A stretch of DNA of 64,000 nt from Polytrichum commune. Lineage: Eukaryota; Streptophyta; Polytrichopsida; Polytrichales; Polytrichaceae. The notes under the pieces were generated by a model. The model ran no database searches, was not told the origin of the DNA, and worked only from the letters and a program-made list of their open reading frames with translations. A program made the translations under genes and the position numbers. The stretch is taken from the NCBI GenBank assembly GCA_950295325.1, contig OX485803.1:1488001-1552000 (forward strand). The letters are read 5' to 3'. Positions 1 to 64,000 of this stretch are shown piece after piece (position 1 is the stretch's first letter; every line of letters starts with the position of its first letter).

Positions 1-1857
1 CTTGGCAAGTTTCAAGATTATGACTATATCTAAAGAAAACATGAAGGCATGCAAACATTCATGAGATAAATGAGTATAAAATTTTAGTTATAATTGCTAG
101 TTAACACATGAAATACTCATGGTTATAGCTTTCAAAGACATCAACCGACACTTCACCTGCACCCTCAAGGGTAATGTATTTCCGATAACCACATCAAAAC
201 ACTCACTTCTAGAGAGGGGGGGGGGGGGGCTTCCTTATGTATACTATGTACGCTCATGCCTCAAATAATACCCCTTTCTACACTCACGTTAATTTGTACG
301 TGATATGAAGAGTCCACCCCCTGGGACCTTTACTAAGATTTAGCGTCTACTCTACATGGATATGATGCCCAAAGGGGACACAAAAGATGAATTATATCTT
401 GGTTGGCCGCTGCGAATAAATTTAAAATTGTAAATACATATGTCGTTCCCCAACTAAAGCTTGACATTCAACGTGTGACTTACACATATTTAGTGTAACA
501 AAAGGAGAAATAAAACTCCTTTCCTTCCTATCTTCCTACCATGATCCTTCCTTCCTTCCTCAAAGACAAGAATAGGGAGCTTGCTTGACTGTAGTACCTT
601 AGCAAGGCTAAATGTGTTATTTTTGCAAATTGCCAAAAATTAGGGTTCAGTTTCTTTAAATCTGGTCAAATCAATGCACAACTATCCAAATATGGAAAGA
701 AAGTCTATCTTTTAGAAAATCAATAAGCGGCACCTAGGTGTGGACATAACATAACTTACTGTGCAGCTCTTGTTTTGTGGACCCTCATAATATAACACTT
801 GGATGTTCGAAAAGCTGTAGGGAGACTCACATTCAGACTAAACTCCCAGTGTCTGACTATTATAATTTGAGGACCCACGTCGCTGAGTGATGTTATGGAA
901 CCTGCCAGTGTCCTAAGTTACTCGATCTTTTGTTTTCTATCATGTTGTGGTTTGCTCACAGATATATATTTTGCACATGAGTCTAGTATCGAGGGGTTTA
1001 GATATTGTGAATACATATAGGTTTTTTTTTTGGGGAGCTCGGTGCTCATTGCGTCCATGAGGACAAATTGTGATGGAAGCGAGAAATTGATTTTTCAGTA
1101 CAGAGTTTGAAGGTGTTTTTGGTGTATTATGTTTTCAGATCCTCGCTACATCAAGGTTTTGGGCTTGTGCCAAAATCTTTGTCGTTAATTGCTGTGGCGA
1201 TAATCAAGGTACTGGGGTGAAACATGGGGAGTTTTCAGAGAGCATTCAACTGGAGAAAGGATATCAAGTTCTTGCAATTACTCCAGATTGGCTAATCACT
1301 TCGTCAATGAATCAGTGCAAGTGCCAACTCCACCATAAGCAGCTTGTGCTAACTTAATTGGTGAAGGTTGTTGCAGCAAGCAACTTGGAAATTGCATAGA
1401 TACATAATTTGAATATACTTGTTGATATACAATGCTTTCCCAATGTACTAATTTAATCAGCGGAAATGAACACCGCGTAGTAAGAAAGCTGTGATCATAT
1501 ACGGCGTCATGATGTTTGAACTACCTTTTTATAGCTGCATACTTGGGATACACTCTACAGAAAGATGTTTTATGTCTTGAAAATGATGGGGTAGCTGCCG
1601 TTCTAGTTTCACTGGAGCAAGAAAGTAGCAACATTGTCTCACTGAAAAAGTAAACTCCATGGTTGCATAATTAAGTTATGATCCTGACAGACAATAATGT
1701 GGTGTAAGTGCTTGAGAAATTCATGACTTCTCAGTGACTTCAGATGTGTCCTTCACAAAACTATGATGCACGTGCTATCAAGCTCTCTGCAGGTCATGCA
1801 TGTAACTGCTAGTCACGGATCACATCTTCTCAGTGGAATTGGGTTGGACTTGTCTCA
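1..1857. other. No recognisable gene; AT-rich repeat-like DNA
   Basis: No open frame of useful length and no conserved protein is visible. A poly-G run lies near 216-229. Around 1230-1330 (plus strand) a short frame reads like the end of a BRCT repeat (ITPDWL), but stops surround it and I do not call a gene. Confidence 0.5.
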
Positions 1858-1860
1858 TAT

Positions 1861-2236
1861 AAGATAGATTTGGCTTAAATGGTTGCTTTTCTTTTATTAG
1901 CCCACTTCTTTTGAGAAATGACACATGGCATTAGTACAAAATGCTTAGCAATCCAAATTGAGGCCATAGTCCCACAATTTTGGGAGCTCATATGAATATC
2001 TTGTTCATATTCATAGGGAAGATTCTCATGCTCATTAAGTGGTCATATAAGTCCCCTTGATTATGTAGACTATTGGATCCAGAATGATTGTTATATTCTG
2101 AACATGTACTCTAGTCTCTTCTGAACACATATCTTTTTGGATTTTGTTCTTGGAACCACACCTAACCACATGCATACCACTCAAATACAACTGTCTGATC
2201 AAGATAGGTAACCAATTTAGGCACATCTACTTTCGT
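1861..2236. repeat. Small TIR-like element, family C (tentative)
   Basis: The segment starts with AAGATAGATTTGGCTTAAAT and ends near 2212-2236 with AATTTAGGCACATCTACTTT, which are imperfect inverted repeats of each other. The last 80 bases resemble 33270-33350 in the same orientation, including the words CTAACCACAT and ACCACTCAAA. It is probably a non-autonomous DNA element. No target duplication was resolved. Confidence 0.35.
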
Positions 2237-2529
2237 TGAATATTGCTCTTGTACGAGTACACACTAATAACTAACTGACAAGCGAGCTTCAACAGTACTG
2301 ATTTGACAACTCACTTTGTACAAACATCAAGGCCTTTGTCAAACGCTAATTATGCATTTCTGCCGTTACATCCAGGTCATGAAGATTTCACTCTGGAAAG
2401 CTTAAACTGATTGGAGAAAAATAAGTAAATTATATATTCCGTGTACTAATTCAGATCGATCAGTACTTACTCAATTGCAAACAGTTTAGTACACTCTCTA
2501 CAGTCTGCCCTCTATATCTGCTACCTCTA

Positions 2530-3212
2530 AGATAGATGAGGTTAATGTGGACACCTTCAGTTCTGTGGGATCATGCAGCTGATGGATTCAAGCATTGGAT
2601 TCTTGAGCATGTTAGCAATTATAAACCAAGACTAAAGAATTTAAATCGTTGAAATCAGATTTAAGGAAGGTGTTGATTTAGGTTTCAAAATCAAAGATTC
2701 TCTATTTCTCAATCTGGTGTTATTAGGGGTAATAATTTTATTGTTCAATGTTGTGTACGTCAACAACATCATTAGTAGATTCCACATGTGTCATTTGCCA
2801 ATGATAACCAAGTTTAATGCCAAAATCGGTTGTGTTGTGTCTCTAAAGTGGTGACATGTAAGATAAAGTGTTGCCGAATCAGATTTTCTTTATATAATAC
2901 CCACAATGCAAGTTGGTTGACACCTCACAACCACATGCCCCTTCCTAATTTGTCCAAGTTTCCACCTCCTAATTTGCCCACCTCACGCATAAATTTCAAG
3001 CGTGTCATAGCTTGGTGGATAGCACTCTTAATTATGGAGGATGATGGGTGTAGTTTAACTTTTGTGAGGGTGACTAACCCAAATATCATCAAGGCAACAA
3101 CTAAATCACCATATCTTACTCACCCACCGAATTAGAGCAAGTATGCCTGCCAATTAGGAGCCAAATATAGGTGTCAATTTGAGAAAGCTAATTGAATTAG
3201 CCTCATCTACCT
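2530..3212. mobile_element. Non-autonomous TIR element, family A, copy 1 (683 bp)
   Basis: The ends are inverted repeats built on AGGTAGATGAGGCTAAT (one mismatch at each position 2 and 13 in the left end). A second copy with the same length lies at 60984-61666, and the two align from end to end. The apparent ORF at 2830-3135 is shared in diverged form by both copies and is not treated as a gene. No transposase is encoded, so movement would depend on an enzyme supplied in trans. I could not fix the target duplication and so do not assign a superfamily. Confidence 0.75.
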
Positions 3213-4271
3213 TATAAGTGTTGAAATTTCTAACAACACAACCGATTGGTATACCTTAACATTTTCTACTCCCTACTTGGGGAGACTACACAAACATTAA
3301 GTGCTACTTAAATATCTACTCCCCTCTTTGTATGTTTGCCCTCTACATATGTTAGCTTACTATTTTATTATATAATACCATCCAATATGAAATATCGTAT
3401 AGAAGTTCAATAAACCCCCAATTATATCCGGGATAAATTAATTGATGGTCCTCTCAAGTCTCATCAACTCAATTTGCCCTAGTTGCTAAACCATAGTGTA
3501 CCAGTGCTCAAATTCTTGAGAATATATTGGTTCCAACTTGATGTGTATCAACCAATAGTCATGCTTGTCCACTCTTGGCTATATGGGATTGCTCCTAAGA
3601 CCATTCATAATTATTGGAGTCACACTAGAATACTATCTATTCTAACTACCAATCAAGCGGTACATGAGGCTCACCAAAAAGGAAGTGCCGGAAATCACCA
3701 CACTATTGGAGCGACTTAGTGTGGTATGTGAAGCAAGCTTAGAAATGTTACCTTACATGACTACAAAGGAATTCATCAACCATGAAGCTGAATTTGACTT
3801 GAATAATCCCTACCCTCTTATGAGGAATTGATGGAGATGTCCAATCCATCAAATCCTCGTACATGTGTTCAAGAAGAGGATGACATTGAACCTCTTATAG
3901 TTGAACATGTAGCCCCCGTGTGTTACAATGATGTGCAATCTTCTCTTCAAACTTTAAGTCATTATCTTGAGCAAAGGTTTGTTGATGTTATGCATCTTGT
4001 TAAGAAACTAGAAAAGGTTGAGAAAGAGATTGATCTCCATGTGAATCAACTTCAACAGTTCTCTATAGATGCCTTCTTCCATCCTAGAGGAATGAAATTG
4101 GAGTGAAACTCATCACTTGTATTTCGAAACTTCATTTAATGTTACAATATTATTTATTTGTGTCATATTTATATATGTTATCTTCATGTTCGTTAAACTT
4201 TGTATATGTTAAAGTGTTAACATTCTATATGTGTTGAGAAAATTTCTAGTCCCCCATTGTTAACAGATAAA
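3213..4271. other. No recognisable gene
   Basis: Two short plus-strand frames (3483-3719 and 3828-4106) are open, but neither resembles a family I know and neither is flanked by convincing splice or promoter signals. They may be remnants of a decayed retroelement. Nothing firm can be supported. Confidence 0.4.
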
Positions 4272-4864
4272 AGGTAGAAGGTGCTAAAACCAACACCCCA
4301 CCCAAAAGCAACACCTATAAAAGCCTCCCAACCGCAAACACTCTACCACCTTGAACTGTTCCCCATGGAAAAGGAGTGCTCGGGCCCACAGAGTGACAAG
4401 TTTAGGTGCCATTGGTGGTGCCACCTCATACCGGGCATCCACTACCTTCATAAGCTTAGGGTGGCTTGTCAATGCCTCTTCCAACCATTTTATTCATTTG
4501 GGGGGGGGGGGGGGAACATAAGGCACAAAGCCAAGGAGGTGGGCCCACAAAGCCAAGGGAGTCAAATATGAGCACAGAGGGGGTCAATTCTGAGATGCAA
4601 GGGGGTCAATTCTGAGATGCAAGGGGGTCGGTACGTCGGTACCTAGAACGCAAGGGGATGGTTCTATATTCGAACCAGGTGAGATCATGGAGGTGGCCAT
4701 GTGGATTTACGTCCCGCTACTAGTTGGCTTTGATGTAGCTTGGGTTTAGTTACCAGTTATATTGGGTTGAGGCTAGGCTAGGCAATGAAGGCTTTATATA
4801 TATCAACCACATAGCCATATGTATGTGCAGTAGCTTAAAGTATAGGTTCAAGTACTCTCTACCT
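4272..4864 (-). mobile_element. TIR element, family D, copy 1 (593 bp, inverted orientation)
   Basis: The left end carries AGGTAGAAGGTGCTAAAACC and the right end is CTCTCTACCT, the inverted counterpart. The interior matches, in reverse orientation, the copies at 55791-56701 and 21641-27523; for example the string with CATACATATGGC next to one end and the GCCTCCCAACCGC segment near the other. A run of 16 G lies near 4500. The small ORFs here are not conserved between copies. The element is non-autonomous. Confidence 0.7.
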
Positions 4865-6774
4865 TAGAGGGCAGACTGTATTGCAATTACAAAGTCAGTA
4901 CACCTTTGAGAAGCGAACAAAAAAGTTGGGCCTAGAAACTTAATAAAACAAAACTGTCTGCAAGGGTTACTGATACAACCCAACACCGAGCTCAGCAAGG
5001 ATTTATAGGTAATAATAGTCTACATGGAAATACTTGCAAATTTCATGTAGGTCGTAAGAACTCAATCTAATGTTCTGCAGCCATTTGTCAATTTGAAAGT
5101 AATCCTTTTGCCTACCCCTTTTTTTTACAAGAATTTTCATATCTTAACTTACTCTGATTTCTTTTCCAAGACTTCAACCTTTTCATCCACCTGAGGTTAC
5201 CTCCTCTCAAACTCAATTTGCAATCTACATGGAGTCGCAAAGTATGTGTGCAATCTTTTCCGCTGATGTGCACTTCAAGGTCCTGATGGATGCAGTAGGT
5301 TATGTTCCTGTTAAATCAGTGCTTGAATGCAGAAACTATGGGCCAACATTCTTATCAAACAGACAGTCCATAACAAAATCATCAGAGGATTTAACTCTAG
5401 TTAGCTCTGCCAAGATTTGTCAAATTTGATCACCACCTAGTTTAAGAACATGTAGATCTGACAAAATATAAAATCTGCACTTTAATTGTCTTTGCACACA
5501 TACATGACAGGCATCTGAACACAAACTCAATGATACAAGACCGATAAATGGATTATATATCATGTGCAACAGTGGAGACCCAAGCAGTGACAAAAAAAAT
5601 ATTAGCATGCCAGACAAGGCTATTGAGACACAGCAAATAGATACACAGGCTCACTATGGGCTAGATGCACTTTTGGTTAGAATTCATAAACAATAGATGA
5701 AGATAATCTTAACATAATTCCAAATGAATGGTACCTGCTGTATCACACTGTTGCCCAGCTCCAGGAGTACAAATTTGAAAAACAAAAGTTCTTCGTACTT
5801 TTTAGACTAGTCTTGCATAATTCTGTGTGCAGCAAGGAACACCATACTCAGGTTTCTATACTTCTACTGTCCTAAGTGATTCTAATATACCAGGTGTTCA
5901 CACATAAATTTGGAAAGCAAGCTCTTGTACAACAGTCTGGCATTTTCCAAATGCCTACGAAACTCTTCACTAAAGTAACCTTTGTAATCAAACTTCTCGC
6001 ACTGGTACACCTTGTATGGCTACAATTTATTGGTCAAAAAGAATGTGCATTAACAGCAATTTGCTGAGAAGACCGGATGAACACCCACATACTACAAATG
6101 AGATTCCTTTCCCCTGATTATCCAACTCTTGGTCATTAAAATCAAGTCCAGTCACATATATACAACTGGAGAGCTCAAATCTTGCAACAGAAACCAAAGC
6201 TTGGTGGGGATGTTAAAAAAAACATCTTTGCATGGCTGCACATCCCTGGAATATTGAGAAATAGCCCTGTGCACAATGCGGTGATTGCATTTCGTTTGTG
6301 CTTGGCCTCCAAATACTCCTTAGTGTATTGAGGGGCTCCCGCAGGGTCCTGAAGTCACACACAGTATATTATTTTACACATTGACCTGGCACAGAGCTTG
6401 AACTGCCAATCCACAACTGTTGAATAGAGGACTGTAAAAAAGAGTTAACATGCTTCTTGGATCAAATGTGATAAAACAGGCCAATTTCATAGTGAACTTC
6501 ATTCCACATGATCAGCAGCTCCTGAACAAAACACCTACACAGATTCAAAGTGGCATGTACTTTAAGGCTTTGCCAAACTATACAAAATGCAAAAACGACA
6601 CCAAGGTTTTGGTTGAAAACACATGCTGCTTCATGACAATTCCACCTCTATTTTACAGATGCCAGCTTTAACACTTGCTGATACTTAATAATAAAGATGG
6701 ACTGAAAATGGCAAGTGCTTTGTGTTACCTGGAGCATGGGGAAGTTATGGGACATTTATATGATGTCATGGCTC
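4865..6774. other. 3' flank of the RIC1-like gene; no gene seen
   Basis: Only short, unconserved frames occur on both strands. The part nearest 6774 presumably includes the 3' UTR of the minus-strand RIC1-like gene, but no clear polyadenylation site could be fixed by eye. Confidence 0.5.
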
Positions 6775-9700
6775 CTACGTAGCTGCAGCTGTTAAATCAT
6801 TTTCAAGCTCTGCAAGGAGGTCTTTATATTCGCTTGAGAAAATTTCAGACTCCTGAATGAAGCAACAGGAACAGATGAGTCACATGCCCAGTATGTAGTT
6901 GAAACAGAATGTGTGAAGTAACGAAGTTCTCTACAACTCAAGATATCTTCAGTTCCTGAGCAACAGATAGCATGTGGAACAAAGGGCTGCAAGAAACCAA
7001 AGGAAATTGAAAGTACCTGCAGAGTATGACTGTAAGCTTGCCATAATCTAGGATCTCCTTGAAAAACTTTAACAAGCACCTGAAAGAGTTTGTTCACATT
7101 GAGTACTGATGCTGATAGGAACAACATGCAAGTACAAAGTTGCATTGCATGACATGAATAACCACCTACTTCAACTTGCAAGAACTTCACATGCATGACA
7201 ATCATACCTCAGCCCTCCCAAGAAGGGTAGCCAGCACAACTATCCATTCCTGAAATCCAACAGCACGCATATGCCCCAACAGAAATTCTGCATCTTCACG
7301 ACTTTCTGTCTGATCCATACACAGCTGCAACCAAAATCAAAATCTCATTAGAGAAGTCAAAAGAAACTTATGACAGTTTCATAAATTTTCCATCTATGTA
7401 ATAAGGAAGCCATCTATGTGACATCTACTAGACTCTCTGCATAATATGTAGGCCAGTTCACATTAGGACCACAGCAGGCACACTGCTGGGGACGAGTTTT
7501 CCAGAAAAAAATATCTGTTTGACAAAGGTGTACAACTTCTTCTGATTCCTCCCAACCTGTGCTTTCAATGATTTGACAGCAGACAGCCAACAGTACAAAA
7601 ATTCATATGGATTGGTTATGGTGTTGAGGGACAAACTTTTTGGCCAACTGATCGCAAGGCAGAAGCAAAGTCGTCCAAACGAGCTGCTTTCCCCCGCTCA
7701 GTCCGGAGATATGCCTGAAAAGATTAGGCACACATGAACTTCAGGTCTCTTGTGGACCAGATCAATGCAGATATCCTCAGAGAGCACCCAATGTGCTTAC
7801 ACTTCTCTACATGAGGGCACTTTTTAAATGCATATAAAGAGAATGGGGAGGTGTAATTTGAGTCTACATTTCAGAAATAGGATGATAAGGAATCTATGTA
7901 CTTCTGAATGGGGTTCAACAGGACGAATATCACTTGAGGTAATTCTTGCTTCCTTCTGCCCAACCCTTCTCTTCCTCAACCGGGTAATTCATTTGCTTCT
8001 TTTACTTTTCATTAGGTCCTCGAAGCACCCATCTGTTAATTGTAAGTCACATCTATCTGAAGGACTTGAGCTGAAGGACTTAGGCTTTGAGATCAAAAGT
8101 GTTCTTAGCACATTATACTTTTAAATTTGTCACTTCCTGTCAGGACTGCATCCTTCAGGTGAATTATGAACCAGTTGGCTCACAACCCTAAATCTATGAC
8201 TGACAAATACTTAGGTGTAAATGCATTCATAGAGCAACAAACCAATAAGTCATGAAGGATGGAGATATTGCAAACGTACAGTGAAGTCAAAGTGAGTCCC
8301 TTTCACGAAAGCAACAAGTTCACGGAGCTCCATCTTCCTCAATAGAAAACTGGCATGTTCTTCAAGAGTTCTCTTCACCACAGCATAATTTTGCTCTTTT
8401 CCTACCCATGGAGTGCTGCAAAAATTCCATCCAGGAAGATAAAGTCTTGTCAAGCAAGGTTTGACACATCTCACTGACAGCCATGGCGATTTCCCAGAAC
8501 TTCACTTTTTTTTAATATAGATTTTGGATAGTACCTTGAGATATATCATGGACACTACACTCAATAGGTCTAAAATTCGAGTGGACGAACCAAAAGAATC
8601 TGTAAACAAACTTCATGAAGTGAAATCACCATACCTGATTGTCAAGCCCAATATGGAAGATAAAAGGCCATTTCCATATCGTACAGATTCTTTTTCTGCA
8701 GATTCACCATCTCGACCACATCGCAGCAAAAACCTTACCTGTACCATGGCAAATAAAGCATAAACAGTTTGAGACATTTCAAGTATAAGGTGTTCATTAC
8801 TGAACAAGCAAGTTTTTTCAATCTGATGTGTGAAAATGAACATTGACTGAAGACACTCAACAGCTGACAACAAATCCACACCCAAATTTGTGCCACCATC
8901 CACTCACCAGTTCCCCAGCCAACTCATACATGGAAACTTCAAGTGTGGCCTGCAAGATTGTGAACATAGTCTTGTCAAAACCTGTAAGTTTGGTATACAA
9001 TAGGTTCCACAGCAATTTGAAAATGAGTCATCAAGCACTGATAGCAAGAAACTTCTAAGTGCCTTACTGTAAAATGCTAGGTACAAGACACATTTTAATC
9101 CTTAATCTGTACCTGGACACATGTTCCATCTGACAGAAGAAAGACAAAGAGATAAAATATGCCTGCATCTTATCCAATCTGCAGTTTAAGAAGCATCTGG
9201 TTTATCTTCGATTTATATCAGAATGGATCAAACATGATTTGGGGAAAATAATGGTCAAGGCTTACTTTGAGTAGCCGTATAGCACTATGCTGGCTTATTG
9301 TAGGACCTTCCAGCTTTTCAATTACCTGGTGACCAAAGCCCACCACATGTAGCCAGTGTCACTTCATATTCTTTTTAGAGCATACTATTCTCCAATATAA
9401 ATTTCAAACTATTCAAATCATGCCAAGATGCCATATGCACAAATTTCTTCAGAGCCTCAATCTGGCTATCAATGCTTTCAGCTGCCCACATGTTGTCTGC
9501 CTTACTTCATCGTCTCTATAGTATTACTCACCAATATATAGCACGTAGCTGTCCGATACAACCCCTTTTCAAAACATTCTTCAAATAACCTGTCACAACA
9601 TCAATCAGCACAATATTGAGGTTCTTATCAAAGCCAACGTCACCTTAAGCATTTCAAGTGCACCTCTGACCAATAATGAAGAGCTTTGAGGAATAATCCA

Positions 9701-12700
9701 TTCTGACATCTACGTCCTCACTTCAGAACAAATCTGTCTTTCCAATCTATATAATGTGGAGATAGGATAACATAGACTGGAGCACATATATTTGCTTTCA
9801 CAGATCACATCTATTGCCAATTAGTTCCCCATGTTTCCTTATGGTGAACAGCTTCATTTCTTGAAGGGAGGACTGTAACAATCCAAATGATCATGCTCCT
9901 GCACTTAGTCTGTTGTACAATTGCTATAAAGGTCTTATTTAACAGAATAGAAACATCATTGGCATACAGATATAAACAGTTAGCAGACATATTGACGTTA
10001 CTTGTCTTCATTAAAGTAGCATCTGAAAAAAAAAAATTCACACATGCTATTAAAAAGATTGCCACAGGGCTGGGGAAAACTAGGCATTCAAACTCACTTG
10101 ATTGAGTTTCCTGCCACAGCAAAGAGCTCTGGCCAATGGCGGCTATCCGTCTTGCGAGCAACGCTCACCAGAACATCAAGGTACTCCGGAAAATTATGAA
10201 TCAAGTTGCAAACCTGCTGCAAAAGTAGGAAAATAGTTCTTTTCACAGCGATGTTCCTTCCTCTTCGCTTATTGGTAGACTGACTGCATCCACAGTAGTG
10301 TCACAGAAAAAATGAATCTTGACAGCTTTGATAATGTGTCAGAACAAAAATGGGATGGATACTAATAAGTGTCAAGCACAAGCCTACCCCAACACAAGAT
10401 AATTCTGTTCATTCCTGCATTGACATGCACATAGATGGTGAATACCTTGACATAGCTGCATCAAATACAGTGAACAGTAGCCACTCCAAAGAATAAGAAA
10501 AGTGTGGCAACCCTTCTGACTGCCTTGCAAGTTGAACTGCCTCTTCCAGTTTATTGCGCTGCAGATAGAAGGTGCAACTTGAGTAATAAGGTCCTCCACC
10601 AAAAATATGCTCATTCTTTTCTTGGCACAGCCCACATGCTTAAATATCTTGTCACCTCAAGGACATCCAATTCTACTTATCTTCCAATATTGAAATTCGG
10701 AATCTAGAGAATGTCTTGAAGTAACACAAACCTGAAGAAGATTCCAGAGCAAGCAAGGTAGAATAGGTTGGGCTTGTGGGGTTGGTTCAAAACAGGGCAT
10801 AGATGAACAGGTTGAAAGAGTAAGACGTTGTGAAATTCCCACAATAATACCGGCTGCTGGAGATAAACCAAGTGGATAGACTTCCCGATCAAAATCTAGT
10901 TCTGGCTCCAACTGGCCAGACACCAAGCACATAGAGAATATGTTAAATACAACCCAAAATCAACAGTTGAATGTATTATGTATTGAAAAAGTCAGGATTT
11001 AACCCGGCTAACTAAAGATCAACTGAGATCACAAATATCAAGTCACAAACTAACCCAGATGGTAAAATTGAAACCAAAGAAACCTATTTGAGTGATGTTA
11101 ATGGCTTATTTGGAAATTAACTAAATATTCTGAATGTCTTCTTGAGAGACTCAATAGACTGCAACCAATTGCTGTCAATACTACAGACCTCACAAGCAGT
11201 ATCTTAAAAAATACCAAGATAATACAAGAAAACATGCATTCACTGTACCTGTCGCACACTTGGACTTTGATTTGTGTATACCGTTGAGGATGGATACCAG
11301 ACCTGTTAAAACAGCCTGAGAGTCAGTAAAGGATTGACAATATGTCTAGGTTGGCAAGTTGAAATTATAATTAATGGCAATGGGAGATATAAAATTATGA
11401 GGAAAACCAACTCCCACACCTGCATCCCTTGAGGTCCATAGGCCCAACAGGGATCTTCTTTGGTCAGGTCTGTCTCCTCTTTTGCTTGACCACAATTCAA
11501 CCAGAACCGTTCAACCCCAGAAAGAAGCCGTCGCTCATTGCCACGGTCCAAGTCCAGCAAAGAAAGTTCACCATCTGGACGAAGAATCATGCACCTACAA
11601 CATGTCCCAAGAGGTCAACTCAAAATAAAATTTGAGAAGGAACATCCCATCTCCAATGCAAGTCCAGTCATGTTCACTTGACGCTACTTACTACATAGCA
11701 TTGGATTGATACATTCCAGGAGGACCACAATAAAATGCTTGAATTCAAACCCCCCTATTCTAAAAGTGGGTTTGGTGTAGCTACCATGCAGGTGCAGTAA
11801 AATAAGCATGAACAATGGATCACCCAGGAGAAGTATGTTATTATAGGTAGAGCATAATAGAGTATATATACATATACATATATATGTACCTGGTAGGTTG
11901 CTTAGTAACAGCTTCACCGATTCCATCAGTCCAGGAATGGATGTTGGTTCCCACACGAGGACTGTCCCAGGCATTATTTGTTGTACCATCACTCCAGGGT
12001 CCAATATTTGGAACAAAGTGCATTCCCACAGGGGCTTTTCTGGTACTCATAATTGAGAGTTCACGAACTGTGAAGAGCTGCAAATTCAAATGTCAGATAA
12101 AATACATGTGAACATAGATATGAATGTATACTATCCTTACAATTTCCAACTGGTTTAGAGCCCTTCCAAGAGCAAATGAAAGAGACATAGAACCATCAAG
12201 CAATTCAACTTTGTTCTGAGTCTCCCTGACAGGTCAATATAGTCAGGTCAAAATGCAACATATGTCCATTTGAAGAACACTGACCTGCACTGTCGCTACC
12301 TTCAGGGGAGATAAATCGCCCTGGATATGTGCCTTAAACACATACATGTCAAATGGAGGGCAAGTGACAAGAATGAAGTCTTGCCAAACATCAATAGCTA
12401 TGGGTTTTCCTGGAAGCTGCTTGCGACAAAGCAATGAGGTTTCATCCAGATGATACCTTGGATACAAACACAACTCATACCTGCACAATCAAATAGTATC
12501 AATCAGCTCAATGTAGGTCTGCTGCAATAAGACAACGCAGTCAGCAAAGTAACCTTGTCAAAGCTTCCCTGGGCCCAGTAATGCTTACACATGATCGTGA
12601 TCTTCTCACAAATCCCTAACTAATAGAGGCCAAGGCAACTGAAATAACACAAGATTCCTCAGTATATGAGAAGTGTCCTCCTGAGTATGTCAATAAATAT

Positions 12701-15700
12701 GAACAATAAGTATGAACAATATAGAAAGGGACAGCAATAGTTGCATGACTTGCTACAAACACAAATAAGAGAAATAATCCTTGACCCACCTATTTGAATC
12801 CTTCCGGAAATTGCAAATTACCACTATTTTCCCAAGCCACACTACACCAGCACACTGGACCTGTCGTTCCTGACAAACATCACCAAAAACTCGCCATTTT
12901 TTCATTTGTACATCATGAAGGATCAGACCCTGGCGGCCAGCAATCGCAAGGTATGTCCCATCTTCATTGCCTGCAACATGAAGAACAGGCCAGTTGTCCG
13001 CCATATACGAATGCTGCAACCCAAGTATACCACTGGCTAAGTAACATTAATGTAGAAGAGTTTCACAACAATTGCTATAAACACAATAAAGGTGTCCAAC
13101 CACATTCCTACTCCAACCTGTAGTCAAAGGGAAGCAGAGTGTCATATATCCTCTAGCCTACATGTGAATTTCCAGAACACAGCCAAGAACCAAAGATACG
13201 CAATGCAAAACGAAGACAGCGAACAACCTCACACTCTCCTCAGATTGGAAGTAAGCATATATATGCAACTTACAGGGATCACAAGGTGTTGGATCTTGAT
13301 GTCATTGTTCTCATCAGGTTGAACCAGTAACACACGGTCTGCCCCATGCAGAAGTTGCCACAAATTTGTGATTCCAGAAATGCCTTGGCTTGCAGAACTG
13401 CCAGAAAAATTGTCCACCGTTACAATCAGGATCCAAAGTCACTTACCAGGTAAACTACTACACACTAAATGAGCAGATTCAGAGGTCTCAGTGTACGATA
13501 ACGAACTCCGTTACCATTTACACATTGGTGGCAGTTCCTTATGGGATCCAAAACCACCAGCAGTCCCCATGAAATTCTTCAACAAATGTGCAATTGATAC
13601 AGACAAAGTCACTATGAATAAATATATACATAAATAAATATTCTATTCTATGTGTTGACACAAGGAAAAGGCACCTTTTAGCAAAGTGAAATTCAAAAAA
13701 GCGTGAGGTGTTGCCCCGTTCAGCAGAGAAAAGCTCATATCCATGCTCCCCCCACGCCAATGCTGCAACACCTTCTACCATGGGCTCACTTGTGGATCTG
13801 TCGTTATTGACTCGAGGGGATGGAGATTGTGAGTTGCTCATGCTACCTTGCCGAATGGTACACATAAGCCGGCATCCAGAAGCTGACCACACTGCCAGGC
13901 CCCTATTCCGCCACCCAACCGCAAATGCACGGTTGTCTGGTGTCCAAGTGACTTGACACACAGGGCCAGTATCTTCCACTGCATACCTAACAAAACAAGG
14001 CACACACACTATTAATCTGAAGTACAGCAGATGACAAATTTGAAACACATTTCAGTAACTGCATGACAAAATATACAAAGTTTATTTGCAGAGAGGTGTG
14101 GGCTAAATGCTTCTGGCACAGATTAACAGGTATGGTAGGGATTCAAATGTGTCCAAGAAATCAATCTATTGTCTAAGATATAAGCAGGAGACTACTGAAG
14201 CATTAGGCCCCTAAGGATACCAGAAGGCATATGCTTGAACCTGCATATGGACAGTTTTCTATTTGCTATAAAATCTCAAGTACAGTTAACACTATTACCT
14301 GTGACTAAAATCATTTCAATTATAACACCAGCTGTATGAATATGTACCAGACAGGCATGATCAAGGAATTGGAAAGTTGCTCTCAGCCATAATTCAGAAT
14401 TCACACATCCGAGGACTACAAATCAAACTTTTAGGGGAAACCATGGAGCCTGTAAGGTTCTAGATGCAACAAATTCGAATATTACCCCCAGTCAATCAAT
14501 GATATCGTCCGAAGGAATAACGCACTGTCGGCCAGATTAAAAAGCTCCACTGTTCCCCGTCGTGTTCCTATAGCCAAAAGCTGCTGGTCGTGGGCAATGG
14601 ATGCACAAACAGCATCATATACCCCCACCCACTTCTCTGGAGTGATCTCAGTGCCTTGCTTTGAACCCTTTCTACTAACAGAAGAAAGAATAACAGTACC
14701 ATCTGAACAGACTGCCACCAGAAGATGTAGCTCTGTTGAGATTTGAAGTTGAGAGAAGCCAGCGCCCCTCTTTAGACTCCTAGAGTCATCAATGGGTGGT
14801 AATGGAGGGACAACATGAGGAGATGCCCCTGGAGAAGCCGCTGTTTTTGTAGACTCAAGTAACTGAGTCGTTTCGGAGGCATAAATGAAGCCTTGCAGTA
14901 CATCAGAAACCCCAAGAATCTGCTCAAACATACCCGCATCTGCATTAGAACAGACGGGAACAATACAAAAACAGCAAGAGAGCGTTTACCTTTGACTTCT
15001 ACAAAATCAGCAGAGATTAAACATGTGTCAGCAATTGTGCTCTAACATGAGGACAATGTACAGAATCAAAAGGTATAGTTTATGTCCAACTGTGGTCCTT
15101 CTAAAAGAAACAGATGATTCTGTTTGAACTAGTCCAACAAAATCAGCTTGCAAGCTTTAGGGCAGCAAATATCTTGTAGCTGCCATGAATTGCATAAGGG
15201 CTCTTCATTGAAATTCGAAAACAATGTCAGTAAAATATGCACAACTTAAATACTGATAACACTCATTTACATATTCAGAGACACCAGCATAGGATTGAGA
15301 TACCAAGCACATTGAGATAACTACAGGGTAAAACCCAAACCATTATGCCCTGAAGTCTGCAAGTACTTGTATTAAATGACAGTAGAAGCAAAAGCAATGT
15401 TTTTCTTCCCCACCTCTACATCAACCTTGGCCCCTAACCATGTAAATACATTTTCGATGCTAGAAAAGCTTTAGAATGTAAGCTATCAACTTTAGCCCCA
15501 CATCCTTTAAGATGCCTAAATCCGACATTATTTCACAATTGTTATGCCTAAGAGTTTGAGCACTGTGGATATTCCAAAACTATGTAACCAATATGTGGCA
15601 TCAACATCAGAATGTAAAAGCACACATACATTGCTTTACTCTTTCTTTCTGTGTGAAAAGTCTCATAATCTTTGTACTGCACATCGTTTGTTGAGAATAA

Positions 15701-17147
15701 TACATAGAACTTACCTCTCCATGCCAGGAAACCAGCTTAAGACAGTGATTGGAGAGTCCCAAAATGATGTTGAAATCATCACCAGCAATGCAGCTCCTAC
15801 AGATGAATACCAGGTCAACACCAGAGGATATATTCCCAGGAACAAAAGACTTGATATAATGAGCTAAAAGACTGAGGAATGAGTAGCTTCAACTTCAACT
15901 TCAACATCAAGTCGTTCTTATCAACAGAAGTGAGAAACGAGCAAAGAGAACCAAGCTGCATTATCTCTCTCGGTAAGGGTTTCCAACAAGCTGAAATCTG
16001 GAGGCACTATCTAATCTACGACTGCAATTGCAGTTGATTGAGATGCAAGGAACGAAATTTCCTGGGGCTGAGGCACGCACCAATGAAGTAACAGCAATAT
16101 CATTGGTGAAATCACCCAGGGGCATATCTCACTATGACTCGAAAGATTTAAAACCAACCAACCTCAATTCTAACCAAAGATATGTTACTATGGGCACATT
16201 CCTGGGTAGAAAACTCGTAAATGTCCAAAAAGTTGTGGTAAATTGTGGCATACACTGTGACGGTGCGGTTGTAGAGGGAGGCATCTACACTTGACGAGAA
16301 AATCACACTGACTAGTGATAGTCCCAAATTATCCTGGCTAGATGACCGCAGCTGCGTATCAGTGGTGTCGATATGATAAAAATGGAGATAGCTCTCAGAT
16401 GTCTGCAGGTCGCCAGATAGAGTTATTCAGGACCAAAGGAAATACACAAATATTCTCATCTTGCCACCCTACACACTAAATAGTGGCTCTTTTTGCAAAA
16501 TACTAGTGAGAGCACTAGGTTAACCGCATGTTTCTTCCCAGCACAATTTGCAAGCCAATGCACTCCACTACCTCCACATACAAGCAATAGAAAGTGTGAA
16601 ATCACCAAATAAGAATTGGCCAAGACAAGAATGTGTACCAAGACAGCAACAATGCTGGCCTTCTCATTCCAGACAGCATGTACATTCAAGCCATTGCGGA
16701 GCACCGATGCTGCGTCCCGATTGCATTGCCCCAACCTCACTTTGTGCTGCAAAAATCATTGCAGGGTTAGGGGAGTCCACCCGAAAAAATTGTCATTGAA
16801 TATTTAACTCAGTTTGCGTTCCACACATGCCACAGGGGTTGCAAAAAATTCATTCCCACCGTAAGGGTGGCCCTAAGCTCAAATCTTTGAACAAATTTAG
16901 GGCTTGTACTGTAGTCATCATAATTCTCCATCCAATGCAAAAATTCTCCACAAGCACAGACCCGATCCCACCACCATTTGCCTCCCAAAAAAAGAATTGA
17001 TTGACCAACCTGATTGGCGCTCCACACTTGGACATGCAACGAGGTGACCAGCAGCAGCCATCCCTCCTGCGCGGACAGGTGTACCACAGGCTGCGGTTGA
17101 GCAGCGCCAATTGACAGCAGCTTGGGCCATCCATACGCGATGTACAT
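6775..17147 (-). CDS. RIC1: RIC1-like protein (Golgi Rab6/Ypt6 exchange-factor subunit), complete, 25 exons
   Basis: Exons on the minus strand: 17147-17010, 16746-16639, 16402-16254, 15796-15715, 14919-14486, 13986-13675, 13397-13274, 13013-12790, 12480-12285, 12077-11890, 11594-11420, 11302-11249, 10911-10732, 10558-10446, 10414-10388, 10283-10098, 9589-9532, 9325-9266, 8949-8908, 8738-8635, 8415-8280, 7714-7637, 7324-7208, 7079-7017, 6852-6775. All introns are GT-AG and all phases agree. The sum is 3426 nt, or 1141 residues, close to the usual plant length of about 1125. The protein starts MYIAYGWP, as plant RIC1 proteins do. The N-terminal half is the WD40/quinoprotein-like propeller (DNRAFAVGWRNRGLAVWS, AIGTRRGTVELFNLADS). 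The C-terminal half is the RIC1 domain (FPEYLDVLVSVARKTDSRHW, LVAFVKGTHFDF). In yeast, Ric1 with Rgp1 activates Ypt6 at the Golgi; the plant role is inferred by homology. No break was found. Exon 3 and the 27-nt exon 15 rest mainly on phase and similarity. Confidence 0.95.
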
Positions 17148-17345
17148 GTTGTGGATGGCCGAATGCTCTTAAAACCCCAAACCTCTGAACTAAACTACGA
17201 TTTGGAGCTCATTTAAACACTCTCCTCCTCCTCCTCCTCCTCCTCCTTCTCCCTCTCCTCTCATCATCAACAACCGATCACGTCCTCACCATCGCTCCCA
17301 TTTCCTCCACGGATCGTCACAACTGCAGAAAAATAACAGAGCTCC
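17148..17345 (-). promoter_or_regulatory. 5' leader / proximal promoter of the RIC1-like gene with GAG microsatellite
   Basis: Immediately upstream of the minus-strand start codon there is a CTC trinucleotide run at about 17221-17248, read as GAG repeats in the transcript direction. Such purine-rich repeats are common in plant 5' leaders. No TATA box could be assigned with confidence. Confidence 0.4.
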
Positions 17346-20300
17346 ATGGCATCTAGGCTAGGCTCCGGAAACTGGAGTCTGGGCAAAACCCCCCAACCGG
17401 AATCGCAGCATCCCAGCATGTGGCGTCATTGTGGAGTGATTTCCTTGCGAACCCACGAAAGTTTGCCGCATTGGAGGCAATGCTGCTGCCGCCCACAAAA
17501 TGATGAGGCAGTTGTGAGAATTTTTGGAGCGGATCTTGTGTTGTACGAGGAGGATTGTGGGGTTGAAGGTGGTGTTGGGAGGAAGTTGGAGGTTGAATGC
17601 ATAGTGAGAGAAGAGAGTGTGAGTGAGTGAGTGAGAACTACTCTAGGGCTTAGGACATTGGTTGGGCCCATCACTCGCCCTCATTGTTTGCTTTTCCACG
17701 TCATAGAGGTCCCAATGTGAAATGGGTTTTTTTTTCCCCTTAAACAAGTAGGGGCCCTAGAAGTGGAGAAGAAATCTTATGTATGTAAAATCTCCAAAGC
17801 TTTGGTCATCGGCTCATTAACCCCTAAATGTTTAAGAGGCCATGATCATTTAATTTGAGGATGCTTTTGAAGGGTTTGAGTAAGCAATTTGTTTGAATGT
17901 CATGAATTTTTTGTGTGTTATGCGTCTTTTATTTGAAAAAAACAATAATAGTTTTTGGGGGTCTGAAAAATATCTAGCATGAGGAATATTCTCAAGTTTC
18001 ACTAGTTGGGATTTCTAGTGTATTTGTCCCTTCAACCAGTTCATTTAGGAGGTTTAAGTTGTTAATTATTGGGGGCCATATCTCCCTAAACTTTTGGAAT
18101 TTATAGACCAAATGTTTTCCAAATTTGTCATATACTCTTTGTGCCAAATCTATTGTTGGAATTTGGTTTTTAAGTTCTATAAGTGCCTTTATCAAAAGAT
18201 TGGGATTTGATTCGACAATGTCCAATTTCCATAGCAAGGGCCCTCAAAAAGGTAAATGCAGTGTTTGTAGTGATCTTAAATTTGCATATGGTTAGTATTT
18301 CTAGTTCCCTTCTAATGATTTCAATACACCAAAAAGTATATATGAATGATCTTGATAAGTAATTGAGGTATAAAAATTTCCATTCTTTTGGATACCTCAT
18401 CACATAAACATTGAAGTATGCCAATTAAAGACAATTGGATGGCTTAAATGTTTTGGGGTACTTCTCAACTTCATATTCTAAACATCTACACAAGTGAGTT
18501 GGGTACACACATATCATATATGGCTATAACTATTATCATAGTTTTGAAAATCAAATAGGGGCTTCCAAGATCATTTTGGGGTGGTCAACATGTAGGGCAT
18601 TTAAGGATTAATCTTTTTTCTCATAGGGGTGCATTTAAATTGATAAAGAAAATTTTAGACCATCATTGACTTTGAGGGTCTTTCATCCCACTTGGGTACA
18701 TACACAATTGGGGTACCCCTTTCAAAACCATAATTTATTCTTTTGTAATTAACATGAGGAATCCAAAATTGCCTCCCAAAAATAAAATAATAACACACAG
18801 AGCTAGTATGGTTATAAAACAAACTTTCTCACTCAAAATGTTATCGATAGTAACCACAAATTTTATTCTTTCATGATCACAATTTTGAAGTCCTTTGTGC
18901 TTTGATATGGGTAATTTGTACATATGTTTTCTATGTGTTTGAGATTACTTTAGATTAGTATCACTCCCTTATGTTGTATTTAAGTAAATTTGGACATGTT
19001 TTCAAATTTTGGACTTTAAGGTCGCTTCAATTCTATCATAGGGTCCTACATGAACCACATTGTGAAAGCACCACTTCAAAATGACCTTTAACCATTTTTA
19101 TCCATTTTGACACAATGTGGTCAACACCCCCATTGTGCAACCTCTTGGTATTAGTTCTTAACTATGTCCCTATTGACTCCCCTCCTCCCTAGCTACACCC
19201 TTTTACCGCTACACCTTTTTACCATCACATTTTGGTTTTTACTTGTTTTGTTATTTGTGGGCCTCATTTTTGTGGTGGTGGTCTCTCCATCTAATGATAA
19301 TGTCCACATGTCCTTGAACTAGGGCTCAATCTATGTAAAAATCACAATAAAATGATTGCCCTATTTAATGGCCCTACAACACTATGGCTGATGCCGCCAT
19401 AATAATGGGCAATATTCAATGTTTCCTCATGCCTCTTCATATTATTCAAGATATTTGGAAAACCCTTCCACAATCAATATGAATGTGTATATATGCACAC
19501 ATGTGAGAACAATGCTCTCATCTTTGGCCATGGCTACTTTGCCCATTTATATGAGACCACATGTTCATCTAAGGGTATTCCAAGGTTGGTTAGTCCATCT
19601 CCAAGGTGTTGGACCTCTTTAATTGCATGAAATGTTTGACCTCCTCATCAAGGACCATATGTTAAGTTTGCCATCGCATACATGTTCACTCAAACTACAT
19701 GCTATGCCTTCATTTGCCAAATGGGTGAGATTACAAGTAGTTGTTGAATGGTGTCTAAAGTTGTAACAACATGCTAAAGATAACGTGGTTGTGCATGTAA
19801 CATTTGAATCAAAGCTCAAAATGTTGCAACATCCCATCAAAAGGCCAAGCCCCGAGAAGGTGACAACGGATCACACTTGCATCCAACAAGGAAGGCAAAC
19901 TTATTAGCAGATGCAACTCAGAGGCAAATTCTCAATAAGATGTTGGCTCACGTAGATCGAATTCAATGTGTTTGCTACGATGTAGGTTCTAATTTAGAGG
20001 TACATTGTCAAATTGAGGTGCCCAAGGTGTATCATGATGTGCCAATATCATCTAGGGGGTGCAAATTTCTATAATGGAGGGCTCAAAGGATTGTGTAGGT
20101 TTTTCTCCGCAAACATATTACAACACGAGGTCATCTACATACACCATGAGGATTATGGGAGCCTCAAGCGAGGAAACAATTGCGATCCTTGTACTGAGCC
20201 TCTCAACAAGTAAAATGATGTCATTGTCAAGCTTAGCAAAGCATCCCTCGAGGCTGAGGCCACTTGCTCGACATCATACTTAAAGGGAGTCCACCCCACG

Positions 20301-21640
20301 AAGGGAGAACTCCAATAATCGACAAAATCAATTGCAATGGGAAGTGGGGAGTCAAGGAGGTTTGCAATCGGGAGGGTTTAGTCATTTTTGGGATGTGATG
20401 TTGGAAAGGCTAACTGCAAGGTGTCCTCCTCCTCCTGTTGTTGTTCACAATGGTGGGTTACAAAACCTTGGATGGACTTGAATTCAAATGGTTCGTCTCT
20501 TTGTTTGTGTGTGTGTGTGTGGGGGGGGGGGGGTCCACTCCAATGAAAGCTCATTATTGGGTAGGTGCATGGTGAATATCCTTAAAGATATCTTTAAAAT
20601 GAAAATTGGATTTTGGGTTTATGTATTGAACTTACATTTTAATAGATACAAGTGAACAAATAATCATCGTTAGTTTTTCAAACAATGTTATCAAGCATAT
20701 TCCATCTACTTTTGTAGAATGAAGGTGCTCAAATTGAAGTTGTGGGGGATGTAGGAGACTCCGATTTGGATGAAGGGGGTTCATCCAAGGAAAACATGAA
20801 TGTAATTTGTGATGAATGTGTAGTAGGACATGTGCATGTAGATAGTGGGGATGAAGATGACCAAATATTAGAAATTGACTTGGAATAATAGGATGGAAGG
20901 GAGAAAATTGCACTTAACAACTGAAGAGAAAAAAGAAAATGTATGTTGTGAAAGATACTAGCTATAAAAAAAAACCACCAAAAAATGGATCCTTTCATGA
21001 TATTTATGGGGGTAGTCATTAGTGAAATGGTGCGCCACAATTGGATCCTCCCCCGATTCTTATTTGTGGTCCACGTGTAGGTCTCATTAAGCATTGTCAA
21101 TGTTTGGCCACATGAATTTATTTCATACACATTGGAATGTCAAAATAGTGTATGGAACAAGTCTGAAGCCAATAGATATGCTAGTAAATTCCCCCCTCCC
21201 CTAATCCTAATGCTAGGGTAAAGTTTGGTCTTAAAGAATTAGGGAGGGTAAAGGGTTGGTCGTTCATTTTGAGCTCCAAAAGGTATTGGATTTTTTGCAT
21301 TGGATTTCTTCTTTTGTAAGCCCTTTTCCATGTATGTGATTTTTTTGGCTTCATGCACATTGTTTTTGTTACGACCTTCGTTTACCATGAAAAGTTCAAG
21401 GCTTTTGCACATAGTAATACACATTGTTCACATGTTATGAAAAAGGTTGCAAGGCTGGAAAGTCAAAACTTTGTGAAGCGAACATGTTGATATCAATCAT
21501 AGGATCACATCCATAATTGAAGATCTCATTAGAAATTGGTGAAATCTAGGCGAGCTTTTTAAAAACAAAAATTAGTAAATTCCTCGTAAATCAAGTTCAC
21601 ATTGCTTCAAGCTGAATGTATTTTGGTTGTTGTAAGCATA
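17346..21640. other. AT-rich region with no recognisable gene
   Basis: Short minus-strand frames at 17992-18424 look protein-like but are broken and match nothing I recognise. A GT microsatellite followed by a poly-G run lies at about 20505-20533. The 19.4-20.3 kb stretch has several overlapping broken frames, perhaps a decayed retroelement, but no diagnostic motif is visible. Confidence 0.4.
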
Positions 21641-22149
21641 AGGTAGAGGGTTCTTAAACCAACACTTTAAGCTATTGCACATACATATGGCTATGTGATT
21701 GATATAAAAAGAATGATTCATATTAGTCTTTGGGCTAAACATAAGTATAAAGAACAAAAATAGCCTCAATCGAATATTTAATGAATACCGTAGGTTCATA
21801 GCTGGTCCGACACTAAATAATTCAAAAAAAAAATCGATTTTTTTTTGGAAATTATCACTTAATGTTGTTGAAATCCTTTGAAATCAAAGTCAACATATGA
21901 CGAACTAAATTATAAATACACAAATTTATATTCTTGATGCTGTAATAAATTAAAAGGCACCAAGCCACATCAAAAGGTACTTTGCACTTGTGAAGCACAT
22001 TCCACACTAAAAACAAATGTAACAGCCTGGTCACAAACGAATCTGTAAGAGCTTCTCTATTTTGAGCATAAGCGCCTCGGAATCACAACACATAACTAAA
22101 GAACGCCTCGAAATCAGGGGAGCCTCGGCGGTCAGAGCTGAGAAATCTC

Positions 22150-22191
22150 GCAGCTCCTCCTCCTCCGCAGCAGCTCGATCCTCCTCCACAG
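22150..22191 (+). repeat. CTC/CAG-rich minisatellite, short block
   Basis: The block is made of CTCCTCCTCCGCAGCAGCT-type units and abuts the cullin-1 fragment on its 5' side. The same units form a longer block on the other side, at 22865-23030. Confidence 0.75.
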
Positions 22192-22864
22192 GTTGTAAAA
22201 CTCCTTGCATACATCAGTGACAAAGACATGTTTGCAGAGTTTTACAGGTGACCATTGTCTGATCTTTCTTTTTTTCCAAGTTCTCTGTTGGTTTCATATA
22301 GCTAAAGACCTGAATGCTTACAGGTAGTAAACATCTATATGTCACAAAGCATACAAGTGGAAGTTGCGAGTTCAGTGGTTCATGTCATCAATCTGAAATC
22401 ATATTCAGTACCAAGTGTGGCTCCATTTGTAACATCATCCTCTGCAGATATGAATATTTGATGTGCACTTATTACAAGAAGAAATTAGCTAGAAGACTAC
22501 TCTTCGACAAGAGTGCCAATGATGACCATGAGCGCAACATTTTGACCAAGTTGAAACAACAGTGCGGAGGGCAGTTTACATCAAAGATGGAGGCCATGGT
22601 ATGTTTGTGCTCTACTCTGTAGACATATTTTGGGCTGCTGAATGGGGTATGATATATACTTGGGAGGGTTAAACCTTCACCGAATGGAAGGAAATCCAAT
22701 TTGAAGGTCTATCCTCCAGTAGTGAGGCAATATGTTCTGACATTGGTGATGATTTACTGTGGCAGGTTACTGACTTGACACTGGCACATGAAAATCAAAC
22801 AAATTTCGAGGAGTATCTGCAAGACAATACCACCTCAAACCTAGGCATCAATTTGATTGTTACA
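22192..22864 (+). pseudogene. CUL1: Cullin-1 (CUL1) gene fragment captured with introns
   Basis: Three exon-like blocks of the SCF ubiquitin-ligase scaffold cullin-1 are present. Block 1, 22192-22247, reads VVKLLAYISDKDMFAEFY and ends at a good GT donor. Block 2, about 22479-22598, reads [20 protein letters not shown] and on to [17 protein letters not shown], then a GT donor. Block 3, 22766-22864, follows a CAG acceptor and reads VTDLTLAHENQTNFEEYL onwards. The fragment stops abruptly at the minisatellite, before the C-terminal cullin homology and the neddylation domain. The acceptor of block 2 appears damaged. Retained introns show capture at the DNA level, not through an mRNA. It lies opposite in strand to the transposase and has no start codon or promoter of its own that I can see. 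Confidence 0.9.
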
Positions 22865-23030
22865 TCGATCTTCCTCCTCCTGAGCTCGATCCTCCTCCGC
22901 CGCAGCAATTCAATCCTCTTCCTCCGCAGCAACTCGATCCTCCTCCGCAACTCTTCGATCCTCCTCCTCCGCAGCTCATACTCGATCCTCCTCCTCCGCA
23001 GCTGGATGATCCTCCTCCTCGTATTGGCAT
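22865..23030 (+). repeat. CTC/CAG-rich minisatellite, long block
   Basis: Imperfect tandem units of about 20-24 bp, of the type TCGATCCTCCTCCTCCGCAG, begin exactly where cullin-1 similarity ends. The Ser/Gly- and Leu/Arg-rich frames across it are by-products of the repeat and are not genes. Confidence 0.85.
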
Positions 23031-23716
23031 CGAAGGATACCCTGCTTCATCGCCGAATCTTCTTGCGTCCTTCGTGCGAATCTGTGTTGGGGGATCTTTC
23101 ACGACTAATGCATGTGCCACATCTCAGGTTGAACTTCGAAATCTCATTGCAACCACGATGTCCTTCTTTACCCTGGTCAATTGTCAAGCTTAAGCTTCTT
23201 TGATCATGGTTTAGTCATGGGGTTGCTTGCATGCCACACACAAATAAGGGTTCCAGATGCTTTTACCTTAGCCCCTTAGAGACAATGTAGGTGTGTGTAC
23301 TTAGAATCTCACGGGATGAGTTGCTATTGGTAATGATGTTTTGAACATCTATGAATTTGTGTTGCGGTGCTCTACTTGCACGTTTTTTATATTACTCATA
23401 CAACCGAGGTTGTATGTGGTTACAATACTTTATGTGAGATTTGTAGGAGATAAAACTGCTGCAGATCTAGGTGAACTTGCAGATGCTGCAAAGGTTAAAG
23501 ATTGTTGTGGTTGTGATGGTGGAGGAGGAGTTATTGTTGATGCAGAGGTTCAGATTCTTATTGTTGTGGTGATGGTGGTGGGGATTTGGCCATCTAGGAT
23601 ATGAAGTTTGGCCCTGGAATGTGTTCGTTAGGCTTTGCACAGCCTCTGCACAGCAAAAACATCATCAATGCAATCAGCCCCAAAACATTTCATTAAATCC
23701 TGTAGATGTTTGTACA

Positions 23717-25552
23717 TCAGAACCTTCCAAAAGACTTATTTTTTTGTGCAGATTGAATATACATTTTTCTAGTTGCGTCCTTTAGAGATGAAACTCGAGC
23801 TCCATGTAAACGGTTGATCTCAGCTGCCCTTTCTAATGACTCTTGCATGATTGTTGTAATGCAAGTATCCGGCTCCATGTCTTTTATTGTGTCATCCTTG
23901 TTTGTAACTTCTTCTATTTGGGTTGCTTCCTCCTTGAAAAATGGTGTTGATAAATTTGCGCATAAGACAACGTCTTGAAAATCATGTTGAAAAGCTTTAG
24001 CAATGCCACATTGTTCCCATCCAATTTGTACCATTCATTTTTTGTGAATGCTAAGTCAAGCCTCATACAACCATGAACATAGGAGAGGTTTTAAAACCCT
24101 TAGCTTAGATTCGAACTTGATGTTTTCTTCCTCCCCTGAATCTAATTGTTGAGATATTTGATTCATGTTCCATTTGTCGTATTGGATCCGAAAGGCATGC
24201 TTGAAAGGTCGTTGGAGGATAACATCTGCTGGCTGTAGAACACTTATGCAGTTGGTAGAAACAAATATTGTTTTCACTAAGGGATGAATCAATTTCAACC
24301 ATGTAAGAAACGCTGTAGAGGTATGAATGGACCAGCAGTCAATCAACCAAATAAGAGGAGTATGGATGAGAAGTCCAATAATCTCTATTTGTTTGAGTTT
24401 GTAGGGTTGAAGTATCTCTTCAACAAATGCCTTGCAAGAGTCAACATTGGACCAATGGTTGCTAGTGTGTGTGATGTGTCACCCAGCTTCTTCACACATT
24501 TTCCGACCTAGGTTCATTGGAGGTAAACTCCTACTTGTTGTTCATGTGAAAATGACTTGAAAATATAAGATGTTACTCGATAATGAAGATGAAACCGCTA
24601 TTGTAACTTGTCTTTTGTCTTTAATTCCAATCAGAGCCACATGTTTAGATCATTTTTCTTCCCAAGTTTTTGTTCCACCTGTTGGAACAAGATGGACTCT
24701 GGTCTGATCTGTGTTTACCACTAACTCACATGGGACATTGTAGCACTTAACCAAGTAGGCTATCCGTTGGGTCATCCTCAAACCTTGTAGCTCCCAATCT
24801 TTTGGTAATTTGCTTGCTGTTGTAGTAGCTTTTCTAAAAGACCAATTTAACTCTTTTCTAGCAAATGCCCTCACCCAACTAAGTGATACCTTGAATGAAG
24901 TTGAGCTTTCTTGAATAAGTAGATCTGGAGCCCTCTTTTGAATAAAGGGGATGATGAGATTGCGGATTGATCTTGCATAGAGAGGTTGTCTCGCCTTCCT
25001 ATATGCATGTAGCATCTTAATGATAGCTTCCTTTAATTCTTGATGATTGGATAGAATAGGACAATGTTGGTTTCCTCCATGGAAATGAGAAGATCCTTCA
25101 TCTACATACTTCTTATAAGCATCTTTGAGTTCTCCTATAGATGTGAACCACTCATACATACTGCTTCTAACAAGCTTCTCGTAAGTGCCATAGCTTTCTC
25201 CCGGTTTCTTGTACATCATCTTCAAGTACTTCCATGCATTGTTGAGGTTTCTATGTTTTCTAACAACAACATAAATGGGATCCCAAAGAGAAGGCTCAAA
25301 CCAATTAGTGTAATGACCCCTAACCTTGAGCTTTTTGGAAGTTGGCTCCTCTTCTTCCACTTTAGGAGTCAACAACGTTGCCTCCAATGTACCTCGTGAC
25401 CTTCCAACTGGACGCTTCACCACTTCTACTTGCAAAGCCGCTTCCTCATCCATCTTAGTCTTTAGAGTCTCAAAATCACGTGTCACTGACTGTTGCATCT
25501 CTTCTTTGGAAAGTGACATGAAAATACTACTCAAAGTCTTTGACTTTGTCAT
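23717..25552 (-). pseudogene. Pogo-like transposase (DDE_1 type), decayed
   Basis: The frame opens at 25552 (MTKSKTLSS) and reads about 300 residues to a TGA near 24650. It then continues in matching pieces to about 23717. The catalytic acidic residues of the DDE_1 family are recognisable: NTDQT in the first block, LIDCWSIH in the second and LQPADV (QPxD) in the third. The N-terminal half, with its basic stretches, would hold the DNA-binding region. At least three premature stops fall in the catalytic half (about 24648, 24540 and 24490), so the copy is inactive. In the family the enzyme cuts at TA sites, which fits the flanking TA. Confidence 0.85.
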
Positions 25553-26370
25553 TTTGACTTGAACTAAAAGCTCAAACAAGCAAAGCAACGGGAACACTCA
25601 AAATTTCACCAAACACACTTCAAAGCTCAAACACATGAAAAGAGTGTTCAAAGGAGCCTCAAACCCTGATTAGGGTGAGTAGGTTTAGGTTAAGTTCAAC
25701 TAAGCCGTCACCTCTTTTGCAATTAGGTTTAAAAACATCAAATTTTAAGGCATTTGAATATTTTTGAGAATGAGAAAACATTCACTTGTAATAATTGAAT
25801 AAATTTCACATGTACATTCTTACTTATAGCCGATTTTAAAAAAATTGTACCAAAAGTTGAATTTTTTCTTTTTTTAGCCGAATGCAATTTTTCCACTTTA
25901 ATTAATTATTCGGCTAACATGTGTCGAACCAGCTATGAACCTACGGTATTCAAAGTCAAAACCACTATCTTCCTGAAACCAATCCCTAGGCCCGTGTATG
26001 ATGACCTTGCATATGATGAGGATCCCGCCTTCATTGCCTAGAACCAACAAAGCATGGTTGGGTACTAGACCCAAGATAGATCAAAGCCCAACTAGTAATG
26101 GTGTGCAAAGCTGCATGGCCACCTCCATGATCCCACCCAGTTCGCTTGCAAAACCGTCACATGGCATCCTAGATATTGACCCCCTTTGTGCTTTATGGGC
26201 CTACCTCCTTGGCTTTGTGAATAAAATGGCTAGAATTGTTCCTTCCCCCTGCCCCCTCTGAATATAATGGCTATAATAAGCATTGACAAGCCACCCTAAA
26301 CCCATCTTGAACCAACCTGAGATAGAGTGGAACTCATTACCTACCCTTTATGAAGGTAGTGGAGGCGGTA

Positions 26371-27344
26371 TGTTGCACACCTCTCCATGAGGAGAGCCTG
26401 AAACTCCATGGGCACAAGGGGGACCCCGGAGTGACACCCGGGACTTGTGGCGCCATTGGTGAGAGGGCCCAAGTGATCCTAGTGTGGGTGAGGGCCCCGG
26501 GCGTTGGGAACGCCTCCCACCCACGGAGACTAGGAGGCACGAGGGTAAGGCCATGACGTATGCGTAGCTCGTGGCGTGGTGATTCTAGAATGCTCAAGAA
26601 CACCTCAATCGGAGGTGTGAGCTAGGAGTTATGGCCATTTGAGTGGGGCGATGTCCTGGGACAACGCCCTGGTACAGCAGTGCCTGGGAGTGATTCCCGG
26701 GACTGCCAAGGTTCAAACAGGCATAACTTCCTTAAGACTTGCCCGAATGGGGCAAGTGAGGAGTCCATCGGCATTTACGTGAAGCGTAGATGAAGATGGA
26801 GTGGTTGGTTGTTATGATCAGACATCATACAAGGAAGTTATGATGGTCTGAAGCTGCTGGGGGGGTTCTAGGCCCAGCAGCTAAAGGAAAATGTCCACTT
26901 GGCCCCAACTCTTGGTGGAGAGACAAGAGGTTGGTTGACGGTGGGGTAGGGGCCCCGCGTAGAGTCCTAGAGGCTTATATGGGTGAGGTGGTGTGGCCTC
27001 ACACACCCGAGGCCGAACGGCAAGGCCTCCATGGGCATTGGCCCAATGTGAGGCCATAGTTGCCTAGTATGGTTCGGGTTGTTGTAGTGTTGCTCCGGCA
27101 ATGCGATGATCAACATAGGATTGGACTTCCATGGATGGAAGTCCACATTTGGGAATTGGGTACCGATTAAGGGGTGAGTCCCGAAAGTAAAGTAGGAGGG
27201 TTGGTTCCCCTCCTATGAGCTATATGGTCCGGGGTAGGAGGAGCTAACCATTAGCATGGCGGAATGCGAATGGTTAGCGCTCGTAACCTTTGCTAGAATT
27301 GAAAATTGGCAAGATTGTCAAGGGGGCTAGCAAGGGTTGCGACA
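26371..27344. mobile_element. Solo LTR, 974 bp
   Basis: The segment begins TGTTGCA and ends TGCGACA, giving the TG...CA ends and short inverted repeat of an LTR. It is flanked by the 5 bp direct repeat CGGTA (26366-26370 and 27345-27349). Family D copy 2 is uninterrupted at this site (GGTATGAGATGG), so the insertion is well supported. No internal gag-pol is present, so LTR-LTR recombination has removed the body. The superfamily (Ty3 or Ty1) cannot be told from the LTR alone. Confidence 0.85.
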
Positions 27345-27523
27345 CGGTATGAGGTGCGCCACTAATGACACCTAAAACCGTCACTCTATGGGCCTAGGCA
27401 CTCCTACATCACGGGGAGCGGTTCAATGTAGTAAAGTGTTGACAATTGGGAGACGTTTATAAGTGTTGGTTTTGGGTGGGATGTTGGTTTTGGATGGGAT
27501 GTTGGTTTTAGCACCCTCTACCT

Positions 27524-28025
27524 TAAATAGGTTTAGGATGCATCAAACACAATAGGTGATTATGACTATTCATAAGTAATACAAAAATAGTTCTTTAAAT
27601 GAAATGTGATACTAGTTTAAAATGCGCATGTTTAGATTTTGGTTTTAGTTCGCATTCTTTTTTTAAAGTCAAGTTCCATTTCTTCTTTAATCGATGGAAA
27701 ATTCTTATGAATTGTGAACGGTAAAGTAAGTGTAAATCGATTTTGGGATATTATAGAGTTCAGGTCATGTATAAAATCCATCAACACCTTCAAAAAAGAA
27801 TTGCAACTTTTGTTCTTTGAAAAGTATAATTTGGACATGAGAACCTTTCTTTATCCATGATTTTGTGATACAAGAAAAAAAGAAAAGATAACGCCCGTAT
27901 TATGCATACCGGCGTGAATGTGAGCCCGTTAACCCTATACTAATTTCGGGAATCCGAGATGCAATATTGGGTGTTATGCCTCCTATGGGAGGTGGGCTCT
28001 GGTGTAGTGTAAGATAGTTTCCACC
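27524..28025. other. Spacer with no gene; probable LINE 3' tail
   Basis: The last part, about 27890-28025, adjoins the 3' end of the minus-strand LINE and may be its 3' UTR. No poly-A tail or target duplication could be identified. Confidence 0.35.
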
Positions 28026-28649
28026 CTATGGTGGTGGGATAGGGTTTTGTTTGTTGTCAAGTTTCCTTTTATTTAGGACCAAATAAGTGAGGTATTTAAT
28101 GGCATTTTGGTGTATGTTTTTCATGAGGGTTTTGATGTGGGATTTGGGGATTTTCAGGTTGGTTAATTGTTCGATGGAGTTTTCGTGGATAGCACCTCTT
28201 ACTCCCGCGGTGATAGTAATTAGGGGGTTGGTATTCCATCCGTTAGCTCTTAGTGTGGTAATTAGCGGGTCATATTTGTTGTGTTTGTGTGTGCGGGCTT
28301 GTTCGGGGAATCTATCGTGGCAGTAGGTGAATTCAATGAATTGTACGGTGTGGCTTGGGGAGGGTAGTATTGGAGCTTGCGTTTGGTTGGGAGCTCCGAT
28401 AATGCACATTATGTCTGGTCTTAATTTGGCTTGACAATGACATGGTGCTTGCGTGCATATACATTGGAGGAGCCAGTCGGGAATTGTTTGGTCTTGGGAT
28501 TGGTTGGGTAAGTTGCCGCAATTGGTCAAGGTGAAGAACCTAGTGTTTTTATTGCCTTGTAGGGTTTGGGCAATGAGGTGGGTTGCTTTATTGTGTCTTG
28601 CGATTCGTAGGCCTATGGATGTTCGCATGTGGATAATAGGTGTGGTCAT
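28026..28649 (-). pseudogene. LINE C-terminal segment, shifted frame
   Basis: This 207-codon frame overlaps the end of the long LINE frame and continues it (RIARHNKATHLIAQTLQG follows the Cys/His knuckle of related elements). A TGA and a frame change near 28620-28640 separate it from the main frame. No known enzymatic motif is visible. Confidence 0.7.
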
Positions 28650-31600
28650 GTGTCTCTATCGTTGGTGCGACATAGTGTGCAGTTGGGGTTTTGGTATTTA
28701 AGGGGCCAAAATATATTTTTCCTATGGTTTCCCATGTATTGGGCATATCTAAATTTTAGAGTTTGGGTAATTTGTGTGTCGGGTATTTTATCATGTTTCC
28801 AAAAATGATTGGAGAGTTTTTGATTGATTTCTTCATTCGAGAGCCATTTGGCTACGTATGGGAATTTTTGTTTGGTTAGTGAGGTTTCTCGATTTTCGTG
28901 ATCTTTCATTATGAATGTGTGGAGGTTGCGGATGGCTCCATCATGTGTAGCCGTGGGGGAGGTTGCTAGCCAGTAGGGGGTAGCGTGTGCTATGTGTATG
29001 TGTGGCGTGTTTTCCGGTTTGTCTTTGAGTGTTCCTTCGTTGGCTAGTGCGTCCGCCATTTCATTGCCACTAATTCCCGTGTGTGCGCGTACTTTGTGTA
29101 TGTGTATCATGTGTGGGGTCCAATATATTTGGTGAACGATGGCTGCAATGAGTAATTTATCGGGGTGGTGGTGTTGAGATGTTGGGTGTTGGATGTGGTT
29201 GTTTATTAGGTAGATGTTGTTGAGGCTGTCTGTGAATATATGTGTGTCTATTTGGGTGGTTTGTATGGTTTTTATGGCTATAAGTATGGCGTTGAGTTCG
29301 GCTCTTAGAATATTGGGATATCCCGGTAATCTTTCGGCTATTTGGGTATTGTTGTTGGGACTGTATACCCCTGAGCCCGCGATATTGCCGACTATTTGTC
29401 CCTCGGAATTTTTGGAAGGTGGGATGAAGGACCCGTCCGTATATATGCATTGTTGTGGGTGGTATTTGAGGGGGTGTATTTGGTTGTATGCGGGGGGTAG
29501 GGGTAGTGTTATGTTGTTGTTGGGGGGGATGGTGTGGTTTGTGGGAGTGGTTTTCCATGTTTTGGAAAATTTAATGTGATAATTGTTGGGAGTGGGTTGA
29601 ATGGGATGGATGTCTATATGGGTGTTGGTAATTCTTTTTAGGACTCTATTTAGATTGTTTGGGAATTGTTGGTGCAATGTTGGGGTTAGCTGGTTGTGTA
29701 TGTATATGATGGATGTGAGTGATGGTTCCGTATATTGGTAATATTGTGGCCATTCTGGCGTGGGTTTATATTGTATGGTATGGGGTGGTATGGTAGAGAT
29801 GACGTGGATATCTGCTCCTTTGGTGAGGGTTATTTTTTGCGGTGTCCAATTTTGGTGGTTAATTATGAGGATTGTGCTTGTTTGTGGATCTTCTTTGGCG
29901 GCCATTCGGGCCCAATGAATGGCTTGTAAGGTTGTACTATAGTCTGTTGGGAATGCTAGGCCCCTACCACTCCATTTGAACGATTGTGCATGTCCTAGGG
30001 ATCCGAATAGCATGTCGTGGGTGTGTGGGGAGTGGTATTGTGTGAGTTGTGTGGGACACGTAAGTGGGGAGGAATAGTATGAGTGTATGATTTTGAAGGA
30101 GTCTATAAGTAATTTGGTGATTTCCGAGTGTATTGTATGATGTTGATTGTTGGGTAGTATGTGTTTAGGTTTTTTCTTGGGGAGTATGGTAATGTATCTT
30201 TGTATGAGCCATAATATTTCTGTTTCGAAGTTTTGTACTGGGGGATGTAGGGAGTTGGTTAGGTGGGTTAGGTTGTTTTGAGAGAAGCGTGCCCATAGCC
30301 ATTCTAGTCTTTCCGTGGTAATGGTGGCGAGGAATTGTCCATTTTGGTCGTATATGTGGGATACTGCGGCGCTTGTTTGTATGGTAGGTTTATTGGCAAT
30401 GATATCTTTGTCTGGATTACATTCTTGTGTGGATGTTTTGAGGTTGGTGATCCTAAGTGGGGGGTGTATGTGTTTTTTATCCTTTGTTTGGGTGTAGTCG
30501 AGGTAGTGGTCGTATGTTTGGGTGGCTTTTTGTTTGTGGGTGGTGGTGTGGTATCTTGTTATTAGTAGGAGGTTGTGTTCTAACAGTATGTTGTCCGGGT
30601 GTAAGAGGTCCTCTTCAAGGCGCCATTGTTGTGTGGTGCCATGCGTAGTGAGCCATTGACATAGATATTTTATTTTGAAGGCTTGTGCTCCCCATTTGTC
30701 CTTTCGGTTGGTGGTTTTTGTATCAACTATTTCATGGATGGTCCGTCCTAGTGCGGGGTCCACTCGGTGGGGTTGGTGGTTAAGGTCTAGGGTGTTATTT
30801 GTGGGCGTTGTGTGTGGTGGTTGAGGATGATTTTCAAGGGGGTTGGGTGTTGTTGTGATCGGGAATATTATTGTGGCTTGGTGTAGGGCTTCTTTGATGG
30901 TTTTGGGTGCGAGTTTGTATATGTTTCGGTATTCCTCTTGTGTGAGTGTGACCTTGGTGTTCTTGTTTTGAATTTGTGCTAGTGTTGTGATGCCATGTGT
31001 GTAAAGTTTGTCTAGGTATTTTTGGGATTTTGTTTTGGAGGCATCATCAAGGATGGTGTATATTCGGTTGGATAGCCATGCTTGCTCTAGTGGGGTTTTC
31101 CGAAGGGGGAATGCTCGATTGGCCGTAGTAACATGTATTTCGTATTCTTTTGTGAGAAAGAAGAGGGTTCGGGCTATGGGTGACCTTGTACATGCTTGTT
31201 GTTTAAGTTTCGGGAGGTGGAGTGAACCTCCGTATTTAGCTGCTATGTATTTAGTTAGGCCTTGATATATGTCGCCTAGTTGGCCTGGATCGTTGAGGGC
31301 TTGTAGTAATTGTTGGCCTATGCAATGTATGTAGTCGGATAAGAGGGAGGAGACTCCTATGCCAAACTTTTCATTTGTGAGGTGCGTGAGAATGTTGGCA
31401 GAACTTTTGGGTATGTTGCATATTTCTTTGGTTAGTTTGCCTATTATTTTATCCAATTTCGTAATGTCAGGTTTGGAGAATGAGACTGTATAATATGCAT
31501 ATGCTATACGGGGTTTTATAACTGTGTTTAGTATCTTGATTTTTTGTTTGAGATTAGCTGGGGATAGGGCTAGTAGTTTATTTTGTTGTTTAGCTTTTTG

Positions 31601-32266
31601 GAGATTGATTTCCCTTTGTAAGTTCCATTTGAGGGATGGTATGAGTTGGATACCTAGATAGGTGTATGATTCGTTTTGTGTGAGGGTGGGAAATTTTTTG
31701 GTTTTGTATGTGACGTTGTGTGATTGGATATACGCTTTGAATGTATTAGGCTTTAGTTTCGATTTATTAGGACAACCTGTAATGGCGCATATCGAAATGT
31801 TAAGGTCCATATGTGACCATTCCGCAAATTTTTGTAGTTTTGTGATTTGGGGTTGAATGTTTTGGATGTTGTCGGTTAATATTGCTAAGTCGTCCACGTA
31901 TGCCGTGGTGGTGCATATGGATGTGGATGTATTAAAGTGATATCCGAGGTTGTCTTTTTCTAACCATCGGAGTAGAGGTTCAAGGAATATAATAAATAGG
32001 TAGGGGCTAAGAGTGTCCCCTTGTATGATACTGCGGCTTATTTGTATTGGGGGTGTTATACCAAAGGTATTACCGGCAAAAGAAGTGGTTGAATTTTTGT
32101 AAATGTTGTCAACTATTTTTACCGTGTCTATGGGGAAGCCTAGGTCTTCCATGAGGGCAAGTAGGCAGGCGTGGTCGATAGATCCAAAAGCGTTGCGGAA
32201 ATCAATGTATGTAAGGTAGATATCTTTGGTGGTGAGTCTAGCGTCTTCGAGGGCGGCAATAATCAT
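28646..32266 (-). pseudogene. LINE reverse transcriptase-RNase H polyprotein, long open segment
   Basis: A single open frame of 1206 codons contains the reverse transcriptase palm: YIDFRNAFGSIDH (motif A), QGDTLSPYLF and TAYVDDLAIL with the YVDD box. A long linker follows, then an RNase H domain near residues 940-1090 with its acidic residues in TDGSFIPP, RAELNAIL, FTDSLNN and GNEMADALANEG. It ends in CTLCRTNDRDT, the start of a Cys/His knuckle. Because the N-terminal reverse transcriptase blocks upstream are interrupted by stops (for example after SQEGF and after EIPNY), the copy is not functional as a whole despite this long open part. Confidence 0.85.
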
Positions 32267-32726
32267 TTGGATTTGTCGGGATGTGTTTCGTTGAGGTCAA
32301 AAGCCTTCTTGGCTAAAATGTAGAATACGATGTTGTTCTCCGTAGTTGGTGAGAAGAGTCGTTATGGTACTAGTAAATAGTTTGTATATGGTGTTGGCGA
32401 GGGCGATTGGCCTATAGTTAGCTAGGTGGAGGGGGTCGTCTTTTTTATGTAATAGGATGGTTTTACAATGTTTCTAGTAGTTTGGGATTTCTCTTTGTTT
32501 GTAGCATTGCCGAAAAAATAGGAATAGCATATCGTGCCATTGTGGGGGTAGAATTTTTATTATGTCGTTTGGTATATTGTCTGGGCCGGAGGCTTTCCCC
32601 CGAGTTAGTCTTTTGACGCATTTGTCATATATTGTCCGAGTGAATTGGGTGCTAATAAGTGTGTTATATGGGCCTATTTTGTCAAGTATGATATCATTAT
32701 TTGTGTGTTATGGATATTTGCGTATG

Positions 32727-32736
32727 GCGCACATAC
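32727..32736 (+). repeat. Target-site duplication of the MULE, left copy
   Basis: GCGCACATAC is repeated exactly at 46589-46598. It lies within LINE sequence, and collapsing the two copies restores continuous LINE similarity. Confidence 0.93.
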
Positions 32737-32810
32737 GGGGAAAGTTACAGCATGAGCGTAGAGCGGTGAGCGTCATGTTTTCGTGAATTTCTCCGCTCAC
32801 TTTTAAAAAA
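32737..32810 (+). repeat. MULE terminal inverted repeat, left
   Basis: It contains CATGAGCGTAGAGCG at 32751-32765, matched in inverse orientation at 46560-46574. The outer 14 bases are diverged between the two ends. Confidence 0.85.
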
Positions 32811-34497
32811 TTTATTGAAACGTAAGGATCCTATTACCACTGAATTTGGTCCGGACAAAATTATAAATGTATATTTTTAGGGAAAAGAGTACCCCAAATC
32901 CGTGGAAGGGGTCCTACTGCAAATTTTTGTTATTATATATATAGTGAAATTAGGGCTGACGTCATCATTTATATGAAAGGGTGATTTAAATGAGGACCGT
33001 TCAAGGTTGAAATGAAATTGTGTTTTAATTAATTCACAAATTTATTTTAGTGTTTAAGGCTAAGGGCGTAATTAGGGCTGGCATCCTCGAAGCAATAATT
33101 TAAATGAGGAAGTTTATACAATCCAACAAGTGAATATTCTTGTGCTTGTTAATCGGTAATGTGGTAGGTCCCCTCAAATATGTTCATTAGGTATTGCGTC
33201 TAGGATGGGGATCATACTATGGAGTATATAGTCCGATCTTTTTTATTTGTTTGGGTTTCCATTTTTGTAGCTACATCTAACCACATACCACTCAAAGATA
33301 GGTGTTCATTAAGATAAGCAACTGAATTAAGCACGTCTACTTTAAGTCCAAAACCTCTTGACACATGGCTCTTTTGAAGTGGCTAGAAAAGGGTGATTAT
33401 CACGTACGAGCATAACTTTCATCCATACATTATCTAGACTATACAAACTAATTATGAATAGGTGCCACCTCAAAAAAATATATTCAAATAACACACTCCA
33501 ATGTAACTTATTTAAATTGTTGAGTCTCCCATGCAATATACTATAAAGTCTCTTGTATTAACCTCCTTATTGACATTGCTTCTTATATCTCAAAACCCTA
33601 AAGAATGGATGTTTTGATTTTTAATTCTCACTCCTTATTTTCATAATTCCCTCCCATACATCACAAATTTTGACATTGATGCTAGAACTATATGCTAAAT
33701 TATATGATGCACTTGACCATATTTACACCATAAATATGGACTTCAACTTAGTACTTAAATGGAGAATTTACCTCGTTAAGGAGATTAAAATATTCTATGA
33801 CAGGTTGCTTCTTTAAGAAACGACTAAAGATGGAGTATAAACAAGAATTTTCATTATTATTCTCGCCAAGGCCCCCTCTGAACTTAGGCAACTTTTAAGG
33901 GTTGGCAATCATTCAGCTTTTTCAGTTAGTACAATGCTGCAATTAAAATTGGCAGCATGAGCCCATAAACATAACCAAACGCCCCACGGGTGTTTGGAGG
34001 CAATAAAACTTATTTTTTTTTGTGTTAAACTGCTATTCATATTTTAAAAAATGCAAAATAACCATTGAAGGAAATGCATTGTTCTTCTAGTGAGATTATC
34101 CAATTGAAGAAATGAGTTGAAACTAGGGTTCAACTACGGTAGCATTTATGGAAGAATACAATATATATTTATATATTTCTAAGCTTTAAAATAAATAAAA
34201 TGCACTTCAACAATTTATATACAATTGACATAAAAACGGAAGACATGTCCTTACTAGGTTTTGTCAAATAGATTCACTTGAGTGTTCAAGTTTGAAGTGT
34301 GCACATGCATTTCAGTGCAAAGGGCTTCACTCAAACTTTCAAACTTCAACTTCTTTGAACTTTTTTGAGAAGTCTAGAACTATAGCTATGACACAAAGAA
34401 ACTTGTAAAAGTTTTATTATAAAAATAAATGGCCATTTCAAATGGCTACATTATGCACGTGGCGAGAGAAAAGAAACAAACATATGGATAGTCTTGA
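32811..34497. other. MULE left subterminal region, non-coding
   Basis: No convincing gene is present. At 33270-33350 lies sequence related to the 3' end of family C (see 1861-2236). The rest is AT-rich. Confidence 0.5.
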
Positions 34498-37400
34498 TCA
34501 AGGTGAACCAACATCGAAACTCTCGTCACATTGATCAGCCTCGACATCCATGTATCTAAGCATTGTAGGGTTGAAAACTTGACGTGGAGAATCTGAAAGG
34601 ATTGGAGATGGGGCGCGTATGAATTCCTGTGCTATACGTTCGGCATATGAAGGTAAGGCGAACAAAGTAGGAGGACTCATGTTGACATCAGCGTGGCGGA
34701 TCAAACGTCGTGCGAGACCTGCGTCACAAATTATAAAACAAAGTCAGCATGACAAATTATATGAATACATTAAATGTTTGAGAGACTTAAGACATGTAGT
34801 TAAGACGCACCGCAATACTTGCGACCCTTCTTCTTCTTTGGCGCAATGTCTTCCTCAGAATCAGAGTCTGTGGTTGAATCCGCGCGCTCTTCTGGTTGCG
34901 GGATCGCATCCACGTAAGGCTTGAGAAGCGCCTCAAAGATTTCTGAATCCGGCTCCAACGCGATGAGGTGTCGGTTCGAACGTTGGCAAGCAATGACAGA
35001 AGCACCTGCAGTTTGGAAAACGGAAATTAGAAAGTGGAATTCAATTTTAGCTGTTATAAACGATGAATGGAGAGATTGAGAACCTGTACTAGGGCTCCAG
35101 TCGCAGACGATATCACGCTCGTCTGTAAGACACTCGATGAAGCACTGAACAAAGGATGGGTCCTTCTCACGCGAGCCACGCCAAGGAAGTCCAGTAGGGC
35201 GTAGAAGCTGGGACTCGGTTGTCGTGAAGTTCGTCAAGTCATCGCGCTCTTCGGGAAGGATCTCCATTTGTACGAACTGCGGTCGCAATCGGCGAGTACG
35301 GAACTTGGAACTAAGGCGTAAAAAGACCTTAATGTTGAAGTTATGGGTCTGTAAGACAACCTCAAGGATTAGAGGGTTTTGAAACTGATTGTCGGATTGA
35401 GAAATTCAAATTATGAACATAAAAGATAATACCTCTTTCTGGTGTGGAAGGGAGGAGGCCATGGGAATGGGATTATAGCCCCACCAATCCCGGACAATCG
35501 TAAAATCATAGATTTTGATTTTACTATCTAACTTCTTCTCGATTCGACGGTCCTTGGGATGGAAGAGTATAACAACTCCGTCATCGGTCAAATGACAATC
35601 TGCGAAGGCGAAGAGTTGGTCAAAGTAGTCTGTCTCTCGCTTGTTCCACGATGGTACAGACATGGGGGAGATGACAGGCACGACCAAGTCTTCTGGAGCG
35701 TCAACAATCACGAGATCAATTCCAGGATGCCTAAGCCGCATTTGCATCGATTCACAAGGATAAGTACGGCCGACCCCGATCTGTATGAATGAGAGTAGTG
35801 GAAAGCATGAGTTACCGAAAATAAAAAACCTCAATAGTCCAAGACAATTTTCAAATTGATAGTGTTAGTGAGATATGGGATTGTGTGACCTTGATAATGT
35901 GGTCTACGATACGGACAAGTTGTCGATCCATGAATTTCTGGTGTTCAGACTGGTTAAGCAAGGCACAGAAGTTTCCATGCTCAAGAAACATCGGCAGGGT
36001 CGTTTTAAACGGCGAAGACGAAATGACACCTACACCTTTCGGGGGTGGTACACCACGGCCAGAGTGTGTGACATGAAGAGTTTGGCTAGATTGAACATCC
36101 AAGTTGGAAAGTGGAGGTGATGGCGGATTAGAAACCGTGCGTTGCGAAGTGTGAGTCGAAGCCAAAGGAGGTCCCGCCGGAATTTGAACTCCTGCAGGTG
36201 GGGCTGCCACAACGGAACCATCGCGAGAACGAACCTTCCCTCGACGTTGAACTTTTGGCTTCGGAGCAGGTTCAAGCTGAATTGCCTCCTCTTCGTCGTC
36301 GTCGTTTAAGTCAGTGACCATAGGAGCCGCTCCTCTTGCAGATGGTTCCAGGACAGGGACGAGGTGTTTCTCCTCCTCAGGAACGAAGTTCGGTGGGCAC
36401 TCGAGGAACCAACCACCTGTGAGCAACACATCATTGGGAAATCGATTGCGTTGGTCTTCAGTCCAAAGTTCATCAATAGGCGTTTGGGTGGACGGTTTGA
36501 GCTCAACATGAGCCGGAACTTCCCAAGCCGCAAGAGCACGTTTGGCGATGAGCTCTTGCTTCATGTACCTGCATATATGCGTTACATTTAGTAAGGGTGA
36601 TAGAGACAAAGAGAACACTGAATCAAACAAGAAATCAAATCATATAAACCTGTAAAACAAGCGGCCCGCTAAAATTCCACCTTCAATCTTTAGGAGGTCT
36701 GAACCTTTCAGAAACCTTGGGCTTGCATTTTCCGAGAGGTAGAAGGGGAAAGCCTTCTTCCACAATAGAGACCTCCATTTCTTCACGTATTCCGCCGGCT
36801 TGAGAACAACGGAGCTCCACTCAATGTTGATCTTAAGTTTAGCGACATAGTTGTCGATGTGGTCATTAAGGAAAGTAGACAACTGACATACATTATGAAA
36901 CGATGGGTGTTAGAAGTAACGACGATTACAACGGATTAAAAATGAAGAGCCTAGAGGAATTAAGTATCGTCATACCTGAGACCAGAAAGAAGCCCTTGGC
37001 AACCAGGCGTCGAGGAATTTGTCCTTCATTGGACGATCTAGAGGAAATCGGTAGGCTGCCCGTTTCTCGTCCGTTCCGTTCCACAATTGCAACCATTTTT
37101 CTTTGAAGTCTGGATGGACCTTGGTGGTTGCAATTTTATGAAGACGCTCAACGGTCAAGTCCAATGATTTCCCACTAGTATAGTGTTTATTGAGCTGGGT
37201 GGAAAATGGATATTTATATTAGAAAATTTGCGAGTTGAGAGTTGAGAGTTGATAGTTGATAGTTGAGATGAGAGTTGATAGTTGAGAGTTGAGATGAGAG
37301 TTGAGAGTTGAGAGTTGAGATGAGAGTTGAGAGTTGAGATGAGAGTTGAGAGTTGAGAGTTGAGATGAGAGTTGATAGTTGAGAGTTGAGAATACCTCTT

Positions 37401-38817
37401 GTTCAAATAACTCTCTATTGGCTGGGTTGGCGATTGCAACCATCTTGTCGAACATTTGGCTGCGCCAATACTTGACACACTTCGTGATGGCCTTGTCCAT
37501 CGCGCTCCAGACTCCAGGCCCAGTCCTTTCATTCTCGGGCACGGTCTCGTAATAGTTCGAGCAAGCAGCATCGGATGCAGCAGCGCATTGTCTCTGTACG
37601 AAAATAATTGAGATGCAAGAAACGCATGATGCAATTCATAATATGAAAACGATAAGCACATAACTTTAGAAAACTTACCGCGTGAAGGAATTTCACGAAA
37701 ATGTCCATGGTGAGTGGATACCATGACGGTACACGGGGTTTATAAGCCTCGCAAATAGTCATATCCTCTTTGCTAATAAGACCTTTGAAATGAGAAAGTT
37801 TGAATGAGCCTAAGGTTCGAATTCTTTGCAACTTGGCAATAGTATTGTCTTGAACATGATCATGTTCCGTCAACCTGTAAGTGACGATATGAGTATTAAA
37901 ACAAGGCTTCCCTGAATAAATGTAATATGAAATTAATTCAAATGGATTTGGAACTATACGTACCAGTTGATATCGTTCATGGCGTTGAGGAGCCTTGAGC
38001 ATTCCCCACGTGCGTCGAGAACAATACAGTCAACAGAAATGTACCAGTCAGGATTATTGAAATGGTACTTGTGGATATAACCCATCCACGCCGTCACGCG
38101 GTGATTGCCTTCGTAAACGTAAAAGTATTTATTCCGAAACTGATGGAGATCAGTATCAGAAGACAAATACTCTTCGAATTCATCATTAGCAGCCTTCCAT
38201 AGCGGGTTAGACCAGATGGCGTCATCCATTCGAACCGCAAGGTCATTGTCCGTGATGTCGAAAGGAGACACATACAAAACTCGATCTCCTTCTCGATACC
38301 CTTTGACGAACTCGTTCGCCAACATCTGGACGTCCGAATCGACAATTGGACGAACCTTCGGGTAGGTCTTGAGACGACACAGAGGAATTAGGAATCGAGA
38401 CTTCTTAATGGGTTTGGTGCGAAGATTGGAGATGACGCTATTGTAGTCACTCTTTTGCAGCAATCTCATCTCATTTGCGCTCCACATGGGGTCCTTGTCC
38501 TGCAGATGAGGGGGCATGTGAACAATGCCAAGTTCAACACCACCATGAGGAAGTAAGGGTTTACCTGAGCGTTTGTCGCTTGAATCGGGCGTTTCTTGAG
38601 TGGCATCTTGTATGGTATCGGCTTCCGCCACATGATGGCTAATATCGAAAGTGTGATGATCGGAGGATGGGACATTCGGAGGAACATCCTCTTCCACTTC
38701 GGGAACATCTGGGCTTCGAGAATGTTGACTGTCCGGGGGAATGCTAGAATCCTCCTCCACGGATTCTATCGACGGAGGTGGGACTTGATCAGGCATGGGC
38801 ACATCGGATAGTGTCAT
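34498..38817 (-). CDS. ParB-like/beta-class DNA methyltransferase-like fusion protein in the MULE, 10 exons
   Basis: Exons: 38817-37964, 37874-37679, 37593-37396, 37194-36976, 36882-36650, 36568-35890, 35780-35433, 35348-35084, 35005-34811, 34718-34498. All borders are GT-AG and in phase; the total is 3408 nt, 1135 residues. Residues 1-110 are acidic and Pro/Ser-rich. Residues about 150-255 look like a ParB/sulfiredoxin fold (VRPIVDSDVQMLANEF, then EGNHRVTAW at 236-244). Residues about 285-590 are unrecognised; about 600-790 are low-complexity. Residues 794-1040 follow the order of a beta-class amino-methyltransferase: DLVIVDAPEDL (motif IV position, DAPE at 820-823), CHLTDDGVVILF, then DPSFVQCFIECL and DWSPSTGASVIACQR...HLIALEPD (motif I position, 992 onward). 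A KKKKGRK stretch near 1058 may be a nuclear signal. The usual DPPY and FxGxG are altered, so catalysis is uncertain. The start could also be an exon edge, since CAG precedes the ATG. Confidence 0.82.
37222..37394 (-). repeat. Minisatellite inside intron 3 of the ParB/methyltransferase-like gene
   Basis: About 170 bp of nearly pure GAGTTGA/GAGATGA-type units (7-8 bp, grouped into 26-34 bp higher-order units) fill the 201 bp intron between exons 3 and 4. The ORFs running through it are artefacts of the repeat. Confidence 0.9.
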
Positions 38818-39062
38818 CTGGAAGGTAGGTAAACGAAACACAAAACACTTAGAAAAAGTATGAAGTAGTATAAATGACGACTAGCTAAGAAAGTGGAAAA
38901 ACGGCGAAGCAACTTGGAGAATACAATGTTGTAGTCATTCTCCGCTCAAAGCACTCTATCTATAGAAGCATGCACATAGGAATTAAACGAATATAGATTA
39001 GAAAAAATGCGCCATCATGAAATCACAAATAAATAAACAAATTTCAAGAGCAAAGTCAACAA
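38818..39062. promoter_or_regulatory. Upstream region of the ParB/methyltransferase-like gene
   Basis: This spacer separates the start codon from the 168 bp tandem repeats. No clear TATA box was identified, and a 5' non-coding exon cannot be excluded. Confidence 0.3.
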
Positions 39063-39545
39063 TTTCAAGAGCAAACTCTGAAACCCAGAAAAAAACCCAT
39101 TGCAGCTCATGAACCTACCTGACCTAACATCAGGACCCTACTGAAATTGCAAATCAAATATCAAGCAAAAAAAAAATGTTTTCAAAAATCTAACCTCAGG
39201 ACCCCTACGCCAGCGCAGGGGTCTCTCCATTTTCAAGAGCAACTATGGAACCCAGAAAAAAACCCATTGCAGCTCATGAACCTACCTGACCTAACATCAG
39301 GACCATACTGAAATTGCAAATCAAATATCAAGCAAAAAAAAAACGTTTTCAAAAATCTAACATAAGGATTCCTGCGCAAGCGCAGGGGTCTCTCCATTTT
39401 CAAGAGCAACTCTGGAACCCAGAAAAAAAACCCATTGCAGCTCATGAACCTACCTGACCTAACATCAGGACCCTACTGAAATTGCAAATAAAAAATGAAG
39501 CAAAAAAAAATGTTTTCAAAAATCTAACCTCTGGTCTCTCCATTT
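39063..39545 (+). repeat. Three tandem copies of a 168 bp unit
   Basis: Units begin at 39063, 39231 and 39398 with TTTCAAGAGCAA and share AAACCCATTGCAGCTCATGA and CCTACCTGACCTAACATCAG. Each includes an A-rich run and CGCAGGGGTCTCTCCATTTT near its end. The third is shortened. They lie just upstream of the minus-strand gene and could act as promoter or silencing-nucleation repeats, but that is inference. Confidence 0.9.
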
Positions 39546-39671
39546 TTGAAAAATCTAACCTCGGCCTCCCTCCTCCGACGTCCCGTCTCCTCCCTCCTCC
39601 GACTTCCCCTCACCTTACCTCCACTTCCCTCGGCCTCCCTCGTCCCGAACTCCCAAACAGAGTTGGGACAC

Positions 39672-40123
39672 TGCCGCCTGCCGGAGGGGCGGGGCAAGGT
39701 TCGGGAGACTTTGGAACTCAACCAGCTAAAATCCGGCCCTTCCCAACATCTACCGGTTTCTTCAGAATTTGACCGGTTGCAAACTTGTTGCCATTAATTT
39801 GGACCGGCCAATATTCTATAATATGTTTTTTCAAGTGCCGGTTAATTTATTCTTCATTGTAATGACAACCGGCCAAGAACTTGGGCATGTGTTGCTCCTA
39901 CTTAACACATGCCCAAGTTTTTGGCCGGTTGTCATTACAATGAAGAATAAATTAACCGGCACTCGAAAAAAAATTATAGGATATTGGCCAGTCCTAATTA
40001 ATGGCAACAAGTTTGCAACCGGACAAATTCTGAAAAAACCGGTATAAGTTGTGAAGGGCCGGATTTTAGCTGGTTAAGTTCCAAAGTCTCCCGAACCCTG
40101 CCCCGCCCCTCCGGGCAGGCAGC
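39672..40123. repeat. Foldback element / long inverted repeat (about 450 bp hairpin)
   Basis: The left arm (39672-39890) and right arm (39905-40123) are inverted copies with few mismatches. They share CGGAGGGGCGGGGCA next to the outer end, AACCAGCTAAAATCCGGCCC, and ACATGCCCAAG by the short loop near 39897. A transcript would fold into a long duplex. It may be a foldback-type MITE that inserted into the MULE. ORFs over the arms are not genes. Confidence 0.92.
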
Positions 40124-40444
40124 AAGAGAACTAGATGCCTACCCCTTCTAATGCTACCAGAACTAGATTGCAAGTCACTATAAGATGGAATGGGTTCCAC
40201 CTCACAATCCTCTCCCTCACAATCACCATATGTGATTTTACTGGATGTGTACTTTTTATCATCCATATTATGGTTGTATTCCATCTGTTAACATTTATAG
40301 AGTCAAATTTGCAAATAATGGAGTAACATCGTTTCATCGTCAACTGCCTAAGAAAGACATCTATAATCAGGTGACCAACAATCGATATAAACAATCGTAA
40401 TATATCCTTATGACATCTACCCAACATGTGTTCCTAATCCATCG

Positions 40445-41131
40445 TCAAATTATCATAAACATCGAATTTCCAGGGTTTGGGATAAGTACCAGGAATCCTT
40501 CATCTAATTCTTCTTCCTCTCCTAGTTTCTTGCAGTCCATCACATCGCGTTCTTCGACTTGATCTTCGTTGGGTGCGCCCTCAATTGCAGCACTTCCGTG
40601 CTCGTCTTGCTGCCCAAAAATTTCACCAACCAGTGTCTCACTTTCTTCGTACTATACACATCAACGCAAGGTAGAATATGACTTAGGTTTAATACTCATC
40701 TTTCAAGGCTTTAGGGTCTTGGAACTTACAACTTTATCGATCCCTTCTTCGTCACTGTCATGTTCAAATCCCAAAGAATCACTCCTCGATGATGAGGGCC
40801 TTCTACATTCTTGCTCTTCAATTTCATTGTCCCTTTCCCCTCCATCGTCTTCTTCTTCACCATTAACATTTTCAACAACAGCATCCAAGTTCAACGGCCG
40901 CATCTCGATAGTCTTTCTAAACATTCATGGCTCGTCCTCATCGTTCTTATCTACTTCATCTACTATTCGATCGTCTTTGCAAGAACCCGGGGCATCCCTC
41001 TTCCGCAACGCGTTCCGTCGCAAAGCCTTGGCTCCACTGAATTTTATACCACCTCTCTTCTTCTTCCTCCCCCGCCCTCCCTCATTCACTTTGTCTGTTT
41101 TACTACTCGTATCCTCCATAGTTGGCTCCAT
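40445..41131 (-). CDS. Small basic/acidic protein gene of the MULE, two exons, one internal stop
   Basis: Exon 1 is 41131-40730 and ends at a strong donor (GTAAGT); exon 2 is 40651-40445, after a TATAG acceptor, and ends in TGA. Phases agree, giving about 202 codons. The N-terminal part is strongly basic (GGRGRKKKRGGIKFSGAKALR), then come acidic stretches (DEVDKNDEDEP, NGEEEDDGGERDNEIEEQE) and an acidic C-terminal part (GEEEELDEGF). A TGA interrupts exon 1 at 40925-40927. The composition suggests a nuclear or chromatin-associated accessory protein, but I recognise no domain. A TATA-like AATATAAAGG lies about 100 bp upstream. It may be a nonsense-mutated copy. Confidence 0.55.
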
Positions 41132-41688
41132 AGCTGATCAAACTACACAAATTTGTAGAACAATGATAACACCCTAAACCGAACTACAACACAACTTGTA
41201 TTTGAATGACCTAGTCCACCGAATCCCTTTCCTTTATATTTAATTTCTAGGAAGCTACGTCATCGAATTATAATCCCGCGTTTAATAAAACGCGGTATCC
41301 GAGATTAGGTCACTGACAACACTGACATCGGTTACTAATCTATTTTGAATTTGTCGATATATTTACGCATCTCCCTTGACAATGACGGCCTCCATAAATT
41401 TTCAAATTATCATATGTTTCCATAAAAGGTTCATACACCTTTAGGGTTTACCTTCATCATTTCGGCGTAGCATATATTAGGTTATCAAGAATGAGTTATT
41501 TTTTAGTTCGTAGGAAAATTAGTCTATACTGACATGTATCATATTTAGGGGTCATAAGGTAATGACTATTACTGGAGTACATTCTAATCCTACATGAAAC
41601 ATGTTGTCTAGAATTGACATGAATAAATATTGACTATTAATTGATCTAATAGGTTGTCATGTATTTGGGTATTGGTGTCTACCCAAGG

Positions 41689-41698
41689 TATATATAAT
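41689..41698 (+). promoter_or_regulatory. TATA box for the plus-strand MULE transcript
   Basis: TATATATAAT lies 53 bp before the ATG at 41751, a normal distance for a short leader. It is the best core-promoter signal in the centre of the element. Confidence 0.55.
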
Positions 41699-41750
41699 AC
41701 CCGATTATTGGTACCCTTTCTTTCATGTCATCTCATCATATTCTTCTCCA

Positions 41751-42182
41751 ATGGGTACTGACTCATGTCTCCCAAGCCTTGCTCCATTAGGTGCTCCTAG
41801 TTCATCGCAAATTCACACCACGTTTTCATTCGATGGTTCTCCAGGCGTCAACAACCTGAAGATTTTCAACCCACCTGACTGCTTAGTTACTCCGGCGGTC
41901 GTCGTTCCTAAACCATAGACTCCATCTTTGCAGGCAGTTGATGCAACACTGATACAGAACAAGTCTACTTTCAAGATTCATGCATATTCTAGAGCAGGTG
42001 TTATTAAACCTGGCACTTACTCTAGATCCATATTCAGGAGTGCCAAAGGTCAGAAACCCGATTGCGCAGGATGCACTGCAGTTCGTAGTTTAGGGATTGA
42101 CCATTGTCATAAACATGACGGTGACAAATATGGCAAAGGGCCCCATATGGCAAAGGCCCCATTTTCGTCTGGCACTCCATGA
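41751..42182 (+). CDS. Short Cys/His ORF upstream of the transposase, one internal stop
   Basis: The frame runs 144 codons from the ATG just after the TATA box, with a TAG at codon 56 (41916-41918). The C-terminal part has CAGCTAVRSLGIDHCHKH, a possible zinc-binding cluster. It ends about 190 bp before the transposase start. It could be a separate small accessory protein, or a 5' part of the transposase transcript joined by splicing that I cannot see. No family is recognised. Confidence 0.45.
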
Positions 42183-42375
42183 TTTATTGTTCACAATCCT
42201 GTTCATACATGTTATTATTATTTCTCATATTTAACCAAACATTTTTTGACTACATTCTGTACATGTCTGGGATGTCCAACGTCTTCATCAACCTCTCATG
42301 TATATATCCCATTGTTTCTTTTCGATCCCTCTTTTGCAAATTCCCTCTCCCATTACATTGTCAAATTGTTTCTCA

Positions 42376-45300
42376 ATGTCTTCCGCTGCTGTCCAAGCTC
42401 CACTCGTCGATGTCATCGAACTTGTTTCTCCTGGATCTCTTATCCCTACATGCATACCTCCTGGCCCTGATGGAACCACTGATCTCACTCCCCAGTGGCT
42501 ATCCATTCGTTATGGTTTCGATGCTGATAGCTTGTGGTTAGAGACAGATGTTGTCGATCCGGATACTCGAAATGTCCTTTATTCCTTATACGTCCAGCCC
42601 GTAACGTTAGACAATAATGCTTGCGTTTGGAAACTCAAGCCTGGAAGGTATCGCGTCTTTGGCTTGTTGGAGTCCATGAACGCGACTACTGTCCTACTCA
42701 CTCCTCGCAGTTCCTCCACATTGTGCACTGAAGCCCCCTTACTGTCTCGTGTCAAGATCGAACCAGGTCTCCGCGTTAGCATCGATTTGTCTGATTCTTC
42801 TGATGAAGAGGGGAGGCCTTCCCATCCATCAATCCGGTCTAGTGCTAAGCGTCCATCTCCCTCATCTTCTCAAGATTCACGTAGGACTACTCCTTCCCTT
42901 ATACCTTCGCAAACTACTAAATTCATAAACATTCTTCCCTCCCTTCGTTCCCTGGGTAGTATGCCTGGAAGCAAGTCAGTACTTAAAAAGCTGAATTATG
43001 ATTCCATCCGTACTGAGATTGTAGATTTCCTGCCACCGTCGTTCAATGGGGATGTAATCTTCATTCTTCCTCCCACACTTCCATCTGCCCTCCATAAGAA
43101 TGCTAAATCTATGGAAGGTATGGACAAACGTTACGATGGCCATATATGGACAAAAACTATGACTACTAACATCAGTAATACGCTGGGGCTGTCATTCCGG
43201 TCGTCTAACTGTGTAGGTCATTTTCAATGCCACAATCCCACATGTGGGTTCCTGCAGCGGCCTGAACGCGCATATGGAGTGAACGAGGTCGAGTTCGAAG
43301 GTTCTTCCAAAGATGTTTTCCCTGTTGCAGACGCTCCACCTCCAACTTCAACATTAGTCTGTAAGATCTGTAAAAAACCTCCTGTTTGTGTAGCTTCTTG
43401 TGATGCAAAAATCTTTTACGTTTTTGGAGATGATACGCAAGAGCGTGCTTGCGTCCATGTAGGCAACCACAAACATCCTGTCAAGGTAGGAGACTATAGG
43501 GGCACGCGGAAGATAATCGACGATTTTATCGAACAACATGTTGAGCGCAACCCGCAGGCTACCATTTCCAAAACAGTCTTGGAAACGTCCAAGGATGTTT
43601 TAGGTAACGTCTTGCTCCGCGAAGAAGACAACCCTCCCACCTTACTTTCTCTCGAACAGCTAGAGCCTATCTTCCAATGTTGCAAGGAGCTCAATTCCCC
43701 TAACTTAAAAAACCGTGTCTACAGTTTCAAGTATTTGCGCAGATATGGCGTTCTTGATGGCATCACTAAGCTCAGAGGGCTTAGCAATTGGGCCTACGTG
43801 CAACGAAACATGTTTCCAGGCCAAGGTGACAACTCTGACAAGGTCTTCATATTCAAGATGTCCGAGGTGGGACCTGGCAGCGGTGTTGACCTTGTCCGCC
43901 GAATGCAACCTAGCGGCGATTTAGAGCACTCCTGGATGATGTTCGACCACGTTAAACGAGTTGCCAATTGGACCACCATGGCCTGCCACGTGTACGACTC
44001 CTCTTACCAACGTGTACTCACCATTGCTTGCTGTGATTTCCTGTCTGAGGACAAAGATGCTCAACTCGTTTTCTGGAAGAACCTTAACCATGTCATGGGT
44101 AGGCATGGAATACACAAGCCGCAGTTCAAAGGTTTCATGGCTGATAGTGCGCAAGCCAATTGGAACGCTGTGCGCATCATCTACGGATCCGGAGACCCAA
44201 AGATACCCATGGAAGGCTGCGAGCGAACGTGTTATTTCCACTGGGCGCAATCCCTAGAAAAACACACCAAACAATACATCGTGCACGAATTGCAAGATCA
44301 ACACAAGAAATTGTGTATGCAGTACAAAGATGCACGGTCTGTGGCAGAGGCTGAAACACGTTACTTGGCAATCAAAGCCTGGTGGACATCTTCGGGTGCC
44401 ACCTCTGACGCTGGCCTCCACCATTTGAACCACTGGCTTGCGTTTTGGCATTTCCGATACAGGCAGTGGGGTGGATTCATGGAACTGGTAAGTATACACT
44501 CTTTCATTCAAATTATTTAATTCTTTAAGTTTGCATTCTTTTCTCTGCGTCTAATGTAGTATCTAAACAATATTAAATCTTTTGCTTTTAAATGGCATGG
44601 CCCACCACGATTACTCCTTGCTCACTTGAGTTTCCGAACATTTTCTAAACAGTTGCCTTCATACAGGAGAAGAAATATTCTCCGGATGAACTAGGTGAAA
44701 TGCCCTCTTGCAACCTTGCTGAGACCGTTCACAACAAATGGTTGCAAGCATCCGGCAATAGGGGTGGCGATCTCTACGTGGCAGCCGTCGACGATTACGT
44801 TAGAGCATTCCTGCAAGTGGTGGGGTACTATCAATACCTCAAAGGTGGAGCGGGAGGCTCTGGACCCTCGAGAGAAGAACTTCGACTTTGCACATCCCAA
44901 CGCCGAGCTCACCGAACCGGGGATCCGACTACCCTGAACGCAGCCGTCTTGAACATGCCCGGAGCCGAAGATTTCTGTACTCGAAACGCACACCTCGAAG
45001 GAGCTGAGGTTTTTGGGTCGAGGAAACGGAAGCCGGATCTTCCCCTTGGCGCCGAAGAAGAAACTCATAGGCCAGACACTATTAATTTTTCACGTCCTCG
45101 AGTGGGTCGGAGGGTGACACGTGCTCGTGCTCAAAATTTGAGTACCATCCATGAGGAAGTTCACGTGGAAGTGGAACGCCCAGCACAGCCCCCTGCCTCA
45201 ACTGGCATAGATATTGGACGGGTGACAGCCGTGGAGGAGACTCGTGTGAATGAGAAGCTATGGCACATTGCCCGAATTAATAAGGTTTCTGCGAAGGCTT

Positions 45301-46132
45301 GTTGGGCGCAGATGGCTGTCACTCGAAAAAAGTGTACAGCCCGTATCGTCCAAAACGGGAAGAGCACACCAGCTCCCACATACACTGGCCTTTGGACCCA
45401 CCCTCAAAAAGGCAACCAGAAGGTGGTAGAGCAGTTTTTTTTTTCTGTGCTGACGATATTGAGAGGTGTGTGAAGGGGTATCGTCGACGATGGATAGAGC
45501 CATTTTCGGATTACGAGGAACAACCTCCCATCCCATCGGTTTGGCCTGTGAAGATAGGGACCAATCTCACACGTTCCGAGATTGAGGTGTTGGAGAATGC
45601 GGGATTTCAACTTCCCCAAAAGCAAAGCGTTCCTGTGAGCCGCACATTCAACAGTTCAGCACCGCCACCGGATCTGTCACAGGTTCCAATGCCAGATAAT
45701 GCGGACGTTTATCCTAAAACACGAAAGTCTAAGAACATGCGCCGCTCAATCACTTGTGCCAGTTCGAAGCACATGCAGAACTTTGATTCCGCTAGAGCAA
45801 TGAAGGCAAGTATTCTGAAGGTAGTAATGATACCTCAATCCGGTTTTGGATGCGTTGTAACTTTGCAATCTAAACCAGCTCCCACGGAGTCAGTTTACCA
45901 TCTCTCAATCAGTGCCTACCCAGACTGCAATTGCCCGGCGTTCAAAGAGACAATGGCTAAGCTGGGTAGACGCAGGTGTCCATTCCGACCTTGTAAGCAT
46001 CTTTACTATATATACGTACAAGTCTGCAAACTAGAGGCCGACCATGACCTCTTCATGCATGCGCCTACCCTCAGTTTCTTGGAGGTGAAAACAATTCTTG
46101 AAAGGGGGATCTTAGCCCATGCTACAGTTTAG
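42376..46132 (+). pseudogene. MULE transposase with C-terminal SWIM zinc finger; single frameshift in a T10 run
   Basis: Exon 1 is 42376-44487 (704 codons) and ends at GTAAGT; exon 2 starts at 44667 after a CAG acceptor and keeps phase. I chose the ATG at 42376 (MSSAAVQAPL); the frame is open back to 42298. Cys/His clusters near residues 300-375 (CHNPTCGF, CKICKKPPVC, CVHVGNHKH) fit an N-terminal DNA-binding domain. The catalytic region contains VYDSS (Asp about 541), FMADSAQANWNAV (Asp about 590) and CERTCYFHWAQSLEKH. The C-terminal SWIM pattern CNC...PCKH lies at about 45925-45995. At 45435-45444 ten T residues shift the frame: the upstream frame ends at about 45473 while the SWIM-containing frame runs on to 46132. 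In MULEs this protein binds the TIRs and cuts the element out. Confidence 0.85.
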
Positions 46133-46559
46133 AGTAATCAGCTTTATTTATTAGTCTCATATATATGTTTTTTTTCATAAACGTGTATGACACACGTCAC
46201 TCTATGTAATTTCACAATTTAGTGAATACGTATATATAAATATATATTTTTTTTTTCGCTATGTTAAATTTATGAATCACTTGTACTTGTCCTTCACTTG
46301 TGCTCTTCCGTGAACATGTGTCCTTGTAGTTCTCTTCAATGAAGTCAGCTATTTCCTCCAAAACTCAGTCACATATAAATTTTTTCCATATGTCAAGCCC
46401 ATTTTGCACGGTTATGGGTACTAAATTCCACGGCCATAAGGCTCAAATATTTGGATATTATGAGGAATATACCATTTAAAATAATAATGTTTTATTTTTG
46501 GAAATTTTATTACTAAAAATAAAAAGTCTCCGCTCGAAATTCAGAAAATCTACGTTCTA
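46133..46559. other. MULE right subterminal region, non-coding
   Basis: AT-rich, with a T run and TATATAAATATATA near 46230-46250. No gene is seen. Confidence 0.5.
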
Positions 46560-46588
46560 CGCTCTACGCTCATGCCCTAGCAACGCCC
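46540..46588 (-). repeat. MULE terminal inverted repeat, right
   Basis: It contains CGCTCTACGCTCATG at 46560-46574, the inverse of 32751-32765, and ends at GCAACGCCC before the duplicated target. Confidence 0.85.
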
Positions 46589-46598
46589 GCGCACATAC
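46589..46598 (+). repeat. Target-site duplication of the MULE, right copy
   Basis: GCGCACATAC is identical to 32727-32736. Confidence 0.93.
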
Positions 46599-46990
46599 AT
46601 GCGGTTGGATGGTCTATGGTATCTTCACATAGTGGGGCTTGCCTATGGAATGATGTTTGTTGGATGTGGTATATTTCGTTGGCTATGTCTATGGGTTTGG
46701 TGAGGATGTGACCTTTGGAGCTTTGTATGCAATCGAGTTTGTGATACAAATAATAGCTGCTTATGATGCATGTATTTGTTGTGATTATTTAGGTGGTGAT
46801 GTGGTGGATTGTCTCCAATATTCAATGTACTCCTTCATTCTATGCTTTACAAGTTCAAGAAGGCTCAAATGCTCAGTTTTTAATCTTGATCTATTTCCTG
46901 ATATATTGACCATTGATGTTGAAGAGGTAATGCGTATTGTTTCTCATCCTTGCAACGAGTGTTGCAAATGCTTTACATATTGTATTGTTG
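46599..46990 (-). mobile_element. 5'-ward remnant of the split LINE
   Basis: The minus strand next to the MULE reads TKPIDIANEIYHIQQTSF and HRQAPLCEDTIDHPTACMC. This is the linker just before the reverse transcriptase domain, and it continues directly into the frame at 32736. Further up the similarity decays, and no endonuclease can be recognised. Confidence 0.8.
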
Positions 46991-49300
46991 TTTGAGATCC
47001 ATAATTTGAATATTCAATAATTATTTCCAATGCAAACTTTTATGAGGTGATCAACGTTACCTTATATTTGTTGTATGATGTGACAACAAGGATCAAACAA
47101 CTTGGTCAACATGGGCCATGGGCAATTTGTGTGTTATGCCAATGATGTCATTTTTTATGTTTTACATAGATACAACACCGCCATTATGTGAAAATGATCC
47201 ATAGGAGGCATGGATTGGGATTGACCCTAGAATTAATTGCTAGATGTTGTTTCGATGGTTACATCTAAATATGAGGAGTGGAAGTAAGAAAACTACCAAG
47301 CTTCTTAGGATAGTTATACAATATTTCATATATGCATATGCAACACTTCTTTATATGGCGGGACAAAGTGAATAGGTTTGAAACTGTCTATTGCACAATG
47401 ATACAATTCATTATATATTATATATCCTTATCACCCATCCATATTTTGGCGTCAATCTTCACTCGACATACAATATGAAGTAAATTAAAAACTCTCTATG
47501 CACCACGTTTGAATAGAAATTTAAACATAATGTCATGGAATTTGTAAAATCTTATGTTACATGTCACACTATTATTTGGATTTTAAATTGACAATTTATT
47601 ATTGCAACTTCATATAAAACAATTATCTCAAAGGTTAAATTTATATCCTATATTTTAACTCACATAATTTGGTAATTCATGTCTAGTGAACTCCCCGGAT
47701 TTTAAAGGGACTTCAAAGACTATTTCATTCCCAAACCACCTCTCCAATGGGGGATAGTTTTTTATATTAGCTTTGTCCATAAAGTGTAGATATTTTGTAT
47801 ACAAGGGTTTTTGATAAGGAGCCAACACGCATGTGACTCCCATTCTTGAAGAAGAATGTTTATGCCCCCCTCGAAGGATATCTATTTGTGTATGGATATT
47901 ATTGTGTGTTGATTTGCAATAAGCTACATGTTGGAAGGTTTGTTTGATTATTGTTAGTTGTGCCCCATACTAAAGGGTAGAAACTAAGTTTTATGTGTAC
48001 AAGTGAAGATAATTGTGTAACTTGTAGTGGATTGCATGTGTTTTTGATTGGCACAAATTGAAAATTCAATTGCAAGAGAGTAATCAAAATACAACCAAAC
48101 ATGGGCGAATCAGCGCAACCGGAGTGGAGATCAAGAAATAATGCCCAGTAGTGGATTGCATGTGGAAGGGAGTGTGTTGTTTGTTTGATGATGGAAGTTT
48201 GGATAAATATTAGGACGGATTGATAAGTTTCATAGTAAACCACGTGTCAAAGGGTTCATTACATTCATCATAACCCTCTCTATGTTCTTGATCTATCTAT
48301 GAGCAACAATGTATGGAGACTCAGACTCATATTGGCTCCCAACACCCCATAACTTTATTATGAAATGATTTGCTAGGATTTGTCGGCCCCACAAATCAAG
48401 ACAAGTCCCTTGAATAATATTATTTTGTTCTTGTTTGGTGACAAAAAGATGAAACGGATTAATATTAAACATTGCAATCCATGGTATAAATTATCATCGA
48501 GAATTCTTGGCAAGCTCATTATGAAATGAGCCTCTATAAAAGTTGAGGTCTATGAGTGTATTTTTAAGGTGGGCGAGAAAATAAATACATATGATCTATT
48601 AACCTACCTTTTAATGTAATCAAGGCATATTAAGTTGGCCTATAGTCTAAATAATACTTCTAAAAGCTATTTTGGCTTCCAAATTGGTTTCAGAGATTGC
48701 CAAAACTTAATAAAGGAATTTTGATGACAATTGAAGTCTAATTTTTATCATTTTAATGTATATTGGAAGCATATGCCGGAAATTATAAAGTAAGTGTGGT
48801 GTTTCAAACGTTGGGATCTTATTACAATTGTAATGATAGGATGACATGCTAGTCGATGGTCTAAGGGTGGGTTCACATCACGGTCCGAGCCCAAGAAATG
48901 TGAGGTCCAAAAACACCCCTTTAATGAGCCTTGCTTTCAAACTCAAAATTAGAAGCAAACCTATAAGTTAATTTCTCAAATTAGGAGGAGTTTCTTTTTT
49001 AATATGAGGACTGATGAGATTCAATGAAAAAGTGATGTCACATTAGCACCCTGCTTCATCAAATCATACCTTGGGCTCTTTGCTCTCGGCCAATAGGATC
49101 ACTGGGAATTGTCAACAACTTGTGATGAAATATTGTCATGGATGATTGAAATTTGGATTAAAAATCACTTGGCAAGTGACAGTAATTGCAATATTGTCAA
49201 ACTATATTATTGGGTTAACATTTAGTGTTGGTGACACTATACCACGGTTTACAATTAATAGTGAGCAAGACAATTAGAATTGGTGACACTAAATATCTTA
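46991..49300. other. No recognisable gene
   Basis: A broken minus-strand frame at 47655-47843 looks protein-like but matches nothing known to me. The stretch is AT-rich and probably old repeat. Confidence 0.4.
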
Positions 49301-49304
49301 TTTA

Positions 49305-49529
49305 GTGTATTACTTATCGAAATGTATTGTTGGTGGCTCAAATTATGTTCCTACCACTTATATTGGTTGGTGGTCAACTATTTCAATTCTTAGAGATAAC
49401 ATAATATGTCACTTTTGCTCTTATAATGTAGTTGAAAATGAGGCATGCTTTGTGTTAGAGTGCCCCCTCTACAACCCCGTTAGAGTGTCACCAACAACTT
49501 TGCCAAGTTGTTGGGCAAACAAGAATTAA
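49305..49529 (+). pseudogene. Decayed retroelement fragment with a Cys/His knuckle
   Basis: The plus-strand frame contains CHFCSYNVVENEACFVLECP followed by LYNPVR. That spacing (CxxC, then ED/EN, then CPxY, then R) is typical of the C-terminal zinc region of plant LINEs. Flanking similarity is lost. Confidence 0.55.
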
Positions 49530-50970
49530 ACTAAAATTTGGTGTGTCCGCCAAGTGATTTGGCCCCACCATATTTTATTAAAGCCCAACAGTGGCTAGGC
49601 ACGTCCATGTCATAAAGAGGCTCCAAGCAATCATAGAACAACGCCTTTCCACTAAAACAAGAAAAAATAATGTACAACAATAAACAACTTTCTTGATGGG
49701 CTGGGGGTGGCTCACCATATGAGCCATTTGTGGTAGGGGAGGCTTCCAAGAGTACCTGCCCTGACATGATGTAATGGTAGGATGGTCCCTCGTGGGGTTG
49801 GCGTTCTGTTGGTACTAGCCTACCCGAGATGACGTTAGCGTGGCTCTGTTGCCTTTGGTGGGGACGCCCTTAGAGACAAGTTTTCCTCAATATATGAGAA
49901 TGTAATACTAAGGAGTCTGAAGTCTTTTATTTAAGATAAACCATCAAATTGACAGTGGCCTCTATCTTACAGGGACTATTGCACTCTACTACTCTAGGGA
50001 ATTAGCATGTTGACACCGTCTTGATGTACTTTTAGGCCCACTTCACACACGAGACTAAGAGCCCGTGACCATTACACTTCAAGCACTCTCATTGGTGGAA
50101 AAGGCGGAGCCGGCCCAAGTTCGCTTCACACTACGCTTGAGGGACCAATGGAGTAAGTGAATGCAAGATGGATGTAAAGTCTACATGGATTCCTGCATAG
50201 CATCAAATGGATCATGTTTCATGGTCACTTGGACTATTTTTTAAAACTACCTCTTGGAGGTAGGCCTAACACAAAACTGGGAGACCATGGCACTCCGAAT
50301 GCTCACAACCGTTGATTTATTCTATTTTATCATGTGTGAGGACCCGCATGAATAGAAATTCATTGAAATAGCATTTGGTTGAGGGCCCGCTCACATATGA
50401 CTTCACACTACACTTGAAGGTCCGTGACTACACTACATGGTTTTGGAAGTGTGTTGGGACGGCCTTTAAACACTTTCGTTTGGGCTCTCACAATTTCATG
50501 GTCACAGCTCTTGGGTCGTGTGTGAAGTGGCCCTTAGTGCCATGAGCCTTTTGCATTCCCAAAATCATTTCATTCATTTTCCATTGATGACGATGTTCTT
50601 ACGTGAGCACCATTTGATGTAGTGTAATCTGCTTCAACATAATTCTTGATGCATGTAGATTATTATCATGATGTGTAGGTTCTTCTAAGTTTTTTGATTT
50701 GAATGCGGGCCTGTCCAATTCATATTGAAAGGCATTCTCTCATCATTGGATATTAATTGGTTCAAAGATTGAGAGCAGTTGCTGGATACCACAAGTTTGA
50801 GCTTCATTTGTAGCTTCAGGTGTCAGAGATGGCCACCACCAAGCTCACAATACAAATTCAACAGAAATGTTGTGTCAATGCGTGTATAACAACATGAATT
50901 ATTAGAATTTGTCACTTGGATTAAAAAAAATATGTTTCAATATCGTTATCAAAAACTCAGTAAGTTTTCG
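49530..50970. other. No recognisable gene
   Basis: Only short unconserved frames occur. Nothing diagnostic is visible. Confidence 0.4.
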
Positions 50971-51347
50971 TAAGGTGTGCGGGTGTTATTCAAGTACTCT
51001 TCTTAATCGGACCCTTATATTTGATTGGTGTGTGGTTCAGGGAGGATCAAAGGACAAACACCATAAAAGAACATGTTTGAAAAAGATTGGACTACGTCTT
51101 CAAATTTTATCAACCTATCCGCACTCAACAATGAACATAATTGGCAAGATTGTGTATTTGGTTAAGAAATCAAATAACAAACACTTTTGACGACCAAAAC
51201 TAAATGAAGGGAAGTCCATTCTTTGATTTGACTTTTGATGATGCTTCATCATAGATTTGCTAATGCCACACAAGTTTCGTTGTGTACATGTAATTGGTAG
51301 AAGTTACAAAACATGAAAAATGAACCGAATAGCACCCACATACCTTA
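50971..51347. mobile_element. MITE-like TIR element, family B, copy 1 (377 bp)
   Basis: The ends are inverted repeats of the type TAAGGTATGTGGGTGTTATT (left TAAGGTGTGCGGGTGTTATT; right, inverted, with one or two changes). Related copies lie at 57284-57645 and 60808-61862. It is non-coding. Confidence 0.75.
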
Positions 51348-54300
51348 CCCTCCCCCTCCCATCTGACTTTAGCTTAGCCTAAAAGTTTGTTCTAAAAACA
51401 TGGCCTTCTCACCATCGATGTTATCTAGTCTTGAACTTAGGTGGCAAAGGATATGGCGTGGTTAAAAAATGGAGGTTTTAAAGCTCAAGCACCGACCCCT
51501 CCTATTGGTACCTAGAGATGAGGCAAGAATGTAGGACCTTTGAAAGGGTCACCTTTGACCCTTGTGATTGATTGCTTGTAGTCTTAGCTACGAGGGCACA
51601 AGGAGCTTCATTAACAACTACTGATGATAAGATAGATGAGTGGTAAGGCATTTAGGGATGAAACAAAAAACTATCCAACATGTTATTACTTGGTAGATAA
51701 AATCAACGAACGTGTGTGACAACTACTTAACTAAAACCTACTCGAAAATCTCTGGAGCAAGTTCTTGTAGGTGCACTAGGATAACTAGGTGCCTCCGCCA
51801 TAACCGGTTTTTAGAAAAGACTTTGGTTGTTTGGTGAAGCCATGTGGGGATAGGCCTTTAGTTAGCTTGCCGAGTCCGGGTCTTTCTAACCCTTTGGAGT
51901 TGGCCTTGAACCCACGATGCTCCTGTCAACGAAATGAATAGCTCCATTCTTCTTCCCCGCCATAGCCACCCTTCTCTCCCACTGCCGGCTCTCCTTCCCA
52001 CTAACTTATGGCTCTCGCGATCAACCCACTCCCCTATCTTACAGGTTCTCGCTGTGCTCACTAATGGCTCCTCAACGCCACTCATGTTCTCATGCTCGGG
52101 CTCAAGGCAGTTTTATTATTCTTTGGGCTGAATCCCAAGTTGGAGGGTTAACTCGTGTACCACTCCGGAACAATGAACAAAACGTAGAGGATGTTTCTTT
52201 CGTGGCTTGAGAAGCCGCTTTCTTCACCTCATTGGCCTTCAGCATTATGTGTGCAGTTTGTTTTGTATCACTTGCTGGAAAATTTTCCCGGAGAGGAGAC
52301 TGCATGAATAGGAAGCAACTAACCGACCGAGCTACCGATCAACTGTGACGCATATAATTATTGGCGGTGCTTTTGGTGAAGGAACCCACATGCGTTGCTG
52401 TTGAGTTGCACATTGGTTATTTCCAATTAAGGAGCTGCTACCCCCAATAGTTCCAGAGGGCAGACAACCCTTGTGAGACTTCACGAAGACCTAGTTTTGG
52501 AAATGGACTCCGTGGCCACTCGCTGAATTAGATTGGGAGATCGATTTCAAGGGTGATCCGGCCACACCACCACCTTCATAGGTATGTATTATGGTGTCCC
52601 TTCAAATCAAACAGCTGCAATTCATTTTGATATTTCGGGATTGTTTATGTGGTTGCATGATTTCGTGTACGAATATATATATATATATTGATCTACCTTG
52701 TTGTCGGGTCAAAATGACTTTCACATTTGGTACTCGTCGCATGACTTACAGTAACAACAATACGGTGGTGGGTGATGAAGCTCCTGACTGGCATATGCAG
52801 TCTTTGAAGTGTTGTGAACAGTCAGGAAGGATCAAATTGGTTTGTGAGGAGAATATGGACTAGATATTGTATGCGAGGAGCTGTAGCAAGGCGACATGTG
52901 TATGATATTGGACGTAATGATGATCATGTCGTGAGGATTATGTGAACCGGTCTATAGTTGACATGTTTGTGTTCAATGAGGACATGACACGTCAACGATA
53001 TTTGAGATTGTCATCGCTACGGCTGTGTGATATGATTGGCAAGATGTGTTGCATCTCACCAAGAGTGATGTGGTAGTGTGCTTTGTGATTTTGCCAAGTT
53101 AACTAGCCGTCAAGTGTTGTTGGGCTAATGTGCACATATTGTATGTCTAACAATATGCAGTTGTGAGTTGGGTGAGAGTCTGACCATTTCATAAACATTC
53201 TTGAAATGTGGCCGTTATTTCACCTTCAAACCTTGTTCCACTTGAATCCTAGTACTGGCCCTCACCATGTGCATATATGGTGAGATTCATGTATGAACAA
53301 ACTTGAATTTTGTGTGAACATCGTACAAGAGGGTGCAATTTTACAAATCTTAGTAACCACTAGTAGCCTTCAATCCCGGGGTGGCAACTATCCCCTTTAG
53401 AGCAATTGTTTCTTAATCATTTCCAATACTTTTAATGAATTGACGATTCACAAAGAGGAGCAACATGCTTGGAAAGAGGGCATTGAGAGGAAACCGTTGA
53501 TAAAATTTATGTCTAAATTAGGAAAAACACGCACTTTCAATTGTCATTTTTAGAACCAATTAAAAACGTGTGTTTTAAAACAAGGGTCACCATCCAGATC
53601 CCTTGGATATTGAAATTCACTTCTAAAAAAAATGATAAAATTTCTTAGAATTCATATTTGTAAAAGTGCTTATAATGCGAAAAGAACTCCAAACCAAGTT
53701 CTAAAGACGGTGACTCTTGCGAATGTTATAGATAGTTGCCACCTGGGCTTTGAGCGCATGGGTTGAACGGGGGAAAAATGTTAATAATCACAACAAAGTC
53801 TACATCAACCCTTCCCAATGTATCTACTACCTGCAATGTCATAAGGTCACTCACACCATGAAATGTTGAAACTACTTGAAGGTTACGGCCTCAATATGTT
53901 TTAAAGATTGTGACCATGAAGCACCACTGATGGAATTAAAAAACAAGAACAGAAAGAAGGAAAAATATGAACCGAGAGTCCTTGTTGTGTGCCTTTTCTC
54001 ACTCCACCAAATGCCTATGACTCTATAGAAGATGCTTGAAATTAAGCATGATCAACGTTGGTCTTCACTGGAATAACTTTGAGCAACTGTCATGTGACTG
54101 AAATTGATTTTATGAAGGTGGAAAAACTTATAAGGAGATGATCGCAACCATTTAGGTTGGTTGGCTATGTGTTTGTAAATTACAAATGAACCAGGAAGCG
54201 AGCTACTTGAGATGAGTAATCTATCCAGATTGCTTAGGTGATGCACAGAAGACATTGAACAATCAGGAAGCTTTGTAAGGCCCCTCAACTGTGTCGTTCT

Positions 54301-55790
54301 TCCAGATGTGCAAGTAATAAAATAATAAAATAAAACTTTCATCTAAATGTGAGAATGAAGATCTTATCAGAGAATGTGAGTATGTCAAGAGAATGTAAGA
54401 AATGGGATCTGGTCTATATATGCTCCAAAGATACGTCACTACACCATTTATAATATTTAGTGCCATGTACTCTATTGGCAACAATCTAAACTACATTTCT
54501 AGAGGCTTAGTAGCATCACTTCCACTGATTGTCAACATGACACCATCTCTCAACATAAGTAACTCTCTGAAGGGCACAATTATTTATGGTATGATATTTA
54601 GCAGAGCACATTGTAATGCTTGAGATGATAGACTTGAGTTTTAGTATGAAAGACAATTTTTTATTGAGCATACTAATACTAAGACATTAGTAAGCCCACT
54701 AATGCCAAGTGTCAAGAGGTTACACTAATGGTCAAGCTGTTGGCCAATAGGTTAACCTAACATTGTCCTCATAATAGGGTAAGTGACACTATGAGGCATG
54801 TGACACTAATATCATCAACGGTGTAGTGTACAACCTCTTGTCCAATGAAAATTTATGTTCAACTAATTACTAAAGTCTTCGATCACTACCTCATAATGTT
54901 TTGCAATCCTATTCCATCAATGCATGACCTCCTACATAAAGCAAATACTCTACTCAACCCTTGTTCATGATGCCTTGGATGGACAAGAGAGGCATTGGAA
55001 GGAGTTAAGTAAGTTTATGATTTAAGGGTTCGGCATTTATTCAGTTGGTTCACTTGCTTGATACATTCAAAACATTTTGAATGTACCTCCTACTCAAGAA
55101 TCATCTTTCGATACTTGGTATCATTTTCTGCTGAAGTTGGAGAGCGATCTTTGACATGTAAAATTACCTAAGCCAAAAGAATCAACTCTTTAGGAAATGA
55201 TTTTTCAAAAATCTGATTTAAAATTGACCTATATTTGATTTAGAATAACCTAAATTGTTGCTTGATTTGGTACTTTGAATGTTTGGGGGTAAAACATTTA
55301 CCAGAATCTAACCTCAACCAAGCCATGCCTTAAAGAATGAGGATGACACTTATATCTCTCTCTAAGTTTGAAGTTAATCGTCCACAGTTTCATGTGACCA
55401 CCAAACTTCATTTTAATGGTGAAGTTAAGAAACCCATTCAAGGCCTTTGAGTTAAGGATACAAGTGGAGAGGAAGACAATACCCCAACAATGCAGTTGAA
55501 CTTATCAACAACTTGTGCATGCTAATTGCAAATTTTCACAACACACACAATGTTTGTTCCAATTCGAAGCACAATGCGAAGTTGCAATTTGACCCCACGC
55601 AGAGACACCAAACCCTAACCTCCATCCCCTTCAACTCTACACTGCAGATTACGTTTCTCCTGAGCTGACAGAGCGAAAACACTTGCGTTCTATTCTTTCT
55701 TTTTAAGCAGCTCCAGGAGCACTCTGGACATCAAGCTCCAATTCAGGGCTGGGAGATGTGGGTGACCCATTTCATTCTGGGCAGCAGGTA
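51348..55790. other. No recognisable gene
   Basis: Several short frames exist (for example 51858-52085 minus and 52591-52863 plus) but none is conserved or supported by motifs. An AT microsatellite lies near 52672-52690. The part around 55590-55790 has a less AT-rich, leader-like composition that ends at family D copy 2. Confidence 0.4.
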
Positions 55791-56701
55791 AGGTAGAGGG
55801 TACTTCAACCAACACTTTAAGCTATTGCACATACATATGGCTACTATATGTGGTTGATATGACAAGGGGATTTTGAAAACGACCAACAACCACAATCAAT
55901 ATGTTCCTCTTCATGTGTATGACGAAATATTAAATTTTGCCAAATCATGCAACCAGGCAATGTGTTCCTAAGATTGTTTTAACAAACTATGTGGTCAATG
56001 TAATGGTTCCCTATAAAAAAATTATATTAAAAATATGACCTATTCAAGGTGGGGTCATATTAGCCTTTGGCAAATATAGGTACAATGAAAAAGAAGAAGA
56101 AGCCTCAATTGAATGCTTGATAAATTTTTAAAGTCAAAAACCACTAGCTTCTTCAAATCAATCTATGGGCCCCGTGTATGACAACCTTGCATATGATGAG
56201 GACCCCCACCTTCATTGCCTAAAAGCAACACAACATAGTTGGGTACTAGACCCAAGCTAGATCAAAGCCCAACATGGCCACCTCCATGATCCCACCCAAA
56301 TTTGGTTGTAGAACATCCCCTTGGATCTCCGGTACCAACCCCCTTGCATCCTGGGTATCGACCCCTCGCATCCCGGGTATTGACCCCCTTGCCACCCAAA
56401 TCCGACCCCCATAACCGACCCCCTTGGCTTTGTGGGCTTGAACCATTCCCCCTTGTGAATAGAATGGCTAGAACCCACCTTGAACCTACCTGAGATGGAG
56501 TGGAGTCTGTCACATACTGTATATGGAGGTAGTAGAGGCTGGTATGAGATGGTGCCACTAATGGCACCTAAAAGTGTCAGCCCGTGGGCCCTGGCACTCT
56601 CACACCATGCAAAACAGTTCAAGGTAGTAGAGTGTTGGCGATTGGGAGGCTTTTATAGGTGTTGGTTTTAGGTGGGGTGTTGGTTTCAGAACCCTCTACC
56701 T
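55791..56701 (+). mobile_element. TIR element, family D, copy 2 (911 bp, uninterrupted)
   Basis: It starts AGGTAGAGGGTACTTCAACC and ends GAACCCTCTACCT. It serves as the empty-site reference for the pogo-like and solo-LTR insertions in copy 3. The right part holds several GACCCCCTTG-type repeats. It is non-coding; the ORFs here are repeat artefacts. Confidence 0.78.
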
Positions 56702-57283
56702 TGCTAGCCATTGAAATCACCCAAGCTCCACCTAGCAAATTCAAATTGAAACCCACTTCTTCTCATGTGGATGCCACACATGTTCGATAAGGTCTGATTC
56801 AAAACAAAGTTCGGTGAGCCAAGGTAAAAGAATTTGGCCTTGACATGTGCCTACCCTTAAGGAGCTTGGTTTGAAGGTTGGTCCCTCTTTTATTGGGTAG
56901 AAATGTTCATTTTCAACTTTGATGCAAGATGACGGTTTTGTAAAGCTAAATACTATCATTTTATTTTATCGAGGTTGAAAATGGACATTTTCAATCAAAA
57001 AAGAAAGGGACCAAAGCTAAAACCAAGCTCCTTAAGATTAGGCACATGTGAAGGCCACTATTATTTTTTCCTTGATCCACCAACCTTCGTTCCAAAACAA
57101 GTGGGTTGGGACTTTGCCTAACGCTTGATCTAGAGGGCAGACATAATTTGAATGCCATCCTTTCCTATGTCAAGCACATGTTTTGACCTCAAAAATAAGA
57201 AGCATCACACCCACATGATTATGGTTGTTCGCTCGTATGAGTATTTGAAAACCACCAACAGCCAAGGATTCATGCCAACCATA
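56702..57283. other. No recognisable gene
   Basis: Short frames only. An imperfect inverted arrangement around 56830-57060 repeats, in opposite directions, a segment with CTCCTTAAG and ACATGTGCC words. It may be a further decayed inverted-repeat element. Confidence 0.35.
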
Positions 57284-57645
57284 TAAAGTATGTGAGTATT
57301 ATTTGGTTTAGTTTTATGTTCTCCGACTTCTACCAATTAGATTTACGCAATGGGATTGTGCTGCATTTGAAAATCTACAATGAAACATGAACAAAAATCA
57401 TATCTCCCCTGACTTAGTTATGGTTATTGAAGGTGTGTGTTTATTGATTCTTTAACTGAATACACATACTCTCCCAATTATGTTTACTATTGAGTGTGGA
57501 ACAAATAATACAAATGGAAAGGGTACTCTAATATCTTTTAAATATGTGTTTTTGTGATGTTTGTTCTTTGATCCTCACCTAACCACACACCAATCATATA
57601 TAGGTGTTGTTTAGAATAATAACCGAATAAAACCCACATTCCTTA
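57284..57645. mobile_element. MITE-like TIR element, family B, copy 2 (362 bp)
   Basis: The left end is TAAAGTATGTGAGTATTATT, and the right end is the inverted counterpart with CCGAATAAAACCCACATTCC. The length matches copy 1. Confidence 0.7.
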
Positions 57646-57683
57646 TGTTGCATGTGGAAGCCTTAGGGATCTCTAATCACTTT

Positions 57684-57715
57684 GGCGCGCGCGCGCACAC
57701 ACATACACATATATA
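57684..57715 (+). repeat. GC/CA/TA dinucleotide microsatellite
   Basis: A run of GC then CA then TA repeats lies just downstream of the minus-strand LINE remnant. A similar GC-CA run occurs at about 60489-60510. Confidence 0.8.
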
Positions 57716-57959
57716 AATTTTCTTGAGACAGAAGGCCAAACAAGCCAACGCCAATGAATAAAGAAAAAAGAAAACGCGCCCACACCAAGGGGAGGCAAGG
57801 CCCCTCGGACGCAGAACACTGCCACGTAAAGAGTAACAACAAACGACCCCCACCAAGGACAACCCACCGGACCCACCAAACCAAGGACCACCCCACCCCA
57901 CCGGCCAAGGACAACCCCCAAACCACCATGACAACCCCCAACCGAGGGCGAAACTACCT

Positions 57960-59640
57960 ATCTACATTGCCTTTTCCAGTGCCACTCAATGTGAAGATTG
58001 TGTCTTCTACAAAGTACATTCCTAGCTTCCCAAGTTTTATCAAAACCTTGGAGCATGGCCATTGCCAAAAAGCTACTAATTTTAATTTGTTCAATCACCC
58101 CAAGCCACTTTGGCGTAGACAACGAGGTCATCCCAAATCCGATGCTTGACCTTAGTTTCATGCCATTGTTCTTTATTGAACACTTTGTCATTGCATTTGA
58201 TCCAAATGGTCCAAAGCGTAACACCTCTAAGGAGGTGCCAAATTTTAATCTTTTTACCAAACTCTTTGGGGATTCATTCACCAAACAATGTTTGTTTCCA
58301 ATTGAAGCTATCATAGTTGCTAGTTATAATTCTGCAAAGTTCATGCATAATAAAGGTGGCCCATTTCCACACCCTCCTAGCTTGGATGCAGTCCCAAAAC
58401 TTATGCTTAACTGACTCGCTAGTATTAGAGAGGCAAAACATACATTGTTTGGAGATAGACACCGGCGCAATGCGGGCTCTTCACTCGTTGACAACAACTA
58501 CCTTGTGCCAAATCGACCAAATGAAAGCGGCTTCTTTTCCGGATTGAAGTAGATCCCACACCTGTGACCAGTGAAACCTGTAATTGCCTGGGAGGTAGCC
58601 TTGCCATTTCTTCGCCGCCCGTGTGATACCGGGGTTTCTATTGATAATATCCTCTCGTCCTTCTTTGGTGGTTTAGTCAAGGAAGTGACCTCCATTAATC
58701 TACCTCCATCGGTCTAGGTCCCAACCAAGGGTGGCAAGTTTCCCATAAAAGAAAGTAATAATCTCTTTTTCTCCTTCTTTTTTCGGACCTCTATTAGTCC
58801 GAATAATTTTCACTTTATGGAAGAAACTTGCCATTTCCCCTTGCAGTTTTTCCCATTCCCTAAGGCAACAAGAGTGAGTGCCTACTGTAAAACATTGCAC
58901 CGGCAAAATTAAGGAAAGGTGGTGCATTACATGGAGGGGCAAAGTCAAAATCACATTGAAGGACAAATGCAGGGTCCTCCTTACCATCAACATAAAAACC
59001 AATCCAATCCCCTTGGTAAGTGGTGTCCAAGTCATCTTCCAAGCGGGTTCTCCATTTTTTGGCGATTTTGTCTATTAGTATGGTCCAATCTTCGACATAT
59101 GTTGCTACCAGGCTAAACTTTTATTTTACCCTGTCCCATGTAAGAAAATCCCATTGTTCACTGTCCCACATGTCATCCACACAACGAATACCCTTACAAT
59201 ATAGTTCCAAGCCTTTGGCATATGAGAATCATGGTTAATGAGCTCCACCCCTTCCGACCACCAAATATTTGAATGAAGTAATTCCATTCTATTGTGAGGG
59301 GGAAGCTGGTAGGTACCCTTCACCATAATTTTCCATGCTTTACCAATGTGGCCCCACACCTTAGAGCATGCAACCCCAATGTGTTGTTTACTAGTGAACC
59401 AATCAAGGCTAACCCCCCAACTCCTCCCTCTATGAGGGTTGAACCTGGCAAGTCTATATCTAAGCATAAGTTGTAAGTTAGACTCTCTTGGTTCCATGGC
59501 TTTGACTATTCATTAACACAATAAACTAGTCTTAGAGGTTTTTGGGTCTACTAGCCCCAAACCTCCATATTTCTTTTGAAGGCAACACTCTCTCCAACTT
59601 ACTCTAGTGCGGGTAAGTTACTCCTACTTTAAAACATATT
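57960..59640 (-). mobile_element. Decayed LINE 3' half with zf-RVT region
   Basis: Read on the minus strand, broken frames follow the usual plant order. KKYGGLGLVDPKTSKTSLL is the block after the reverse transcriptase. IVKAMEPRESNLQLMLRYRL and KGTYQLPPHNRMEL follow. Next come QCMFCLSNTSESVKHKFWDC and ARRVWKWA, which is the zf-RVT zinc domain, and finally GFDKTWEARNVL, equivalent to the usual WKARN ending. Several stops and frame changes make it non-functional. It is a different lineage from the RNase H-bearing LINE at 28-32 kb. Confidence 0.8.
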
Positions 59641-60807
59641 GTATTACTCGTTTTGATCTTAGAATTAGCATCAAATATCCTGTCTAGTGAGCTTAAATTA
59701 ACTCTGTCCATAAGCTTAAAGGAGGTAGGATCTTACCAGACCCCCTTACACGGACATATAGCCCCACCAACCATTAAAACATGTATATGTGTATGTATAT
59801 GTATTTGTACATAAGTCTCATATGTGTATATCACGTGAAGTGGAACAATAGGTTTACAACCGATGTTTGATTGGCATCATTTCATTCAATACCACATGGG
59901 TACATGTGATGGTACTTTTGAATTTTTGTTTTGAATGTCGGTAGAGTACATGTATTTGAGGATATTTTGGTTTTGATATCATTTGGGTCTATATACCATG
60001 CAAGAACCTCAATCTAGGTAAAATTCATGAGGATACATGATGGTATAAGGAACGTATTGACCCATCCAAACATTCAATGATACCCATCTAGTTCCAATAT
60101 TTGACTAGTATAACAATTTTGATACCAGTTGGAGAGGTTCTTTCATATTAGTATTGGTATAATGTGAAATATCGTATACAAGTATACCTCCCATCTATCT
60201 AATGAAAACATTTGAAACCATGAATTATAGCTTAGAAGTAATTCCTTATGCTCTTTTGATATCAAAACTAGCTTCCAATACCTCAAATTACTCTAATCTA
60301 GTTCAATTGGGATGGACTAACCACAAACCTAAAAGTACATCGATCATCCCAATAGTGAGGGAGGGCTAATAGTGTGTGGGAAATTAGTGAAGGTGATACT
60401 AAATTTCTTTATGCTATGAAACTAGTGCCATCAAAAGATCTAGGAAGCATTGTTCATCCTCATGATATTCACTGACAAGCATGTGTTTGCGCGCGCACAC
60501 ACACACATATCACTACAAGCACCTTAGAACATGGACTAATTTTCTTGAAATGTATGGTAAATGAGCATATTTCATGAATTTAGTATTGCTTAGTAAAAAT
60601 TTCAACCCTCACAAATTTTGAGACATGAAAAATAACGAGTGTTTTGGGAATTAGAACCACACTCACTAATTGGGATAACCAGTGTAGTTCTTTGTTTGGA
60701 TGGAATAAAGGCACCCTTGGCAGCTTATGTGGCCAAATATCTGGGACTAGGCATCACCATGTCACCAGCATGAAATGTGTCCACCACACATAAGCTATGC
60801 ACACATT
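59641..60807. other. No recognisable gene
   Basis: AT-rich, with only short frames and a dinucleotide microsatellite near 60489-60510. Confidence 0.45.
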
Positions 60808-61862
60808 TAAAGCATGTGGGTGTTATTTGGTAATCTTTCTTCATTGGACCTTTTATTTGATTGTATGTGGTTTGGTGAGGTCTAAAGAACAAACACCATA
60901 AAGACACATGTTGAAAAGAGATTTGACAATTTCTTCAATGTACAAAGTAATCCACACTCAATGAACACAACTGAAAGGATCTAAGGTAGATGAGGCTAAT
61001 GTGGACATCTTCAGCTTTGTGGAATCATCGAGCCGATGAATTCGAGCATTAGAAGCTCGAGCAAGTTAGAAATTGTGAATCAAGATCAAAAAATTTGAAA
61101 TATTTGAAATCTAAGTTGAGGAAGGTGTTGATCTAAGCTCTAAAATCAAAGATTCTCTATTTTTCAATTTGGTGTGAGAGGGAGGAACTCTTTTAGCATT
61201 TGATGTTGTGTAAGTGGACGCATCATTAACATAATTTATATGGGTCATTTGCCAATGAAAACCAAGTTTAATGCCAATATTGGTTGTGTCATGCCTCTAA
61301 AGTGGTCACGTGTAAGATAAAATGTTGCCAAATTGGCTTTTCATTATAGAATACCTACAACAAGTTGGTCGACATCTCATAGCCACATGCCACCTCCTAG
61401 TTTGCTCAAGTTGCCGCCTCCTAATTTGCCCACCTCGCCCACAAAAATCAAGTGTGTAACAGCTTGGTGGATAGCACTCCTGAGGATGGAGGATCATGGT
61501 GGGTGTACTTTGAGTTATGTGAAGGTGACTAACCCAAATGCCATCATGGTGGCGGGTAAATCACCGTGTATTACTCACCCACCGAACTAGAGTGATTGTA
61601 CTGCCGATTAGGAGCCAAAAATAGGTCTCTGATCAAGAAAACTAACCAAATTAGCCTCATCTACCTATTGTATTCAAATAGAAATCAACAAACATGCACT
61701 TCTAATAACCATAACTACATGAAGGGAGGTATGAGTTTCAATCTATTTTTTTTGTTGATGCTTCATCGTAGATTTTACACAACACAAGTTTTTGTCTTGC
61801 AAACATTATCAGTAGAAGTTGAAGAAGATGAAAAGCGAACCGAATAATACCCACACACCTTA
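60808..61862. mobile_element. MITE-like TIR element, family B, copy 3, interrupted by family A copy 2
   Basis: The outer ends TAAAGCATGTGGGTGTTATT and (inverted) AACCGAATAATACCCACACA match copies 1 and 2. Removing the 683 bp family A copy at 60984-61666 leaves about 372 bp, the normal length of family B, and the two halves align with copy 1 around GGCAAGATTGTGTATTTGG. Confidence 0.85.
60984..61666. mobile_element. Non-autonomous TIR element, family A, copy 2 (683 bp), nested in family B
   Basis: The ends are AGGTAGATGAGGCTAAT and its exact inverse ATTAGCCTCATCTACCT. It is the same length as copy 1 at 2530-3212. It sits inside family B copy 3, so it is the younger insertion. Confidence 0.85.
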
Positions 61863-64000
61863 ATGAGGGGATAAGGTAAGTGGATTTGGTGGCTGCTTGT
61901 CATTGCTCATATAAGGTATGCTAAACTCAGTTCCTTAGCTTAAACCCAAGTTTCTGTATTGATAGCATGTCTTAATTATGATCAAACTTGGGACAGGTTG
62001 CAAGTGCACTTCATTATGTGATACCATGGAAACATTGAGGAATATCTGAGAACTACACGTTGCATGGGACCCAGATCACATGCAGTTCCTGTTACGGATG
62101 GTGCACATACCACTAAACTACAATGTGCATGTCGAGGTATAGTATATATATGAGGGGCTTCCAAAGCTCCCTTACCTCGGACATTCTAATACCTTTCCAA
62201 TGAAACCGTTAGAATGGCAAGAGGATCTTTTAGACGACAACAAAACAACAACTTTGCATGTCGGCCAAAAGATGATGCAGGGTCAAACCCACAATGACTC
62301 CGGGAAATTTGACGATCGGCTGCTAATTCCACTTAATTTAGTTTTATTGACTGCACCACTTCCATAGATCGGATCAAGCATGATGGGGAAATTAGTTCGG
62401 CACATTCGTTTCTATTACTTTTAAAGTAGATGATATATTCAGTGTTCCTAGTGCTACTTCCTGCACGCCGTTGAGGCTACCCATCAATATGTGATGCGCA
62501 TCATTGAGATTACTTAATAGTTGCATCTGAGATCATGATCCTAAGATCCCAAATTCTTGGAGGTTATGATATTGCAATTTGGTCGAATAATCCTTATGAT
62601 TGAAACCAACCCAGTGGCATCACTTCAATGAGCTGCAAATCTCACTTGATTGGTAATTCATCACATTCTTAACTCAACAGAATTAAACATAATGCAAGTC
62701 GGGATTAGATTATGATAAGGTGCATCTTGAATGAATGAATCCATTCCATTCCCACCGCCGTCGCACGATTACATCGGGTGGTGTGTGCCCTAATTTTGTC
62801 CTGCTTGGGAGCTAGCATCAAGGCCCGTGCAACACCCCTGACCAGTGGTACTAGTACCAGTACTAGCACTGCACCACCCACGACATGCAGCGCCTGCGGG
62901 TTGAATGGAGTGAACGAGTCAAAATTGAAGGCTGCTCGTCGTTAGGGTTGAGAGCTTCTACATGATCTTATAGAAACCCGAAAGCTGTTTCAATGGATGC
63001 ATCACCAGCAAGATTAATTAGCTCTTGCGCCCTTTTCCTGTATATGGTCCAATTAATCGTGCCAGCAGCCATGTGAAGGGAAGGCTGTCCCCTAGCCTGC
63101 TGCCGCTTCTGTATGGCTGCCCCAGCCTTCAAGAAAAAAAACAAGAAAAACAAAAAATCACCATCCCCAAAGAGCATCATTCACGCAGCTGGACCAGTGT
63201 CAGGGATATCTCCATTTCCATTTTGAAAATGACAACACCTCTACAGTCACTGGCACGGCGGCCTCAAAAGGAGAAGATATATTACTTGTTTTGCGCCATT
63301 CAATGTTTTGTTTCTTCCATTTGTTGTAAGTACTTACTTAATCGCCCTGCCCTATGACAATAGTAGCTCTATGTGTACGTTAACACACGCATGCGTCAAA
63401 AGTTAACTTGAAAAGTGGCCTCGAGTGCGGTTTCTTATGCCAACAAGCTTATCCTCATCTAGAGCAAACAAGTCGGCAGTAACTTAACAAAGGTGTAGGA
63501 GGGAGTTGGATACCTCTTGACGATGCTCGATCATTAAGTTGGGCCATTTGATTATTTTAATCTGGGTGGGTATTCATGTGCTGGGATCATCATCATCTCA
63601 TTGTACATGAATACGTGTAAATTATAAGTACACATATGACATTTGGTATGATTATACATTAATTACTGGCTTCATATTCACAGCTCGATCCAGCCTGTTG
63701 ACAAATTCGTTTGACTACTTATTTATGACGCAGCAGGTGGTCCAATGTTGTTGAAATCAAGGTGACCTGGCCGCAAATCTCAGTAGCCATGTCAAGTCGT
63801 GGGATGTTGCTGCTGGCAATTCCTTACGGACATGTGTGTTCTTTGCAGTATGAATTGTCTCAGCAGCTGCAGCCAGCCATTAATGGCAGCTCTTGGGCAA
63901 TGGTGATCAGTAAAGCCATCCGTATTTTGACCATGGGTCATGTGTGTCCAACCCATTTCCTGTCCACTCTGAGCTTCTTGAACCCTAAAACTCCACATGC
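61863..64000. other. No recognisable gene
   Basis: Composition is somewhat less AT-rich around 62750-63150, but no frame with a known motif or a credible exon chain was found on either strand. Confidence 0.45.

What the first reader, a model, noticed from the sequence alone, without database searches (positions are those of the whole stretch)
32737..46588. 13.85 kb multi-gene Mutator-like element with exact 10 bp target duplication
TIRs with a shared CATGAGCGTAGAGCG core, a perfect GCGCACATAC duplication and restored LINE continuity define the element precisely. It carries two divergent gene groups, a hairpin and tandem repeats, and is much larger than typical autonomous MULEs of 3-5 kb. It looks like a self-contained system of transposase plus accessory proteins.
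Basis: partly seen in the sequence, partly recalled or inferred. Interest (0 to 1): 0.9.

Follow-up and report, generated by a model that had tools for sequence, protein, structure and literature searches.

The report
Jumping gene with swappable methyltransferase-like module
This is a large jumping gene, in what is probably a moss-like plant genome, that carries besides its cut-and-paste enzyme a bacterial-style methyltransferase-like protein next to repeated mirror-image DNA sites, and the protein and its sites seem to be exchanged together like a cartridge.

Summary
The element is real. Its ends and 10-bp duplication are exact, and 9 of 10 further paired-end copies read from the same genome have 9-11 bp duplications at the same termini. 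It holds two divergent genes: a MULE-like transposase, and an intact 10-exon gene for a 1,147-aa protein with an N6/N4 DNA-methyltransferase-like domain (Pfam PF01555 in 4 of 4 relatives, best E 1.7e-4) and a ParB-like motif block. Of 63 transposases listed genome-wide, 44 have this gene within 25 kb, all head-to-head; shuffled mean 1.1.

The unexpected part: on nearly identical ends and transposase, the 8-kb segment with the second gene exists in two versions whose proteins are about 40% identical. Each has its own 24-bp palindrome, repeated upstream of the gene, and neither palindrome occurs in the other version's copies at up to 3 mismatches. In 8 further loci the pattern is mixed: two have clear palindrome repeats, five have none or one.

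ParB-methyltransferase accessory proteins are already reported in algal transposons (PMC12477816), so the kind is known. My searches found no report of the MULE-like setting, the palindromes or the exchange. Most likely the protein binds its palindromes and marks or shields the element; untested.

The parts
32727..32736 (.). left target-site duplication GCGCACATAC
32737..32800 (+). terminal inverted repeat, accessory-gene side; copies of the ends vary in number of a 7-bp GTAGAGC unit
33142..41210 (.). segment that differs between type A (this copy) and type B elements: accessory gene, palindrome array, hairpin; apart from 100 bp at about 33955-34054 it has no blastn match over 60 bp in type B copies
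34498..38817 (-). intact 10-exon accessory gene, 1,147 aa, all introns GT-AG: exons 38817-37964, 37874-37679, 37593-37396, 37194-36976, 36882-36650, 36568-35890, 35780-35433, 35384-35084, 35005-34811, 34718-34498
37964..38817 (-). exon 1 with ParB-like block (YVYEGNHRVTAW)
   Evidence: fold not tested
34811..35780 (-). exons 7-9: N6/N4 DNA-methyltransferase-like domain, motif order IV (DLVIVDAPED) then X/I (DWSPSTGASVIAC)
37232..37391 (.). minisatellite in intron 3 of the accessory gene
39063..39531 (.). 167-bp tandem repeat array upstream of the accessory gene (about 2.8 units here, 11 in copy C3_40.7)
39200..39223 (.). type-A palindrome, 1 mismatch to GACCCCTGCGNNNNCGCAGGGGTC
39367..39390 (.). 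type-A palindrome, 2 mismatches
39681..40114 (.). 434-bp imperfect hairpin, 91% self-complementary; full in C3_40.7, one arm only in C6_9.55, not matched in the other eight copies
41273..41298 (.). inverted repeat ATCCCGCGTTTAATAAAACGCGGTAT upstream of the transposase
41754..42182 (+). small ORF with an internal TAG; dN/dS 1 or above in 6 of 9 comparisons; doubtful gene
42376..44487 (+). transposase exon 1 (704 aa), zinc-binding-like Cys/His block and first two acidic residues
44667..46132 (+). transposase exon 2, with a reading-frame change at a run of T near 45434 in this copy; C-terminal SWIM-like Cys/His motif read by eye
46525..46588 (-). terminal inverted repeat, transposase side
46589..46598 (.). 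right target-site duplication

Best explanation
It is a two-gene, MULE-like DNA transposon. Shown by sequence: the transposase gene and both ends form a constant part, and an exchangeable segment holds a ParB-like/DNA-methyltransferase-like protein plus repeated palindromes between the two divergent genes. Inferred: the protein recognises its own palindromes, assembles on the array and there methylates adenine or cytosine, or binds SAM without catalysis, so that the shared promoter region stays open and expression is self-controlled, as VANC proteins do by other means in Arabidopsis VANDAL elements. Specificity changes by exchanging protein and palindromes together.
For: Transposase DNA differs as much between A and B types (mean 6.0%) as within A (6.1%), yet the accessory genes are saturated at synonymous sites between A and B; blastn homology between window and B copies stops at element position 405 and resumes at 8475, except for 100 bp. 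Palindromes at up to 3 mismatches: A-type in 5 of 6 A copies (1-28 sites; the sixth, C4_53.4, has a variant), B-type in 5 of 5 B copies (8-24 sites), none of either in the other type. B sites: 64 exact genome-wide, control 0; of 50 listed, 42 lie between paired element ends and 8 within 7 kb of one end. A sites (four free central bases): 103, control 0; of 54 listed, 51 lie between one pair of ends 41 kb apart and 3 in two elements with both genes and one matched end. Between A subtypes with 127, 167 and 274-bp repeat units the only array matches, 18-51 bp, are the palindrome with short flanks. B and F proteins are closer to each other than to A (dN 0.46-0.48 against 0.65-0.68) and their palindromes share CGGATCCG. 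Methyltransferase: PF01555 in 4 of 4, PDB DpnA E 1.6e-4, phage methylases best E 1e-3. dN/dS 0.19-0.21 in the ParB-like part and 0.18-0.28 in the methyltransferase part in the two older A comparisons.
Against: No binding, methylation or expression data. Catalytic motif IV is D-x-P-[E/D] in the 4 aligned proteins, without the usual aromatic residue, so the enzyme may be dead. Of 8 additional accessory loci, only L045 and L051 have clearly repeated palindromes; L048 has a few dispersed, L047 and L050 one each, L049 one outside its array, L044 and L046 none. L048, L046 and L049 are 97-98% identical in the ParB-like exon but do not share a palindrome, against simple protein-site tracking. The window copy keeps two degenerate sites. 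No significant Pfam or PDB match for the ParB-like block; no significant phage match; its fold could not be predicted because the machine stayed busy. dN/dS in recent pairs is high and noisy (methyltransferase part 1.73 and 1.17 in two of them).
Confidence: 0.55

Rival explanations
1. Catalytically dead methyltransferase: the protein is only a sequence-specific DNA-binding factor that recruits or blocks host machinery, or represses its own promoter.
For: Motif IV is DAPE/DVPD/DIPE/DLPE instead of [DNS]PP[YFW] (consensus recalled), while the SAM-binding glycine motif is conserved. In 4 of 5 B copies an extra perfect palindrome lies about 400 bp upstream of the modelled part of the gene; the true start of the B gene was not determined.
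Against: D and P of motif IV and the glycine of the SAM motif are invariant in four proteins about 40% identical, which suggests more than scaffolding.
Confidence: 0.45
2. The palindromes are not targets of this protein but sites for host factors, or by-products of repeat expansion, carried along with the exchanged segment.
For: Five of 8 further loci have no palindrome or one, and near-identical proteins (L048 against L046 and L049) do not share one. Co-transfer of neighbouring DNA needs no functional link.
Against: The palindrome is what remains shared between otherwise diverged arrays of A subtypes, it differs between A and B, and the listed genomic sites all fall in or near these elements.
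Confidence: 0.33
3. The accessory gene is a captured passenger without a role in the element.
For: Several copies carry stops in it, and MULE-like elements are known to capture genes (recalled).
Against: Head-to-head pairing in 44 of 63 transposase loci of 92-100% and 59-62% identity, and also beside a transposase at 43%; purifying selection in older comparisons; similar proteins in algal transposons of another superfamily (PMC12477816).
Confidence: 0.06
4. The protein helps transposition itself, for example marking newly replicated copies or bridging ends, rather than countering silencing.
For: A ParB-like spreading and bridging function and methylation-timed transposition are known in bacteria (recalled). 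The ends carry 7-bp tandem units.
Against: The palindromes are inside the element, not at the ends.
Confidence: 0.2

Closest known systems
ParB-like plus DNA methyltransferase accessory protein of the Ectocarpus Sola1-1_Ec32 transposon (PMC12477816, passages read)
   Same: A 1,104-aa protein with ParB-like and N4C/N6A methyltransferase domains, transcribed opposite to the transposase of a giant DNA transposon. The authors suggest that such proteins may bind and epigenetically modify their own transposon, and cite similar ones in green and red algae.
   Different: Sola1 superfamily in a brown alga, against a MULE-like transposase with 9-11 bp duplications here. The passages read mention neither palindrome arrays nor exchange of protein and sites. 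No sequence comparison was made.
VANDAL elements with VANC anti-silencing proteins, Arabidopsis (PMC5735166 passages, PMC10398659 abstract)
   Same: Element encoding a transposase and a fast-evolving protein that recognises short motifs in variable tandem repeats in noncoding parts of the element; related elements differ in target motif.
   Different: VANC proteins are shown there with DUF1985 and DUF287 domains; here a ParB/methyltransferase-like protein and 22-30-bp palindromes.
Bacterial ParB-parS partition system (recalled)
   Same: ParB-like block and clustered palindromic sites near the gene.
   Different: No partner ATPase seen among the two genes, eukaryotic transposon context, methyltransferase-like domain; binding not tested.
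Phage and bacterial DpnA/CcrM-type DNA methyltransferases
   Same: Permuted motif order and SAM-binding region.
   Different: Divergent catalytic motif IV.

Membership tests
Mutator-like elements (MULE) | 9-11 bp target-site duplication | tested here: met
   10 of 11 copies read, window included; C3_40.7 shows none
Mutator-like elements (MULE) | terminal inverted repeats | tested here: met
   short imperfect repeats sharing GCATGAGCGTAGAGCG
Mutator-like elements (MULE) | match to Pfam MULE transposase and SWIM domains | tested here: inconclusive
   no hit in 10 relatives of exon 1, nor in the C-terminal exon frame and P0035; the planned genome search with PF10551 did not complete
Mutator-like elements (MULE) | DDE triad with C-x2-H | tested here: inconclusive
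   D524, D590 and H622 invariant, C619 nearly so, in 10 relatives; the glutamate (NLAETVHN, exon 2) assigned by eye
N6/N4 DNA methyltransferase (PF01555) | SAM-binding region matches family model | tested here: met
   4 of 4 members, best E 1.7e-4; the window protein alone 0.092, 13.1 bits against a curated cut-off of 26.7
N6/N4 DNA methyltransferase (PF01555) | catalytic motif [DNS]PP[YFW] (recalled) | tested here: not met
   D-x-P-[E/D] in 4 of 4; so it is filed as methyltransferase-like, not as an active enzyme
ParB/Srx superfamily | family-model or fold match | tested here: inconclusive
   no PDB match to the 16-row profile, no ParB Pfam hit, only weak ones to other families, DUF1015 at E 0.04 the best; structure prediction not run; the GNHR-x2-A motif and the published description of a similar algal protein support it
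VANDAL/VANC anti-silencing system | loss of silencing marks on cognate copies | not testable with these tools
   needs methylation and expression data
Transposon ParB-methyltransferase accessory proteins (algal) | single protein with both domains encoded opposite the transposase | tested here: inconclusive
   opposite orientation and methyltransferase domain met, ParB part inferred; no direct sequence comparison with the algal protein

The most novel reading that the evidence does not exclude
A eukaryotic transposon family carries a partition-like self-recognition system: a ParB-like protein loads on element-specific palindrome arrays, spreads along the element and writes a non-CG DNA mark (6mA or 4mC) that labels the element as its own and shields it from plant silencing. 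Specificity evolves by cassette exchange of protein and sites, as restriction-modification specificities do in bacteria.
Probability: 0.28. Interest if true: 0.92.

Novelty: new variant of a known kind. Interest (0 to 1): 0.8.

Why it matters
Transposon-encoded ParB-methyltransferase proteins have been noticed in algae, with a guessed function. Here one genome holds at least 137 matches to the accessory exon, and two different protein-palindrome pairs sit on one transposase backbone. That is a natural specificity experiment: each protein comes with its predicted target. It makes the question of how a transposon recognises and epigenetically marks itself directly testable, and could link plant anti-silencing systems to bacterial DNA-modification and partition machinery.

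Tried and rejected
Several independent accessory proteins: the minus-strand ORFs splice into one gene. The small ORF 41754-42182: dN/dS 1 or above in 6 of 9 window comparisons, 0.43-0.69 in 3, not claimed as a gene. The exon 2 (EX2) dN/dS values were computed in a wrong frame and are disregarded. The first spliced-protein search drew its words from the first 500 residues and gave one hit; exon 1 alone gave 74. The viral-contig scan with the transposase found no relative; the end-core scan of viral contigs gave 7 loci with one match each, taken as chance and not examined. Weak Pfam hits of the ParB-like exon were looked at once more and dropped. Phage hits for the ParB-like block are not significant. 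Organism: not named by any tool; named protein hits from Ceratodon (P0116, 54%) and Adiantum (P0001, 25%) suggest a land plant, probably a moss; inference only. 'Restored LINE', a genome-wide count of the F palindrome and a direct MULE profile comparison stayed untested for lack of an answer. On checking, the mixed palindrome picture in the 8 further loci was stated more fully and the main confidence lowered from 0.60 to 0.55, the novel case from 0.30 to 0.28, the palindrome rival raised from 0.30 to 0.33.
Full report
The observation. The duplication GCGCACATAC flanks 32737-46588 exactly and is not expected by chance; the two ends share GCATGAGCGTAGAGCG in inverted orientation. In the host genome (408 Mb, 64 contigs; organism not named) the 15-bp core occurs 48 times, the reversed control never. 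By position these include 17 neighbouring +/- pairs; 11 of the 17, window included, were read in full (and the window). Those elements measure 11.6-18.9 kb, and 10 of 11 have 9-11 bp direct repeats right at the termini; the exception is C3_40.7. Six pairs, spaced 16-91 kb, were not fetched.

The genes. The minus-strand ORFs join into one 10-exon gene with GT-AG introns throughout and no stop, coding for 1,147 aa (my own spliced aligner, given that protein, returns it from the DNA with 9 introns). Pfam finds nothing in the whole protein. A profile of the C-terminal domain from four relatives matches DpnA-type adenine methyltransferases in the PDB (E 1.6e-4) and CcrM weakly (0.38). Each of the four matches PF01555, best 1.7e-4, the window's own only 0.092 and below the curated cut-off. 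The 15 phage records shown of 64 with a tblastn match carry methylase or methyltransferase annotations (best E 1e-3, most not significant). Motif order is IV then X/I, as in permuted DNA methyltransferases (recalled). Motif IV reads DAPE, DVPD, DIPE or DLPE. Exon 1 carries a conserved block around E-G-N-H-R, which I read as ParB-like. This is not proven: no PDB match and no ParB Pfam match, no significant phage match, and the structure prediction never ran.

The plus-strand gene codes for a transposase with 92 relatives at E <= 0.001 in the protein collection. Invariant residues fit a DDE enzyme with C-x2-H; the glutamate in NLAETVHN and the C-terminal CxC...CxH were assigned by eye. No Pfam MULE or SWIM match was found. 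In the window copy exon 2 changes frame at a run of T; by the hit coordinates, four copies (C1_54.0, C2_37.6, C6_36.3, C6_44.2) stay in one frame across exon 2.

The pair is a unit. Genome-wide the transposase query gives 63 listed loci and the accessory exon 137 (both lists are lower bounds). 44 of the 63 transposases have the accessory exon within 25 kb, and 44 of these 44 are head-to-head; random placement gives 1.1 on average and 5 at most in 1,000 shuffles. 19 transposases have none listed nearby, among them C5_25.3, which does contain a type B gene that the capped list missed. From the other side, 46 of the 137 accessory hits have a listed transposase within 25 kb. Three accessory loci of two other families, chosen from that list, were fetched as 16-kb stretches. 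All three carry a divergent transposase: F_C2 57% in exon 1, its near-identical sister F_C5 52% in the C-terminal part that was fetched, F_C7 43% in exon 1.

The exchanged module. Six copies (A) have an accessory exon 1 that is 83-100% identical to the window's (C6_36.3 lacks the middle of the gene). Five (B) have a protein that is about 40% identical, although their transposases are 92-94% identical. DNA homology between window and B copies is confined to element positions 1-405, 1219-1318 and 8475-13852 (matches over 60 bp). Transposase distances are A-A 6.05%, B-B 1.85%, A-B 5.98%, and A forms one clade (support 1.000) in an unrooted tree. Transposase synonymous distance from the window to B copies is 0.11-0.14, while the accessory genes are saturated. 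Replacement of a segment in one lineage is the simplest reading.

The palindromes. The region between the genes carries tandem arrays that vary in unit and number in 10 of 11 copies and in the other families read; L048 has only a 28-bp repeat. In or near them sit palindromes: A GACCCCTGCGNNNNCGCAGGGGTC, B CAATCCCACGGATCCGTGGGATTG, F GAGGCCTCGGATCCGAGGCCTC (a second one, CCCACGGGYGAACRCCCGTGGG, in the same elements), L045 GACCCTCTCGGNNCCGAGAGGGTC, L051 GGAAGTGCTTTCGGAGCAGAAAGCACTTCC. Block-shuffled controls give 0-2 perfect palindromes per sequence. In 22 sequences tested against eight palindromes at up to 3 mismatches, no palindrome appears outside its own family; F_C7 and L050, which share one, are 94% identical in the ParB-like exon. 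Spacing is 64 bp in B, 127 or about 167 bp in A, and mixed in F. Between A subtypes the only array matches are the palindrome with short flanks. Genome-wide the B palindrome has 64 exact sites and the A palindrome 103, controls 0; of the listed 50 and 54 sites, 93 lie between paired ends, 8 within 7 kb of one end, and 3 in elements with both genes and one matched end. The unlisted 14 and 49 sites were not placed.

Against the reading: among 8 further accessory loci, L044 and L046 have arrays and no palindrome, L049 one palindrome outside its array, L047 and L050 one, L048 a few dispersed; only L045 and L051 show clear repetition. L048, L046 and L049 have 97-98% identical ParB-like exons but do not share a palindrome. 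C4_53.4 has a variant of the A site, C6_9.55 one site, and the window copy two degenerate sites.

Selection. Accessory gene dN/dS is 0.34 for the window against C3_57.6 and C4_53.4, lowest in the ParB-like and methyltransferase parts; close pairs give 0.41-0.88, with values above 1 in some small parts, as may be expected when dead copies are included. Transposase exon 1 gives 0.19-0.26 against six copies and 0.36-0.54 against the other four.

Mechanism. Sequence shows a constant transposase part and an exchangeable part with protein and sites. That the protein binds its sites is inferred from co-exchange, from the site being what diverged A arrays still share, and from the shared core of B and F sites. 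That binding counters silencing or controls expression is inferred from position between the two divergent genes and from VANDAL/VANC, where VANC binds short motifs in tandem repeats and induces loss of methylation (PMC5735166 passages; PMC10398659 abstract). Whether methylation occurs is open.

Prior work. [quoted passage not shown] The kind is therefore known. In the MULE survey PMC6446971 the words moss, Physcomitrella and methyltransferase do not occur in the main text. I found no report of palindrome arrays, exchange, or a MULE-like or land-plant case in eight paper searches, of which I saw the listings; they cover open-licence papers only.

Noticed in passing
window 28646-32296 (-): Open 1,216-aa LINE-type ORF with RVT_1 and RNase_H matches plus an at-threshold PCIF1_WW match (E 1.9e-7) between them.
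   Followed up: no
window 39681-40114: 434-bp hairpin, whole in C3_40.7 (99%), single arm in C6_9.55, unmatched in the other eight copies; could be a source of hairpin RNA or a nested insertion.
   Followed up: partly
G000 C2:69421661-69462971: A pair of ends 41 kb apart whose spacing is partly explained by an array of at least 51 A-type palindromes at about 169-bp steps.
   Followed up: partly
element ends, copies read: Terminal repeats carry a variable number of 7-bp GTAGAGC units, possibly transposase sites.
   Followed up: no
type B copies, e.g. C2_22.7 element position 5053: One extra perfect palindrome about 400 bp upstream of the modelled part of the accessory gene in 4 of 5 B copies; a stop lies about 10 codons upstream of the modelled part without an ATG, so the B gene start is unresolved.
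   Followed up: partly
window 24650-25597 (-): 315-aa open frame outside the element, not identified.
   Followed up: no

Follow-up and report, generated by a model that had tools for sequence, protein, structure and literature searches.

In ParB–parS systems, a ParB-fold protein loads at palindromic parS sites clustered beside its own gene. To our knowledge, few transposons encode anti-silencing proteins, VANC being one example. The VANC proteins belong to the VANDAL elements of Arabidopsis, a group of MULEs, and their targets are described as often forming tandem repeats (PMC5735166). ParB–methylase fusions have been described in bacteria and phages, as in Bacillus cereus Bce_0392, and mobile or invasive elements frequently carry ParB-superfamily domains (PMC5512222). 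The accessory ORFs reported for MULEs include mudrB, antisense PMD ORFs, SET and OTU; the words "methyltransferase" and "methylase" are absent from the main text of that survey (PMC6446971). Finally, dinoflagellate and charophyte retrotransposons carry captured cytosine methyltransferases (PMC5890265).

The window analysed here is a 64,000-bp stretch of the Polytrichum commune genome (contig OX485803.1, positions 1,488,001 to 1,552,000), in whose numbering all coordinates below are given unless a chromosome is named. It contains a transposon with a second, cargo gene that can be compared with each of these systems. By their description, Bce_0392-type fusions likewise join a ParB-superfamily domain to an adenine-methyltransferase domain, whereas the cargo has about 500 residues between its domains, nine introns, a eukaryotic transposon around it, an altered motif IV and palindrome arrays. 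VANC, as described, is also the second gene of a MULE-like element, and the tandem repeats that are VANC targets have a counterpart here as candidate targets. Unlike VANC, the cargo has ParB and methyltransferase folds; the whole 1135-residue window protein matched no Pfam family at E ≤ 1 and gave no useful match in a PDB search. The retrotransposon enzymes, in one case from charophyte algae, are also a methyltransferase fold carried as transposon cargo, but as described they are C5 enzymes in retrotransposons, whereas the cargo's fold is that of an amino-methyltransferase and its transposon is of the DNA class. MULE accessory ORFs are, in that survey's account, extra ORFs often antisense to the transposase, which the cargo resembles.

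The likeness to ParB–parS lies in a ParB-fold protein with palindromes near its gene, the binding being putative in our case; unlike parS, the sites are about 22 bp long and are repeated in tandem, up to tens of times. A search of open-licence PMC articles did not find the ParB–methyltransferase architecture in plant transposons.

The element and its two genes

The whole transposable element measures 13,852 bp (32737..46588), as defined by its boundaries and by alignment with five further genomic copies. The main pieces of these copies are 88–98% identical to it, and are continuous or nearly so in four of them, with gaps in the copy at C3:57.6 Mb. The element is flanked by the 10-bp target-site duplication GCGCACATAC on the left (32727..32736) and on the right (46589..46598). 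Duplications of this length are found in five of the six element copies, none being visible at C3:40.7 Mb. The left terminal inverted repeat is imperfect, about 55 bp long and contains CATGAGCGTAGAGCG (32737..32791, plus strand), and its right counterpart lies at 46534..46588 on the minus strand.

The transposase is encoded on the plus strand, in divergent orientation to the cargo gene, by a first large exon (42343..44520) with at least 62 matches in the genome, a second exon (44649..45473) and a C-terminal part (45284..46132) whose frame, in the window copy, does not agree with that of the part before it. This last part carries a SWIM-like CxC...CxH motif, CNCPAF...CKHLYYIY, whose cysteines and histidine are kept in subfamily B; a Pfam search gave no SWIM match. 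MULE target-site duplications are reported to span 8–11 bp (PMC6446971), and our MULE-like assignment rests on the 10-bp duplications, the inverted ends and the SWIM-like zinc motif. The initial annotation had placed the cargo gene inside a MULE. Its ends, duplications and linked transposase sustain the transposon, but not the class by profile: neither a MULE nor any other transposase model of Pfam matched any of six transposase members, and the transposase profile did not match seven PF10551 loci of the same genome (hhalign E 0.36). Places matching PF10551 and places matching the transposase do not overlap among the matches listed. The structure model of the transposase is poor (pLDDT 37).

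The cargo gene runs on the minus strand from an ATG at 38817 to a stop at 34498, through ten exons with GT–AG borders that give 1135 codons free of stops. Exon 1 (37964..38817) encodes the N-tail and the ParB-like domain, and is followed by exons 2 (37679..37874), 3 (37396..37593), 4 (36976..37194) and 5 (36650..36882). The middle part ends in exon 6 (35890..36568), which continues into a low-complexity linker. Methyltransferase motif IV and the target region lie in exon 7 (35433..35780), PWRG..EK and the first half of motif I in exon 8 (35084..35348), the second half of motif I, HLIALEPD and then the tail in exon 9 (34811..35005), and the stop in exon 10 (34498..34718). Intron 3, whose length varies between copies, contains a variable GAGTTGA minisatellite (37228..37391).

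This chain is the best-scoring of 64 open chains obtained by trying splice sites, among which the letters alone leave the choice non-unique. In a diverged B-family copy (C1:65848760), spliced alignment to the window gene places all nine introns at identical positions and phases (2,0,0,0,2,0,0,1,1). That copy is 26–45% identical to the window gene, depending on the segment, and carries two stops. The unbroken ten-exon gene first annotated was reproduced, and a chance ORF or wrong splicing is rejected in view of the introns conserved in this copy. In subfamily E, locus L035 has nine introns, the last at a different phase, and L034 has eight.

Copies, relatives and purifying selection

At least 16 close (family-A) cargo loci are present in the genome. 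In favour of the initial annotation, the transposase adjoins the cargo in 14 of the 16, lying divergently within 10 kb, among the matches listed. When distant subfamilies are included, ParB-encoding places exceed 100. Fourteen family-A copies span most of the gene. Two of them, the window copy and C5:15643491, are open throughout, whereas the remaining 12 carry one to four stops and up to three frameshifts. Bacterial contamination is excluded by the nine introns and by the many copies on chromosome-sized contigs.

The cargo gene is under purifying selection; recent activity or selection had been suggested earlier from its open frame. Fixed differences between sub-clades g1 and g2, counted with two of the 14 copies omitted (C1:12.9 and C4:4.85 Mb), amount to 12 silent and three replacement changes for the ParB part, an omega of 0.06, and to four silent and no replacement changes for the methyltransferase part; the linker and N-tail are near neutral. 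Recent copy pairs give omega values of 0.49–0.82, in line with dead copies. Sub-clade g3 is a loose group, and the absence of any fixed difference between g1 and g3 in the methyltransferase part suggests recombination or gene conversion, which weakens that comparison.

An open relative, L050, was found on another organism's contig, labelled as a cyanobacterium and presumably derived from soil crust, judging from its isolate prefix. Five or six of its introns correspond to those of the cargo family, and because they sit at the family's positions we read this contig as mis-binned eukaryotic DNA. A scan of viral contigs with both domain alignments gave no confirmed relative. In a phage tblastn, the E-subfamily methyltransferase part matched 29 records weakly (E 8e-3 and 26% for the top-ranked one), and the annotation of two of these phage loci contained no ParB–methylase fusion.

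The high proportion of broken copies is what would be expected of a functionless host gene fragment captured passively, as in Pack-MULEs. This origin was already disfavoured and is very remote, given the purifying selection seen in fixed differences, the more than 100 ParB-encoding places, and the recurrence of the gene, its introns mostly conserved, across several diverged subfamilies and in a second organism. The selection and the diverged subfamilies also lead us to reject a host gene captured recently. The cargo is best explained as having long been the second gene of a lineage of MULE-like DNA transposons.

The ParB-like and methyltransferase-like domains

The ParB/sulfiredoxin-like domain covers approximately residues 139–284 (37966..38403, minus strand) and includes EGNHRVTAW. 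In a structure comparison with its model (pLDDT 74), 29 of 31 rows among the matches listed correspond to ParB, Noc, KorB, PadC, sulfiredoxin, free serine kinase or SbnI, the best match reaching Z 7.2 (2.5 Å over 91 residues). The other two, 1vk1 and 2hwj, we take to be members of the same ParB/sulfiredoxin superfamily. Foldseek matches of the model had E values of 0.14 or worse. In the G-x-x-R pocket motif, GNH is present in six of six rows and R in five; across a 19-row alignment of the domain, H is invariant and G, N and R nearly so. The predicted ParB/sulfiredoxin alpha+beta fold of the N-terminal part thus holds at fold level. The ParB-like domain recognised at first from its motif was matched by fold, but a Pfam search of the region returned no ParB family.

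It has been reported that mobile-element ParB-superfamily domains can nick DNA (PMC5512222), and the ParB-like part might be a nuclease or nickase aiding excision or integration, as reported for the B. cereus ParB–methylase. The conserved GNH(R) motif would suit such an activity, but the fold is also compatible with binding or NTP-switch roles, and we regard this function as improbable.

For the C-terminal part, all five family members compared matched PF01555 at E ≤ 5, the lowest value being 4.3e-8; the window member alone gave E 0.078, below the cut-off. Alignment to CcrM extends over the whole domain (profile 11–228, E 0.0014), with the order motif IV, target region, motif I, and similarity to DpnA is partial. 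The PF01555 matches and the CcrM alignment uphold the methyltransferase-like assignment made initially from this motif order, and a beta-class N6/N4 amino-methyltransferase fold is predicted with support at fold level.

Canonical beta-class motif IV is of the DPPY type, (D/N/S)PP(Y/F/W), and in the enzymes known to us its fourth residue is aromatic. Its equivalent in the window protein is Asp-Ala-Pro-Glu (35691..35702, minus strand). The motif reads D-x-P-E in subfamilies A, B, C, E and F and in L050, Q-F-P-D in the D subfamily and D-A-P-K in one decayed A copy; the canonical catalytic pattern is absent from every subfamily seen. Since the catalytic tetrad is altered, methyltransferase activity cannot be assumed, and changed or lost chemistry appears more likely than standard N6/N4 methylation.

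An active amino-methyltransferase depositing 6mA or 4mC on the element's own DNA, with the ParB-like part as its targeting domain, is nonetheless worth weighing. The CcrM and DpnA similarities would fit it, as would the purifying selection on the domain and the retention of the motif-I Asp and Gly, the acidic residue that follows and, outside the D subfamily, the first Asp of motif IV. The loss of the first Pro, the Glu or Asp in place of the aromatic residue and the Gln that opens the motif in the D subfamily make it rather unlikely. If adenine or N4-cytosine were methylated, this would be relevant to the debate over 6mA and 4mC in plants; if the domain works through D-x-P-E, it would represent new chemistry or a SAM-sensing reader.

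Palindrome arrays and their possible recognition

Between the divergent genes lies a 167-bp tandem repeat array (39063..39531), with 2.8 copies in the window and more in other element copies. It contains the palindrome ACCCCTACGCCAGCGCAGGGGT with two mismatches (39201..39222) and a second palindrome with three (39368..39389), the only ones in the window copy. Arrays of family-specific palindromes of about 22 bp, counted where at least three like sites occur, accompany 11 of the 18 cargo loci inspected (A 4/6, B 2/2, C 2/6, D 2/2, E 0/1, L050 1/1). Gene-only loci with at most about 0.5 kb upstream (L013–L019, L034 and L037) showed none and were left out of the 18. The C loci were examined without upstream regions; both C arrays are intronic, and the other four loci have fewer than three like sites. 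Upstream of E there are no near-perfect sites, only one TCTCGG-NN-CCGAGA core and degraded ones.

The two B elements contain 63 and 48 near-perfect palindromes, against 0.4–0.6 in simple two-base-block shuffles. The B palindrome has 1903 exact copies in the genome, against none for the pattern read backwards. The D cargo was set as a prediction test, and two different palindrome arrays were found upstream in both loci inspected for it. Palindromes are 98% conserved against 55–66% for their flanks in one B element, and 99% against 79–84% in the other, in sites chosen as palindromes with a GATC-type centre, a choice that favours palindrome conservation. Family-A palindromes are no better conserved than the rest of the 167-bp unit (46th percentile). 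A core, TCGG-NN-CCGA, is common to subfamilies B, C and E and to L050.

We propose that the element-encoded protein recognises the palindromes of its element and contributes to the persistence of that element, a reading to which we give a probability of roughly 45%. The ParB-like and following parts would bind the arrays of their own element, as ParB does at parS, and the protein would concentrate there. The fused domain, with its motif-I-like SAM pocket and D-x-P-E, could then mark or sense the DNA. The likeliest result would be continued expression or mobility of element copies in the face of host silencing, a VANC-like role. A more specific version seems doubtful, if conceivable: the protein with its re-engineered D-x-P-E would load on the arrays, spread, and mark or shield the element against silencing, protein and palindrome core having co-evolved across subfamilies in at least two organisms.

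Because the arrays are located between the two genes, the transposase could also read the palindromes. The arrays might then be sites used by the transposase or in replication; the cargo would be a transposition accessory, as proposed for MuDR mudrB, and would not bind them. Locus L030, where strong arrays stand beside an A-like transposase with no cargo detected within 9 kb, points the same way. However, 95%-identical A-type transposases (the window family and L030) pair with different palindromes, the transposases of C, D and E being outside this comparison, and homologous cargo genes in B, C, E and a second organism are accompanied by the one core TCGG-NN-CCGA. We consider this alternative unlikely.

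Recognition of the element's own palindromes, if true, would give transposons a novel means of managing their own DNA, with bacterial partition and methylation parts in a transposon that is found, in copies of differing age, at over 100 places within a single genome. The family-specific arrays are a candidate target, which makes binding, specificity and co-evolution directly testable. In the remainder of the window, five single palindromes were counted against about 0.8 in shuffles. Next to the copy at C6:9.55 Mb, one TCGG-NN-CCGA palindrome falls outside the element.

Architecture of the cargo gene

The cargo gene, rebuilt from the sequence, runs on the minus strand from 38817 to 34498 in ten exons, with 1135 stop-free codons and GT-AG borders at all introns, as the initial annotation had described. 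For this model, 64 open exon chains are possible and small boundary details are uncertain. Its nine introns were recovered with identical phases in a copy of the family B by spliced alignment (26–45% identity by segment), and a nearly identical pattern is found in subfamily E (nine introns in locus L035, eight in L034). Five or six corresponding introns occur in L050 (CADCWO010000058.1), a 4.7-kb contig labelled uncultured Synechococcales (cyanobacterial), obtained from one scan of prokaryote contigs. The contig encodes the complete architecture in a transposon-type gene free of stops and frameshifts, whose introns sit where the family has them, and is probably mis-binned DNA of another eukaryote. 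Since introns are shared with the B copy, subfamily E and another organism's contig, the gene structure is, judging from these alignments, old and real. A GAGTTGA minisatellite (37228–37391) lies within intron 3, whose length differs among copies.

For exon 1 alone, a structure model built from 19 contiguous relatives (pLDDT 74, pTM 0.73) gave ParB, PadC and sulfiredoxin as its best Foldseek PDB matches (E ≥0.14). In a second structure comparison, 29 of the 31 listed rows were named ParB, Noc, KorB, PadC, sulfiredoxin, free serine kinase or SbnI; the best Z was 7.2, a size that can be common for single values, so the assignment to the ParB/sulfiredoxin fold relies on the uniformity of the list. 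Free serine kinase, SbnI and the two remaining rows are presumably members of the same superfamily. The proposed ParB-like N-terminal part is thus upheld at the level of fold, while a Pfam search returned no ParB match there.

The methyltransferase-like nature of the C-terminal part was likewise supported at the level of fold. PF01555 was listed at E ≤5 for all five subfamily members (best 4.3e-8), with the window protein alone at 0.078, short of the Pfam cut-off. A five-member profile matched DpnA in the motif I region (3e-7) and aligned across the domain to CcrM (0.0014), with D-x-P-E facing DPPY, the canonical motif IV. Motif I retains D.....G.S plus an acidic residue after the following strand. 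D-x-P-E is present in A (the family of the window copy), B, C, E, F and L050, with departures in subfamily D (QFPD) and in one decayed A copy (DAPK). Because the same motif IV change is conserved across subfamilies whose methyltransferase domains are 28–38% identical to that of the window, it does not look like decay, and altered chemistry or SAM sensing would be expected.

The element and its relatives

The element carrying the cargo extends from about 32737 to 46588, where the alignment to five other genomic places ends at both borders. The main aligned pieces are 88–98% identical among copies, the one at C3:57.6 Mb being gapped (C1–C7 are chromosome-sized contigs of this genome). Both ends consist of imperfect inverted repeats about 55 bp long, and 10-bp direct repeats (GCGCACATAC in the window) flank five of the six copies whose borders were read, none being visible in the sixth. 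The transposase gene (42343–46132) is divergent from the cargo. In the window copy the cargo is intact, but the transposase part carrying the zinc motif and the one preceding it do not share a frame; this frame break also occurs at C6:9.55 Mb. The two parts are in frame at C7:40.4, C1:17.5 and C3:40.7 Mb and in one B copy; the C3:40.7 Mb transposase is broken earlier in the gene and that of C1:17.5 Mb contains stops.

At least 16 close cargo loci were found in the genome (41 of 3687 candidates scored); in 14 of them a divergent transposase lies no more than 10 kb away. The other two are C2:69.4 Mb, with no transposase among the matches listed, and C4:9.07 Mb, where the nearest lies 26 kb off and the arrangement differs. 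Borders, direct repeats and linkage together substantiate the earlier placement of the gene inside a transposon. Six loci of family B were seen (ParB part about 50% identical, accompanying transposase about 60%), at least two of them beside a B transposase among the matches listed. The ParB part of a third subfamily gave 209 matches in the genome, mostly separate first-exon places (150 of 1735 candidates scored), and the methyltransferase part of a fourth gave 208 (150 of 2460 candidates scored; exons counted separately). By these match counts, cargo genes and remnants in the genome together number over 100 and span several ages. The single-exon F type accounts for 46 of the 208, and the close likeness of five of the six fetched (L044–L049) suggests a recently active element family. 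The host genome also has LFY-type genes (PF01698, four matches, against none in 14 prokaryote controls), which places it in a land plant or close alga; its seven chromosome-sized contigs hint tentatively at a moss.

At C2:48.05–48.07 Mb, loci L029 and L033 carry an A transposase (98% identical) with its upstream region joined, in differing orientation, to a broken C-type cargo, apparently a chimera. A LINE-like ORF (28646–32293, minus strand) encoding reverse transcriptase and RNase H also matches PCIF1_WW, barely over the cut-off (31.3 versus 31.1 bits), an odd retrotransposon passenger.

Selection on the cargo

Among 14 family A copies, recent pairs have omega values of 0.49–0.82, as expected of decaying copies, and listed pairs across sub-clades 0.31–0.44. 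Between sub-clades g1 (six copies) and g2 (three copies), fixed differences over the whole gene amount to 42.5 silent and 42.5 replacement (omega 0.28, p 4e-9). By part, silent and replacement differences number 12 and 3 in ParB (omega 0.06), 10 and 6 in the middle (omega 0.15), 4 and 0 in the methyltransferase, 3 and 5 in the linker, and 9.5 and 25.5 in the N-tail. On this comparison, the folded parts are under constraint during copy multiplication, with the linker and N-tail not measurably constrained; of the "recent activity or selection" suggested at first, selection is thereby borne out. Between g1 and the loose group g3, the ParB part has 14 silent fixed differences and the methyltransferase part (codons 791–1030) none, which makes exchange between family A copies likely, possibly by gene conversion or domain exchange.

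Palindrome arrays and a putative role

The interval between the two divergent genes contains tandem arrays whose units include 22-bp palindromes. The unit measures 167 bp in family A (2.8 units in the window, 10 anchored in C3:40.7) and 96, 113–127, 117 and 307 bp in family B. Counting 22-bp sites with at most two mismatches and GC ≥0.5, the window interval holds two (one array-type) and the two B elements 63 and 48, whereas counts in the other five A loci range from 4 to 13 (array-type 12, 4, 3, 3 and 1). Shuffled sequence gave 0–0.8, and 0–1 sites were seen in seven short genomic MULE loci, in two LFY loci and in one phage locus; over 50 kb, the remainder of the window has five scattered sites. 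Genome-wide, exact copies of the B palindrome number 1903 (backwards control, 0), and the first 50 sites on both strands are mostly clustered, for example adjoining a B transposase at C1:2.25 Mb. A fold-back repeat (39681–40114; two 149-bp arms, 92% complementary, spaced 136 bp) adjoins the window array.

As a test, the upstream 2.5 kb of three additional cargo genes was inspected. It revealed two arrays apiece at both D loci, CCCTGTGCGTTAACGCACAGGG and GTTTGGGTCGNNCGACCCAAAC, and at the E locus a tandem repeat of 360 bp that holds a single TCTCGG-NN-CCGAGA core beside degraded versions. Upstream of the L050 gene, a 106-bp repeat contains four sites. Arrays of at least three like sites are present in 11 of the 18 cargo loci examined (A 4/6, B 2/2, C 2/6, D 2/2, E 0/1, L050 1/1), the C arrays being intronic and the C loci examined without their upstream regions. 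The core TCGG-NN-CCGA is common to B, C (L038, L040, L043), E and L050, and TGCG....CGCA arms to A and the first D array.

The parS sites on which ParB proteins load are palindromic, and the arrays beside the cargo would be their candidate counterpart. VANC, a VANDAL element protein, causes loss of methylation throughout elements, often targeting tandem repeats (PMC5735166), to which the tandem palindromes may correspond. A Bacillus cereus protein that joins a ParB domain to an adenine methylase nicks DNA (PMC5512222), a pairing resembling the ParB-like and methyltransferase-like parts of the cargo. From these systems we infer that the cargo protein would recognise the palindrome arrays of its own element and may help it to evade silencing or remain mobile. 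Transposon-borne DNA methyltransferases (PMC5890265) and accessory genes in MULEs (PMC6446971) are already known; searches of open-licence papers listed no description of a cargo that combines ParB and methyltransferase parts and is accompanied by palindrome arrays.

However, one TCGG-NN-CCGA core sits outside an element, and the family A palindrome is conserved no more than its 167-bp unit. Also counting against this reading, locus L030 (C7:40428400–40437400), in which no ParB cargo was detected, has strong arrays of other types, AATCCCACGGATCCGTGGGATT and CCCACGGGTGAACACCCGTGGG, upstream of an A-like transposase (95%). The same upstream region holds a 691-aa ORF with DUF7869.
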